Source: Sabellastarte sp. h YS-2021
Lineage: Eukaryota; Annelida; Polychaeta; Sabellida; Sabellidae
Length of the DNA: 64,000 nucleotides
NCBI GenBank assembly: GCA_964017235.1
Contig: OZ024929.1
Coordinates: forward strand, 59,243,603-59,307,602
Direction of reading: 5' to 3'
Position numbers and translations under genes: made by a program. How positions within the stretch are numbered: position 1 is the first letter of the stretch; every line of letters begins with the position of its first letter. Below, piece after piece: positions 1-64,000 of the stretch. The notes beneath the pieces are model-generated. The model did not search any database and was not told where the DNA came from. It saw only the letters and a program-made list of their open reading frames with translations.

Positions 1-514
1 AAGTGAATCAACTAGCCCTGATATATACTAATAATGCCTACATTTTCTCAACAACCCAAAAACTCACTAAAAACACTCTAATCTCAATATGCCTCTTAGA
101 TGATGAAACCCTCATGATTATAATAACAGTAAATTGTCCTATGACCTCATCTATGGTGTTTAGAACCTAACAATATTCAGACATCCTCACTGCTATTTAA
201 TATAACCATCTTAGAATCAAATAACTTATATGAACCTGAAGTAATAGCAGTGCAAGATGATGAAAATGAACTCATCTATGGTATTTAACCCCTTATATTA
301 TCAACCCAAACATTCAAGCTCTAACCCATTAAGCAATATTTAATAATATGGAGCTCTTTTCAAATTTCCAATAACCCAAATAATTTACATGGATCCTCAT
401 CTCTAATACCAGTAACACACTATTCATTGCTAATGTATAAATATCTAGGAAGCAAGTTAATGGACATTTTAAATACCGAAAGATTTATTCGTTATATCGA
501 TGTAATAAATACTT

Positions 515-574
515 CTAATGCTCCTCAATCCAACACCAACTTCTCGCATTCCTAGTTACGACTGAAGACATCAT
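515..574 (-). other. Outward-facing short ORF in the left TIR
   Basis: Just downstream of an outward TATA box (582-591) an ATG-ATG opens a 19-codon frame read toward the element tip. The right TIR has the matching frame at 35935-35973 (+), starting with the same residue pattern, M-x-S-V-V then R-N-A-R-S-W, but ending after 12 codons. The reading frame is shared across an otherwise diverged repeat, which hints at a short coding or leader exon; chance conservation of a TIR segment is equally possible. Confidence 0.25.
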
Positions 575-581
575 GAAAACT

Positions 582-719
582 ATTTATATATAAAATGCAA
601 TGGGATCCAAAAGGAAATTAACCTTCCTTGACCTAATTACACATCCAACCAATCAACGAATTTTAACATTTTTGCATTTGGATCCCATCACGTGACATAA
701 TCATTTTTACTATATAAAG
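582..719. promoter_or_regulatory. Palindromic promoter module 1 (left TIR), TATA boxes on both sides
   Basis: Left arm 593-612 (ATGCAATGGGATCCAAA) and right arm 671-696 (TTGCATTTGGATCCCATC followed by ACGTGAC) form an inverted repeat around a spacer holding TTGACCT (625-632 region) and CCAATCAA. A TATATAAAG box lies inward at 711-719 and a TATATAAATA box lies outward on the - strand at 582-591. The BIR gene starts at 913, downstream of the inward box. Confidence 0.65.
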
Positions 720-912
720 CTTATCCCTACTTACTCAAGCATCTAGTTCTATCAATTTTCTCCATTGTAAACATCATAATTGCCCTTAATAATTTTGCCA
801 TATCAGCACCTAAAGCCATCTCTCACTACTATATAAGGTCTAATCACTGCTAAGAAAATCTCATTATTTTAATAATTTGATCACAAACTTGTAAATTTGA
901 AAATTTAACAAA

Positions 913-1307
913 ATGTTTTCTAACCAAACCATTTTTAATGAGGAGGATAAATCTAAAGCGCAGGATGTTTCAGATGTAGTCAGACCAGCCTCAAAACCCT
1001 CTTCTCAGGGAATGGTATCTGAATTTTCTTTACAAAATAATCAAAATATGAGATATACATTTAAAGGTGCTCTCAATAATACAGGTTTATACATTCCATG
1101 CAACTCAGAATTTTTTAATAGGAACTCTACTAATGACCTCACACAATTTTATGATCTACACATCTATTCCAACTACAAAAGAAGATATGAGACATTTACA
1201 TCATGGCCTAAGTCGCATCCAATTCGAGCAGAACATCTATGTAGAGCTGGATTCTTATATACAGGACATGGAGACAAGGTACTCTGCCCTTGGTATAAGT
1301 TAATGTT
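913..1307 (+). pseudogene. BIR-domain (IAP-like) protein, 5' part, split by a LINE
   Basis: The frame opens at ATG 913 with a ~90-residue low-complexity N-terminus, then the first half of a BIR domain (R-x2-T-F-x2-W-P, then a G-F-x-Y-T-G segment, D-K-V-x-C-P-W). It is cut at 1307, where a LINE is inserted with target duplication ATAAGTTAATGTT (1295-1307 and 9270-9282). The frame reopens exactly after the second duplication copy and ends at 9370, giving about 160 codons in the unbroken gene. BIR proteins are known inhibitors of apoptosis in insect and mollusc viruses. The expected second zinc Cys (C-P-W-C) is Tyr here, so one zinc ligand is missing. A homologue with all four ligands sits in the inner element at 28194. 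Confidence 0.8.
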
Positions 1308-1666
1308 GTTTTTTTTTGTTTTTTTTTATTCCATATTCCAGTACATTAAATGTACATTATGAACAAAATAGCTACCTCATTGTTAACACAGGGAAAGTAA
1401 AAATAAGGCACATTATTAAAAAATTAACATCATAAATAATTTTTTAACTTATTTTCAATTGATCAATATGCTAAACTGAGTATTTTCAATATGTTTCAAT
1501 ACTTCAATATACCTTGATCATAAGATTAGTAACAGAATAAGAAAGAACATCAATGTTTTATTATCATGAAGCTGTATATCTCATTTGCCACTGCTAAATA
1601 TAATGGTTGCATATTTTGAGATTTTTTTTAACAGTTAGGAAATTTTAACCCAGATTTTCCATTTTC

Positions 1667-2497
1667 TTAAGATTGGTTTATGTTACAAAAAATATTTTTC
1701 CACACTGTCCATCTCTTTTCAAATTTTTCATGTTGAGAATTTAATTTTGAGAGTGATTCTTGCTCCAAGTATTTATCTTTTACAATCATTTGAAGGTTAT
1801 AGATGTTCAAGTGCCTCTTATGTCTAGAGCAAGTAAATATGTAATTTCTCACAATTAACAACAAGAAATTAAGAGGCCAAAAGTTTTCGTCATATGTGAT
1901 ATATCCCAAAATTTTTGTTATTCTGTTAAGGTCTAAGACATATGAAATTGAATTTTTTATCCAGTTTTTAACATTAATCCATAATTCATTAGATTCTATA
2001 CAATCTGAAAATACATGCATTATACTCTCACTTTGGTTACCACAGAGGCCACAAAGGTTTGAATCAGAAATTTTTAATTTATTCAAGTGTTCATTGGTAC
2101 CTAAAATCATATATAAAATGCGGTACTGAAACCATACAAATGAATTGTCAGTTAACGACTGAAAGCAAATTTTGTATAATACTTTCCAATGATGTTTGTG
2201 TAAAAGGTAGTCAAACTTATTGTTCCACTTAAATTCACAAAGGGGTACATCAGATTCTGTTTTATTAAGCTCTAAATAGAATTTTCTACTACAGCTTTCT
2301 TTACTAACATCAAAAAGAATGTTGATATGAAATGGTATATACGGTCTTTTAGTTCTAAAGTCATCGCCCCTTCTGTAGCGGTCAATAAATTTTTTAACCA
2401 AACCCTTTACTGTGTAGTAATTTAAGATATTAATATTTAAATTATAATTTAATTTTAAATTTTTGTAATCATATATTACACCGTCTGAATCTACTAC
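1667..2497 (-). pseudogene. LINE ORF2, C-terminal part (after SINE insertion)
   Basis: This is the end of ORF2, in the same frame as the main part once the SINE and one copy of its duplication are removed: the V-V-D-S codons before the SINE are followed by D-G-V-I after it. It carries the Cys-rich region typical of L1-like ORF2 C-termini (C-G-L-C-G, then H-V-F-x-D-C). The stop is TAA at 1667-1669. The remaining 1308-1666 is 3' UTR plus poly(A). Confidence 0.8.
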
Positions 2498-2650
2498 AAA
2501 GGTCAAAGTTGGGGTTTTACGTCCCGTTCAACCGCCAGGGTCATATTGGGACAGGTCCTCAGAATTGCCACTTGTGGGACTCGAACCCACAGAGGTGACA
2601 GCCTATGATTAGATGCCAAACTTGCTAACCACTAGGCCACTGAGGACCTC
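2498..2650 (-). mobile_element. tRNA-derived SINE, family A, inside LINE ORF2
   Basis: On the - strand the head reads like a tRNA with A box (GTGGCCTAGTGGTTAGCA) and B box (GGGTTCGAGTCCC), followed by a tail shared with copies at 41047-41200 and 62285-62446. An 11-bp duplication GAATCTACTAC flanks it (2487-2497 and 2651-2661). Because of the tail and flanking repeats I call a SINE, not a tRNA gene. Confidence 0.88.
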
Positions 2651-5625
2651 GAATCTACTACATCAGCAATTGTATGAATGCCACTGTTAAACCAGTCTGG
2701 ATAAAATAAATTAGTTTTAGATATTTGACTGTTGTACCATAAAACACTTGATAACAGGGCTTGGTTGCAGGAGGCTTTTTGGGTGTGACAGTATAGTTTC
2801 CAGTATTGAAAGACAATTTTCCAAAAGTGGTTAACATTTTGAATAAAAGTGGTACAAAACTCACCACCAAGAACAAATATATTTTTTAGTTTCTTTATTG
2901 ATATTTGCAACAGTTTATACCAATCTGCCTTATCTTGCTTTGCCATACGTTTGATCCAACTCAGTTTTACAGACTTTTCAAAATTAAAAATGTTGAACAT
3001 TTTTAATCCACCATCAAAATAATTTGCGCAAATGGTTTTTCTTGAAATTTTATCAGGCTTTCCTTCCCATAGGTAACCATAAATTAAATCATTAATTTTT
3101 TTCAAAAACTTGTCTGATACTGGTACTGAGATGAAAAGGTGATTAAATTTGGATAAGATTAGGGTTTTTATTACAGCTATTTTGTCAATAGGGGTAAGAA
3201 TGCGATGTTGCCATGATTTTAATATTTTACTAGCTTGGATAAGTATTTTATCATAATTCATTTCTGGTATTTTTTCCAGGTCAGTAGAAAATTCCATACC
3301 AAGTAATGTAAAATTGGATACACCCCATTCCAACCTTGCTGTAACATCTAATTTGTCATTTGAGTGTTTCTTGCAACCAATCCATATTATTTTAGTTTTG
3401 TCACTATTCATTCTTAACCCTGAAAAAGATCCAAATATTTCTAAGACATTTAGAGCTGCCTGTAGGGAGCACCTACTACCATCAAGTATGAGTGTAGTGT
3501 TGTCTGCAAACTGTGTAATTTTGAAAGAAATTCCTCCAATTGTTATACCTTTAATATTTGTTTCATTTTTTATCAAAATATTTAATATTTCAGCACCCAG
3601 CAGGAAAAGATAGGAGGAAATAGGATCACCTTGTCTGCATCCACGTCTTATTGGAAATGGTTTTGATAAAAATCCACACTGCAATATATACCCGAAAATA
3701 TTATTATTAAATAATTTAATCCATCTGATTAAGTTTTGATCAAAGCCAAAGAATTCTAAGGTTTTATACAAAAATGACCATGAAACAGAATCAAAGGCCT
3801 TTTCAAAGTCTATTGTCATTAAAAGGCCTGGTATTTTATTAGCTTGAGTGTGGTGCATTAAATCATAGATAAGTCTGGTGCTTTCACCAATATATCTTCC
3901 GGTTATAAACCCTGTTTGGTTTCTAGAAATTATTTTATCAAGAAATGGTTTTATTCTTTCGGCCATTGCTGCCGAGGCCAGCTTGTATGTCACACAGAGC
4001 AGTGATATAGGGCGCCAATTTTTTATGAATTTTCTGTCCTTGTTACCTTTCGGAATACATGTTATTATACTTTGTCTGAGAGAAGTTGAAAGTTGCCCTT
4101 TTTCAAAACAACAATTAATTGCATTTGTTACCTTGACCTTTAATTTTCTCCAAAAAAACTTTAGAAATTCAGCTGTTATACCATCTATGCCGGGAGACTT
4201 ACCATTTTTCATTTTTTTCAGAACATTTCCAATTTCTTTTACAGTTAAAGGGTGACCTAAGTCTGATCGGTGAATTCTCTGATAATTTTTATTCCTTAAA
4301 AATTGCTCCATATTTTCCTTATTTAACTCTTGGTCTTTATTTTGGAATAAATTAGCATAAAATTCAGTAATTTTTGTTAGAATGTCCTGTTGATTGGTTA
4401 TATTATCACCATTTGGCATTTGTAGCTTTTTCATGGTTTTTTCTACATAGTGTTTATTTTCTAGCTTGCAAAAGAAATTTGATGATTTTTCTCCATCATT
4501 AAGCCATTGTAACCGGGCTCTTATCATTTGACCTTTTATTTTTTCTTTTCTTAATTTTTCTAGCTCTAATTTTTTATTTTCCAATAAGTCACCATTCAAT
4601 GTAAATTTATCATTATTTTTTTCTAAATGTTTAATATCGTCAATAAGATTCTTTTCTTTTTCATTACGCATTTTCTTTTCAAAAGAGCTAAATCTTATTG
4701 TTTCTCCCCTTATTCTTAATAGTATCATTTTTAGAAAGGTGTCATGATCTATCGTTAGTTGAATGCTATCATTATCTTTGATGAAGTCAAAAGTATAAAC
4801 AGGAATTGCATATTTAATTTTTTCATCTTCTATAGCTTGGTTGATTAGATTCAAATATTCTTTATTATACAAAAGACTGTTATTGAACTTCCAAATGCCT
4901 TTGCCTACTTTAAAATTGTTTATCAGTATATCCATCTCTAGTATGGAATGATCAGATCTATAACTTGGTAATATGTCACATTTGCTGATAATATCAGTCA
5001 TATTTCCAGACGTTAAAAAATAATCGAGACGAGCCTGTTTACGAGGGTTTTTCCTTCGCCAGGTGTAGCGCTTTACATTTGGGTGTAAGAAACGAAAGGT
5101 ATCAACCAAATCAATCTCGCTAATAATTTCAAGAACATATGATCTAGCCCTAGGGTTGTTAATACTTGTATAATTATCGCTGTCTTGTGCTGGATTGAGC
5201 ACCAGGTTGAAGTCACCACATATGATAACATAGTCAGATTCTCTTATTTTGCTAAAAATTTGTGGTTCATCATGATTTGGGGCATATATATTAATCAAAT
5301 TGATTTTGATTGAGCTGCATCTCAAAATTAACTGTAGGTAGTTGCCATCTTTATCTTCATTATGTTCAATTACTTCATGTTCAAAGTTATTGTTTAATAG
5401 GATAGCAACACCTCGTGAATTAGTCTTTGTCCCATGTAAATAACAATAATTCCAAATTTGCTTCACAGAAGCTATGTCAGACTTGAGCAAATGTGTGTCC
5501 TGAAAACACACTATAGATGCATTCATTTCTTTAAAATATCGAAGGACATCTGTTCTTTTTTGGTAATTACGTAATCCTTGACAGTTTGCAGACAACAACT
5601 TCACACTTTCACCCGGGTGAGTCAT
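2651..5625 (-). pseudogene. LINE ORF2: APE endonuclease and reverse transcriptase
   Basis: The frame opens at ATG 5625. Residues ~8-240 are an APE endonuclease (A-N-C-Q-G-L start, Q-D-T-H-L, G-D-F-N, and S-D-H-S near the end). Reverse transcriptase follows with F-R-P-I-S-L type motif (W-R-P-I-S-L), F-E-K-A-F-D-S, R-R-G-C-R-Q-G-D-P and the catalytic box. That box reads F-A-D-N (about 3497-3508) where active enzymes have F-A-D-D, so a catalytic Asp is Asn and the copy is probably dead. The typical W-I-K-R-M and G-G-L-K-M region of L1/Tx1 elements follows. A SINE truncates the frame; the end continues at 2497-1667. Whole protein about 1,260 residues. Confidence 0.9.
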
Positions 5626-7248
5626 ACATTCGGACCAAGCAGATGCTCCAAACTGCTGCCATAAAGTGTCCTAGTTTCTTGGAGAGCAGAGATTGTTTAT
5701 GATTTTTATCAGGAGTTGTGGCATAGCATGAAGTATTCAGCAATGTGGAAAACTGAGACTCATGATGTTTAAGAAGAATTGTGGCATAATATGAAGTATA
5801 CAGCAGCATGACATTTATTATTTCACTGTATTTATATATTGCTTTTTCTGAGACATAATATGTATTAGCATGTGAAACATGAAGTATTGTTTTTTCTGAG
5901 ACATAATATGTATTAACATGTGAAACATGAAGTATTAAACTAATAAAAACAAACAGGTTCATATATTACAAACAAGAAACAACAAAAAAGAGAAACGGGA
6001 GGAAAAAAACAACAAAAAAAGAAAGAAAAGAGGGAGAGAGAAAGAAAAAAAAATAAATAAATAAAAGACAGAATTGTAATCACTGTAGTGTAGTTTCTAT
6101 ACTAGGCACTGCGACTTTTGATTTTTACAATTGGACAAATTAATCAATTAAACTCAACATGCAGCTTTAATTTTCCTTAATTTTTGACAATACAAGTACT
6201 CTTTGTTCCGAAAATAGTTTTGAATTTGGACATTTGTTTTTTTAAAACAGTATGAATGCTCATCTGGTTGTTTAGAAGACTATTTTAACATAATTTCAAC
6301 TGTTTTTATATTAAATTGACTCAATTCTGTGGTGCCCCATGACTTGTATTGCCTTTTGTTTATTTGATCACTCAAGAATAGATACAGGGTAATATATTTT
6401 TATGTCAAGAACAATAATCTGAATATCTTCAAAGAACCTTTATTTAGCTAGAAAATCTACCATATTTATCTTAATAAGGAACTGGTAGAGCAATCAGTAT
6501 TATATTATCGAAGTAACATTCAATAATGGTATGAAATGGTTCACTATCTTAACAACAATTTCACTTAATTATATATTCTGCACAGTGTCCATTTGTGGGT
6601 CACATTTTAGTTGACAGATATATCGTGCAATAGACTATTTTTTATGGCTCAATAATATTCTGCTGATTTTAGAAGAAACATGTCAGGAACTTAAAGTTCA
6701 GAGCACAGTTGTTGGTCACATTTTACTTGACAGATATATCATACAATAGGCTTTTTTAAAAAAGTATCAGTCAATATTTATGAAGCTGTGTTTACACAAC
6801 TTTAACTGAAGTTCATCACTCAATAACATTCTGCTAATTTAAAAAGAAAAACCTGTCAGGAAGTTAAAGTTCATAGCACAGTTTGTTTGTCACATTTTAC
6901 TTGACAGATATAACATATATATCCTGCAATAGGCTTTAAAAATCAGTCAATATTTATGAAACCTTGGTTACACAACTTTAACTAAAGTTCATCATCCAAT
7001 AACATATCAGTCAATATTTATAAGGTCTTGTTTACACAACTTAGACTTGGAGTTTATGGCTCAATAACATTCTGCTAATTTAAAAAGAAACAATGTCAGG
7101 AGCTTAAAGTTCAAAGCACAGATAGCACTTATTAGTTAAAAAAGTAAAAAAAATTAAATCGTGCTGCATTTGAATATAAGGCAGTTAATGTCAATTGAGA
7201 TTAGAGTTCATAGCACTAATAGCGTTTTGTGCTACAGACTTTATGAGT
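5626..7248 (-). repeat. LINE inter-ORF spacer with tandem repeats
   Basis: No convincing ORF. Two near-identical 48-bp units (CATGTGAAACATG and flanks) sit at about 5840-5940. Between 6590 and 7110 a unit of roughly 170-200 bp recurs at least three times; each has 'TTGACAGATATA', 'CAGTCAATATTTAT', 'TTTACACAACTT' and 'CATTCTGCTAATTTAAAAAG'. A spacer this long between ORF1 and ORF2 is unusual for L1-type LINEs and may hold an internal promoter. Confidence 0.6.
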
Positions 7249-8400
7249 TCAAAATGTTTTTTTCCCAATGTTCGGACCTTCATGATGCCTGGATACTGCC
7301 AAGAATACGTTAGAGAGGGAGTGGCGTTGGATTGCTTTCATCAGTAATCTGCTTCCTCCGTACTCACCGTCATCACTAAATCCTTGAAGAGTGGAATCTG
7401 GATTTGCATGATCATTTGCAACATAAGCATACATTATATGATCTGCTTTAGCGACTCTGGGATGCTGTAACAGTGACCTGTGTGCAGCAGCAGCTTCTTG
7501 ATGGTTGTTCACTGACAACAGATGACTTTGGAAAGAGCTTCCTGAATACTCCTTTACATCTGAATGGAACATGGTGTTATAGGATATGGGAGCTGTCGCA
7601 TTGAAGTTATCAGCTGGTAGTGGGTTCTTTTCAAAACATGAAGCAACTGGTGCGTTGTTTAGTGTTAACTGGTCTCTTCTTAGTACAATCTTTGCTGAGG
7701 GGTCATCTCTGTGCTGATCACGTAAATCTCTTAACATTGGCAGTTGAATGTTGCGTCTTTCTCGCATGCCTGCCGGTAGCTGTTCACTTACTGATATTCC
7801 TGATCCTCTGAGGTTTCTGGCGTGTTTTAAGATTATTTCTTTGCCACGCCTCAGTACAAGTTTCACAACAACAGGCCTTGGCTTTTGGCTAAATTTTCCA
7901 ATACGATGAGCTACATCAACCTGGATTAGACCTGTGGGGTAGTATTCGGAATGAACTAAATGATTTTCTATGTTCATTTTCCTCACTAGAACATCCTGAA
8001 CTACTTTATAGATTTCTTCATTCTGTTTTTCAGGAATATTGTAAAATACAACATTTTCACTCATTGATCTTAATTCTAAGTCTTCACATTTAGATTTCAG
8101 TGTCTGAATGTCTTTACGCATCCTCATTGCCTGATCTTCGGATTCTGAGAGTTGCAGTCTCATTTTACTATTTTCCTCTTTCAGTTCTTGAATTTCCTCT
8201 TTTGTATTCTTTTTGTGGTCATCTAAAGATTTTTTTAACTCGTTGAGAATACCTATAACAGTGTCTATTTTCTCATGTAATGTTTTCTCATCATTTAACT
8301 CATCTTTATCAGTTTCCAAGTTTTCATTCATTAAGTCAGGCACTATATCTTGTTGGTTGGGCATCTTTGACACTGGGCTTGGTGTACTTGATAAGGACAC
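7249..8400 (-). CDS. LINE ORF1: coiled coil, L1-type nucleic-acid-binding core, IMPACT/UPF0029-like C-terminus
   Basis: 383 residues from ATG 8400. Residues ~30-110 are a charged heptad coiled coil (leucines, E/K rich). Residues ~112-250 match the L1 ORF1 core (E-N-V-V-F-Y-N-I-P, A-H-R-I-G, P-R-P-V-V-V-K-L). Residues ~287-383 look like an IMPACT/YigZ (UPF0029) domain: S-x-F-Q-S-H-L, a K-A-D-H-I-M-Y-A-Y stretch, D-D-G-E, G-S-R-L-L, and V-F-L-A-V-S-R with a G after it. The L1 core binds RNA as a chaperone; IMPACT proteins act on GCN1/GCN2 translation control. The fusion is in one open frame with no stop. What the extra domain does here is unknown. Confidence 0.8.
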   Translation of the reverse strand: MSLSSTPSPVSKMPNQQDIVPDLMNENLETDKDELNDEKTLHEKIDTVIGILNELKKSLDDHKKNTKEEIQELKEENSKMRLQLSESEDQAMRMRKDIQTLKSKCEDLELRSMSENVVFYNIPEKQNEEIYKVVQDVLVRKMNIENHLVHSEYYPTGLIQVDVAHRIGKFSQKPRPVVVKLVLRRGKEIILKHARNLRGSGISVSEQLPAGMRERRNIQLPMLRDLRDQHRDDPSAKIVLRRDQLTLNNAPVASCFEKNPLPADNFNATAPISYNTMFHSDVKEYSGSSFQSHLLSVNNHQEAAAAHRSLLQHPRVAKADHIMYAYVANDHANPDSTLQGFSDDGEYGGSRLLMKAIQRHSLSNVFLAVSRHHEGPNIGKKTF

Positions 8401-8550
8401 TTGACTAAGATTTCTTTTCTTTGTATGGGTCTTTTCCTTCAGGTGTTGTATATTGTTTATTATTATCCATTATATGTCACTAATCACACATAACATTATT
8501 ATATCACAATACAATGGGTTGTTATTTATCATAACAGAAAGGATTCAAAA

Positions 8551-8850
8551 GTCATAGTTCTACAAGTTAAAGGATACACACAAAATCCAGTTCAACTAAG
8601 TATCCAAGTGTTCAATGTGCTTATACTGTTTATGTATAGAGAATCACAATGTGTAAATCCCCCAAGTAGTAGATTTATTTCCTATTTTATTGGTCATAGT
8701 TCTACAAGTTAAAGGATACACACAAAATCCAGTTCAACTAAGTATCCAAGTGTTCAATGTGCTTATACTGTTTATGTATAGAGAATCACCATGTGTAAAT
8801 CCCCCAAGATTTATTTCCTAGTAGATTTATTTCCTATTTTATTGGTCACA
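8551..8850 (-). repeat. 142-bp tandem duplication in the LINE 5' UTR
   Basis: Two head-to-tail copies (8551-8692 and 8693-~8850) with only a few differences; the second has a short internal duplication of 'GATTTATTTCCTA'. Tandem 5' UTR monomers often act as LINE promoters. The rest of 8851-9269 is 5' UTR without an ORF. Confidence 0.8.
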
Positions 8851-9282
8851 CAATTTGTTACTGTATAAAGGTTTTCCTGCAGGTGTGTCAATTTAAAGGT
8901 TTTATTAAATTAAGTTATACATGCCCTTTTTAGAACACCAGACAAACTGACCTGTGTTGAAGTACAAATTAATCCAATTCATGGTGGTGTGTTTTAATAC
9001 ATAATGATTGTGCCTTATTTGGTAATTTTCCTCTCCATGACAAAATATTAAACACACATGCTTGGTTATTAAAATCCTGACTTTCTATACATAAAACATG
9101 TCAAATTGCATTCAATAGCTGCCACAATTAGTCTTCATACTATTGTTTAAGTTGTCCACATATTTAATATACACTACAGTGGCACAACACTGTTAAAAAT
9201 TACATAAACATTTGCACCAGATTTTTCCGTTTTCCAAACTCTGTTCACACCACATAGCCTGTTCACACCATAAGTTAATGTT

Positions 9283-9370
9283 AATTGAATGGGAAATATA
9301 TGATCTACCCCTTGAAGAACACAAAAGACATTCACCTTATTGTTCTTTCCTCAACATGATAATGCCATGA
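9283..9370 (+). pseudogene. BIR-domain protein, 3' part
   Basis: Directly after the LINE's second target duplication the BIR frame continues for 28 codons to TGA 9368-9370. It supplies the second half of the BIR domain: W-E, D-x-P, E-E-H, then the His-x6-Cys pair that binds zinc. The precise join in frame is strong evidence that the LINE entered an intact BIR gene. Confidence 0.8.
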
Positions 9371-10202
9371 CACCACCAGTCGGCTAAATGGAAACTTGGA
9401 TGTAGCCATAGACTAATATTATATGAATTTGGATAATATGAATCTCTGAAGTGTAAAATAATAATAATGAATAAATCACTTAAATCATAAAGTCTTTTAT
9501 CTCAAACCTACAATACACTGAAACGAACCTAAACCCTGGTAACTTATCTCTCGCCTCAACTCTATACGCACAATACCTTAAAAATTTCATTTTGTCCAAG
9601 ATTTATTGTGGAGACACCTCTCCTGAAAATAAGACTCATTGAACTTTCAATGATACTCACTATATTACATGAATAAACATCTTTATACATCAGATTTGAC
9701 ATTAAGGAGTCTGATAATTTAAGTAATATAAATTATATTACACAGATCTATTCAGAGATGTAACTCCTACATTGGCCTGAATGCCACCCACAAGTTTTCA
9801 GAAAAACAGCCTACCTTTAAACTCAAGAACACTCAAGGTCAAACTGTAATATCTTGACTAAGACCATTAAACTATTCTATACATCTAAATTGTCAAGTTT
9901 AAATTTAAATATTTTATCTATCCAACCAGATTTATCAGGTAAACTTAGACTAGTAATATTTTTATGAAAATTTAACATTTGAACTCTCTAAATCCACTGA
10001 ATGGCCATTCCTGCTGACTAATGAAATTATCAACCAAGAACCCCCAACAATCCCCCCTGTTAAGTAAAATGTATAAAAACCCCAAAATATCTAACACCAC
10101 CGGTCACTTATCCCAGAGCTCTGAGATCAGTTTCCAAATAATCAGGAGAGACAAAGAAAATATATTTAAGAAAAAGTTTGACAAAAGGTAGATAGATAAA
10201 AA
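9371..10202. other. Intergenic stretch with a TATA box near its end
   Basis: No ORF supported. It is AT-rich viral intergenic DNA. A TATAAAAA box at 10072-10079 is followed by a purine-rich leader up to the ATG at 10203, which suits a promoter for the next gene. No copy of the palindromic module is present. Confidence 0.5.
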
Positions 10203-11094
10203 ATGGCAGAAGCAAGCATAACTCTACTTAACAAGCCCTCATGTAGTAAAAAGAGGAAGAACGACAATGGACAGATATCCAAGAATAAGAAGTCATTGAC
10301 TAACTATACAGCTTCATCATCTGATATGACATCTACTTTATCTCAAAGAAATCTTGAGGAAATGGACCTGAATTTGAATATTAACCAAACCTATAAGAAA
10401 ACCTATCACCTTGGAGGTCACAAATATGTAGTTTTTTATGGCCCTATAGGGCTTATCGAAGAAATATATATTAAAGAGTGGGATGGAGAGAAGGTCACAA
10501 TGGAAGGAATCAAACTAAACTTGTCTAGATTTGTTATGATATTGCATAATGTAGAAATAATAGACCATACAATAGATAAGATACTAAAAGATTTAGACGC
10601 TAAGATTCACATAGGGGGGTCATTCTATCTTTCAGCTAACAGTCCATATAAAACAGAGTTAGGAATAAGCCTATCTATCAGGGGCCATGGTGGCAGAGTG
10701 GTAACACTCTCGCCTCCCACCTCTGCGGCCGGGGATCGATCCCCGTCATGGCCGTAAGTGGGAAAGCTGGTAGTTGCTTGCCGTTGGTCGGCAGTTTACA
10801 GTACACAACCCTAGTGAACTCTATGTACTGGTTTCCTCTGCCCTTCCAACTACCCGTCGTGATATGACCTGTACAGTGTTGAAAGCGACGTTAAACCCCA
10901 AATAAATAAAATAAATAAATAAAGCCTATCTATCGCTCAATGAAAGGAATTTTGTAAAGTTGGCAACAAAATGTATGCAGAAAAAATGTCTCATGCAGTC
11001 GGATAAAGAGGGTCATAATAAGCTCTCATGTTTTGAATGTGCTGAAAATGATCAAGAAGCCATGGGTGAAGTTAATTTTGACATCTCTATATAG
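10203..11094 (+). pseudogene. Tandem PC4/p15-like protein, disrupted by a SINE and a frameshift
   Basis: ATG 10203 opens a frame with a basic, lysine-rich N-terminus (K-K-R-K, K-N-K-K, a likely nuclear signal). Residues ~62-120 resemble a PC4 (Sub1/p15) fold: H-L-G-G-x-K-Y-V, I-Y-I-K-E-W, then a G-I-K-L-N-L strand. A second similar unit begins I-H-I-G-G-S-F-Y-L. A SINE sits at 10680-10921; after it the natural frame meets TGA, but a frame shifted by one base runs 10931-11094 and ends with a Cys-rich piece (C-F-E-C). PC4 proteins bind single-stranded DNA and act in transcription; similar tandem genes are typical of Polintons as far as I recall. The inner-element gene at 28908 may be its homologue. 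The family call is by pattern only. Confidence 0.5.
10680..10921 (+). mobile_element. tRNA-derived SINE, family B
   Basis: 242 bp with a tRNA-like head (GGTGGCAGAGTGGTAACACT A box, GATCGATCCC B box), a conserved body (TTGCTTGCC.., GTGATATGACC, AAAGCGACGTTAAA) and an (AAATA)n tail. Flanked by a perfect 13-bp duplication AAGCCTATCTATC (10667-10679 and 10922-10934). Other copies in the window: 38979-39199, 44448-44655 (-), 47608-47843 (-) and a partial one at 62534-62610. Confidence 0.9.
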
Positions 11095-11364
11095 TTATAA
11101 CGATTTTGAGAAACTAACCTCTTACTAATGTTGAAATGCTAATTTGAATATCTCAAGGACATAACCTACATGAATAACCAACCCTAACCTTAGTACTCTA
11201 ATAAATTTGATCTGTCATATTTGAACGCACTCAATAGCTCTAGGGCCAGAACTCTTAAGACCATTTCTTCTATTTTGATTTCTTGCAGTTACTTAGCATC
11301 CGACAAAAAGTAAAAGAATAATCGACAAAGGAATATATAAAACATTTGGATTAAGAAGTGGATA

Positions 11365-12221
11365 ATGGATTTGGTCGAAATGGAGATGAATATATTTCTA
11401 GGCAAGAGATACAATATTTTTTACCCTTTGCATATCCCATCTGCAATGGTTACCTTTGTGCAATTACTACAGCTGATTGACGATGGAGCATTCCACCAGG
11501 CATTCGCCTGTATATTAATGAACAAAATCATACCAGAATATTTCCTGTGAGTATTATACATTTATAATAATATTTATTACAAATATATTAATAACACAAA
11601 CAAGAAATGTCTAAAGATCTCAGTTAAGTCAGCTGATGGGATCAGAAATCAAACTGTGTAAAAAATTTGATTGGTTAATACGAAATTGGGTCAAGGATAG
11701 GTCAAACACATTTGGATCCTATATAAGTAAATTCTTCATCCCGATTAAACAAGGCATTCACTGTAGGCTATCAAACGTAACATATCTATATATATCTCTC
11801 TCTCGTGATGTATGACTCTTGATATAGATATACTGATCTACATCTTTCTTAGAGATGAAATATAAAAACTCTAAAGATGTATATATATCTATGTAATAAT
11901 GAAAATCAAATGAAAATTTTTCTTTAGAACCCAAATTGAACAAAATTTTACAATATTTACAGTAAGAAATACCCTGAGTTTACCCAATTCTTCGTCGAAG
12001 AAATTGCCAAAGCAGTATGTGGGATTTGCACAGAACCCTTGACCAGAGAAAGAATAATTTTAACCAATCCATGTGGACACATCCTATGTGCTGGATGCTG
12101 TACCCAACTGAGTAAAGTCTGGAAAGAAGGTGGCACAGGAAGGAAAAGATGTCCAGTTTGCAGAACTGTTTTGTTAAATCATTTGTTTGCTAAACCTCAT
12201 TGTTTAATTGTAGTAGGCTAA
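11365..12221 (+). CDS. Spliced RING-finger protein (two exons), likely viral E3 ligase
   Basis: Exon 1 is 11365-11546 and ends at a strong donor (GTGAGT); exon 2 starts at 11963 after a TTTACAG acceptor and ends at TAA 12219-12221. The join is in frame and gives about 146 residues. Exon 2 encodes a C3HC4-type RING: C-G-I-C, then P-C-G-H-x3-C-x2-C, then C-P-V-C. RING proteins transfer ubiquitin; with the separate BIR gene upstream this splits the usual IAP (BIR + RING) into two genes. The 416-bp intron contains palindromic promoter module 2. Splicing is inferred from the consensus sites and phase. Without it, only 12039-12221 has a methionine start, which would lose the first zinc cysteines. 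Confidence 0.7.
11629..11727 (+). promoter_or_regulatory. Palindromic promoter module 2, inside the RING-gene intron
   Basis: Left arm 11633-11650 (CTGATGGGATCAGAAAT), a GATTGGTTAA box (CCAAT on the - strand), GGTCAAGGA at 11689-11698, right arm ACATTTGGATCC (11708-11719) and an overlapping TATATAAG box at 11720-11727. More diverged than the other copies. It could start a shorter RING transcript. Confidence 0.55.
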
Positions 12222-12230
12222 ACAACACCT

Positions 12231-12445
12231 CTCTATTTATTTGGGTGCCAACATCAATATTCATTAGGCATAATTATGGTCAAACCTTATTGGAATGTCT
12301 CTCTGAAAGAAATTTTTTGAAGGCATTTTATTACTGCTTCCTAATGAATACTTCACCATCTAAGCTGGAGAATACTCTAGCACCTGGATGGCATGAATAT
12401 TACGAGACTCGCAGAAGGAACCTTACATCCTCCATCCACTCCTAA
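12231..12445 (+). pseudogene. Fragment resembling the RING-gene first exon
   Basis: A frame reaching TAA at 12443-12445 contains L-L-E-C-L-S-E-R-N-F followed by K-A-F-Y-Y-C-F-L-M-N, which parallels L-L-Q-L-I-D-D-G-A-F, Q-A-F-A-C-I-L-M-N of RING exon 1 (11365-11546). It lacks a convincing start of its own and may be a tandem duplicate exon or remnant paralogue. Function unknown. Confidence 0.3.
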
Positions 12446-12843
12446 CAGTCTAGAAAGAATTGAGTAAATACTCAAAAATGACATTGAGGTTTTGACTTGT
12501 TAGATAACATGTATAATAATTCTGAAATTTGCACTGCCTCTTTTCTTTATGAAATGAATCAACTCGCTAACAGCCAGTGGACAAACCGAGCAATTTTAGT
12601 CATGTGACCTTGCTACAAATATTTCTTTATATATATATATAACAATTTCGGACATCAGGGAAAGACCCTATGAAAATTCCAAGCTTCTGAGAAAGCACCT
12701 CTAATATTCGAATGTAAAGGTATGGCGGTCTGCATCACATGGTCTAAGAAAGAGTTACTACGGCATTGTAATATTTAGTTGTCATCAATTTTTTTATCAA
12801 AGTTTGAGAGGTAGCAGTTTTCATAAAAAAAAGAAATGGGAAT

Positions 12844-12925
<82 letters not shown>

Positions 12926-13390
12926 GGTATAATCCCATTTTTATATACTCTTGTCTTACTAATATTATATTTTGTATCAATATAACTATGTTTCTAAGTA
13001 ATACATTCTTATTGTATACATGTATTTATGATTTTAAACAATCTTTCATGGATGATATATAATGTTATTGAAATACAACAGAACTTTTTATATAGAAAAC
13101 AATCTTAATAACATTTAAAAAACTTGTGATATTTCTAGAATAATATAAACTGTTCTTTATGTAATCTGGCATCAGATTATTAGCCTGTAATTTTAATAAA
13201 AGTCAAGGATATACTTCTAACAATTATGTTGTGTTTTTCTTGTCACCACTAAAAATTACATGTCCTTGTAGATCACATTTCCCGACCTTATGATGAGGTA
13301 ATTATAGGAACATTATCATTCTCATTATGGGATTCAAATGTAATATTTGAATCATCATCCTCTGTTATCTGTGTGGCCTGATCACACATT
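12446..13390. other. Intergenic region between + and - strand gene blocks
   Basis: Apart from the AT microsatellite I see one short regulatory-like motif, TTTCGGACATCAGGGAAAG at 12647-12665, which is repeated in variant form three times before the protease gene (22617-22740). The rest, 12930-13390, is AT-rich without a supported ORF. Confidence 0.5.
12846..12923. repeat. (AT)n microsatellite
   Basis: About 78 bp of uninterrupted AT dinucleotide. Any reading frame through it (poly-Ile/Tyr) is spurious. Confidence 0.99.
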
Positions 13391-14549
13391 TTAGGTTTTA
13401 GATGCACCTGAGGAACCAATTATACTCATACTTTCTAAATCACTCTTAGTAGTTGATTGATCATTCAAAATCTCTAATCGAATTCTCTCTGCCTCATCTC
13501 TAAGTCTACTATCCCATTCACTGTAGCCTATACCTCTTGAAGAATTGGATGAAAATGACGTATTCAAACTGAACTGATTTTCTGAATCACTTATTTTTCT
13601 CTTTGGTATTGTTCTTTCACTTTCTTTTCAGAAATTGAACTGGTAGTTGCAGATTGAGAAATAGGTCTATCTCTCTCTATAAACATGCAGAATTTAAAAA
13701 TCAAATTCACAAGCAGTTCCCAGTGACATTGGAAAATATCAGGCTTGAATATCCTCAAGAAATATATGTACATCAGAAAAACAATCACACACAGTGGAAA
13801 GATAAGAAGAATATACACCTCATTTTTATTCCAATGTTCATTTCTGGAAATGTTATCTGTCTCTTCAGTCATCTTAGGGCTGGTCAACTGCTCCACCTCT
13901 TGGACTAAACAAGAGACATACAAATATTACCATTAGGAAATATTACAATAAATTTGTATATCATAAAATCTTAAGATGTGGGCTCCCAAAATAATAATAT
14001 TGATTTATTTTAGTGGAATACAAATATGCATTATACAATGTTAAATAAATGTAAATATCTGTACATCCCCTTAATACATGCAATGTAATTCTTAACAAAG
14101 CCGTGGATATCAGAGAGATTATCTTGGTGCGAATATTCTTCATAAATATGCTCATCACTGCTGCTGCTGTCACTGAAGCTGCCCTCTATAAATAATAAAA
14201 AAGAAAGGAAAAAAATCCATGTATACTAACGTTTTCAGCTTTGTTGTAAAGGCATATACCCTTACAATTCCAAAATAAATTTTTCGGAGATGGATAATTG
14301 TTTAATTTTTGTAACAGGTAGAAGAACATAACCTACATAGCATTTTCGATAAGAGTGTGTCTTGATGTCTTTATACCTGCACCTGTTTACAAACAAGTCA
14401 AAGTCGTCGATGCCTTCTAAACCCTCTATCACACCACTAATACTGTCCTTATGAAACCTACATTTCACATGATATGCATCGCAAGTTTTCATTAACTCAA
14501 GGAATGACATAATGGTACACAAACAATAAAATATTTGAGAAGCCATCAT
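13391..14549 (-). CDS. Spliced type I membrane protein (small Cys ectodomain)
   Basis: Exon 1 (14549-14333) starts at ATG with a hydrophobic signal peptide and a ~50-residue ectodomain with four cysteines. A GTTATG donor at 14332 and a TTGTTTAG acceptor before 13904 join in phase 1 to a short stalk and one membrane segment (~20 residues, V-Y-I-L-L-I-F-P-L-C-V-I-V-F). The frame then runs to TAA at 13591; a different frame, 13615-13391, is also clearly coding-like (Ser- and Glu/Arg-rich) and probably is the cytoplasmic tail, reached by a short splice or a one-base frameshift. I recognise no family. Its exons interleave with those of the LRR gene on the same strand. Confidence 0.5.
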
Positions 14550-16224
14550 TAAATATCGCCTATAATAATAATATGTTATACGTCATCATGCCACTGCATC
14601 ATCTTTTAAACTAAGTCATTATTGTGACATCACAATTATGATCTCTTGAATAAAAACTAAAAAGTATCTGTAAAAAATTACCTATCTCCAAGGTACTTTT
14701 AAAAATAGCATCAGTCTCTTCACTGGATATAACCCATTCTCCAGTGTTTTTATATCTATGCTGGTCACTTTTACAACAGCTAGGTCTCATATAATCGCTA
14801 TAAAAATAAAAGTTACTACATTTCTACATGCCTGGTATAATAATTTTAATAGATATAAAAACTTATTCGATGTAAAAAAAATTTATATATATATGTCTAA
14901 CCTTTCATGCATCCCTATCCCCTCTAAATTGGATTCATTGATGACACTCATTTGCATCATCCCAGCCTCTCTCATAATGTAATTTCTACGTCTGGATATA
15001 TTTGACAAATGTCCTCCACCTAATCTTGGTCGAAACCTTCTCAGTACACATTTAATTATAAGACCAATTACAATTGAGATTAGAATACAACCAGGGATAC
15101 TAGCAATGATTATCATTGACCTAGAAATATTGCAATTGCATTCATCTGCAAGAGGTTTAGAATTTAAAGGGGGTGAGACATTTTGAGTGGTCTCCATTTG
15201 ATCACCAGGGATCCCTTCTTGGACAGAAGAATATGATGAAAATACCATGCTACTGAAACTGGTCTGAAGAGGTTTCTTGTAAGGGAAGGAAATAACTGCT
15301 GCTAAATATGTAGTTGAGGAGGTAGTTTTTAAATCCTCGCTTACTTTTTCATGGGTTACAGTTGAATCAATAGACGTCATTATGTCTGCAATAAGTGTTT
15401 TTGTAAATGGAAAAGTAGACATATCTTTCATCCGGGTAATATCTACCAATAGAAAACACATATAACAAAATACAATCTGATTAATTCTTACTGCTTCTTT
15501 CATAGAACACAAGAATGACATTCAGATTTGTGAGGTCACGTGATGGGATCTAAAGGCAAATGTGACCGACCTTGACCTAATTGATTTCCACCGAAATATT
15601 TTAGATCCCATCACATGACCATTAGTGTTTGCTATATATACTGTTTTTCTCGAGCAGATTCTTGAGTAAGTAACCTATGAGGATCAGAATAACATCTGAT
15701 GGTCATATATATATATATTACTGCAATTTAAACCGTGCTGGTATTTAACTCTGGTCTAAGGGTATGCTGCATTAAATTAGCAATTTTAAATATATATATG
15801 TATACTATTTCAATAAAAAACTAACCTGTTGAAACAGTGCTCTTTGAATCAGAAGAAGAAGAAGAAGATGGGCACATATTTCCAGTAACTGTTATATGAT
15901 CCGGGATATCCTGCATCCATTTGTAATTGAAATATGTCATATCAATCATAGCCAGATATCTTAACGAAGGTAGTGAGCCTAAAATACTCTTCATATCTAG
16001 AAGCTGAACTCTTTCCATATACAGACGAGATATCTGTGGTCTATATATGAAGGAAGGGGTAAAACATCCAAACAGACAATTGTTTTTTCATCACAATTAC
16101 AAATTTCCTGTATACCACTTGTGCATGTGATCATTGGAAAGCCAGTCAAATTAAAAATATAGAAAAAAAATACAATATAATTTCCAAATTTTCTTTCCAT
16201 TTTCTTAACCCTAACTTTATCCAT
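14031..16224 (-). pseudogene. Spliced leucine-rich-repeat type I membrane protein (four exons), frameshifted
   Basis: Exon A (16224-15826): signal peptide, an LRR N-terminal cysteine cap (C-N-C-x6-C), and an LRR (S-L-P-S-L-R-Y-L). A one-base frameshift lies near 16035-16045 inside exon A, so the copy is broken there. Exon B (15442-14902): Ser/Thr-rich stalk and a membrane segment of ~22 residues followed by basic R-R-F-R-P-R. Exon C (14797-14682) and exon D (14185-14031): cytoplasmic tail with S-D-S-S-S-S-D and tyrosines (Y-E-E-Y). All three junctions have GT..AG sites and keep phase. The domain order is that of an animal LRR receptor. Envelope-type or receptor-like proteins of this kind are not standard Polinton genes; host capture is the likely origin. 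Confidence 0.6.
15535..15641 (+). promoter_or_regulatory. Palindromic promoter module 3, inside the LRR-gene intron
   Basis: Left arm 15535-15556 (GTCACGTGATGGGATCTAAA), core ACCTTGACCTAATTGATT, right arm 15599-15619 (TTTTAGATCCCATCACATGA), TATA-like CTATATATAC at 15632-15641. A good GT-donor context (GAGTAAGTAAC) follows at about 15664, so a + strand leader exon could start here and splice toward the ATPase operon-like block; on the - strand an ATG at 15521 lies just beyond the left arm. Confidence 0.6.
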
Positions 16225-16446
16225 CCAAACAGATGACTAAAACTACCCAGAATTTAAATCTATTGATATCTAGTTTGAAAAAATCTGGCATTAATTAGAA
16301 CCAAACCTCATGCATAGCTTATCTACTTTCAAAGAGCACTTTGTATAAGTAAGTGTGATATACGTTGACATTTATGTGTTATTGAGAGCTCGAGTTGTAA
16401 ACACCTAATTTATTAATGTGCAAGATAATAAAACAATCCCAGCGAA

Positions 16447-17073
16447 ATGACCTCTCTGCCATTTACATCACCTTGCACCGCAATTATTTCAGGCCCTACA
16501 GGGTCGGGAAAATCAACTTTTATATTTAAGATTTTAAATAATCTCAATCACATGTTTAGCCAGAATGTGGATAAGGTATATTATTTTTATGGAGTTTGGC
16601 AAAAAATTTTTGATACTAATGAGTATTCTAATTTAGAATTTATAAAAGATTTACCAGACAAAGAATTTTTAGATTCGATTAAACATGATAAGCACTCCTT
16701 AATTATTTTGGATGACTTACAGTTTGCAGCCTTAAACAATGCGTTCATAGCCAATCTCTTTTCTAGAGAGGCTCACCGCAGGAATATTAGTGTATTTTTA
16801 ATTCTACAAAATTTATTTCATCAAGGAAAATACTCTAGGGACATTTCTTTGAATGCACATTATTTTGTTCTTTTTAAAAATCCTCGAGATGTAAACCAGA
16901 TCAAATACCTGGGATCTCAATTAGGTATTTGTGACAAATTATTGGAGGCTTATTTAGATGCTACCTCTGTACCATTCAGTTATCTAATGGTGGATCTATC
17001 TCCAAACTCGGATAGATCATACATGTTAAGATCAAGCATATTTCCTACAGAGCTTGCAATGGTATATAAGTAA
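16447..17073 (+). CDS. A32-like DNA packaging ATPase (outer element)
   Basis: 208 residues from ATG 16447. Walker A G-P-T-G-S-G-K-S is at residues 16-23 and Walker B L-I-I-L-D-D-L at ~85-91; a Q-N-L-F-H-Q-G-K motif and F-K-N-P-R-D follow, the signature of Polinton/adintovirus packaging ATPases of the FtsK-HerA class. The enzyme pumps the genome into the capsid. The frame is intact and of usual length. It is the first gene of a tight + strand block (ATPase, two small ORFs, integrase) and faces the LRR gene across a 222-bp gap (16225-16446). The inner element's ATPase is longer because it carries zinc fingers. Confidence 0.9.
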   Translation: MTSLPFTSPCTAIISGPTGSGKSTFIFKILNNLNHMFSQNVDKVYYFYGVWQKIFDTNEYSNLEFIKDLPDKEFLDSIKHDKHSLIILDDLQFAALNNAFIANLFSREAHRRNISVFLILQNLFHQGKYSRDISLNAHYFVLFKNPRDVNQIKYLGSQLGICDKLLEAYLDATSVPFSYLMVDLSPNSDRSYMLRSSIFPTELAMVYK

Positions 17074-17152
17074 GGCATCAGAAAGTCTTTCACTAGTTTG
17101 CAATTTACAAAACAGAATGATGATATCTTATCTATGAAGTAGGTATTGTAAT

Positions 17153-17461
17153 ATGTCTACCAACCTAAAGAAATCCAAATATTTCATTTATATGCTATTA
17201 GAGAATAATCTAAATCTAAATAAGCACTTATTATCAGAGGTGGGAAGAAAACACCTGAAATCTTTAGCAGAAATTTTTTATAACGTGTTTCGATTACCCT
17301 TATTACCTAAGACTAGAGATAAATTTAATAAAAAGATAAAAATATTAAAAAAATTCATACAATCTCCTGGTAGTAGAGCTAAAGTAGCCAGCAAAAATTA
17401 CAAAGTTATCACAGAACTGTTACAGCTGATTCATAGGTACATAAAAATCATTTTGAAATGA
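17153..17461 (+). CDS. Small conserved Polinton protein (possible capsid-associated)
   Basis: 102 residues. Helical and basic in the middle (L-A-E-I-F-Y-N-V-F-R-L-P-L-L followed by K-F-N-K-K-I). The pattern 'aliphatic start, E-I-x2-N-V, L-P-L, then a run of Lys' and its place between ATPase and integrase match small Polinton proteins sometimes compared with adenovirus pVI. I can support the family pattern but not a function. Its TGA overlaps the next ATG (ATGA at 17458-17461). Confidence 0.55.
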   Translation: MSTNLKKSKYFIYMLLENNLNLNKHLLSEVGRKHLKSLAEIFYNVFRLPLLPKTRDKFNKKIKILKKFIQSPGSRAKVASKNYKVITELLQLIHRYIKIILK

Positions 17462-17817
17462 ATAATTTTATATTGGTTACTAAAGACCAATTCGATGAAT
17501 TGAAGGCAAATCAGATGTCCAAATCAGATAAGCCTGTAACATCTCCAAAAAATTCGGATAATGTTAACACATCACCTGATCCTAAAGACAAAAATCCATC
17601 AGACATAAAGCAGATTAGAGAAAATGAAAATAATATAAAAAGATTAAACCCTCCACCTGGACTACCTAATGATTATAAGACCCCAACAACAAAAGACAGC
17701 AACAAAAATGTCAGAGGAAGAGCAGAGGATGGCAAGATAATCAGAAATAGAAGAGCAGACAGGTCAGATCCGAAATGGCTCAAATTCTGGAACAAAAATA
17801 TCAGATGTGGAAAATGA
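17458..17817 (+). CDS. Small hydrophilic protein, unknown
   Basis: 119 residues starting M-N-N-F-I-L-V. The middle is disordered (Ser, Asp, Asn, Pro) and the end is basic with aromatic residues (P-K-W-L-K-F-W). It overlaps its neighbours at both ends (ATGA with the previous gene, 11 bp with the integrase frame), which supports a real, translated gene. No domain recognised. Confidence 0.5.
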   Translation: MNNFILVTKDQFDELKANQMSKSDKPVTSPKNSDNVNTSPDPKDKNPSDIKQIRENENNIKRLNPPPGLPNDYKTPTTKDSNKNVRGRAEDGKIIRNRRADRSDPKWLKFWNKNIRCGK

Positions 17818-18951
17818 CTACCTAAATGGTATATACTATAATCCTAGAAGCCCTGTCGCTTTCAGTGGATTTCAAAGAATATATAAATTCCTCAACTATG
17901 AGGAAAAAGAAATAAAACCTAGAAAATTAAAGGTTTGGTTAAGTAAACAAGAGGCATATACATCTCATTTTCCAGCTAGAAGGAACTTTCAAAGACCTAG
18001 GGTGCTTACATTTTCTAAAAATTATCAGTGGGATACAGATACAGCCAATATGAATCGATATAGAGACTACAATGATAGTTATGGTTACTTTGTGGTGTTT
18101 ATTGATATATTTACAAGATTCTTGTATACAGCTCCAATGAAGACTTTAACTGGTAAAGAAATGGTATATATCCTGAATGATCTATTCACCAATGTCGAGG
18201 TCCAACCTACAAAATTAAGAAGTGATCAAGGAAGTGAATATCTGAATAGGGATATGAAGAGATTTCTTAATGATAGGAATATCGATCATATTTTCACATT
18301 CTATGAAACCAAAGCGAATTTTGCAGAAAGAGTGATAAAAACTATTAAATTAAAAATTATTAAGTATTTCACAAGTAAAGAAACATATAGATGGTTAGAG
18401 ATATTATCTGATCTGACCTACAGTTATAATATTTCATACCACAGGAGTATTAAAATGACACCATCAGATGCTCAGGAAGTTGATAGTTTTACATTATGGC
18501 AGAGGCAATATGCAATGGATTTAGATAAATACGAAAGCAAGGCTAGAAAGAGTGGAAAGGGAAAAAAACAAGGCATGAATAAGAGGCTTTACACCAAAAG
18601 ATATAAATTCAAATTAGGTGATAAGGTAAAAATTATCTATTTAAAAAAACAATTTGATAGAGAATACTCTGAAAGGTGGTCTGGTGAGATTTTTACTATC
18701 GTTGAGAGAAAAATGAACCAGAATATACCCATGTACAAATTGAAAGATTACAATAATGAGGTTATAGAATCCTATTTTTACGAGCTTGAATTGCAGAAGG
18801 CCTATATTGACAGTGACGTTGTATACAAGGTAGAAAAAATAATAAAAAAAGGAAACGAAATAGGATATCTGAGGTTTTAGTGAAATGGAAAGGATGGCCA
18901 AGTAAATTCAATTCTTGGATCCCCGAGAGTGACTTACAGGATATAAGCTAG
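17807..18951 (+). pseudogene. Retroviral-type DDE integrase with chromodomain, one frameshift
   Basis: The catalytic core shows D in Q-W-D-T-D (~residue 76), D in R-S-D-Q-G-S-E-Y (~140) and E in F-A-E-R-V-I-K (~173), the Polinton integrase triad. A basic linker and SH3-like segment (F-K-L-G-D-K-V) follow. The frame stops at 18880, but a frame shifted by one from ~18835 completes a chromodomain (L-V-K-W-K-G-W, then S-W-I-P) and ends at TAG 18949-18951. No ATG opens this frame; GTG 17807 is only the earliest start-like codon, so the true start may be a splice or an upstream shift. Integrase inserts the element with 6-bp duplications; chromodomains steer it to chromatin. Confidence 0.88.
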
Positions 18952-18964
18952 CCTGTAAAAAGAC

Positions 18965-19073
18965 TTGATGGGATCCAAATGCAGACTTTGGAAATAATCG
19001 TGGATTAGTTTAAAATCTAGGTCAAGGACGATGATCTTTGATTTTAGATCCCATTGCCTATCACATATATAAA
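18965..19073 (+). promoter_or_regulatory. Palindromic promoter module 4, before the minor capsid gene
   Basis: Left arm 18966-18983 (TTGATGGGATCCAAATGC), GGATTAGTTTAAA spacer, TAGGTCAAGGACG at 19018-19030, right arm TTTTAGATCCCATTG (19042-19056), TATATAAA at 19066-19073. The ATG at 19100 lies about 27 nt downstream, so the leader would be very short. Confidence 0.65.
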
Positions 19074-19099
19074 CGGGGAAAAAAGTGAAAGTCTTCAAA

Positions 19100-19270
19100 A
19101 TGCTGTGTAATGACTTAGATATGGACCATGTAGATATCTATTTATTTATTTCATCGAGAGATTCTATAAAGTTTCATGCTGAAAATAAACCACATACTTT
19201 CATTCCAGAACTCGTTGAGAGATTAAATTTACCTGGTAGGTGGATGGTTGCCTTGTTGTTACAATTTGAA
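19100..19270 (+). pseudogene. Minor capsid (penton-like) protein, N-terminal fragment
   Basis: From ATG 19100 the frame has the Polinton penton-like start: strand, S-S-R-D-S, N-K-P-H-T-F, then L-N-L-P-G-R-W-M-V-A-L, comparable to the 'L-x-G-x-W-E-V-A-L' motif. Similarity ends near 19270 and the frame closes at 19300. The C-terminal part is at 20606-20896. The central ~100 or more residues of the usual protein are not found, so part was deleted or replaced. Confidence 0.5.
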
Positions 19271-20605
19271 TTATGTTTGTGTATTTTCAATGGACTCTAG
19301 AAACTTGACTTCTGTCAGTTCAGTGCACTCAGTTCATGACATTCTTTACACTGTGTACAAGTCTGTCCACTTTTGTTATATTTACCAATTAAAGATTTTG
19401 TAAGTTTCTCTAGGTGTGTATTGATATATATAGTCCAGTATTGTCAGTGACCTTTAAAGTACATTAATGCAGCATTGTGTATAAATGACTGTCTGAATCA
19501 TGTGTTTTCTATGTAGAGGGACTAGGATTGTTATTTAATATTGATAAAGACCTAAGGTTAAACCCCGGTCACACTTGTTCTGGTAATGTAGTCACTTTAA
19601 ATGAATATAAATATTATAATCATATTTTCTTAAACTCTATTTAACACAATCAGTTGTTTAAAGTGGTATATATGAGGTACTGTATAATAATGTCTATTTA
19701 TACAAAGTTAAAGTGTGTTTCATGCAAACTTGTCGGGAAGTCATGTCAGTGTGAGTGATGTTTAAACCATGTTGCTTGATTAATGTTGAAGGTGGTTTGA
19801 CCAAGGATTATTGAACTAGATGTTATTGTTGAAGGTCAAAATTCTTTTATTATTAAATTGTTGAAGGAAATTGGGATACATGGAAAAGTGAGTTGGGTTT
19901 TTGAAGTCAGTGGGAAAGGATGTGTAGAGAGCTTCGGCTTTATCTGAAGTGGAAAGTTTGATGTCTGTAAGTACATGTAGTTTGTTTAAGTAGTATAATT
20001 TTAGTTTATTAAAGCTTTAAGATTTGTAGTTTATTTAGTATAGTCATTGTAGATCCTTCTGTTTGACAATTCCCTAGTATGTTTAAAATACTATGTAATT
20101 GTATTGTGATTATGAATATTGCTAGAAGATAGTAGTTACCAGTAAAATACATACTTTAAATTTTGAAGACAGATTAATTGATTCAGACTATAACTGAAGT
20201 AAATGTAATATATTGTTAATTTCCCCCAAGTATAGTTAGTAAGGGAATCTATTATTTCTTTTTAAGCACTGAGGGATTGCAGTACCACCCTTCTAGTAGC
20301 TTCTGATGTCTTCTGGCATTTACCAGTTTCGTCAAAGATAATGACTATGCAGTCTACCCAGGGAATCTATGACATTGTTAAATATTTTACATATAGACAT
20401 TGATTTGATTCAGCAGTGTTAGTACTAAATGGTTAAATGAAGTTATCATACAGATAGAGTTTGGGTTCTGATATTGGAAATACACGTATATTATCATTTG
20501 TAAAGTGTATATAATGACATAAATCATTATTAAAGAGTTAAAAGTTGAACATTATTCCTTTTATTTTGTCTATGAAAAGCCACCTTATGATCAAAGTCAT
20601 AACAC
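19271..20605. other. 1.3-kb non-coding stretch splitting the minor capsid gene
   Basis: No ORF or recognised domain; AT-rich, with no clear target duplication. An intron is possible (a GTAGGT donor-like site at 19234 and a pyrimidine-AG at 20579), but the join I tested meets a stop. An insertion with loss of the gene's middle explains it better. Not identified. Confidence 0.4.
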
Positions 20606-20896
20606 TTGTCTGATATCAATTTGAACGTTAATGTCAATGATTGTTTGTATATCTTCTGTGATATTTGTGACATTTCTTATGTTAGGAATTCAATGAAACC
20701 TATCCTCAGGATGATATATCCTAGTCAATCTTCTATGTCTTATACTTTCCCAGATAGATGTTACATCTCAATTGTTCAAAGAAACTTCTCACGTCTGCAG
20801 ATATATATAAGAGACAAAAACATGAATGTTCCAGCCATTTTGTCAGAGGATTTAGAACTTACTCTACCTCTTAGAAAAGAGATTCATAATGAATAA
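20606..20896 (+). pseudogene. Minor capsid (penton-like) protein, C-terminal fragment
   Basis: The frame holds L-Y-I-F-C-D-I-C, then P-I-L-R-M-I, Y-I-S-I-V-Q, F-S-R-L-Q-I-Y-I-R-D and a final L-E-L-T-L, the strand pattern at the end of Polinton/adintovirus minor capsid proteins ('IYCD', 'PLLR', 'I-x-I-x-I-R-D'). No ATG at its start, consistent with a fragment. It ends at 20896, overlapping the next gene's ATG (20889). Confidence 0.6.
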
Positions 20897-21249
20897 ATGT
20901 TTAGATTTTTTGCAACAGATGCATGCAGGGGAAGGTGGGCTACAGCAAAGGCTTTTTTATTCTCGACAAGGTTGAAACACCCAAGAATAAGGAGATGGAG
21001 GATGCAGAGATAGATATATCAGTAGTAAGTCCTACTCAGGCAGCAGTAAAACAAGCTAAAAGCGAGTTAGAGCAAGAAAAAACTATAAATAAGGCTAGAA
21101 AAAGAAAATACAATCAGTAAAAAAATTCTAAAATTAAAAAAGGAGTTAAAAAAAGGAAAATTACAAAGAAAAAGAACTTAAGAGGAAAGGTGGTTAAAAA
21201 AAATCAAAAAAAAATTGTAAGACCGGGTTATAGTTCAATATGGATGTAG
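20889..21249 (+). pseudogene. Basic core/mu-like DNA-binding protein, broken
   Basis: ATG 20889 opens a short frame (M-N-K-C-L-D-F-L-Q-Q). A one-base shift before 20975 leads into an acidic then very basic frame (to 21249) that is further cut by TAA 21118-21120; the rest is almost all Lys/Arg. This acidic-to-basic layout and place before the capsid gene suit a genome-condensing core protein like adenovirus mu/pVII. The inner element's basic protein (30160-30480) shares the S-P-x-Q start and the K/R tail and is probably its homologue. The last codons overlap the capsid ATG at 21240. Confidence 0.55.
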
Positions 21250-22546
21250 TACAAACATCCCTCAGTCTTTTTCAGGCCCCTCCAATTGACAATTCTATTC
21301 AGAGAGAATATTGGGTTGAGTTTAATCCTATTGCAGCCATATCTTAGAGTGGGCTAATAGAATTCAACATTCCAGGAACATCATTAGATTATATAAATTT
21401 AGCAAAAACTAGGCTACAGGTTACCTATGTATTAACTAAAGCAGATGGGAGTCCTATCGATGATGAAAGGGATATTAATGGTAAACCAACAGATACCTCT
21501 GATCAGGTTGCACCAGTAAATCTGACATTGCATTCTATATTTCGACAGATAGATTTGTCTTTAAATCAAAAAACAGTTTCACCAGATGTTGGTGTTAACT
21601 ATCCATATAAGGCAATGATAGATTTTCTTTTAGGAACTACTAGTGACATGATTGATTCTCAAGGTCAGGCTGTTTTATTTCATAAAGACCAACCAGAAAA
21701 TATGGAAGAAACAAGCTATTTAGGGGGTAACCCGGCTTTTACCTATAGAGCAGAAAAGACTAAAGATGGAGGGTCAATTACCTTAGGGGGGTCTTTATAC
21801 TTAGATTTTGCCTTTGGACAAAACAGGGCTATTTTAAATGGAAGGGCCGTTAATGTTAAGTTATTTCAGGCAAGTAATGATTTTAGATTGATGAGAAATG
21901 GTACCAATGTTTATAAATTAAAAAGATTATCAGCATTGTTAAAGGTTTGTGATGTAGGTTTGAACCCATCTATAATACTAGCTCATAATGAGGCTTTGAA
22001 GTTAGGTCTTGCGTTATATCCATTCTGGAGAAGTGATCTAAAAATTTCAGTGTGGCAGCCGGTTCTCAAACATTCATGACAGATAACATCTTCCATGGTA
22101 AGGTGCCCAGTAAAATAATAATAGGGATGGTTTCTAATGCCGCCTATTTGGGTGATTTCAGTAAAAATCCATATAATTTTAAACATTTGGATGCCAATTA
22201 CTTGGAGGTCAGTGTGGATGGACAACCAGCACCTAATAGACCTTTCAAACCTAACTTTGAGGAACACAATTTTGTGGCATCTTACCTTAGTCTATTAGAT
22301 AGTGACCTTAACCGCAAAAAAGGGATCATAATTCGCCTAAGTGATTGCCCTGGTGGATATGCATTATATCTTTTTGATATACAAAGTTTTCTTTCTGATA
22401 AAATTACGGCAAAATCTATGAATGGATATGTGAGATTAAGTATAAGATATGCAAAAGCATTACCAGAGACAATCAATGTAATAGTTTATGCTAAATTTCC
22501 TGAATTAGTCAGTATTGACAAAAGTAGAAATGTAACCATGACATAA
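21240..22546 (+). pseudogene. Major capsid protein (hexon-like double jelly roll), stop and frameshift
   Basis: From ATG 21240 the frame shows the Polinton capsid start (Y-W-V-E-F-N-P, then I-E-F-N-I-P-G) and long jelly-roll sequence including P-V-N-L-T-L-H-S-I-F-R-Q-I-D, Y-P-Y-K-A and later L-K. TAG at 21345-21347 is in frame at codon 36. A one-base shift near 22045-22055 moves the rest (Q-T-F, N-I-F-H-G-K-V-P, then N-P-Y-N-F) into another frame ending TAA 22544-22546. Total length about 435 codons, near the family's usual size. The gene is recent enough to be fully readable but cannot make a full capsid protein. Confidence 0.88.
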
Positions 22547-22609
22547 TCTTGGTATGAGTGCATTATGAAGAATGGTCTAGAGTACGTGCTGAGTTGGTTT
22601 ATATACTCG

Positions 22610-22806
22610 GATTTCGAGCATCAAGGAAAACATACAGCAAAAATCCGGACCTCTGGGAAAGCAACCATTAGGTTTAAATGGTGATATTTCGAACGTCAAG
22701 GAAAGCAGGTGTTGATATTTCAGACATAAGGGAAATACCTCTGTGAGATTTGGGTCACATGATAACAAAAAGTCATTATTTCTCTTGATAAATATCTATA
22801 AAAGGG
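22610..22806 (+). promoter_or_regulatory. Protease promoter region: three direct repeats and a TATA box
   Basis: Three related 20-bp units, ATTTCGAGCATCAAGGAAAA (~22612-22631), ATTTCGAACGTCAAGGAAAG (~22685) and ATTTCAGACATAAGGGAAAT (~22717), lead to CTATAAAAG at 22795-22804, about 42 nt before the protease ATG. A similar unit stands alone at 12647-12665. Confidence 0.5.
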
Positions 22807-22845
22807 TAAAAGTGTCTCCTGATAGTTTTTATAAAATAGCTTGTA

Positions 22846-23308
22846 ATGATGGATTCCTACACCCTAGCAAGGTTAATGTCAGGGGATAAGATGATTGAAA
22901 AAAGATTTCATGGAATATATCCATTAGATATGATTCCTGATAATCTCCCAGCAAATTCTTTGATAGTTGTAAATCAGGATAGGTCTATGGAAGCAGGAAG
23001 TCATTGGATAGTGTTACATTATAAAGCAAAAGACATTGTAGAACATTTTGACTCAGTAGGAAACCAACCAAAGAAATATATACAAAATTTATTACTAAGT
23101 AATATGAAATCATATATATGTACAATAACAAGAGATTACAGGCATATGACAGTTATACACATGTGGTTTTTTCTGTTTATATTATAGTGTCTATTCGTGC
23201 AGGCTGGTCTCTTTTTCTAAAATATTAGAGGGTTTTACAGATAACTTAGTTGAAAATGAGAAAATTGTAAATGATTTCTTCGTTGTAATTTTTTTGTCTA
23301 GTGTCTAA
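22846..23308 (+). pseudogene. Adenain-type cysteine protease (capsid maturation), frameshifted at the catalytic Cys
   Basis: The first frame (22846-23187) has S-H-W (catalytic His), E-H-F-D-S (acidic residue) and N-Q-P-K-K. The Q...C-G-F-F-C region with the catalytic Cys lies in other frames: one-base shifts around 23130-23160 move the reading to a frame ending TAA 23306-23308. Adenain-like Ulp1 proteases cut capsid precursors in Polintons and adenoviruses. Normal length is about 150-200 residues, which the joined span would give. As it stands the enzyme is dead. Confidence 0.78.
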
Positions 23309-23506
23309 TAGATTATTTATGTATTATAATCAGTATTATTATTATTATTATTTAAACATTTCTTACAGAATAAATACCTCTATTAGTTTATCTACCTCGA
23401 TTATTCACAGATGCGCATTTCATTATTTTTTTGGGCGTATTCCATCAGTATTTGCCCCATAAGATTACTTCCTGTTACAGAAAACAGAGAAATAACTTTG
23501 GCTAAC

Positions 23507-23911
23507 TTAGAGTTTATGCTTGTACCCCAAAATCTCTTCATTTCTATCCATATTTATCTGTTTATAAATTATACATTTGTCTCGAGCATTAAATAATTCC
23601 TCTCTGAAGTCTTCGACCTGTTGAAATTTTTGCATAATAACAAATCTCATAATTCTCTCCTCAAGATAGTTATCAAAAAGTCTATTGTGATTTTTAACAA
23701 AGGACTGAATTTGGTATGGATCTTCTGATTTAAAAATGTTGTTTGCAAGATCTGGTTGATTATAAAATTTGGCAAGAATAAGGTAAAAAACTTGTTCTGA
23801 TGAATGATAAATCGTTCCCTCTATATTTATCTCACAAAAATATAGGTTGGAAAATGGATGCTCAGATTTCTCCACAACTAGGTTACTTGATTCCCAGGGC
23901 GATAGGGTCAT
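23507..23911 (-). CDS. NADAR (YbiA-like) domain, in frame with the polymerase C-terminus
   Basis: 134 residues from ATG 23911. Signature: P-F-S-N-L-Y-F near the start, G-T-I-Y-H-S-S-E-Q with the catalytic-type Glu, an A-K-F-Y helix, R-I-M-R-F-V-I-M-Q-K-F-Q-Q, and D-R-N-E-E-I-L-G at the end, the NADAR/YbiA pattern. NADAR enzymes are N-glycosidases; some remove ADP-ribose from guanine, others act on riboflavin intermediates. The frame is open and continues upstream without a break into the conserved end of DNA polymerase B (V-L-A-D-G-I-S-T), with one stop 26 codons before the ATG. It is either a fused domain of the polymerase or a gene starting at this Met. Confidence 0.75.
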   Translation of the reverse strand: MTLSPWESSNLVVEKSEHPFSNLYFCEINIEGTIYHSSEQVFYLILAKFYNQPDLANNIFKSEDPYQIQSFVKNHNRLFDNYLEERIMRFVIMQKFQQVEDFREELFNARDKCIIYKQINMDRNEEILGYKHKL

Positions 23912-26900
23912 ATCGAAAGGTATAGTAGATATACCGTCAGCTAAAACTTCTCTTTTACAATAAAAGTAATTAAATCCTATTTTCTGTTAAGAATATGTAT
24001 AAATATCTGATTTTGTAACTCTAAATCCTACATTATTAGATTAAATGGTTGTCTTATTATGAAGAGCATCCTCAAATTTTTCATTGGATCCTCTAGATTT
24101 CTCTTAGAAATTCCTTTACACGATAATTTTTGCTTTACTTGAGAATGTTGAATTATATATGACTTTGAACAGAGTGATACCATCTTGATGCCCTACCATT
24201 CACACTTGTACATGCCTAGGTATCTCCCGTCAAGCGCAAGATGTCGCTTACAACATCTTCTTGGAAACCATATCGGATTTTCATTATCAGAACAAGATTT
24301 AAAAATTTCCTTCTGATACTTACTTTGGTGACTGGGTTTGATACATTGATCTATAGATGACTTATTTATGGCCATGTAAATACTATCAGTATCTGTTTCT
24401 GTGAGTTCAAAACTATTTTCTACAAAATATTCAGATATACATTCATAAAAAATTGTAACATTCTTAATTTAACATATTGCAGTATAAAAAACCCTATTTG
24501 GATTGGGTTATCCATTATTATACTTTTTTCAAAGATTCAACCTCATATATTTCATTATTTAATTCCTCTAACGATTTGAATGTAGATGAATTAATCATTT
24601 GTGTGACCTTGACCTTGTACATATATTTAGTGTGGGTATGATTAGAACGGTCCATTGAAACAGATCCATAACTGGAGTTGCTTAATAATTTGTAAGTGTC
24701 ACCTATAATGGCCTTATCAGGGTTCTGATCTCCTCTAATTCTATGCATGGTGACTGTATCTATAAAAGATTTAAATGAGGTAAATGGCTGGTACTCTACC
24801 AGCTGATATATCTTCTGGATCTCACAGTGATTAATCAAATACCATTGTAAGAGTGGAGTGGCTATAAGTATCCTCTGCGCTTTAAGTCCACTTATTAATA
24901 ACCTTTTATGAGAAAATTTTATATCATTATGCATACAATATTCCTGCATATGTTCACCAATATCTTGCATTTTAACGTTGCATGTACAAAAAGGGGGAAT
25001 TCTTTAAATTTATCTGTAAATTTAGGATTAACACTTATATCAACCTCTAGAGCCCCAAAAAGTTTGCCTGACCTAACATCTTTTATTATTTTATTAAAAG
25101 ACAATGACCCTTTAATTCTTTGGTAGTAAGATGGTAGGTATTTGTGATAAATGTTGTTACATTTTTGTTTAATTTGTGTAATGAACTCACACTCTTGTAT
25201 GGTTACCACATTATAGCCCTCAGATATTAAAAAAATTTCTCTTGATGTCCTTCTTCTTAGTTTTTTCAAGCTTATCAAGCCATGCTTTATTTTTTATCTT
25301 AGAAACGATATAACAGTTATTAGAACAATGATGATAATAGCATCCATTATACTCATAAACAGTATTATTTTTTTGACAAAAAGCATCTACTAGATAATTA
25401 CCTATTCTGATTTCTTTAGAATTATTCATTTTATGTAAAATTTTTATTTTCTGTTCTCTCATTAGATAATCCATCCAAACATATGAATCTATGTATTTCT
25501 CAATAACTTCTGGTTTAAATTTATTATCCACATATCTTCTAATATATAGACCTGTAGGCATTTCTTGTTTAATAGCGTATGAGTAGAGGCCATTACAAAT
25601 ATATCCAACTACTACCTGGCATGGGTTATTATCTATATTTTTTATATTTGTAACATCCTTTTCATAATATCTTGAAAATATAATACTTGCTCCGCCAACA
25701 ATATTCTTTTTAATGGTATAATATAGATCTGCATTATGGTTGTTAATTAATAAAAACTTACTATCAGAGGATTCATAAAGCATTTTTCGAGCTACTCCTG
25801 GTAGTGTGACATAATCTTTAAAAACATCTATGCCTTCAGCATTGTAAATATCTATAAAATTTTTCAATGCTATAATAAAGGGTCCTGTATCTAAATTATT
25901 ATAATACATCAAATAATCTTTGAAGATTTTCATATTCTTTGTATTCCAAATGTCCTTGAGGTTTTCATAGTCTTGTTCAGATTGTATAGGATTTTTATTG
26001 CTTAATTTCGAAAAAAATGCTTCTGGAGGTGGAAGATGTGTATCATTTAATTTTTCTTCAGAATTGAACCATTCGTATGGAAAAATTCCTTTGGGTATTT
26101 CACAGCCATAGGCTTTTAAAAATTTGCTATGAGAACAACCTGCTGCTAAATAATTAGATATATCTAGAAAACTCATTTCGGGTACACCAATAGATATGTA
26201 TGTGTTATTTTTCTTAATTGGGAAAATTTCATTCTGCTTATATCTACATGTAATATATGCCATTATCTGTTTCTTAATTAAATTTAAATCATATTTCCCT
26301 GAATTAAAGCCTATAACTGGAATCTGTTTAAAGTAATTGTCGAATTCGTTTTTTAAATTGATAAATGGGTTAGGCCCCCTTTCCTCAGCTTGAGAATGTT
26401 ATAGAGATTCATCAGATTCAAAATAAGAATCATTAGATTGATCAGCTTGGTATCTCTCTATGAGTTCACCGAGCTCTATATTGAGAGAGGAATATTTGTC
26501 CTTCAAAATATTATAACTAGTGTTACTTATCTCAAGCAATCTGGTCATCATTTTGTTGATCAGAGATTTTCCATTCATTTCAACTATACATGTAGGTTCT
26601 TCAAATCCAGCTACATTGGAAGCAATGCTTATACTGATGGGTATGTGTTTGGTTAGCCATTTTAATTTATCTTGTGTAGATGACTGAATTTTTTGCAGCA
26701 TAGCCTCCATATCCCATACTATATAATAAGGAAAATATTTCTGGTTTCTGCTAATATTAATTTCTACAGATTCTAATTTGTCAAATATAGTTGGCTTTGT
26801 TTTATGAAAACCGCCTGGAAATATATATTTAGTTCTTTCGTAGCAGATAGCATTATGTCTTTTCAGGTGCCATATTTTCTTAAATATTTTTGAGCATTTT

Positions 26901-27949
26901 TCGCATTGAAACCTCTTAGCAAACTTTTGAAAATTAGTTATAAAACTAATGATTGTTATATACATTTAGATACATTTTAGATGAGTTTTGAGACATAGTT
27001 TCGTATACATGAGAGACAGTTCTATTAGAATTCAAATTATAAATCAAAATTTTAACATTAAAACATTTCTCAATGTTTGTAATGTCTTCCAACATTATTC
27101 CTGGAAATTGTTGCTCTGTCATTATTCAATAATTATATTCCGACCATATCTTCAGATAATCTTTAACTTTTTTCTGATTTTTAAAATGAAATTTAAGACA
27201 TCTGAAAAAATATAAATTATCTTGATATGGTTGATTGCTCCTTCTATTTATGAACATATTTCTTAAATATCTATTGGCTTTAATGTAGGGAGGCAGATCA
27301 GTAACTGCTCCGAGAGGGAAGTCTGTCCAAAAAACATGGTATTGTACATTGGTTATAAATGCCAGAGTCCATGCTGTAGAGGATCTTATTGCACAAGCTT
27401 GTTCTATAATATCTATTCTATGAATTTTATTCATCAATAAACGAATACTGTTTCTATTAGATATTGTAAAAGGATAGGTTAAAATTCTACTGTTAAAGTA
27501 GGGAATATAATATCTATATTTCCCAGTCTGATTATTGAATAAAATCATACCAAAAGCAAAGTTAATCCTATAGGTGACATTGAGGTCATCATAAATGTCA
27601 TTTAAATGTCTTTGAATTTCTGCATATCCTTGATCCAAATTGTTGGTAGTAAAGTTGTATATGTGCCTCAATTCACCCCTTTGGTGGTTGGCCATTATGT
27701 GATTCCTGTTGGTGCTGTATACTTCACGAATATTATTATTTTCTTCATTCTTGATATATTCAGGTATATCATCATCATAATCTTCATCATCATTACCTCC
27801 ATGTTGAATCATCCTATGTGTACATAATTCTCGCCTAGTGTTACACTTCTTATTACAGAACATTTATATGTCTTTGATTTTTTATCTGTATTTCTACGAT
27901 GATAGGATATGATGGGTGTATTGAGAGCTGAGGTAGTCAAAAATGGAAT
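23912..27949 (-). pseudogene. Protein-primed family B DNA polymerase (Polinton type), main part, multiple breaks
   Basis: Read from 27949 down. It has the C-terminal half of a Zn-finger region, the Polinton 'F-R-C-L' segment (~27155), a C2H2 finger (26820-26900), exonuclease motif D-M-E (~26710), G-F-N-S-G-K-Y-D (~26330), a V-G-G-A-S motif, a VSR-like insert (E-Y-N-G-C-Y-Y-H-H-C), F-G-A-L-E-V-D-I, the K-x6-N-S-S-Y-G helix, and catalytic T-D-T-D-S (~24385). Then come L-C-S-K-S-Y and the terminal V-L-A-D-G-I-S-T. Breaks include a shift near 27850, stops at ~27126 and 26399, shifts near 25250, 24950 and 24450, TAG 24193-24195, a shift near 24030 and TAA 23987-23989. The N-terminus lies beyond the inner element at 35193-35414. 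Confidence 0.9.
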
Positions 27950-28149
27950 AGTAGTAAGGGGGATACTATAGGAACGCAAGGGGGCATTATAGTCACACAA
28001 TCTATATGGTCCCCGAAGAGGGCCATAAAGATTTTGTGACCAAAGAGCCAACAGAGTTCAAATCACGGACCATCTGTGTGAGGGGGGATATGGGGAGGGG
28101 AGGTGGGGGGGTTACTTAATGCAGGGGGTTGTTAATTATCTGTGAAAAT
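27950..28149 (+). repeat. Left TIR of the inner element
   Basis: 200 bp matching the reverse complement of 34993-35192, with scattered differences and a slightly different G/C-rich block (GGGGGGATATGGGGAGGGG). The TIR happens to be open in the frame of the interrupted polymerase on the - strand, which makes a false ORF across the border. Confidence 0.92.
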
Positions 28150-28193
28150 ATATATTGGGTAGTAAACCGATTTCGCTTTCATAAACCATCGAG

Positions 28194-28640
28194 ATGTCAA
28201 AGGAGCAAGATCACGCAGTAGACGGTAGAATCGGAGGCTTTTCATTCGGGACCAGTTCTACAAATGGACCGACCATGTCGAAGGAGCATACCGGCAACGC
28301 TAGAATAGGAGGCTTTGCATTGTCAACGAATCAGGACACTGTTGAGAAAGGTGTATTCGAAGGTTTCTCTGTGTTGAAGCATACTAAATATTTGCTTTAT
28401 TCGTCTAGAATGGCAACCTTTAATACATGGCCAAAAGCCATGCCTATCACTGCCAAAGAATTAGCACATGCAGGATTTATTTATACTGGCTACTCCGACA
28501 AGGTACATTGTCCCTGGTGTGGCATTACTTTGTATTCTTTCGAAACTCGAGACAGCGCTTACGAAGAGCACCTGAAGCACAGTAAAGGATGCCATTACCT
28601 TCTGATGACAGTTCCCGACAAGTTCATCGACATCAATGGA
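28194..28640 (+). CDS. BIR-domain (IAP-like) protein of the inner element
   Basis: ATG 28194 (two repeats of an M-S-K-E N-terminal unit with G-G-F). The BIR spans ~28400-28600: T-F-N-T-W-P, A-G-F-I-Y-T-G, then C-P-W-C, 16 residues, His, 6 residues, Cys, a perfect zinc set. BIR proteins block caspases or apoptosis signalling. The reading frame stays open to 29096, but 28640-28900 looks like promoter DNA, so the true end (perhaps a splice) is not certain. Related to the outer BIR gene, though the N-termini differ. The inner copy has all four zinc ligands, while the outer one has lost one. Confidence 0.82.
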
Positions 28641-28699
28641 TTATGTCCTACAAAGGGACACGGACTATTTTTAAAAATTCTAGAATATAGAAACACATA

Positions 28700-28890
28700 C
28701 ACACAATTTTTCTTCCAACCAATCAAATTGCAGCAATTATGGTCCCACCAAGCGAAGCACCCTGTCTTATTGTCACGCCAATCAAATTGCATGAATTATG
28801 GTCAAAATGCTGGATTTAGCGTCACACCAATCAGAAGCAGGCATTCGATTATAAAATTGATGAGCATCTCTATAAATATATCGCAACGTA
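28700..28890 (+). promoter_or_regulatory. CCAAT-repeat promoter with TATA box
   Basis: Two direct repeats, CCAATCAAATTGCA followed by a GAATTATGGTC or CAATTATGGTC segment (28719 and 28781), a third CCAATCAG (28829), and TCTATAAATATATCG at 28870-28884. The next ATG at 28908 lies ~25 nt downstream. This suggests a separate gene starts at 28908 even though the upstream frame is open. Confidence 0.55.
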
Positions 28891-28907
28891 GCATTCGGGC
28901 AGCAAAC

Positions 28908-29686
28908 ATGGAATTGACAGCAGAAAAGAGCAAGTTCAACGAGACTACTTTCGTGCGTCTCAGCAAAAACAACCGTTACATTTGCTTTTCCAGTAACGTC
29001 TGGAAGAAGCTTTCAAATCAATTCCATAGCATAACCGAGGCTCTGAAGAATGAACAAAATTTCAAGTTCGAACTTAAAAAGAATCTAACCTGGTGACGCT
29101 TCCCTTTTACGGCAAGATGTACGTCTGCTTTAAGAGGAATAATCTGTACATCAATTTGGATGAAATCCAATGGAAAGAGTTTCAAGAGAAAGCCCTCGAG
29201 ATTTTCTCACCGGCGGATAAAGAAAACATTCCTCCCGAACCTACCGTAACCAAGTACCTTTACAGCGCTGAGCACGGATCTCCTAAATCGTTCTTCTCCA
29301 AGACGTCTCTGAAGCAGTACGCCGAACAGGAAGGGTGGCCCTACACTATAACCGAGAAAAAGGCTCCTGCCCCGGACAAACAGAAACTCGTCAGACTCGT
29401 TAGAGCCTATATCACCCAAAAGGCAGCGTTGGATCTCGTTAGAGAGCACTGTTATGGTTGTCAATACGACATGCCGGGACAGAGGGACCATAGCTGTTTA
29501 GAAGAAGACGCGGAACAAAATTACTTGCATTTGATCTCTTTAAGTAACGTGGCAGAAAACGTCGAGAAAGTTTTCAAGATTTTAGGACTACAAGAAGTCG
29601 AATATGCGCCATTGGAGGAAACTACCCTACCAGTGTTAGAGACTATTCCCGAAGACTACAAACTGCTGTTCCGAGAGACCCTATAA
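28908..29686 (+). pseudogene. PC4-like tandem protein with Cys/His motif, one frameshift
   Basis: ATG 28908. Two similar strand-helix units (N-R-Y-I-C-F-S-S-N-V-W and Y-V-C-F-K-R-N-N-L-Y-I) resemble the tandem PC4-like genes of Polintons. A one-base shift in an A-rich run near 29075-29092 separates them. The second half ends with an acidic tail and a motif C-Y-G-C-Q-x8-H-S-C that I associate with conserved Polinton proteins of unknown function. GTG 29093 is not a likely start. Codon use here is richer in G+C than in the outer element. Confidence 0.55.
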
Positions 29687-29759
29687 ACTTTCAATTTCTC
29701 TATGTTTTATGTGAAATGTTCAATAAAATATGTGTACTCTGTAAATATTAGTTTTTTTC

Positions 29760-30144
29760 CAGGGTTTCCTGGTCCCCCCTTCCTTGGAAGGTATTATTTG
29801 TTCGCAGACAAGGGTATCATCTCGGGACCACAACCGAGACTCATTGTTGCCAGGATTCAATCACTTGACCATCTTTTAGCACTCTCACATTTATTAGGTT
29901 GTTACCGAATCTGGCTTGACCGTACTGTAATCCAGCCATCGCACACTCTTTGGCATTCGCATATTTCTTCTTGCTGGGTAATTTTTCCAAGTATTCTATT
30001 GTATACGTATACTTTGCGATACTAGGGTGATATCTGACATGCTCTATTTTTTTTTGTTTTTATTTTTTTTTAATTTTTTTTTTGGTTTTTAACCTTTTTA
30101 TTCATTAAAAATTCGGATGTTCGATAAAATCGACGCAGGAACTG
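29760..30144. repeat. Left arm of an internal inverted duplication
   Basis: 385 bp, near-identical to the reverse complement of 32534-32913. The two arms enclose the core-protein and ATPase genes (30145-32533). Contains small gene copy A. Confidence 0.92.
29841..30047 (-). pseudogene. Small unknown protein, copy A (lacks ATG)
   Basis: A 68-codon frame on the - strand: Y-L-E-K-L-P-S-K-K-K-Y, then A-M-A-G-L-Q-Y-G-Q-A-R-F-G, then V-L-K-D-G. The codon in the start position is ATA where copy B has ATG. The frame is otherwise intact. No domain recognised. Copy B in the opposite arm has the reverse defect. Confidence 0.5.
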
Positions 30145-30159
30145 CCTTATTTTACTCCA

Positions 30160-30480
30160 TCACGAAAATATATCCGTTTGCACCATCCTTCGACCTCTTG
30201 TAGACTTTTTAACTCTCCTGACTGATGTATTTTTACTCCTGGACTTTTTAGTTACGTAGTTATTACCGGTCTTCTTTTTCTTCACCATTTTTCTTATACT
30301 TTTCTTCTTTTTTTCCGTCGGTTTTCCTATTCCTTTTTTCTGAGCCTGTTTTTCTATGGCTCTCTTCCTTTTGACCAACATTTCAGCCATTTCGGTTTGC
30401 TGTTGTACGGGACTGATTAATTTAAACGGATAGTATCCTTTTGGTATCCACATATTTTTTTCCTTAGATACAAGATACAC
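30160..30480 (-). CDS. Small basic core protein of the inner element
   Basis: 106 residues, over one third Lys/Arg, ending G-R-R-M-V-Q-T-D. After a short N-terminus (W-I-P-K-G-Y-Y-P-F) comes S-P-V-Q-Q-Q, then long runs of K. It matches the acidic-basic core gene of the outer element (20889-21249) in layout and in the S-P-x-Q segment. It likely binds and condenses DNA like adenovirus core proteins. Convergent with copy A and divergent from the ATPase gene. Confidence 0.6.
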   Translation of the reverse strand: MYLVSKEKNMWIPKGYYPFKLISPVQQQTEMAEMLVKRKRAIEKQAQKKGIGKPTEKKKKSIRKMVKKKKTGNNYVTKKSRSKNTSVRRVKKSTRGRRMVQTDIFS

Positions 30481-30810
30481 TCTATATGGCTCAGTTAGTA
30501 AGGTTTAAAGTTTTTGATTGAGAATATTCAATCTTATACTACGCACCTCAGATTTGTTTATTTCTACGGTCTTTTATAAACTTTTCAAATATTTTTGAGC
30601 CACCTAGCCACTTGCTTTCATTAAGGTACAAAAGTTGAGGCTATGGTTTGGCTAAGGCCTTTTACAAATCCAGGTATTTAGGTCAAATACATTGTTTGTT
30701 GGGTAATAAATTTAACTAAAAATCCTATGCATCGAGTGGGCAAATTTATAAAAGATGGCAGTTACATTTAGATGAAGACGTTATATATTTCTAGACACTG
30801 ACGAGTCACC

Positions 30811-32532
30811 ATGAATAAAACATGCGAAAAGTGCTCAAAGGGTTTTGCTACGCCTTATTCATTCAGGAGACATATGTTTACACAGCACAAAAGGGGTGCA
30901 ATCTCGGGTTGGAATGAGAAAAGAATTGTAAATCCATCGTCGGCTGATCTTGCACACGCAATGCCAAATGTTACACGCGTCTCAAATATAAACCCTAATG
31001 TGGCACACATAGCACCCGATGTCACACACGTGCCCATTGTAACACCCAAGACACCGCAAGAAAAGTTTTTATCATCCGAAGCACTACACGGATTGAGACA
31101 AATTTATCTTCCGCGTTTGAAAGTATCGTCAAAACAGGAGAATGCCTTTGTGTTTAGGCACCAATTTACAATGTTATTGGCAGGACCGACCTCTTGCGGA
31201 AAAACAACCTGGATGAAACATTTACTGCAACAGGCTGAATCAATGATAACACCTCCTCCTGAAAAGATCTTATGGTTTTACAAAAGATGGCAGCCTGCTT
31301 ACACTGATTTACATGACACTGTTCCTCATATAGAATTCGTGCAGGGTATCGAACAGCGGACTCCTGATGGTCAGCCTACCTTGTACATTTACGATGACCT
31401 TATGAAAGATACCACAAAAAATGTAGACGTATGCGAAATGTATACCGAAGGCTCTCACCATTGTAACTTGAGCGTCATTTGCTTGCTACAAAATTTGTAC
31501 CACCATGGCAAAGAAAACAGAACCATAAACTTAAATACACAATATATTGTACTTTTTGAAAATCCGCGCGACCAGCAACAGGTGGCGCATTTGGCAAGGC
31601 AGATGTACCCGAATAATTCTAAGTCGTTTTTAGATGCATTTCATTATGCTACCAAGGAGCCCTACGGCTATTTACTAGTCGACCTCAAACAAGATACAGC
31701 CAATGAAGACAGGCTTAGGACTAATATTATAAAAGGGGTTGGAAAGCGTAAGATGCATCACTTAACATCTGACAGTCAGCAGGGAAACAGTGTGAAAAAG
31801 AGAGTTGAAGATATATATAAAATGGATAAAAGCCAATGGTCTTGCATCGATTGCGGTATTATTTTTGCATCTACGATGGACCTACAGAAACACGTTAAAA
31901 GAGGGTGTCCCGAAAATGATGAGCCCCCTATGAAAAGACTGTGCGATGAAAATACAGATGAACCCGATGAATCTGGATGGGATAACATAGTGCAAAGAGT
32001 GTATAGAAAGTACGATGACCAATACTCAGAAAAGGTTGAATCCTACGAGAAAGAGGGTTATTCCGAAGTAGAATCGAGACAAAAGGCCACAGAAGACTTA
32101 TTTTGGAAGTATAGAAAGGGTATTATGAAAAGTTATGCCGATATTTTGACAACTGTGCATCATTTGAAAAGGAGTACGATACACCAGGAAGTGATGGAAG
32201 AGATCCAGACCTTAATGAATGAAAAACATTACAGATTCGTCCAGGCTTTGAAAATAGTTCTTCGTCGAAACTCATCTTTGTTCGATGAACTTATTGACAG
32301 CGAAGAAGAAAACGATGATGATAGTACAGATGATGAATCCGATTCGCATACAGAGGAAGAAAGCTCTGAAACGGATGGGGAATCCGATTCGCATACAGAG
32401 GAAGAAAGCTCTGAAACGGATGGGGAATCCGATCAGCATGCACAGGATGACAGCTATGAAACGGATGGGGAATCCGATCCGCATGCACAGGATGAAAGCT
32501 CTGTAGAAAGTTACAAGACCCCTTACAATTAG
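30811..32532 (+). CDS. C2H2 finger + A32-like packaging ATPase + C2H2/helical domain fusion
   Basis: 573 residues, intact. Residues 4-25 are a C2H2 finger. Residues ~100-310 are the packaging ATPase: Walker A G-P-T-S-C-G-K-T (125-132), Walker B Y-I-Y-D-D-L (~193), Q-N-L-Y-H-H-G-K and F-E-N-P-R-D. A second finger (C-x2-C..H-x5-C, ~346-367) leads into a helical segment (Y-R-K-Y-D-D, A-T-E-D-L-F-W-K-Y-R-K) known to me from separate Polinton proteins. The end is four copies of a 15-residue acidic repeat. The outer ATPase (16447) has none of these extras. A TATAAAAG box is at 30747-30754. The fusion brings packaging motor and DNA-binding fingers together. Confidence 0.85.
   Translation: MNKTCEKCSKGFATPYSFRRHMFTQHKRGAISGWNEKRIVNPSSADLAHAMPNVTRVSNINPNVAHIAPDVTHVPIVTPKTPQEKFLSSEALHGLRQIYLPRLKVSSKQENAFVFRHQFTMLLAGPTSCGKTTWMKHLLQQAESMITPPPEKILWFYKRWQPAYTDLHDTVPHIEFVQGIEQRTPDGQPTLYIYDDLMKDTTKNVDVCEMYTEGSHHCNLSVICLLQNLYHHGKENRTINLNTQYIVLFENPRDQQQVAHLARQMYPNNSKSFLDAFHYATKEPYGYLLVDLKQDTANEDRLRTNIIKGVGKRKMHHLTSDSQQGNSVKKRVEDIYKMDKSQWSCIDCGIIFASTMDLQKHVKRGCPENDEPPMKRLCDENTDEPDESGWDNIVQRVYRKYDDQYSEKVESYEKEGYSEVESRQKATEDLFWKYRKGIMKSYADILTTVHHLKRSTIHQEVMEEIQTLMNEKHYRFVQALKIVLRRNSSLFDELIDSEEENDDDSTDDESDSHTEEESSETDGESDSHTEEESSETDGESDQHAQDDSYETDGESDPHAQDESSVESYKTPYN
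32335..32505 (+). repeat. 45-bp coding tandem repeat at the end of the ATPase gene
   Basis: Four units of 45 bp (15 codons, pattern E-S-D-x-H-x-x-x-x-S-x-E-T-D-G) at 32335, 32380, 32425 and 32470, the last partial. They encode an acidic tail. Open frames on other strands here are shadows. Confidence 0.9.
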
Positions 32533-32533
32533 A

Positions 32534-32913
32534 CAGTTCCTGCGTCGATTTTATCGAACATCCGAATTTTTAATGAATAAAAAATATAAAAAATTTTAAA
32601 AATTAAATAAATAAAAACAAAATAATGGAGCATGTAAGAAATAACCTCAGTATCGCAAAGTATACTTATAGGATCGAATACTTGGAAAAAACTGCCGAGC
32701 AAGAAGAAATATGCGGATGCCAAAGAGTGTGCGATGGCTGGATTACAGTACGGTCAAGCCAGATTTGGTAACGACCTAATAAATGTGAGAGTCTTAAAAG
32801 ACGGTAAAGTCGTAGAATCCTGGCAACAATGAGTCTCGGTTGGGGTCCCGAGGCGATACCCTTGTCTGCGAACAAATAATACCTTCCAAGGAAGGGGGGA
32901 CTAGGAAACCCTG
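32534..32913. repeat. Right arm of the internal inverted duplication
   Basis: 380 bp, near-identical to the reverse complement of 29760-30144. Contains small gene copy B. Confidence 0.92.
32625..32832 (+). pseudogene. Small unknown protein, copy B (frameshifted)
   Basis: Starts at ATG 32625 in the right arm and matches copy A, but has one extra base after the Y-L-E-K codons (~32688), so its 208 bp are not a whole number of codons. The later part reads A-M-A-G-L-Q-Y-G-Q in the shifted frame. The two copies are broken in different ways. Confidence 0.5.
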
Positions 32914-32936
32914 AGATGGATTACGTTTGATGAGCC

Positions 32937-33480
32937 TCATGTGCGGTGCACAATATGTTACGTGTGCGGTGCAGATTGTGTTACATGCGTTACATGTGCG
33001 CACATTGTGTTACACGTGCAGTTTGTGCAGTGCACATTGTGTTACATGTGCGGTTTGTGTGGGTCACATGTGTTACATGTGCGGTGCACATTGTGTTACA
33101 TGTGCGGTTTGTGTGGGTCACACGTGTTACATGTGCGGCGCACATTGTGTTACATGTGCGGTTTGTGAGGGTCACATGCGTTACATGTGCACACATTGTG
33201 TTACATGTGCGGTGCACATTGTGTTACATGTGCGGTTTGTGAGGGTCACATGTGCGCACATTGTGTTACATGTGTGCACATTGTGTTACATGTGCGGTAC
33301 ACATTGTGTTACATGTGTTACATATGCGGATTGTGAGGGTCACATGCGTTAAATATGCGCACATTGTGTTACATGTGCGGTGCACATTGTGTTACATATG
33401 CGGATTGTGAGGGTCACATGCGTTAAATGTGCGCACATTGTGTTACATGTACAGTCATATGTTACGCGTGTGATTTTAAG
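32937..33480. repeat. Tandem repeat based on TGTTACATGTGCGG
   Basis: Many copies of GTGTTACATGTGCGG with CACATTG and GGGTCACATG spacers; higher-order units of about 70 bp. It is non-coding; frames through it are cysteine-rich artefacts. Confidence 0.93.
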
Positions 33481-33529
33481 CGGCACATGTGTTATATCAT
33501 AATGAACGCTTTGGTATAGTTAAAATTTC

Positions 33530-34990
33530 CCGTTATTTCTCATACAAGGTTAAGTTTGATATCAAAACGTTCGCCGGGACTCACTGATTAAGATGCTTTT
33601 CGAATTTTTAAAATCCGACTATCCCTCGCAGAGTTGGGGCCGTTTGAAAAATGCAAATTATGTGTCTCTTAACATAATTAATGAATATTTTTTTCAAATT
33701 TTTATCAATGGTTTAACAGGAGCGTGTTTCATATCAACACGTTCGTCTGGACTCACTGATTAAGACGCTTTTTTAATTTTTAAAATCGGACTATTCCTCA
33801 AAAAGTTATGAGTATTTGAAAATTCTACATTATAATTCCTTAAAAAGACCTTTTTAATGATTAAAGACACCAGCTGTGCGAATGGCATTGTCAATAGGTG
33901 ATAATAGGCTTTTACAATGGGACTTTTTTTTAATGTGCTGGATTTCAAAATATTGTGCATTTATTATTTGGGGTTATAGTATTAGGTATCAAAATTTTCG
34001 TCTGGAGATATGGATCGAGGTCCTTTTTGAATTTTTAAAATCGGACTATTCCTCAAAAAGTTATGAGCATTTGAAACTTATACATTATAATTCCTCAACA
34101 AGACCTTTTTACAGATGAATGACACCAGCTGTGTGAATAGCTTTGTCAATGGGGGGATAATAGCCTTTCCATTGAACTCTAGTATATTATATTTCAATTT
34201 TTGGACTTTGATATATTTGAGGGATTCTTACTTATTCCAGTATTATTAAATAACAGTTATTGAGAAAGCTTTAAAATAAGGTAATTACTTAAAAATAAAG
34301 GTAATAATGTACAGGGGTTGGTTTAAATTAAAGTGAGCAGAGTTTGAATTATATGCGGCGTCTAATGAAAGGCTGCTGTGACAATGTGAAACTGGGGTCC
34401 CTTTAGCTGACTTTTTAAAGGAAAAAATGTGATGTGGGAAAAAAGCTTGACTGTTACATGTGTGTAGTTTTAATTTTCTTGTTTGCTTTGAATTAGTAGA
34501 TGTTTAAATAATTCCAAGTTATGTGTTTTCAAATGTCCTTACAAATTTTTAGGGGTTTAAATATCTTAATTTTTTACATGTTTCATATTTTTTCTTCAGT
34601 GCTATGACAAATTTCGTATGTAGTTTTAAATGTCCCTTATTTGTTGCTATGAATGTGTAGATGATTAAATAATCCTTGTTGTTTGCATCTTTTGTCCTTA
34701 TACCTTAGAAATTTGTATGTCCTAATTGTGTTTCATTTCTTTAGTGTTATGATAGATCTGTACATAGCTGTAAATGTCCCTTATTTGTTGCTATAAATAT
34801 GTAGATGCTTAAATATTCCAAAGTTGTTTACTAGTTTTTAAAGGTCCTTGGATGTTTGCTGGTTTTATTTTACCTTTAGCTGTTTGCATGATTTTATTTG
34901 CCTTTATGTTGCTTTAAATGTTGTGTAGTTGTTGGTGATGCTATGAATATTTTATGTACTTCATTCCAATAAATGTATTCCATTTCAACC
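33530..34990. repeat. Degenerate direct repeats filling the right side of the inner element
   Basis: Three units of 180-250 bp (starting near 33535, 33712 and 33966) share TTTTTAAAATCGGACTATTC and ACACCAGCTGTG. From 34440 to 34900 a second unit recurs three times (TGTAGATG-TTAAATA and ATGTCC-TTA elements). No ORF supported. Confidence 0.7.
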
Positions 34991-34992
34991 TA

Positions 34993-35192
34993 ATTTTCAC
35001 AGATAATTAACAACCCCCTGCATTAAGTAAACCCCCCACCTCCCCTCCCCATATCCCCCCTCACACAGATGGTCCGTTATTTGAACTCTGTTGGCTCTTT
35101 GGTCACAAAATCTTTGTGGCCCCCTTCGGGGACCATATAGATTGTGTGACTATAATGCCCCCTTGCGTGACCATAGTATCCCCCTTACTACT
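34993..35192 (-). repeat. Right TIR of the inner element
   Basis: Reverse complement of 27950-28149. Ends ...ACTACT at 35187-35192 next to the TGGAAT duplication (35193-35198). Confidence 0.92.
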
Positions 35193-35414
35193 TGGAATAT
35201 CACATTGATAACAAAGATGTTTCCCACATTTCCTCAGGTGAAACTTCATTTCAGCGATTGTATTAAAGCTGTTACCACATATATTACATATTTCCCGGTT
35301 ATTTCTGTTAGATGACAAACATATTCTTTGATGATATTCCTGATTGGATTTCGTTATCATACCCCATCCACAATATCTACAAGTGTGTCGTATTATTGGT
35401 AGGTCTGGAGCCAT
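35193..35414 (-). pseudogene. DNA polymerase B, N-terminal zinc-finger region (outer element)
   Basis: The frame starts at ATG 35414 and has three Cys/His finger modules (C-R-Y-C-G..H-x3-C, C-N-I-C-G..H-x3-C, C-Y-Q-C-D). It runs into the inner element at 35193. On the far side (27949 downward) the same frame continues to a further Cys pair. Multiple N-terminal fingers are usual for Polinton polymerases. A TATAAG box on the - strand near 35450 lies ~36 nt upstream of the ATG. Confidence 0.8.
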
Positions 35415-35802
35415 TCTTATATTTCCTGAGAGATTGCAAAAAATGTCTTATAAAAATTTTCAAAAAACTGAAAGAGTGTCGTGGATAATGCCAGCAACAA
35501 CATCCAATATATATATAAAACAAACCATAAATTTCCTTCTGCTATTATTATGTACAGAGGCCAATATGGCATCCAACAAGACACATAGGTTCTGATTGTG
35601 GGTCCTTGGAACCAGGCTATTTGTTTGTTCCAGCATGATGCGGTAGTTCTGCATATTTGCTATGGTTAATTTATATTTCTTATATGTGCAGGTGTTGAGT
35701 GTAAATTTCTATATATAAAAAAATATTATATTAGAGCATATATATATATTTTGCATAACTAGGTCCATTGTGAGAGATATGTAAACCAAAACAGCTGATT
35801 GA
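35415..35802. other. Gap between polymerase start and right TIR
   Basis: Apart from the likely TATA box for the polymerase (~35447-35453, - strand) I see nothing coding. The short open frames here have no motifs. Confidence 0.5.
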
Positions 35803-35919
35803 GGTCACGTGATGGGATCGAAATGCAAGAAATAGAAAATTCGTTGATTGGTTAGATGAGCAATTAGCTCAAGGAAGGTCAATTTGCATTTGGAACCCAA
35901 AGGATTTGCATATAAATAG
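35803..35919 (+). promoter_or_regulatory. Palindromic promoter module 5 (right TIR)
   Basis: Left arm 35805-35828 (GTCACGTGATGGGATCGAAA, then TGCAAG), GATTGGTTAG (CCAAT box), CTCAAGGAAGGTC, right arm 35882-35899 (AATTTGCATTTGGAACCC), and CATATAAATAG at 35910-35920. This is the inverted counterpart of module 1; here the TATA box points outward. Confidence 0.65.
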
Positions 35920-37110
35920 CGAGTGATTTTCGTGATGCCTTCAGTTGTTATTAGGAATGCGAGAAGTTGGTGAGGCATTGGGGCGTATTAAAAGTATTCA
36001 TTATATCCATATATAAGATATTAGCTTGTGCACTTAACATGTCCTTAGGATTGTGTCCCATATATTTATACATATAGGCGTTTAACATGAATATTGTATT
36101 ATTTACTTTGCTGATAAGCATCCTTGTAAAATATTTGGTTTATTACATATTTAAGGATATCTCGAGATTTGTATTTGTTGCCTAAATAGTTAGGGTTTAA
36201 ATATTTGGGTTGGTCATATTATGGGTTGAATAGCATATATGAGTTCAATTTTTGCATATGACAAAAATACCTCATTATCTTGGGGGTATATTTCCAAGAT
36301 ATTTAACTCTATTATAGGATGATGATATTAAATATCAATGGAGATGTAGAGTTATAAGGGTTTAAATAGCGTGGATGAGTTCATTATTAAGATATTAAAT
36401 ATAGACTGTTGTTGAAATATTCTTAGGGTGAGTAGTATGTTTATATAACTTAGTGTTAGGGTACTTACCACAGAGGAGGTCATAGGTTTGGTGTTATTAA
36501 TATCATATGCTTGATTTTTGATCTTGGTATTTATGCAATGTCTAGATAGCTTAAGGTTAGAGGTAATGCCACTTGATTCACTTAAGATGGTGTGATTTAT
36601 ATATTTGATTCAATTAAAATTATTGAAACATTATAAGGGCTATTAATATGTTTAGAAAAATTGGGGTAACATACCTAAAATGAGGTCAGATGTTAGGGTT
36701 GGTTTAATAGGGTTAAGAGTTATTAGGGTGGTATGCATGATTGTGGATCTTGCTGTTTATGTAATGTTTATATAGCTTTAGAGGTAATGCTACTTGGTTT
36801 ATTAAGATGGTGGAAACATTATAAAGGCTATTACTATGTTTTGAAAAGTTAGGGTAACATACCTAAAATGAGGTCATAGGTTAGGGTTTAATAGGATCAG
36901 ATGCTTGAATGGTGATCTTGGTATTTAATAAATATAGTTCATTTCTTAGGGTTAGGGTACACATAGTTGAAACATTATAAGGGTTATCGGTTTATTAGTA
37001 TGTTTAGATAGTTTAGTGTTAGGGTATATACCAAAGATGAGGTCATAGGTTAGGGTTAATAGGATCAAATGCTTGAATGGTGAACTTGGTATTTAATATA
37101 TAGAGTTCAT
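35803..37110. repeat. Right terminal inverted repeat of the outer Maverick/Polinton
   Basis: 35803-36010 matches 470-700 in reverse. Beyond it, units of about 165-210 bp with TTAGGGT and GAGGTCATAGGT recur at 36475, 36683, 36868 and 37032, and echo the left side (CTATGACCTCAT at 138). The exact outer end is not determined; I place it near 37,110 where the repeat units stop. Confidence 0.6.
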
Positions 37111-38978
37111 TTCCAGCTGATTTATAAATATCCAATTATGATCATGCAAATGGTGTGGCACATAAATAACTACTGTCAGGGTTTTATAATGTACCATTCA
37201 CCTTTAAGTTGCCTTCTAAACTCTGGTGCCACCCTATGCAGCACTTCAAATAAATTTTGGTTTACACAATTTGGTAGGTTTGTTTTTTACACTCTAGATT
37301 TGCAATTCTAGTCAGTCATAATGATCAATTCTGATAATCAGTGTTAAATATAATTACTTTAAATATACTAGCAACCAAAATTACCATTTCTTGTTGATTT
37401 TGAGAAGTTAACCAGCAGGCAAGTTAAGTTGAATCTACTCTGAAAACTGGTTGAAATACATGTAGATTTTCCAACTGTTTTAGTCAGATCTGACAACATA
37501 AATCATGTTGAAACCAATGATAAAATCATGTTGAATTTAAGATGTGAAATCGGGTACACATAAAGATTAAAACCATGCATGTTTAATTGGATCCAGCCAA
37601 TGAAATCAAATTGGCTGCAACAGGCAAAATCAGATCAAAAGTGTTTTTAATATAACTACAAAATTCAGCTGGATTCAAAGTGTGATTTCAGGTATAACCA
37701 AAAGAATGAAATCAGGTTGCATTCTATAGGAATTTTGTAGATTTTTTTTTTGCTGGATACAATTTTAAAATCTATGTATTTCAAACATAGGTGGAATGTT
37801 TTCATGACATAAAGATCTCATTGAACTTAGAAAAACATTAATTTAAGCAAGGCCAAAAGGTGTTTTGGTCCCCTAGCGACAGTGCAAAGGCATCAGAGAC
37901 ACGAGTAGTGCACTAGAATTTGCGAAAGTCTAGTGACAAAGAAATTCCAACTGAGACACATCCCACTGCTGGTCTAGAACTGAGACGGTCACCCATCCAA
38001 GTACTAATATAGCCCATTGCCGCTTAACTTCAGTGAGCAGACAAATACTCATCACGCTGCGCCACAATTGATGAAAGTCCGGAGACAAAAAAAAGTGATC
38101 TGTAGAAGCGAGAGCTCTGTCGAGGCTCACGCTTAAAAATAGACAAAATTTCCCATCAGGCACAGACCTTTGAAAACACATTGATTTAATGTTGAAAATG
38201 ATCCTGACGTTGATATACTCTTTGTTTAACACTAAATCTAAGTTAGTTTTCCCACATGAAAAAGTAGTCATATTTTAGACACGAAATACTGGTGATTTAG
38301 TGTTGAATATTGATCCTGATTTATTTTCAACACTAAATCTAAGTTAGATTTCTGACAAGAAAAAGTACTAATATTTCACTAGAATAATCAACACTAAACC
38401 TTGTTTAGGATTTTAACATTAAAAAGTATTTATGTTTTAGACAAGAAATCTTGATGAAGTTGGGTTGAAAATTGATTATAAAATTGATCTACACTTTTTC
38501 AATAAGAAATAAAAGTTTGATTTTAAGGAAAAAGTAGTCATATTTTGGAACCAAAACATACCGAGTATGGGAAAATGTATGACATGAGTATGTTAACAGT
38601 TTACCTTCCCCGAAAGTGGTGAGTTTTCAAAAATATATATATAATAATAACAAAAATTATGTAGTACTTTGTCCTTTTTTGTGTGCATTTTAACTCAAGG
38701 ACTACTTTTTATTAATTAATAAGTTAATTAATATTAAATTAAAATATTTGGCTATCATAAAATTTCACATATATTTTGTGTTTTAATAGCAGCTGTAGTC
38801 TCAAAGGATAACAATCAAACTGCATATCAGTTTTAAATTATAATTCTAAACTGAAAACTACCCTTGTGAAAACTACTTATTCTAATATATAACATTTACT
38901 TCATCTACAGTAAAAAAAGTAGCAGATTGATGGATCATCAAAATCATTAGTATGTAATGAATACATACATATTCATAA
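37111..38978. repeat. Non-coding repeat family C, first block
   Basis: 37440-37760 repeats a GGTTGAAATACATGTAGATT, then 'TGAAATCAGGTTG' pattern seen at 63870-64000 and inverted at 40030-40250. 38159-38560 (GATTTAATGTTGAAAATGAT and AACACTAAATCTAAG units, three copies) matches 62640-62800. No ORF supported. Confidence 0.65.
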
Positions 38979-39199
38979 AGGCCGCGGTGGCAAAGTGGTA
39001 AGACTCTTGCCTCGCACCTCTGAGATAAGAGTTCAAATCCTGGCCTTTGAAATGGGGAAGCAGGCAGTTGCTTGCCCTTGGTCGGAAGTTTACAGTACAG
39101 AGCCTTGACCAACTGTATGAACTGGTTTCCTTTCCCCATATAGCTACACGTTGTGATATGACCTATACAATGTGTCGAAAGCGATGTTAAAACCAAAAT
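38979..39199 (+). mobile_element. tRNA-derived SINE, family B
   Basis: Head GGTGGCAAAGTGGTAAGACT with B-box-like GAGTTCAAATCC, the shared body (TTGCTTGCCCTTGGTCGG, GTGATATGACC) and an A-rich end. Target duplication not clear. Confidence 0.8.
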
Positions 39200-41046
39200 G
39201 CTAGTCATTCCTATGTACAAGACAAATATATTTAGATAGAATAAGAAAATCACTTGCCAAATGCAGCAAGAACCTAAGCTCTTCAGGTATAACATTTTAT
39301 CACTCTGATAACACAACATCTCAGTGGAGTCATGGGGTTCACATACTTATCAGTATTCCTTGCTTTCTCACTCTTAGGTCTGTGACTAAAACGCAACTCT
39401 TTTGTGGTCAAAGATGAAAACTAATTAAACTGGGGCAGCAATGTCTTGGAGTTGTAGTCATTTGACTTTGTTGTGTTTTTTTCAAACTACATTCAAAAGA
39501 TGAATATCTTGAAAGAGAGGTAGCAAAAAAGCATTGTGACTTTACTTGAGAGTTTCTTTCTAATTCTGATGTCTAGTTTTAATATAACATTTAACAAGTT
39601 TGACTGGATAAAACAATTAAACACAAAGAAAGTTACTTCACAAATATTTAATTTGTTTAAATATTTTACCAAGAATTCATCAGAATTTGGATTGTCCTAT
39701 TATAGGAACATAAAATAATAATATCTAGGTGGAAAATACAAAAGATCATAATATATAACCATATACTGAGTGATGAAGCATGATTGCATGCAATATTATG
39801 AAAAGTTTCAATGAAACAACCATCCTCAATGAACAAGTAATCATATATGCATGAATTAAGCGGAAAATTACCATTTCACATATTATGAGAATTCAACTAG
39901 CCACATGAAAATTAGTGGTTTGAGCTACTAAATGAGAAATAAAAACTACAAATGCCATGATTCCATAAAAAAAAAATAGATCTAGCTAAGAATAATATGC
40001 AAATTCAAAATTTAGTCCAACATTATTTCACCCATTGGATCCAACTAAAAATAGTTTGAAAAATCCACATGTATTTCAACAAGATATCACCCTTGTATTC
40101 AATCTGATTTCACCCATTGATTTCAACCTGCTTTCACCCATTGGTTTCAACATGATTTCACCTGTTGGATTTAATTAAAAATGGTTTGCAAAGTCTACTT
40201 GTATTTCAACCAGATTTCACTGTTGATTTCAAAGTTGCATGCCTGCTGGGTTAGCATAAACATTACAAATCCGTAACCATCTATACTTCAAGTGGAACAA
40301 ACTTCAGCATGGTTACTATACTTAAATACTTTAATGAGTGCTGTCAAACCTGACAGAACTTATATATGCATGGTCTTTTATACTTACAAGCTGTCAAAGA
40401 TTTGATTTTTAAAGGTTTTCATAAATGGACCATCCCCAACCTCCGGCTTGTTTGCCTAAATGTGTATGACACCATTTAACTTCTTAAAAACAGACATTTT
40501 GAATTTCTCATACCAAAATGGTCAGAAGATAAATCATAGTTTGTCAAATGTCTGTGGTCAATTGAGTCATGTCCATGCTGCATCCAATCATGACAAAATC
40601 ATGGCAAATATTATTTTATTGCTTATTCAGTAGGTAAACATCGATTCTCAAACAGCTTGGTGGAATTCACACAATATGTTAATCAGCAATTTTTCATTTA
40701 ATTCATACATAATATGATGTTCAAGATTTTTGCTTCATTCTTTACACCTGTTAATCATTTCACAATATGAATCAAATTTTATCCCTCAGGATATATATGT
40801 TCTAATTTGTTTTAAATTTTCGGGGATACCACAAGTCCAACTTTTTGTTCTTTCACCATTACTATATATACTCTTCAACAGAAATTCTTCTTTTATCACT
40901 AAAACATAAAAAATGTACTAATATTCTGTAAACAGTAGTAAGATTTTGTCAATTTAATAATATGGTTTTCATGTGAACATTTTAAAAACTACCAATATTT
41001 AAGTAAATAGGATACTCTTTACCCAAATGTGTACTCCAAATATCCC
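39200..41046. repeat. Non-coding repeat family C, second block
   Basis: 39240-39740 parallels 63220-63780 in order and wording (AACCTAAGCT, TTTTGTGGTCA, ACTAATTAA, GCATTGTGACTTT). 40030-40250 is the inverted form of the TGAAATC-rich unit. The rest to 41046 has nothing recognised. Confidence 0.6.
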
Positions 41047-41200
41047 AAAATCAAAGTCAAAAATGGTGTTTTACATCCTGTTCAACAGCCAGGGTCATAT
41101 TGGGACAGGTCCCCAGGCTTGTCACTTATGGGGGTCGAACACACACAGATTTGACAGGTTATTAGATGCCAAACTGCCTAAGCATTTGACCACTGTGGAC
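41047..41200 (-). mobile_element. tRNA-derived SINE, family A
   Basis: Same element as 2498-2650 in the same orientation, more diverged. Possible worn target duplication CCAAATATCC / CCAATATTCC at the borders. Confidence 0.75.
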
Positions 41201-42180
41201 CCAATATTCCAGAACTGTACTTTTTAGTAGCTCTATATGTCATATATTTATTGCAAGATATCCATCACTTCATGTTCATTCAATAGTACAATCCAATTTT
41301 CTCAATCTTTTAAATTCATGATAGATTTTATTAAAACAATTAAATATGCACATAATAATAATAAAAATATTGCCCTACTATTTTATCTCTATGCATGCAT
41401 AATTATTTCATCCAACCAAACCTGATGAATATTTAAATTAAATGCTAATGAGAAATAACAATTGTAACTAAAGAAATAATATCGGCACAATAAAATGTGA
41501 ATTGACTATATAGTTGTTTGTCTTTTTCAGTATTCAAGATTTTATGATAGCTTGAGGAAAAATCACAAAAAGCCCAAGATAATATATATATTGGTAGGTT
41601 AATAAAGAGGATGTAGAATATACAAATAGATTAGTTAAACATAACATTTCAGCTGTTTTGATTACATATTATCAAAACTTCTTTCAATTAGAAACAAATT
41701 TTAGCTTAGAATTACATTTAGGAAATATTTCAGGTGTATCATCACAAAGAAATTTGTGTAACTTTTTCTTGAGAGTTCATAGAATTTACTGCTTGGTAAT
41801 GGAATAGACATAAACAAATGATTCATCTAAGACAGTATAGTATATTTAATGACTGATTTGACCTAGTAGTGTAAGGAGTCTTTTCTTATATGGGTCTATA
41901 ATATTTTCAGTATTTATTGGCACAGTTGATCTGTGACAAATTGAATAAGTTTAAATCGAAGATAATAGTATTGACAGCATGCCAATTTAGAGATTTACAG
42001 GATCTGTTATTTAAGTAGTGAAAATGGTTATTCATCTAATGAATTTGTTAGTTAACTTAATGTAATTTAAGACTTTATGCATAAAATTCCATGAAACAGA
42101 ATCAAATGCTTTTTTCAAAAACAATTAACACAAGCATTCCATTTACTTATTTTCATTTCTGTATAGCTCATAATATCATA
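41201..42180 (-). pseudogene. Old LINE ORF2 fragment (5' piece)
   Basis: 41900-42170 resembles the reverse transcriptase region of the LINE at 3720-3880 (shared 'CATGAAACAGAATCAAA' followed by GC-TTTTCAAA). Strongly decayed, no open frame. 41201-41900 has nothing recognised. Confidence 0.5.
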
Positions 42181-42850
42181 TACAGTAGAACCTCAATTAT
42201 CTGGCCTTCTATTATCTGAATCTCTGGATTAACCGAACTGAAATCGTGTCTCCCTACATATATTAATGCACTGTCTAGCGTGAGCGATAATACAGGATTT
42301 TACACAGTCTCAGAAACTATTAATTCTAGTGCTTTATAAAATGTACCATTCACAGAAATGCCTAACTTTTTTATCTTTATCACCATTGTTACAATAGGGG
42401 AGGGATTAAATCAATTACATGACCCCGCTACACAACTACTTTCATAATGTGCCAATCAATGAAAGCATGTTCAATTGGCTTTTGCAATTTATAATCTCCC
42501 AGAGTAGGTTCACTGAAGGTGTGTTCGCTTAGGGTTTTACAATAAATGCAATGAATAAACAATCTTCCGGAGTTTTTCAGTAAACAAAATGTGGGACAAT
42601 GTTAATCTAAAATTAAAACGTCAACAATGCAAGTACCAACCGAACACACCCAGCTCAAGTACGCGTAATATTTTAAATTAAAAAATAATATCCATGGATA
42701 TGGAGCAAATAAGTGACAATTGAAGGGTCACTTATATGACACAAATACAGTAGAACCTCGATTATCCGAACCCCATGGGAGACATACAATCCAGTCGGTC
42801 AATCAAGGGGTTTGGATAGATGAAGGAAGCCAAAATTCACAGAATTTTAC
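42181..42850. mobile_element. pogo/Tigger-like DNA transposon ends (two)
   Basis: ACAGTAGAACCTCAATTATC at 42182 and ACAGTAGAACCTCGATTATC plus CGAA at 42747 look like the TIRs of pogo/Tigger (Tc1/mariner) elements. Both point the same way, so they are probably two separate remnants. No transposase seen between them. Confidence 0.5.
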
Positions 42851-42989
42851 AGTACATGATTTTTTTTGGCTAATGATTTATTTAACTCAATAATTTTGAC
42901 CTGGATTAGTCGACATTAATCCTGTTCTTTGTCTTTGAATTTTATCTGTAAGTGTCCAAGGCGGGTGATAGTTGAACAGTCAAAGAACA

Positions 42990-43382
42990 CTATTCTTGGA
43001 GATTGGTGGAGACTTTTCTTAATGGAGTTCCACAAGGCTTTTGGTAGTCCTCCTTTCTACTGACAGGAGAGATAGACCATGATGACCATATTTCTGTAAT
43101 ATATGGTTTTTAAGAGCTCCAAGACTCGACTAATGTGGTTCATTGCAGCTCTGTACCTACTGTAATTTAAGAGTTTTCGCTTCCCCAAACCCTTTCAAGT
43201 TTATATTTGAGCCTCTTATCAGCCCATCAACATCAAACTAGTCTTTTAGGCAATCATGTCAAATGGAGTCATCTCTTGTGTTGAAAGTTGTGAAGAGATT
43301 TAGCAATGTAAAAGCAACTGTCGTCCCTGAGTCCAGAGATGTAAATATGTCATTTTGGATCTTAAGCAGTGTTGTCCCTGTG
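42990..43382. pseudogene. CR1/Jockey-type reverse transcriptase scraps
   Basis: On the + strand 43010-43050 reads N-G-V-P-Q-G-F (motif B). On the - strand 43382-43250 reads L-L-K-I-Q-N-D-I, D-S-G-T-T-V-A, then L-L-N-L-F-T-T-F-N-T, comparable to motif A of CR1-like enzymes. The two scraps lie in opposite orientation; both heavily mutated. Confidence 0.45.
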
Positions 43383-44447
43383 GAGTAAAAACTTAAATAC
43401 CTATATATGTGGAATATGTGTGTTATATACACCAAAGTTTACATGGGGAATGCCATATAAATATTATGTGGCTGTGTAATTTTACAGTTTTTATTCTTGT
43501 AATTGGAGTAATTGTATTTGGGACATATGCTTCTTTGAACTGATTATATTTTACAAAAAAATAAATACTAAGTTACTGGTAATTACAACACAATATCAGC
43601 TTACATAACAAAGCTGCGGTGTACAGAATTAACTTAAACTGGATCTTGGAGTCAAGTCAGGTAAACTACAAGAAACAGCCTGTAGAGGTCAATGAGATTA
43701 AATATGAAAACAAACTTCTCAAAGTAAACTGATTAAACAGGGGCTCTTTTCAAGAAGAAATAACATCAAGTGTGTCGGATTATATATTACCAAAAATAAG
43801 GACCTTCAAAAGAAAGTTTAAGTACTTCACAATAAAATGGCTTTATATTGTGGGTGGGCTGGAAAAAAACATAAAATAACGGTACTGATTAGACTAAATG
43901 ACAAAAAAAACCCAAAAAACATGAAGAATTTACCTGTTTTTGCACATCAAAACAGTAACAGCCCCACACCCCATAAAAGGTTATGAAATATAGGTCTATT
44001 ATTATAGGTATAGATTATACATTAACTAACAATGCAGATTAAGAATGCATTTTTTTACAAATGGCCTAGCAGTTTCCAAAGTAATCTTTTCTTAAATTTA
44101 ATTTTGCTAAAAACTATTGTTCCTTTATATGCAATTTTGATTTTCAGTTCAGAAATTAAAAGAAAAAAAGAAAGAAAAATTGTATTACTTTTTATACAGT
44201 ATAATAATGTTTACAGGTATAAAATGGTATAATCAATTTTAAAGGTATACTTGTTTTTGATTTAATGAATACTCAACCTGTTGCCACAATAGCTTAACCT
44301 TTTGACACAAAATAAATTAAGGTTTCTGAAGATACATTACAGCATGTCATTTATGATCAACACTTTATGCAGCACTGAAATTAGTCTATGCAGAAGCCAA
44401 ATGATATTGGAGTGTTTAATGTCTTTAAAATAGAGTTTAAAGATTTT
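43383..44447. other. Stretch without recognised features
   Basis: AT-rich, no supported ORF, no repeat that I could match inside the window. Confidence 0.4.
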
Positions 44448-44655
44448 ATTTATTTATTTGAGTTTTAATGTTGCTTTCAACACTGTATTGGTCATATCAC
44501 GATGCATAGTTTTATGGGCAGAGGAAACCACTACACACAGTTGGTCAACATTGCACTGTAAACTGCCACCATTGGTAAGCAACAACCAACTTTCCCACTT
44601 AGGGTCTGAACTGCTGACCAGAAGAGTATTCCACTGTGCCACCCTGGCTCCCATC
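44448..44655 (-). mobile_element. tRNA-derived SINE, family B
   Basis: Inverted copy with (TTTA)n tail at the left and tRNA-like head at the right. 9-bp duplication AAAGATTTT at 44439-44447 and 44656-44664. Confidence 0.85.
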
Positions 44656-46720
44656 AAAGATTTTTTTCCAATATCCGTTGAAAGGTTTAGATCAGATCAT
44701 CTTTATGTAACATGCATTTTTTCAGATTTTTCATTTGAAAACTTATTATAACCTTTAGCTTTTTTGCTTGTTAGATATAATGCAAATGCTATTTGCAGAG
44801 GTATTTTTCAAACTTTTCATTCAAAACTTTATAAGAGCCTCTATCTTTTTTCCTTATTAAATATAATGCAAATGCTATTTGTTGTTGTATTTTCTCTGGA
44901 AAAAATATAGAGAATTCATTTTAAAATTTGATAAGAACCTGGTAAGAAGTAGTTTAAGTCAGAGGGTATCTACAAACTTTTTCTTTTAATTTATAGCAAT
45001 TCTCCAGATCCTTATTACTTACTAGCAAGTGTATAAACTTTGGCACCGATACGTTCAAAAATTAATCAGCTTGTGAATGTGAGATATTGTTTCTTGAAAA
45101 CATTTATAACGATGACCCTGTTTTAAAAATGTTGCCATTCCTGTCAGTTTTAGTGACTAAATGAAATAGTTTAAATTGATTATTCTAAGACGACCACAAT
45201 CACATTCTCCTATGCCTCTTAATTTTATTGGTCTTTCTATTCCAAAGATAGCTGCATCAGGAGAATTAATACTGTAAAAATGGGCAAATCTGAAAAAAAT
45301 AAGTTTTTATGACCAAGAGAAGTATGTTTTTTTTTTTCAAGAGTGCAAAAGTTTTTGAAATTTTTCTAATGCAAGATAATATTTGAGTCATTTCCTGCAA
45401 ATCTACTGAAAATCTGAGACCAAGTAAATCAAATTGGGTTGTTCCTCAATCTAAGGGTGCATTTACAGATAGTTTATCAAATGAATGTTCTTTTTTCCCA
45501 ATCTTAATCACCTTTGTCTTTTTATTTTTAACCAGAAAAGGATCCAAAGATTTCAATAGTATTTAATGCAGCTTGTGAGCCATGTAAAACTGAGTCGTAT
45601 CGTCTGCAAATTGTGATGATTCTTTTCCCACTATAGAAGTTCCTGTCAGTTTCTTTAAATTCTAGGTATTTGACCACGGAATACAAACGGCTATAATGCA
45701 ATCCCCTTTCAAGTACTTACTTTTTCAGATTTCGTCCCAGCTTGAACTACCAAAGCTGGTATTTTTGTATCAATACAAAAATTAAGCAAATTGACATTGA
45801 TCACTGTTATTTTATATGGCTATTATATTCATATTATAACAGATAACTGAAAGTGCCTGCTTCAATGCAAAACAGTATACTACAATCAACATTTCCTTGT
45901 TTCAAAATAGAGAAAAAACACAGGGAAGCCACACAGCACATCTTAATGTCTTCAAATTAGAACAAAACTCAAAGGTTTTTTCCTGAAACAATAGTGAAAA
46001 TTATCTAAAATGAAACAGATATAATTTGATGAAATATACATTTAATTAAGTACCTTTAAGCTGAAGTTTATCCATAAGTTTTTCAATAATTTTTTTTTTC
46101 AAATTAACTGATAAGCAAATTTATACATGGATAGTAATATAGCTAATAATGTATCTTAAACTCTTTGTTAACATGCTATTTTTATAATCATATCTTTTCA
46201 TGCAGAAATTGGTCACTAAGTTTAAGCACAGGCGATGATATATATTCTAAGTGAAAAATACCATTATCCACAATTTATTTCTTTGTCATTTATTTCTTTC
46301 CATACAGAAATTAGAAGATTAGTAATTTTAGACCAACTGATGATATATCTTTAAACTTGAAGTTTATTTGAAAACACAAGGACTATTTTTACAGTATTTT
46401 ATCAATAAAATTTACCGAGATATTATTCCTGCAACAAAAGTGTAATATATATTTGGGTGTATGGAGCTTTTAACCCAATCTCAGGTCATACCTCCTCATA
46501 ACTGTTTTAAAAATTACACCTCCCAACAGTATCCTGGCTTGTCTGGAGCAAGATACCTGACTTGGGGATCGTTTTTTTTCTCCAAGGGAAACTACCACGC
46601 CAAACCGTAAACCCCTAACCAACAAGGCGTATCAGGCCACAACAAGCCTTACTGATAAACCGACGAGACTGGAGCAGTGTCCTGATACACCCCAACTAGA
46701 CTAATTAATTTCTGGAGTCC
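44656..46720 (-). pseudogene. Old LINE ORF2 fragment
   Basis: 45380-45640 parallels the LINE at 3290-3520 (wording around 'GATCCAAA' and 'GTCTGCAAA'), i.e. the reverse transcriptase palm, on the - strand. It is likely the same decayed copy as 41900-42170, interrupted by later insertions. 45720-46720 holds nothing I recognise. Confidence 0.5.
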
Positions 46721-49268
46721 GGATTGAGAGTAGGGATCAAACCAATACTATATAAACCCCTTCTGGCTGCTGTAACTCATCTTTTATCACTGCAAAGAAG
46801 CCAGGTTCACATCAGAGACTTTCTACATAAGCTTCTGGCCCTGTTGATTTGCAGACAAAAAAAGTTTGAATCCAGGACTACCACCATACAGCCAGCACCT
46901 TCATCACAGCCCCCACTATGACCGAGTAGAAGAAGAAAGGGATCCAATCCCTAGGTCATGCCCTGGATCCTTCAAAGACATGAAAAATGATGCTATAGCA
47001 ACCTCCTCTGCAACTAAATATGTACTAATATCCCAGGCTCTCAGACCTGTACTGACCTGTATGATCAGAAAATTAGCAACCTTGGTGATGTGTTAGACAT
47101 GCATGCAACATTGATTTGTCAAAGAGCTAAGAAAACACCAGCTCGATGGCTGTCTGATTCATATTGTATTGCCAAATATATCAGCCATCAATTTGAGCAC
47201 AAGGATAGGTTACAGTTGAGCAGAAGTATATTGCACAGACAGATTGCCAAGTGCAATGCAATCATAAATAGAGACAAGGCTGAATACTACAACACCATCA
47301 TTAGTGACAACAGCCATGACCCAAAGAAGCTATGGCATGCACTTTGACATGTCTTTGATAAGGGTCAAGAGATGACTCTCCCTCCTCATCAGTCAAAAAA
47401 GCCTTAGCAAATAAATTTGCTTCCTTCTTCAATTAAAATCAAAAGGATTCATGACATGTTCACAGTCTCTTCCACAACAGTCATACCACCCATGTGTACA
47501 CCTTCCAACCTGCCTCTCTTCAATGAGGTCTCAGAGAACTTAAAATCATCAAAAATATTCCCCTACAAAATCATGTCTTTTAGATCCAGTGCCTACTTTC
47601 CTTTTGATTTTTTTTATTTATTTGGGGTTTTACGTCGCTTTCAACACTGTACAGGTCATATCATGACGGGTAGTTGGAAGGGCAGAGGAAACCAGTACAT
47701 ATAGTTCGCTAGGGTTCTGTACTGTAAACTGCCGATCAACGGCCAGCAACTACCAGCTTTCCCACATAAGGCCTTGACGGGGATCAAACCCCGGCCTCAG
47801 AGGTGGGAGGCGTGAGTGTTACCACTCTGCCACCATGGCCCCTTACTTCCCTTTTGAAGGACTGTGTTAAAATTCTACCTCGATCAATTACAAAGCTCAT
47901 TAATCTGTCTTTAGCTGAGGGTGTGTTTCTCAAACAAAGGCAGTTGTCACTTGTCTCATTAAGAAAGCATCACTTCCAAGCAAAGATTTGAACAATTATC
48001 AACCGGTATCAGGTCTATATTTCATGTCAAAATTGGTGGAGAAGGTAGTTGTCAAACAGCTCATGCAACATATCAACAAAAACAATCTTGATAATCCTAG
48101 GCAATCTGCATACAAAAGTGGTCACTCCACCAAAACCACAATGCATTTATCTAACTGGATCTGTCTGCTGCATTCGACACAATTTGTCTTAATTGTCTTA
48201 AGTCATGGCAATTAAAATTGGGTCAACTCTCTCTGAATTGTGTGAGCTGCTGTTCAGAGTACCACAAGGCTCTGTCCTTGGTCCTCTGCTGTACTTCTTG
48301 TACACCACTCCTTTGAGTTGGTTATTGGAATGCACCCCGACATCAAATACCACTTTTATGCATTCGAATCCCAGTTGTTTATTCATATGTCTCACAAAAA
48401 TGCAGCCTTGGTTTGTGACAAACTGAATTCATGTCTTCTGGATGTTCAAGAATGGATGTTGTCAAGTATGTTCAAATTAAACCCTGACGAAACAGAGTTT
48501 ATCATCTTTGGATCCCATGCTCAACTCAAGAAATGAGATCCCTATCTCTCAGTTAGGATATATGGTAATTTCATGAATCCAGAAGTTGTAAAGAACCTTG
48601 GTGTCTGGTTTGATGCTAATTTCTCCTTTGATCATCATATCCGCAATAATTGTAAGACATGCTCCATTCAAAATTAATGATCTCAGGCGGATTAGACAGT
48701 ACTTCACTGATGAGGCTGCTAATGCCTTGATGAGTAGTCACCTTGATAACTGCAACTCTCTCTTCAGGAGTCTTCCAGTCTCAACATGCGCAGGGTGCAG
48801 TGTATTCAAAACACACTTGCTAGGGAGCATCTCTTATTCTCAACAATTCATTGTCCCCGAGTTGAATTTCGCTGTATCTTCATAACTGCCACTCAAGTTT
48901 ACTCATTGTGGAAGATATAGTACAAGATACAACCGTCCTGATGAAAGGTTCTTGGAGGTTCCTCATTTCTGTACAGATACAAAAAACACTTTGGCCACAG
49001 CTTTGCCTTTGATGCTCCCACAGTTTGGAAAGATTTTCTGGATGAGGTCCGTTCTGCCCCAACTCTCGCCTGTTTCAAGAAAAGGTTTAAATGGTATCTC
49101 TTCAAAAAGGCATTCCCAACTTAGCGTACATATATCCAGCATCTCCATGGTACTGGACTTGGCAACAGCTATGGATAGATGACTTTTGAAATTGGATTTT
49201 GGTGTTGCACCTTAGAGTCTGCCTGGCAGAGATTAAGTGCCATTAAAGTACAGAATAGAATAGAATAT
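46720..49268 (+). mobile_element. Decayed CR1-like non-LTR retrotransposon
   Basis: Broken frames show a pre-RT region (W-L-S-D-S-Y-C-I-A-K at 47138 onward), the RT finger (N-Y-Q-P-V-S), motif B V-P-Q-G-S-V-L-G-P-L-L (48258-48290), a palm region (V-Q-E-W-M) and the usual C-terminal end (F-G-H-S-F-A-F-D-A-P in one frame near 48990). It ends with an (AGAAT)n tract at 49250-49268. Many stops and frameshifts; a SINE lies inside at 47608-47843. Confidence 0.75.
47608..47843 (-). mobile_element. tRNA-derived SINE, family B, inside the CR1-like element
   Basis: Full-length inverted copy. 14-bp duplication TACTTTCCTTTTGA (47594-47607) / TACTTCCCTTTTGA (47844-47857), one mismatch. Confidence 0.9.
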
Positions 49269-50330
49269 TGAATTAAGTTTTTTTTCATTTCTGAACAATA
49301 TCTCAAAAATACCTTGTAAAATTCAATTGAAATTTGGCATGTTGTTGTAACTGGTTTTCAAGGTGTGCCCTTGACTTTAAACTCCCATGTATAAAAGAAA
49401 TATATTGAGGTTAAGTTTTTATATTTTTAGAGTATACTGAATATAGCTTCACTAATTTCATTCAAAGTCTTCAAGGTATCCCCTGTTTTAAGATGACCTT
49501 AAACTCTCAGCAATCACATTGTTATACTGTTTCTAAATCTTTTTTTTCATTTCTGGAGAATATCTCAAAAACTGCATGGGAGATTAAATTTAAATTTGGT
49601 ATGTTGATTTTACTTCTTATAGAGATGTGCCCTATTTTAAGTCGACCTTATACTCCCACTAACAACATACTAAATTTTGTTTACTATTTTGCACAGTATT
49701 CCTAAAATAACTTATTTAATCTATATTTTGCATTTGCATGTAACTGGCATAACATTAAGTGTCCTACAATAAAGTGAGCTTAAACTTCTAGTAATAGCAT
49801 GATTATATTTACTTTTCTGTTACAATTAAATCTAAAATTAGGTCCAATAGATTTTAACCATATTTCTGATTTGAATAACCAGTATTTGTTAGTCACTACT
49901 ACACAGTTCACTTAAGCCAATGATGAACTATGTGGTAGTGATTATCAGATACTTGTTACTATTCTGTGTATCTTAACAATGAGTGTGACATCTTCTAGTG
50001 TTAATCACAGCACTCTGTCTACAGTTTCATCAAGAATGGAGATACCGTATAGTAACCTGGATGTGAGAACAAGCAGATATTCCTTTTCCATAATTGAGGA
50101 TTTCTGATGAAACACGGGACCTACTTAACAATGCCAGTGCCAGGTTGCACCTACACATCAAATTATACCCAAACACTGCACAAGATTTGGGTAATGCACT
50201 TACTGCCCACTCATACATAAAGATGCATCAGTAAAATGCAAAAAAACATAAGCGACCCACAATCTCACCAAATTACCAAATCACATAAGATGTGAATTGA
50301 GTGGCATAAGTATACCTAATCACTTACAAA
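49269..50330. repeat. Degenerate tandem units
   Basis: 49270-49850 has three or four loosely related units with 'ATATCTCAAAAA', 'TTGGCATGTTG' and 'TTTAAACTCCCA' type elements. 49850-50330 has nothing coding that I can support. Confidence 0.4.
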
Positions 50331-50550
50331 AAGTGTAAGAAAGACTATGTTGGTCAAACTGGACATGCATTCAGATCAAGAATGTATGAACATATACTTT
50401 CATGAAAAATCCAAAGGAGAACAGAGCAACCTCAATGTCAAAACATTTCACTGACAAGGGACTCTCTGTCAAAGATCTGTGCTTCTCAAATCTGGAATGG
50501 TGTTCTCTAAAATACAACACACCTAACCCTGAGCACAGAAAAAAGGTGTG
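50331..50550 (+). pseudogene. GIY-YIG-like endonuclease remnant
   Basis: One frame reads K-C-K-K-D-Y-V-G-Q-T-G, F-R-S-R-M-Y-E-H, and after a TGA another nearby frame reads S-K-H-F-T-D-K-G. This is the C-terminal pattern of the GIY-YIG domains found in Penelope-like elements. No reverse transcriptase is visible next to it. Confidence 0.45.
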
Positions 50551-50929
50551 AGAGGTGGTGGATGTGGAATATTGGAGCAATACATCCAGTAGGAATTAAC
50601 CAATTTATTTAACTGGCTTCCATTTTTAGCATTCCTCCACACTCAGTTTGCTAGTTTTTCTTGTTTATATTTATGATTTGGATATAACTAACCTTGAACA
50701 GAGTTCTTAAACGCTGTAATGTATTGACTGACATTCAGTTTGAGGTTAGGACAATTTTTAAGATATTTGGACAATGTTAAAGTGTTAGTTAAAAATTTTC
50801 ATTTAAATTCAACATGTACATGTATCCAGACTTAAAGAAGATCTTTATTGCAATGTTATCATAAACACTTAATAGTTAAAGAAACAAGTTTAAAGTAACA
50901 ACATTTTTTTATTATAAAACCCACCCTGC

Positions 50930-51700
50930 TGTGCATGGACATATCATTTTGGCTTTTTCTCTGCATCACCCAGCTCACAGCTTTTCTGTTTTTGGTCTTG
51001 TAATTTTGTGGGAGTTTTTTATCCTAACTTTCAGAATATGTTTATTACAAAAGAAACTTGATGTGATAAGGTTTTGGGTAACATTTGCCAACAACTGTTG
51101 CCATGGCAACACTTTTCTTTTTTTTCACGTTTAATTTTGCGGGTTCTTTATGTCCAAAGCCCATGCACAAACTTGAACCAATATTTTCAGGATCTATTTG
51201 TAAGAAGAGGAACAAAAAGACTAGTGATTATCTTTTTTGGCAACATTTGGTAACAACCATTGCCATAGCAATACCTTTCTGTTTTGTTTTTGAAATTGTC
51301 ATTTTGTGGGTGCTTTACATTCAAAACCTGTGCACAGATAATAACCAAATTGTCACAAAACGTTTCTCACAAAGGGAACTGATGTCAATTAGTAATATTA
51401 ATAATGTCTGCCTTTAGTAATATCTGCCAACAACTGTTGCCAAGGCAACAGTTCAATATCTTGCAACAAGTATTGTCATTTGCACATTTGTTTCTATTTC
51501 TTGGACTCAAATATTTCCACACCCCTGCATGGATTTAAACTGATTAGCTTTTCAGCAATGTCTGGCAATAAGTGTTGCCTGGGCAGCACTATTTTGTTCT
51601 TGGACTTAATTCTGTGAGTGCTTCACATTCCAAACCCTGTATGTATTTGACCTGATTAGCTGTTTGGCCACAAGTGTTACTATGGCAACACTTTTTCAGT
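50930..51700. repeat. Degenerate tandem repeat carrying X-box-like palindromes
   Basis: Units of roughly 100-180 bp, each with a GTTGCC-like palindrome: GTTGCCATGGCAAC 51097-51110, ATTGCCATAGCAAT 51259-51272, GTTGCCAAGGCAAC 51435-51448, GTTGCCTGGGCAGC 51573-51586, GTTACTATGGCAAC 51676-51689. Shared flanking words are CTTTACATTC-AAA-CC and ACAA-TGTT. No ORF supported. Confidence 0.7.
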
Positions 51701-52439
51701 TGTGGATATAAAAAGTCCTGAAGAAGACCTGTAAAGTGAGCTTACACTCCATAAGATTAGAATATAAACTTGCGTGTTTGCTGTCCCACAAAATGGCGGA
51801 CAATAGCAGTCCCATCTGTCCTCCATAAAGGAAAGAGGCAGATAACAGAGAGGAGGCATCTTGCACAATGCAACTTATATGGGCATATGACAAACATCTT
51901 AAGAGTAGGTTACCGAAATGATTCATTATAGAATTTGTTATGTGCTGAGATCTAGTTAAAATTTGGTAAGTGATAGACTCATACAATTATACATATCTGT
52001 GTGTTTGTCTCTCTGTCTGGCAGTGTGCATTTGTCCAAAACTATATATTTGACTAGAGTTATATTTTCAAACAAGCTATGGCCTCAAATTGGCTAATTCC
52101 TTTTCAAAGATAGTCTAGATGTGCACAAATACTGCCAGTCAACTATCTACTTATGTTCACCCAGCATACGCCATCAAATTTCAGCTGCTTGTGTTAATAA
52201 CTAAAGCTGGTGACACAAGGTGGTGAGAACAATTCTGTTGAATTCTCGTTGTTTATATTTAAGGACTCAACGAAATTTGTTCTGTGATGTGTGGTTTTTT
52301 GTGCTGGAGTTCTGTGCTTTTCATCTCTGGCCTGAATTGTAACGTTCATCTGTTTAACCTGTGATATTAGCTCTTGGAGGGTGGGTGTTGTGTGATTTGA
52401 TTAAGGGTCATTGTTAATCACCACTGAGATGCTTCAAAA
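51701..52439. other. Stretch without a supported gene
   Basis: No recognised domain. The right end (52200-52439) may belong to the antisense gag-like remnant that follows. Confidence 0.35.
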
Positions 52440-52574
52440 GAGGTCTGTAATCTTCACTGCCTCTGAGAATGTCTTTGGACTTCTGCTGAGTACTTGATGT
52501 TTATAACCGGAAAGCAATCCTGCCACAAATATTTGTAACATATCTAAGTCTGACTTTTCTCACTTCATTACAAG
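52440..52574 (-). pseudogene. Antisense gag-like remnant, downstream part
   Basis: On the - strand a frame reads D-M-L-Q-I-F-V-A-G-L-L, then Q-V-L-S-R-S-P-K-T-F-S-E-A-V, the end of a Ty3-type gag capsid domain. Its upstream part is on the other side of the LTR element (61317-61450, - strand), so the LTR element landed inside it. Confidence 0.45.
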
Positions 52575-53735
52575 TGTGACGAACGTGGTTTCGTCATCGT
52601 ATTTTAAATTCTCGCAAATGAGCGATATTCAACGAATGTACATAAAAGACTTACTGTTTGTGTGTAGATATTCTTTTAAACTATGCACTTCAATATATGT
52701 TGTCTTTATGTCATTTTGTGGTATGTTTTAGTGTGTTAACAGTAATTGTTGATTCAATGTGACTCTGTATAAAGTATTAAAAGGATGTTGTCTTTCCAAA
52801 GTCTTGGGGATGACTAAAGTTTAGTCCAATGAGAGGCCTTGTTACTTCTCTGATTTGAGTAATTCTGTTCTGTTTGCAATTTCACTATATAAGGGCCAGC
52901 ATTTCATCAGTTCAATGCTGGACTGGTAGAAGCAATATCTGTGCTGGACATTTTGAGGGAACCACTTGGCTGACACACCATGAACTCAGTCATAGGGTAA
53001 AACCTGTAGTTAAGGGGTAAAACCTGCTGATTTATTTAAGGATTGATATGAAATAGTTTGTTACTCTTGCAGGGTGAAACCTGTCAAAGATGCTAGTTTA
53101 GGTTTGATCATTTATTTTACAGGGTAAAACCTGTGACTTTAATTTTATTTGCAGGTTTACTCTTTTGGTTAGGACATGTGATTTATTCCAGTATCTTGTG
53201 TCTGAATTTCAGGGTGAAACCTGGGTTGTACAAAGTATTTTTATGTTTTGATTTACAGGGTGAAACTGAGGCTCTGTGATGTTTTTGTAGTGAATTAATG
53301 TTATTGACAGAATGAATCCTGAGGTTCTGTGGGGTTGCACAGTGGATTCATGTCATTTACAGGGTGAAACCTGAGGTCATTTATAGGGTGAAACCTGAGG
53401 TCATGTACAGGGTGAAACCTGAAGGCTATGTTGGTATATGATTTGTTTCAACTAAGATAAAAGCAATGTCTATGATGACTGAGTAAGGATGAACTCTGTT
53501 TTTTCCAGTTAGGATCCAAAGCTGCAGCATTGTATTCAAGCTAAAGGTCTGAATGTTTGATTTTATTATCAGTAGTATTGTATGTTTCAGTCCAGCCCCA
53601 ACTTAGTTGGTCACTGTATGATATTTACACTACCATTTTTTGTTTAATAAACTTGCATAGTTTTCAGAAATATCCCTCTGTGTTTTTCTGATTACCAGAC
53701 ACCTTTTCAAGAATACAACAGTTCAGCACGCTACA
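52575..53735 (+). repeat. 5' LTR
   Basis: 1,161 bp, TGTGACGAACG...CGCTACA. About nine copies of a motif AGGGTGAAACCTG or AGGGTAAAACCTG lie at 52994-53420. A TATA-like and poly(A) signal (AATAAA at 53647) fit LTR function. Confidence 0.93.
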
Positions 53736-53738
53736 ATT

Positions 53739-53756
53739 TGGTGGCAGTGGTGGGAT
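53739..53756 (+). promoter_or_regulatory. Candidate primer binding site
   Basis: TGGTGGCAGTGGTGGGAT begins 3 bp after the 5' LTR. It starts with TGG as expected for pairing with a tRNA 3' CCA. I cannot assign the tRNA. Confidence 0.5.
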
Positions 53757-53903
53757 TCTTTCTGCTTTTTTTTCTGTTTGTTGACTTGTTGAGTTGTGTT
53801 CATTGGTTTTGAGGATATCCAAGGTAAAACTTGGTAGTGACAAGGTGAAATGTGTCAAGTTATTTGTAGTATTATGGCTCATCATTAGGATCCCCCTGTA
53901 ACC

Positions 53904-55286
53904 ATGCATTATATAGATGAAAAGGAAACCCAAACTCCTTTAGCAAAGCAGACATTGAGTAAGAAGGTATTAGAAAAAGACACCACTGTACAAAAGCCAC
54001 AAACAGGTGACCAAGATTCCTTGTATGAACGATACACAAACTATCTTGAAAGGCAGGGTTATGTACCTGAGAGTAGAGATTATAGGGAAATTGACTCTAG
54101 AAGTTTAGGTGAATACAGAGGGCTCAGTGTAAGAGTCTCACATGATTATTCCCCTGAAATGTACAACAGGGAAAAATTTGAGTATAGCTATAGAGACTAT
54201 GAAAATACCTCTAGAAACAGAGCAAGGAAACCAGAGTATGTTCCAAGAGATTTCTAAGCTAGGAATCCAAGAGGATTTGAAAACCAAAACCTGGTTAATT
54301 TTACTCCTGGTTATCAAAATAGACATAGGGTTGAGGGATCAAAACTGAGTCGTAAAAATTTGAAAGCTCCATTTTTCAATGGTGAGACTAGCTTTAAAGA
54401 TTTTCTGGTTCAATTTGAGTTGATAGCACAAATAGCAAAATGGGACATGCAGACAATGGTGTTAGAGTTAGCAACATGTCTTAGAGGTTCAGCTGTAAGT
54501 GTGTTAAGTGACTTACCACATCGTGATAGAACTTACTACCCTACACTAGTACAAGCTCTCAGTAATCGTTTTGACCCAGAGAATCAAACTCAACTGTATA
54601 AGGCACAGTTAAGGACTAGGATTAGGAAAGATGGAGAGTCAATTCCGGAATTAGCTCAAGATATTAACCGCTTAGTGCGAAGTGCTTGCATTGAGCTCCC
54701 ATCTGAACTTAGGGAAGGAATAGCTAAGGATTGTTTTATAGAGTCTCTTAATAACAGAGAATTAGAAATGGCTGTATTTCAGAGTCGTCCAAAGTCCCTA
54801 CAGCAAGCAGTGAATGTAGCTATTGAGTTTGAGGCATTTCAGGCAACAAGGCAGAGGAAACCCCTGAGTTCTTTAAGAGAGTGTGTACCAAGTGAAAAAG
54901 AACATATCTGTGGAGAGTTAGCAAATAGATTTTCCCAAATAGAATTAGAACTTGAAGACTTGAGATCAGTGAAGTCAAACAGGGCAGAATCAACAGCTGA
55001 AACTAAGACTAAGGACAAAAAGTGCTTTCTTTGTGGAGAACCAGGGCACTTTAAGGCAAACTGTCCTTTAAGGAAGTCTGGTAAAACAGACTCTAGACCG
55101 AGAAATGATAGGTGTGACTATTGTGGTAAACAGGGTCATATAATGTCCAATTGTTGGAAATATAAACCAGTCAAGAGTAAGTCCTCAGCTACCTGTGTTT
55201 ATTGTGGCTTGACAGGGCATTTTATGATAGATTGTGAAAAGTACAAGGCATCCCTATTAGTTGACCCCAAAGAGCCTTTAAACTAG
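53904..55286 (+). pseudogene. Gag with three CCHC zinc knuckles
   Basis: The frame runs from ATG 53904 to TAG 55284-55286 with one in-frame TAA at 54255-54257. The middle is a Ty3-type capsid region (F-N-G-E-T-S-F-K-D-F-L-V-Q-F, Y-K-A-Q-L, E-A-F). The end has knuckles C-F-L-C-G-E-P-G-H-F-K-A-N-C, C-D-Y-C-G-K-Q-G-H-I-M-S-N-C and C-V-Y-C-G-L-T-G-H-F-M-I-D-C. Gag forms the particle and the knuckles bind RNA. Confidence 0.88.
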
Positions 55287-55386
55287 AACAAGCTGACGTA
55301 GAGACCCATACTTCAGCACATATTAGCATAGGGTCACAAATGCGTGCACAAGAGGATGGTTTGTATCTCAGAGCTAAAATTATGAT

Positions 55387-55713
55387 GTGAATTGCTTTAT
55401 AGATACAGGGGCCACTAAGTCTATACTTCACCCCCAAAAGTACTACTCCATTCATGCAGAGAAGCGTCCCATGATGGAACCACTGAACAAAACCATTGTG
55501 TTGGCAAATGGTGACAAGATAAATCCACCAGGACAGGTAAAACTGTCACTTCACGCTAAGATAGGTACATTTTACCAAAATTTTGTTGTTGAAACTAAGG
55601 AACTCCTGATCCTTGGAAATGACTTCTTGTCCAGTCATCAGTGTGTCATTGATGTTGCAAATCATTCCTTAAGTATCATGGGCAAAAGTGTAGATTGTAT
55701 CCTAGAAAGTTGA
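55387..55713 (+). pseudogene. Retropepsin-like protease
   Basis: Active site F-I-D-T-G-A-T at the start and L-I-L-G-N-D-F-L near residue 78, the two signatures of retroviral aspartic proteases. TGA at 55711-55713 separates it from the RT frame, which continues in the same phase. 55287-55386 is a short linker. Confidence 0.88.
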
Positions 55714-57966
55714 TTGGATTCTCTGTTCAGGTTGAGGTTGTCTGAGGATGTTAAGATCCCAGGCAATAGTGAGAAGGTCATACCAGGATATGTAGCTAAG
55801 GTTGAAAGTAGATATGTGCCAAATTGCTTGTTGATTGAACCTTCAAAGGAATGTGTAAAAAGAGGTCTTGTAACAAAAGCTTTAGTAAACCCTAACCAAA
55901 ATATCATCCCTGTTAGGGTCATAAATCCTTCCGAAGATTCCTGTGAGCTTTTCAAAGGTACTACTTTGGGGAATTGTAGCCTTGTGGACAGTGTACTGTC
56001 TGACACAGCTGAGGTAAAACTTGGCTCTGTCTCCCTTGAGTCTGAAATTATAGGGCTACCTGAATATCTAGAACCAATTTTTGAAGACAGTATAGTCAAT
56101 TTGACTAATGATCAACAAGACATTGTAAAGTCCCTCCTTTGGTCATATAAGGACTTGTTTGCTAAAACAAAATGGGATCGAGGTAAAACTCATTTGGTCA
56201 AACACACAATCAACACTGGGGACCATAAGTCAATAAAGCAAAGACCAAGACATATGCCTCTAGCTAAACGTGAAGCTGAAAGGGAAGAGGTTGATAAGAT
56301 GTTACAAGCTGGAGTTATAGAACCGTCTAGTAGTCCTTGGGCCTCCCCCATAGTCTTAGTCACCAAAAAGGATGGGTCTGTTAGGTACTGTATTGACTAT
56401 AGACAGTTAAATAACATAATATTCAAAGACTCTTATCCACTACCACATTCCCAGGATTGTTTAGAATCCCTTAGGGAGTCCAAATGGTTTTCAACCCTTG
56501 ATCTCCAGAGTGGTTACTGGTAAGTTGAAGTAAATCTTAAGGATAAAGAAAAAACTGCCTTTACCAGTATGAGTGGTTTATTCCAATTCTGTGTCATGCC
56601 GTTTGGCTTGACTAATGCCCCAAGCACTTTCGTGAGATTGATGGATAAGGTATTCAAAGGTTTGAACCCAGAAATTTGTTTGCTGTATCTAGATGATATC
56701 ATTGTGAAGAGTGCAACTTTTGAAGATCACATTCAAAATCTTAGGGTTATCTTTGACAGATTGAAAAATGCAGGGTTGAAACTTTCCCCCAAGATAGATG
56801 CTGTGTTGAATTGGCCTGTTCCAAAAACTCTTACTAAGCTAAGAAGTTTCCTTGGACTTTACTCTTACTATAGGAAATTTATTAAGGGTTTTGCATCCCT
56901 AGCTAAGCCGTTGCATCATCTGACTGAAAAGGATGTGAAATTTGAATGGAACTGTGATTGTCAAAATGCATTCACCAAACTCAAGAATTTGTTAACCCAG
57001 GCACCTGTTTTGAGCTATCCAGAACCATCAAGTTCCTTCATTTTAGATACAGATGCCAGTGGGGTAGGATTAGGAGCAGTTCTGTCCCAAGTTCAGGGCA
57101 GTCATGAGAAGGTTATTGGTTATTATAGCAGAACATTGTCAAAAAGTGAAAGGCGGTACTGTGTAACACGTAGAGAGCTGTTAGCAGTTGTAGATTCCAT
57201 AAAACACTTCCATCCATACCTTTGGGGAGTACCTTTCCTAGTCCGCACCGACCATGGTTCATTGAGATGGTTTTTAAATTTCAAAAACCTAGAAGGCCAA
57301 TTAGGAAGATGGAATGAGATTTTAGGGAGTTATAATTTTACACTAGTACACAGGTCTGGCAAATTACACAACAATGCAGATAGCTTGTCTCGTAGACCAT
57401 GCAATCGCTGTCATTTTTGTGAAAAAATTGAAAGGAAGAGTACAGAGGAAGAAGTAGGAATTCAGTGCGAATGTAGGCAGGTTAAGGATCAAAGTTTTAT
57501 AGTGAACTGGATAGAGGGTAAAACCTCTGAGGATATTAGCCAAGCTCAAGATCAAGACCGATGTATTGAAATCATCAAAACATGGAAGATGTCTAGTGAG
57601 ACAAGGCCAAGATATATGAAGCATATATCCCATCAAGGTAGAATAGTGAAGGCATACTGGTCCCAATGGGATAGGCTAGTCATAGTGGACAATGTTTTAT
57701 ACAGATTATGGTGGGAACAAGGAAAGAAACAACCTCTGTATCAGTTAGTTTTACCTCAAAACTTAAGAGATTTAGCTCTGTCCCAACTCCACAACCAGGC
57801 CACCTCAGGTCACATGGGGTCAATTGAACCATTGCTAGGGTTAGAAGGAGATATTATTGGACTGGGTATAAGACCGATATATGTGATTGGTGTTCCAAAT
57901 GTGAAGTCTGTCAGAAACGCAAAAGTCCTTCGAGAAAACATAAGGGCCCAATGCATCAGTATGTAG
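55714..57966 (+). pseudogene. Reverse transcriptase-RNase H, with stop and internal deletion
   Basis: RT motifs: P-L-A-K-R-E-A-E, S-P-W-A-S-P-I-V-L-V, Y-C-I-D-Y-R-Q-L-N, F-S-T-L-D-L-Q-S-G-Y-W, then TAA 56521-56523 (in frame, a Gln-like position), F-C-V-M-P-F-G-L-T-N-A-P and Y-L-D-D-I-I-V. About 30 residues normally between L-S-P-K and the thumb are missing (~56790). RNase H: F-I-L-D-T-D-A-S-G-V-G-L-G-A and H-N-N-A-D-S-L-S-R. Near 57838 a one-base shift moves the integrase zinc finger into another frame. Confidence 0.9.
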
Positions 57967-58945
57967 GAGGAGTCCCATTTGAAAGAATTGCCCTTGACAT
58001 AACAGGTCCCTTACCCGAAACTGAGCAAGGTAACAAATATGTGTTAGTCCTTAGCGATTACTTTACAAGATGGGTTGAGGCTTTTCCTATCCGTGACATA
58101 GAGGCCAAAACTGTCGCAGATGTTATGCTTCAAGGTATCTTTTCTAGGTACGGTGTTCCAAAGCAAATACATAGTGATCAGGGCACACAATTTGAATCCA
58201 AGTTGTTTCAGGAGCTATGTAGAGTATTTGATATCGAAAAGACTAGAACTACACCTTACCATCCTCAGAGTGATGGTCTTGTTGAAAGGTTTGTAGTTGA
58301 GTTAAAAGATGTTCTCTCTAGAATCCATGACTTGGCAAGAGAGAAGATGATTGAAGCAAGTGATAGGCAGAAAAGGTCCTATGATCTTAGGAAAAAATTC
58401 AAAAGCTATAGTATTGGGGATTCAGTCTTCTTGTTTGATCCTGCTTGCAGGAAAGGCACAAGTAGCAAGTTGCATAGTCCTTGGATTGGTCCGTTTTTAG
58501 TGGTTGGCAAGGTTTCAGACTTGATTTACAAAATTCACAAGCATCCTGAGGCAGTGAAGAAGTGTGTGCATCATGATAGGCTTAAGCCATCCTTTATTTA
58601 ATTAGACAGTTGGCTTGAGGTTCATGATTCATGTGAAAATATAGCTCCCCAGGAGGATGTCATTGAAGAAAATGGTTCAGCCTCAAGTAATGAAACATTT
58701 ATATCAGGTAAAACTGATAGAGATCATAGTGATGTAAATGATATTCCTGGCGATGAACGAGAAATTGATTCTTTTTCAGGTAAAACTGAAACCCCAAATC
58801 AAAATATTGGTTCTTTTTCAGGTAAAACTGAAACACCAAACCCAAATGAATTGATTGGCCAAACCACACGATTTGGACGGAAAACAAGACCGCCCAAATA
58901 TCTGGAAAATCTCCAGCTGAAAATATGCTTTTCTGATGATATTTG
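57951..58945 (+). pseudogene. Ty3-type integrase and C-terminal tail
   Basis: Core motifs: A-L-D-I-T-G-P-L-P, Y-F-T-R-W-V-E-A-F-P, H-S-D-Q-G-T-Q-F-E-S and H-P-Q-S-D-G-L-V-E-R-F (D, D, E triad). After that an internal deletion removes the usual end of the core, and G-D-S-V-F-L-F-D follows. TAA at 58600-58602 is in frame; beyond it the frame continues to 58945 with S-G-K-T-E-T-P repeats and a T-R-F-G-R-K-T-R-P-P end typical of Ty3 polyproteins. The HHCC finger is upstream in the frame ending past 57961. Confidence 0.88.
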
Positions 58946-59009
58946 AAGGGTAAAACCTCAAAAATTTATTTTCAGTGTAAGGGTAAAACCTTATTCATTT
59001 TAATTTCAG
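58946..59009 (+). other. Short link ending in an acceptor-like site
   Basis: Two GGGTAAAACC motifs like those in the LTR (58949, 58981) and then TTTTAATTTCAG at 58998-59009, a good 3' splice-site match directly before the zinc-finger ORF. Confidence 0.45.
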
Positions 59010-59559
59010 GAAATCACTTTTTGCATGCAGCAAATGTGGTTTTGTTACCACCGCCTATGAAGAGGAGAGGAGGCATTTTAAAGACACACATGGAAGCATA
59101 AACAGATGTCCCCATTGCCCGAAATTTTATTTCCTAGATTCCCATTGGCGTCTCTATCGTCAGCACTGGAGGGCCTGTCATTCTGGCAGGGACATTGAAA
59201 ATGCAATACCTGTTGTGAAGGAAAACAAGAAGAGGGATGCAATTACTCAGGATGTCCCTGTAAAATTGCCAGAGGATCTGTATTCTACAAATCCTCTTAA
59301 TTTGGATATGGGAGAGGAGAATAATGAAGAGTGCATATCGGAATGGCAGCAGGAACCGGCGGAGGGATTTGTGGAGTTGTTTGAGGAAAATGCATCACTA
59401 GTCATGTCAGAGGAGTCACACACTGTCATCCTATCTGGTGATAACACACATGGAAAGATGGAATGGCATCTACACCCCATAGAAGTGCCCCTTCCTATGC
59501 CCATGCTTTTAAATGGTATTACCTCAGAACAGTCCCTACGGGATCCAAGACTGCAATGA
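59010..59559 (+). CDS. C2H2 zinc-finger ORF carried by the LTR element
   Basis: After the acceptor-like TTTCAG the frame is open to TGA 59557-59559 (about 182 codons). Two finger-like modules come first: C-S-K-C, 12 residues, H-x4-H; and C-P-H-C..H-W-R-L-Y-R-Q-H with a further C-H. The rest is acidic and unstructured (E-E-N-N-E-E-C, P-A-E-G-F). The first ATG in frame is far downstream, so expression would need splicing from upstream. Position between integrase and the 3' LTR is where env or captured genes sit. I do not recognise a family. Confidence 0.5.
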
Positions 59560-60069
59560 GGAACAATGTTGTTAAGCAATGTAGGGTTGATATAGTTTTC
59601 CCCCTATTTCAGCAGCATTGGAAGCTTAACTGAAGGGGTAGCTTGTATACTCTACTGTAGTGGTTTTTTTTCACTGATGTGTTATAAACAGAGACATTTA
59701 GTAATTAAAGATTGAAATGTTGTGTTTTGTTTAAAAATGAAGTAATGTAAATAAAGTCTCTTTTATAAAAACATTTAATTTTGTTTAAAAAGAGAAGAAA
59801 ATTGTTTGATAAGAAGAATCAAAGATCACAATTTGGTTTAATAAAATAACGCTTGATAAAGTTTGTACATATAAAAGGTATAAAAAGTTGGTACAATAAT
59901 TTAAATATAAATTGATATTTCAGGATTGTATTGTATTTGACTTACATATGATGAGATCATTTCTGATGTGAGTCACAATGTTTGGTTGTTCTAACATTGT
60001 TTGGTCTAACATATATATATATATATATTTATTTGTAATTACTTAGCTCGAGGACGAGCTATTTTCTTC
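59560..60069 (+). other. Non-coding stretch before the 3' LTR
   Basis: AT-rich, with an (AT)n run at 60009-60030. No ORF supported. Confidence 0.5.
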
Positions 60070-60083
60070 AAGTGGGAGGGTAA
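60070..60083 (+). promoter_or_regulatory. Polypurine tract
   Basis: AAGTGGGAGGGTAA directly upstream of the 3' LTR, the expected plus-strand primer site. Confidence 0.75.
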
Positions 60084-61316
60084 TGTGACGAACATGGTTT
60101 CGTCGTCGTGTTTTAATTTCTCACAAATGAGCGATATTCAACGAATGTACATAAAAGATTTACTGTTTGTGTGTAGATATTCTTGTAAACTATGCACTCC
60201 AATATCTGTTGTCTTTATGTCATTTTGTGGTATGTTTTAGTGTGTTAACAGTAATTGTTGATTCAATGTGACTCTGTATGAAGTATTAAAAGGAAGTTGT
60301 CTTTCCAAAGTCTTGGGGATGACTAAAGTTTAGTCCAATGAGAGGCCTTGTTACTTCTCTGATTTGAGTAATTCTGTTTGCAATTTTACTATATCAGGGC
60401 CAGCATTTCATCAGTTCAATGCTGGACTGGCAGATGCAATATCTGTGCTGGACATTTTGAGGGAACCACTTGGCTGACACACCATGAACTCAGTCACAGA
60501 GTAAAACCTGTAGTTAAGGGGTAAAACCTGCTGATTTATTTAAGGATTGATATGAAAGTTTGTTTCTCTTGCAGGGTGAAACCTGTCAAAAATGATAGTT
60601 TAGGTTTGATCATTTATTTTACAGGGTAAAACCCGTGACTTTAATTTTATTTGCAGGTTTACTCTTTTGGTTAGGACATGTGAATTATTCCAGTATCTTG
60701 TGTCTGAATTTCAGGGTGAAACCTGGGTTGTACAAAGTATTTTTATGTTTTGATTTACAGGGTGAAACTGAGGCTCTGTGATGTTTTTGTAGTGAATTAA
60801 GGTTATTGACAGAATGAATCCTGAGGTTCTGTGGGGTTGCACAGTGGATTCATGTCATTGATAGAATGAATCCTGAGGTTCTGTGAGGTTGCACAGTGGA
60901 TTCATGTCATTTACAGGGTGAAACCTGTGGTCATTTATAGGGCGAAACCTGAGGTCATGTACAGGGTGAAACCTGAAGGCTATGTTGGTATATGATTTGT
61001 TTCAACTAAGATAAAAGCAACTGTCTATGATGACTGAGTAAGGATGAACTCTGTTTTTCCAGTTAGGATCCAAAGCTGCAGCATTGTATTCAAGCTAAAG
61101 GTCTGAAGTTGTTATAAAGCCACGTTAATGTCAATATTTGATTTTATTATCAGCAGTATTGTATGTTTCAGTCCAGCCCCAACTTAGTTGGTCACTGTAT
61201 GATATTTACACTACCACTTTTTGTTTAATAAAGTTGCATAGTTTTCAGAAATATCCCACTGTGTTTTTCTGATTACCAGACACCTTTTCATGAATACAAC
61301 AGCTTGGCACACTACA
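60084..61316 (+). repeat. 3' LTR
   Basis: 1,233 bp. Compared with the 5' LTR it has an extra ~50-bp tandem copy near 60860-60905 and a 28-bp insertion around 61107. The same GGGTGAAACC motifs are present. Confidence 0.93.
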
Positions 61317-61500
61317 CAAGTCTCTCTGTTCTTTGGGTGTAATTCTACACACTTTCATTCTGAAGCATCTTGTTGGCACTGTCTCTTAAGGAAATGATAA
61401 AGACTTTTGGTTTGAATGTTAAGCTGGTAAAGGTGAGGAAATTTGGAAAAGCCTGCTGGAAGCTCTGCTGTAACATCTTCCATCTGTGGACCAGTGAATG
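61317..61500 (-). pseudogene. Antisense gag-like remnant, upstream part
   Basis: On the - strand: L-Y-Q-L-N-I-Q-T-K-S-L-Y-H-F-L-K then, in another frame, R-I-T-P-K-E-Q-R-D-L. It continues on the far side of the LTR element at 52574. 61500-62284 has no supported feature. Confidence 0.4.
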
Positions 61501-62284
61501 GCTCTATTTTGTACAAAACCATTCCTGCAGGAAGGGCTGAGTATTCCGAAGTTAAGGGAAGGTGGGGGTTTGGTTAAGTTGAATTGCCAGTGGTTGATGT
61601 AGCTGCGAAGCCTTCTGCCCCTATAGTCTTACCAGAGCTTCTCCTTCCTCATGGGTGTCATCTTCCTTCACATGTTTAGCCTACTGGTGGCAGTGTTCCA
61701 CCACCCCCATAAGTAGTAGCAGAAGTTTCAGCTGTTTCTGACATAATTGGACCTGTGTTGCTAAAAACGTCTTCATCCACATGTTTTTTATTTTATAGAT
61801 TTTTTCATTCCTTCACTTTAAACATTATTTTTTCATCAATTTAAAACTTAAATTATGTCAAAAACAAGTTGACATTAAAATGGTTTGATGATATAAGTAA
61901 ATAGTTTGGAATATCTGGATTGAAAATAAAATAGGTGTTTTGGTATGAACCAATGTTTTTTTAATTGACCAATTTCACATTTGTTTTACAATCTATGATT
62001 TACATCATAGCCAATTAATATTTTTTTAGTTTTTAGAAGATATGCTAGTCTAAAACTCAGAACATTCTATTCCTATCCTAAAGTCGTTCTGCTCCAAGAT
62101 TGTAATATAAGCCATTACATGAAAGCTTGATAATATAGTATACATGCAAGAAATTTTGAAAAAGACTTAATTTTGAAATTTCTGATTATAAGCCAATTTA
62201 AGCGCTTAGTTTCAGAAAATGCCTGTTGTGCTTAGAAATCAATCACAAAATAAAATTGACTGTAGGATACAGGCCCCATTAAAA

Positions 62285-62446
62285 GAGGTCCTCTGTGGCC
62301 TAGTGGGTAAGCAGGTTTGGCATCTAATCACAGACTTTCTCCTCTCTGTATGTTTGACCCCAATAGTGAGAATACTGAGGGCCTGTGCCAACATTACCTT
62401 GGATGTTGAATGAGAAGTAAAATCCCAGCATTCAACTTTGACCTTT
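62285..62446 (+). mobile_element. tRNA-derived SINE, family A
   Basis: Same family as 2498-2650, in + orientation: head GTGGCCTAGTGGGTAAGCAG, end AACTTTGACCTTT. Confidence 0.75.
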
Positions 62447-62533
62447 CTACTTGTAAAACTGAAATATTTCACATGGATTTTGACTGGGATATCTAGATTG
62501 TTCTACATCAACGGTTCAGTGTGTTAATATAGG

Positions 62534-62610
62534 GGCCAAGGTGGCAGAGTCGTAACACATCTCACCTTCCACCTCTGAGATTGGAGTTCAAATCCAAGGC
62601 CGTATTCTCT
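62534..62610 (+). mobile_element. tRNA-derived SINE, family B, head only
   Basis: GGTGGCAGAGTCGTAACACA and GAGTTCAAATCC match the family B head; the body is missing. Confidence 0.6.
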
Positions 62611-62624
62611 AACAATACTTACCC

Positions 62625-64000
62625 AGCAGGCACACGCCTTAAAATGTCGTTGATTTAGAGTTGAAAACAGGTCCTGACGTTGAAATACACAATTTCAACA
62701 CTATTTCAAAGCTGGGTTTCTGACTGGAAAAAGTAGTGATACTTCATAAAACAAATCAACACTAAATCAGGTTAGGTTTTCTGACATGAAATCTTAGTCA
62801 TGTTATTGAACAGAAACAGTTGAATGTTAGGAAATGAATGACTAGTGATCGTTGATTGAAAATTCCTTTTCCAGAGGGAGATATAGCGATTAACTCAGAA
62901 CTTTTTGAATAGTTTTAGTATTTGTAGGTATTTGTAAAGCAAAGACTAATTTTAAAACTTAAGATTATAAAGATGATAAAGATTATGTGTGCATGTACTT
63001 GTACATTTTTATTCATTCTCCTTATTAATTTATAGCATCAACAAAACTGATGCACCCAAATATAATTTTTATATTTATTTTTTTGACTAATGCAATTCCT
63101 GATTATTAAAAAAGAAACGTTTTGAAGTCAAAGTTATCTTAAATGTAAAAAGATGAATTCAAACTTATTCATCAAAACTTTTTTCTCAAATGCTCCCATG
63201 CTCAAATAACTAGTTTTCAGTTTGCAAGTTTACACTGAAAACTTCTCTATACAGAGAACCTAAGCTATAATATTTTATTAAACAGCAGTGAGGTCATGGG
63301 GGTTCCTGGTTTTTCTTATCTGTACCATGCCACACAGAATATAGGGCTGTAACTAAAAGTAATTACATAACACAGCAGGTTGGAGGTGGGGTTTACCCTT
63401 GTTCAGTTGCATGCATGGTGTTTACTTCTTTAGGTCTGTTTTTTTGTGGTCAGAACTGGCAACTAATTAAGGTGGGGAGTAATGGCTGTAGTTGTACAAA
63501 TCTGTCTGTTCTTGTGTTTTTCAGTTTATATAACAAAGTTGTATGAGACACAAGCATGGTGAGCATTGTGACTTTGCTACATAATTATAGCTTCTTTATA
63601 ATTACAGTATAATTATAGCCAACTTAATAAAACATTTAAAAGAAACTGATTGGATAAAATACTGAATATATAAATAATGTCACAAAAAATATAAATTTAT
63701 TTTAAAATTTCACAAAAGAATTTCAATTGAAGACATTGAATAATACTGGTCCTATTAATAAAATAAAAATGGATATCTAGTTGGAAAATATGGATTTGAA
63801 TTGATTTGGAAATTATGTTTCATTACAATGTCATCAGAAATAGAATAATGAATATATATATAATGATTCAGGTTGAATTCAATGGGTGGAATCTGGTTGA
63901 AATACGTGTAGATTTTGCAAACCGTTTTTGGTTGGATCCAACCAGTGAAATCATGTTGAAACCAACATTGAAATCAGGTTGAATTCAATGGGTGAAATCT
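62625..64000. repeat. Non-coding repeat family C, second copy
   Basis: Blocks at 62640-62800, 63220-63780 and 63860-64000 match 38159-38560, 39240-39740 and 37440-37760 (or the inverse at 40030-40250). No ORF supported. The window ends inside it. Confidence 0.6.

What the first reader, a model, noticed from the sequence alone, without database searches (positions are those of the whole stretch)
23507..24195. DNA polymerase B of a Maverick appears fused to a NADAR domain
The - strand frame that encodes the conserved polymerase C-terminus (V-L-A-D-G-I-S-T, 23990-23912) runs straight on into a NADAR/YbiA domain (23911-23507), about 11 residues after the usual polymerase end. NADAR enzymes are N-glycosidases and some remove ADP-ribose from guanine. 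A replication enzyme that carries an ADP-ribose-removing domain would suggest repair of, or defence against, ADP-ribosylated viral DNA. I know of no described animal-virus fusion of this kind.
Basis: partly seen in the sequence, partly recalled or inferred. Interest (0 to 1): 0.92.

Follow-up and report, generated by a model that had tools for sequence, protein, structure and literature searches.

The report
Virus-like DNA polymerase fused to NADAR
In an animal genome, possibly a mollusc's, the DNA-copying enzyme of a large virus-like mobile element carries an extra domain of an ADP-ribose-processing family; the fusion is real and also found in intact copies, but the extra domain lacks residues that its known enzyme relatives need.

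The parts
23507..23986 (-). ORF with polymerase C-terminus (VLADGIST at 23947-23924) running into a truncated NADAR domain (23908-23558)
23423..23557 (-). remnant of the NADAR C-terminus, outside the ORF's frame, by DNA similarity to an intact copy
   Evidence: L041 1-218 against window 23638-23423, 71.6%
24193..24468 (-). polymerase piece with motif C (TDTDS)
   Evidence: 88% to P0009
24518..25003 (-). polymerase piece, palm with motif B; PF03175 E 3.2e-5 (23.4 bits, under the cut-off of 25.8)
24919..25293 (-). polymerase piece between the exonuclease region and the palm, overlapping its neighbours in another frame
25220..26398 (-). polymerase piece, exonuclease region and start of palm; the aspartate of motif A, present in 17 of 17 intact frames read, is replaced
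26399..26965 (-). polymerase piece, zinc-finger-like stretch (17.4 bits, under the cut-off) and ExoI region
27126..27863 (-). N-terminal part of the polymerase gene (matches P0015 and P0110)
35276..35537 (-). DNA similar (70%) to the polymerase start of an intact copy, beyond the nested insertion
27950..35192 (.). 7.2-kb nested element (200-nt terminal inverted repeats, 6-bp target duplication TGGAAT), inferred to lie inside the polymerase gene
22840..23187 (+). ORF homologous to the 148-codon ORF next to an intact polymerase; a protease by position only (recalled; no Pfam match)
21240..22543 (+). candidate major capsid protein (82-85% to the 435-codon ORF of an intact copy), in two frames; fold not confirmed
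17741..18948 (+). integrase (rve, 43.2 bits); its end lies in another frame
16432..17073 (+). A32-like packaging ATPase (Pox_A32 22.0 bits, just under the cut-off of 22.8; 77% to a copy at 25.7 bits)

Best explanation
An ancestral invertebrate Maverick acquired a NADAR domain at the C-terminus of its family B DNA polymerase, a few residues beyond the normal end (architecture shown; a single origin is consistent with the trees but not proved). The fused gene has since been inherited as one unit, has diversified in this genome into five groups at 54-63% protein identity, and the NADAR part is under purifying selection between subfamilies (shown). The domain keeps the NADAR fold (shown, by model and profile) but not the canonical catalytic set: in the frames read from this genome the distal-ribose glutamate is kept, the lysine is not in its canonical place, and the last-strand acid is a tyrosine within a YKQ motif (shown). 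Inferred mechanism: the tail is a replicase-tethered module that binds ADP-ribose, or a related NAD-derived ligand, on viral DNA or on replication proteins, and lets the polymerase tolerate host ADP-ribosylation, rather than acting as a guanine-ADP-ribose hydrolase of the known type. The window copy is a dead member of this family.
Against: Ligand binding was not tested and no complex was modelled. An acidic residue stands 3 or 4 positions before the FWG tryptophan in 10 of 10 rows, so a relocated catalytic acid is possible; a Lys two positions after the canonical place occurs in 5 of 8 own-genome frames there, so phosphate binding may also be relocated. Database tails replace the first glutamate with A, T, D, K or R in 9 of 17, which weakens ADP-ribose binding in those. 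On the polymerase tree the NADAR label needs 7 changes, so losses or repeated gains are not excluded. Two near-identical pairs show 6 nonsynonymous against 1 synonymous NADAR change, so recent constraint is not shown. Residues 130-152 of the model, which hold the FWG region, have pLDDT under 50. Pfam's DNA_pol_B_2 did not reach E 0.01 in six intact proteins; polymerase identity rests on motifs and on homologues annotated with PF03175.
Confidence: 0.45

Rival explanations
1. The tail is an active ADP-ribosyl hydrolase or N-glycosidase with a rewired active site (retained Glu, Tyr/Lys/Gln of YKQ, a relocated acid before FWG). It removes ADP-ribose from guanine in viral DNA modified by host enzymes of the CARP-1 type, or degrades an ADP-ribose signal.
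For: Helix Glu kept in 17 of 17 frames of this genome, YKQ and FWG or YWG in 17 of 17. NADAR dN/dS 0.16-0.23 in four pairs. Described NADAR subfamilies already differ at the last-strand residue, E, D or H (PMC11125620, passages seen). Six edible clams show guanine-N2 ADP-ribosylating activity on DNA (PMC11209040). LINE ORF1-like proteins of the same genome carry NADARs with the full catalytic set.
Against: The residue seven after the Glu is I, L or M in 17 of 17 and the E125 position is Tyr in 17 of 17; [quoted passage not shown] The host is not identified. A search of its genome with the Scabin-like family found nothing, without a working control.
Confidence: 0.33
2. The tail is a structural or protein-interaction extension of the polymerase (for example contact with the terminal protein or DNA) that no longer handles ADP-ribose.
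For: The catalytic columns vary among database tails (helix Glu column E, R, D, T, A, K) while the GxNxxG end of the fold is largely kept.
Against: In the frames read from this genome the pocket glutamate and YKQ are invariant, more than a scaffold would need.
Confidence: 0.18
3. Chance or artefact: a decayed polymerase end abutting an unrelated NADAR by deletion.
For: The window copy itself is broken in several places.
Against: Thirty-four long frames in this genome, 17 of them read, and 16 of the 120 palm homologues listed (of 704 found) with a precomputed NADAR in the same protein.
Confidence: 0.01

Closest known systems
Maverick/Polinton (adintovirus-like) family B DNA polymerases
   Same: Exonuclease and palm motifs, thumb and the YCKRxVxxDG end; synteny with an rve-chromodomain integrase and an A32-like ATPase
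   Different: 51 of 96 database polymerases that reach this end stop within 18 residues of it, though some may be cut by contig ends; the fused ones carry a tail of about 150-190 residues forming a NADAR
YbiA-type NADAR enzymes (E. coli YbiA 2b3w; Phytophthora NADAR 8bau)
   Different: Last-strand glutamate replaced, mostly by Tyr; lysine not in its canonical place in 32 of 34; fused to a DNA polymerase
NADAR domains in Pol of Ectocarpus Gypsy elements and in ORF1 of oyster Tx1 LINEs (PMC12477816, passages seen)
   Same: NADAR recruited by a protein of a mobile element; NADAR-bearing ORF1-like proteins next to RT ORFs were also found in this genome
   Different: Retroelements with an RNA intermediate; the LINE NADARs picked here keep the catalytic set; Mavericks are DNA elements
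NADAR in replicase polyproteins of nidoviruses, hepe-like viruses and picornaviruses of invertebrates (PMC9503650, passages seen)
   Same: NADAR linked to a viral replicase; viral NADARs are among the best fold matches
   Different: RNA viruses with polyproteins; the paper calls other viral NADARs typically standalone, and 'polinton' does not occur in its text
Helicase-PolB fusion of the Oxyrrhis polinton-like virus (PMC12721341, abstract and outline seen)
   Same: A domain fusion to PolB in a Polinton relative
   Different: SF1 helicase, not NADAR

Membership tests
NADAR superfamily (PF08719), by fold and profile | Profile score above Pfam's gathering score | tested here: met
   Window 41.7 against 35.1; 5 of 6 intact ORFs scanned above it, one at 32.9
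NADAR superfamily (PF08719), by fold and profile | YbiA fold | tested here: met
Described catalytic NADAR subfamilies (YbiA, BC4488, phage gp30.3 type) | Glu, Asp or His in the last strand (E125 position) | tested here: not met
   0 of 39 tails; Tyr 31, Phe 3, Gln 2, Ser, Ile, Asn one each
Described catalytic NADAR subfamilies (YbiA, BC4488, phage gp30.3 type) | Lys seven residues after the helix Glu (K50 position) | tested here: not met
   0 of 17 in this genome, 2 of 17 database tails plus one Arg; 6 of 6 LINE/repeat NADARs picked from this genome have it
Described catalytic NADAR subfamilies (YbiA, BC4488, phage gp30.3 type) | Distal-ribose Glu (E43 position) | tested here: met
   Window yes (E64 of the ORF); 17 of 17 in this genome, 5 of 5 proteins, but only 8 of 17 database tails
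Maverick/Polinton | Family B DNA polymerase | tested here: met
   Each motif in 15-17 of 17 intact frames; window piece PF03175 at 23.4 bits, below the cut-off; no PF03175 at E 0.01 in six intact ORFs
Maverick/Polinton | Retrovirus-like (rve) integrase | tested here: met
   Window 43.2 bits; intact copy 45.9 bits plus chromodomain 39.9 bits
Maverick/Polinton | A32-like packaging ATPase | tested here: met
   Intact copy 25.7 bits, over the cut-off; window 22.0, just under it
Maverick/Polinton | Double jelly-roll major capsid protein | tested here: inconclusive
   435-codon ORF conserved beside the polymerase in the window, L041, L042 and L043; model failed with pLDDT 42.6
Maverick/Polinton | Terminal inverted repeats of the element itself | tested here: inconclusive
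   None found between the flanks searched of the window copy or of one intact copy

The most novel reading that the evidence does not exclude
Invertebrate Mavericks share a single-origin replicase domain with a new kind of NADAR active site (Glu plus Tyr/YKQ in place of the canonical Lys and last-strand acid), evolved to act on ADP-ribose marks that hosts place on viral DNA or replication proteins. In this genome NADARs have been recruited by several unrelated mobile elements (Maverick PolB, LINE ORF1, short repeats) as part of a conflict over DNA ADP-ribosylation.
Probability: 0.18. Interest if true: 0.9.

Novelty: new variant of a known kind. Interest (0 to 1): 0.74.

Why it matters
A DNA polymerase carrying a domain of an ADP-ribose-processing family would tie viral replication directly to ADP-ribose biology in animals. 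Some clams contain activity that ADP-ribosylates guanine in DNA (PMC11209040), and the roles of NADARs in animals are called unclear (PMC11125620); an intact PolB-NADAR makes the question testable with one purified domain. It also extends NADAR recruitment by replication proteins (RNA viruses, Gypsy, LINEs) to Maverick DNA elements.

Tried and rejected
Searches of viral contigs with the C-terminal alignment and with a polymerase piece confirmed no relatives. A PDB search with the single window ORF gave no NADAR; a profile of ten relatives did. The capsid model was too poor to search. A Scabin-like family search of the genome found nothing and its control did not ring, so it says nothing. Whether NADAR-free Maverick polymerases also occur in this genome stayed open: that search did not complete. 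Rejected: chance abutment of two genes (intact copies); membership among the described catalytic NADARs (residues not met). Paper searches: the two hits for NADAR plus Maverick are, by title, on wearable diagnostics and MRI; the 'nadar' hits of PMC6679389 and PMC9688111 were author names; other searches were seen as listings of the top rows only and showed no title on such a fusion.

Full report
Observation. The - strand ORF 23507-23986 begins with the conserved polymerase end and continues into NADAR. Of 11 database proteins found with it (one is the window's own), five carry polymerase end and NADAR to its C-terminus in one frame at 42-62% identity to the window ORF (P0002, P0003, P0005, P0006, P0007), and P0009 runs from motif C to the start of the NADAR.

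Surroundings. The window element has, in order, an A32-like ATPase, an rve integrase, a candidate capsid gene, a small conserved ORF in the place of the protease, and the polymerase on the other strand. The same genes stand in the same order beside an intact polymerase at C2:89.59 Mb. The window polymerase is a fossil: several frames, a replaced motif A aspartate and a truncated NADAR. A 7.2-kb element with 200-nt inverted repeats and the 6-bp duplication TGGAAT lies next to its N-terminal piece; since DNA resembling the polymerase start of an intact copy reappears beyond it, I infer that it was inserted near the start of the gene.

Intact relatives. The genome (1.79 Gb, unnamed) gave 150 scored NADAR matches from 1513 candidates; 34 lie in frames of at least 1590 codons, 46 in frames of at least 1000. 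I fetched 19 stretches: 17 chosen for long frames gave one ORF each, and the two nearest relatives of the window copy were broken. The 17 form five groups at 54-63% protein identity to each other; one of these splits again at 85-86%. Motif counts of 17: ExoI 17, ExoII 15, ExoIII 15, A 17, B 17, C 16, polymerase end 17, YKQ 17, FWG or YWG 17, GNNxxG 17 (motif names recalled). Ten of 15 loci compared with L012 are at least 99.67% identical to it over the aligned stretches, the other five 92.6-99.1%, so this subfamily spread recently.

Where the fusion occurs. Of the 120 palm homologues listed (704 were found), 16 carry a precomputed PF08719. In 96 of the 120 I could place the polymerase end; 51 of these stop within 18 residues, and 22 score over 40 bits with a NADAR profile that I built from tails (10 of the 22 were in its training set); the other 23 have tails of 19-93 residues. 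On a polymerase tree of 99 rows (6 of 113 dropped as too short, 8 near-copies left out) the clade that holds this genome's rows, 15 rows, is all NADAR with SH-aLRT 100; the label needs 7 changes overall, with at least one forced. The NADAR tree puts the 20 Maverick tails used on one side of a branch with support 98/94, against four LINE, two repeat and one E. coli NADAR. One gain with losses is the simplest reading, not a proof.

Selection and co-inheritance. Of ten pairs tested, four gave NADAR dN/dS 0.16-0.23 at dS 0.19-1.16 (polymerase 0.09-0.17); two with dS 1.5-2.0 gave 0.32 and 0.27; two near-identical pairs were uninformative (together 6 nonsynonymous and 1 synonymous change); two were saturated. 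Polymerase and NADAR identities over 19 rows correlate at r 0.917, 0 of 2000 permutations as high.

Fold and active site. A model of an intact relative from an alignment of ten (pLDDT 71.8) matches, at E up to 0.001, only the two NADAR entries among PDB chains and viral NADARs in BFVD. Residues that matter were taken from PMC11543638 (passages) and placed on E. coli YbiA by spacing. Of 39 tails, the helix Glu is kept in 30 (17 of 17 in this genome); Lys at +7 occurs in 2 of the 34 counted and Arg in one; the last-strand acid or His in none. A Lys at +9 stands in 5 of 8 own-genome rows and an acid 3 or 4 before the tryptophan in 10 of 10 rows, so relocation is possible. Six NADARs picked from the 150 scored, four from LINE ORF1-like ORFs and two from short repeats, keep all canonical residues. 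The Maverick NADAR is therefore a divergent group of its own.

Function. Shown: fusion, integrity, selection between subfamilies, fold, loss of canonical residues. Inferred: replicase-tethered binding of ADP-ribose or rewired chemistry. If the host is a mollusc, this gains plausibility: six edible clams have guanine-N2 DNA ADP-ribosylating activity (PMC11209040), and the authors of the NADAR study list CARP-1 marks as possible, unproven NADAR substrates (PMC11543638).

Novelty. No held paper contains both NADAR and Polinton, and the two that contain NADAR and Maverick as whole words are, by title, unrelated. NADAR in Gypsy Pol and LINE ORF1 (PMC12477816) and in RNA-virus polyproteins (PMC9503650) are precedents for recruitment by replication proteins, so I class this as a new variant of a known kind. 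The library lacks most subscription journals.

Noticed in passing
27950-35192: A 7.2-kb element with 200-nt inverted repeats (97% complementary) and the 6-bp duplication TGGAAT, carrying a BIR (inhibitor of apoptosis) ORF at 28185-29096 and a zinc-finger plus A32-like ATPase ORF at 30802-32532, apparently nested in the Maverick polymerase.
   Followed up: partly
29760-29986 and 32687-32913: A second pair of inverted repeats (227 nt, 93%) inside the nested element, flanking the zinc-finger ATPase ORF; perhaps a further nested element.
   Followed up: no
L055-L058: ORF1-like proteins of 408-461 codons with C-terminal canonical NADARs; in L055-L057 an RT ORF lies nearby (LINE). The genome-wide PF08719 search had 2705 first-look candidates.
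   Followed up: partly
L059 3333-3833, L060 3579-4103: Short repeated ORFs (167-175 codons) that are canonical NADARs (168.8 bits for L059), on many chromosomes; carrier element unknown.
   Followed up: partly
P0143, P0217, P0220, P0235: Database Maverick polymerases with cysteine-rich, zinc-ribbon-like extensions after the NADAR.
   Followed up: no
2632-8469 (-): A LINE: endonuclease-RT ORF2 (2632-5670) and a possible ORF1 (7249-8469, not scanned).
   Followed up: no
54258-58601 (+): A broken, probably Gypsy-like retroelement: zinc-knuckle, RT and RNase H frames.
   Followed up: no
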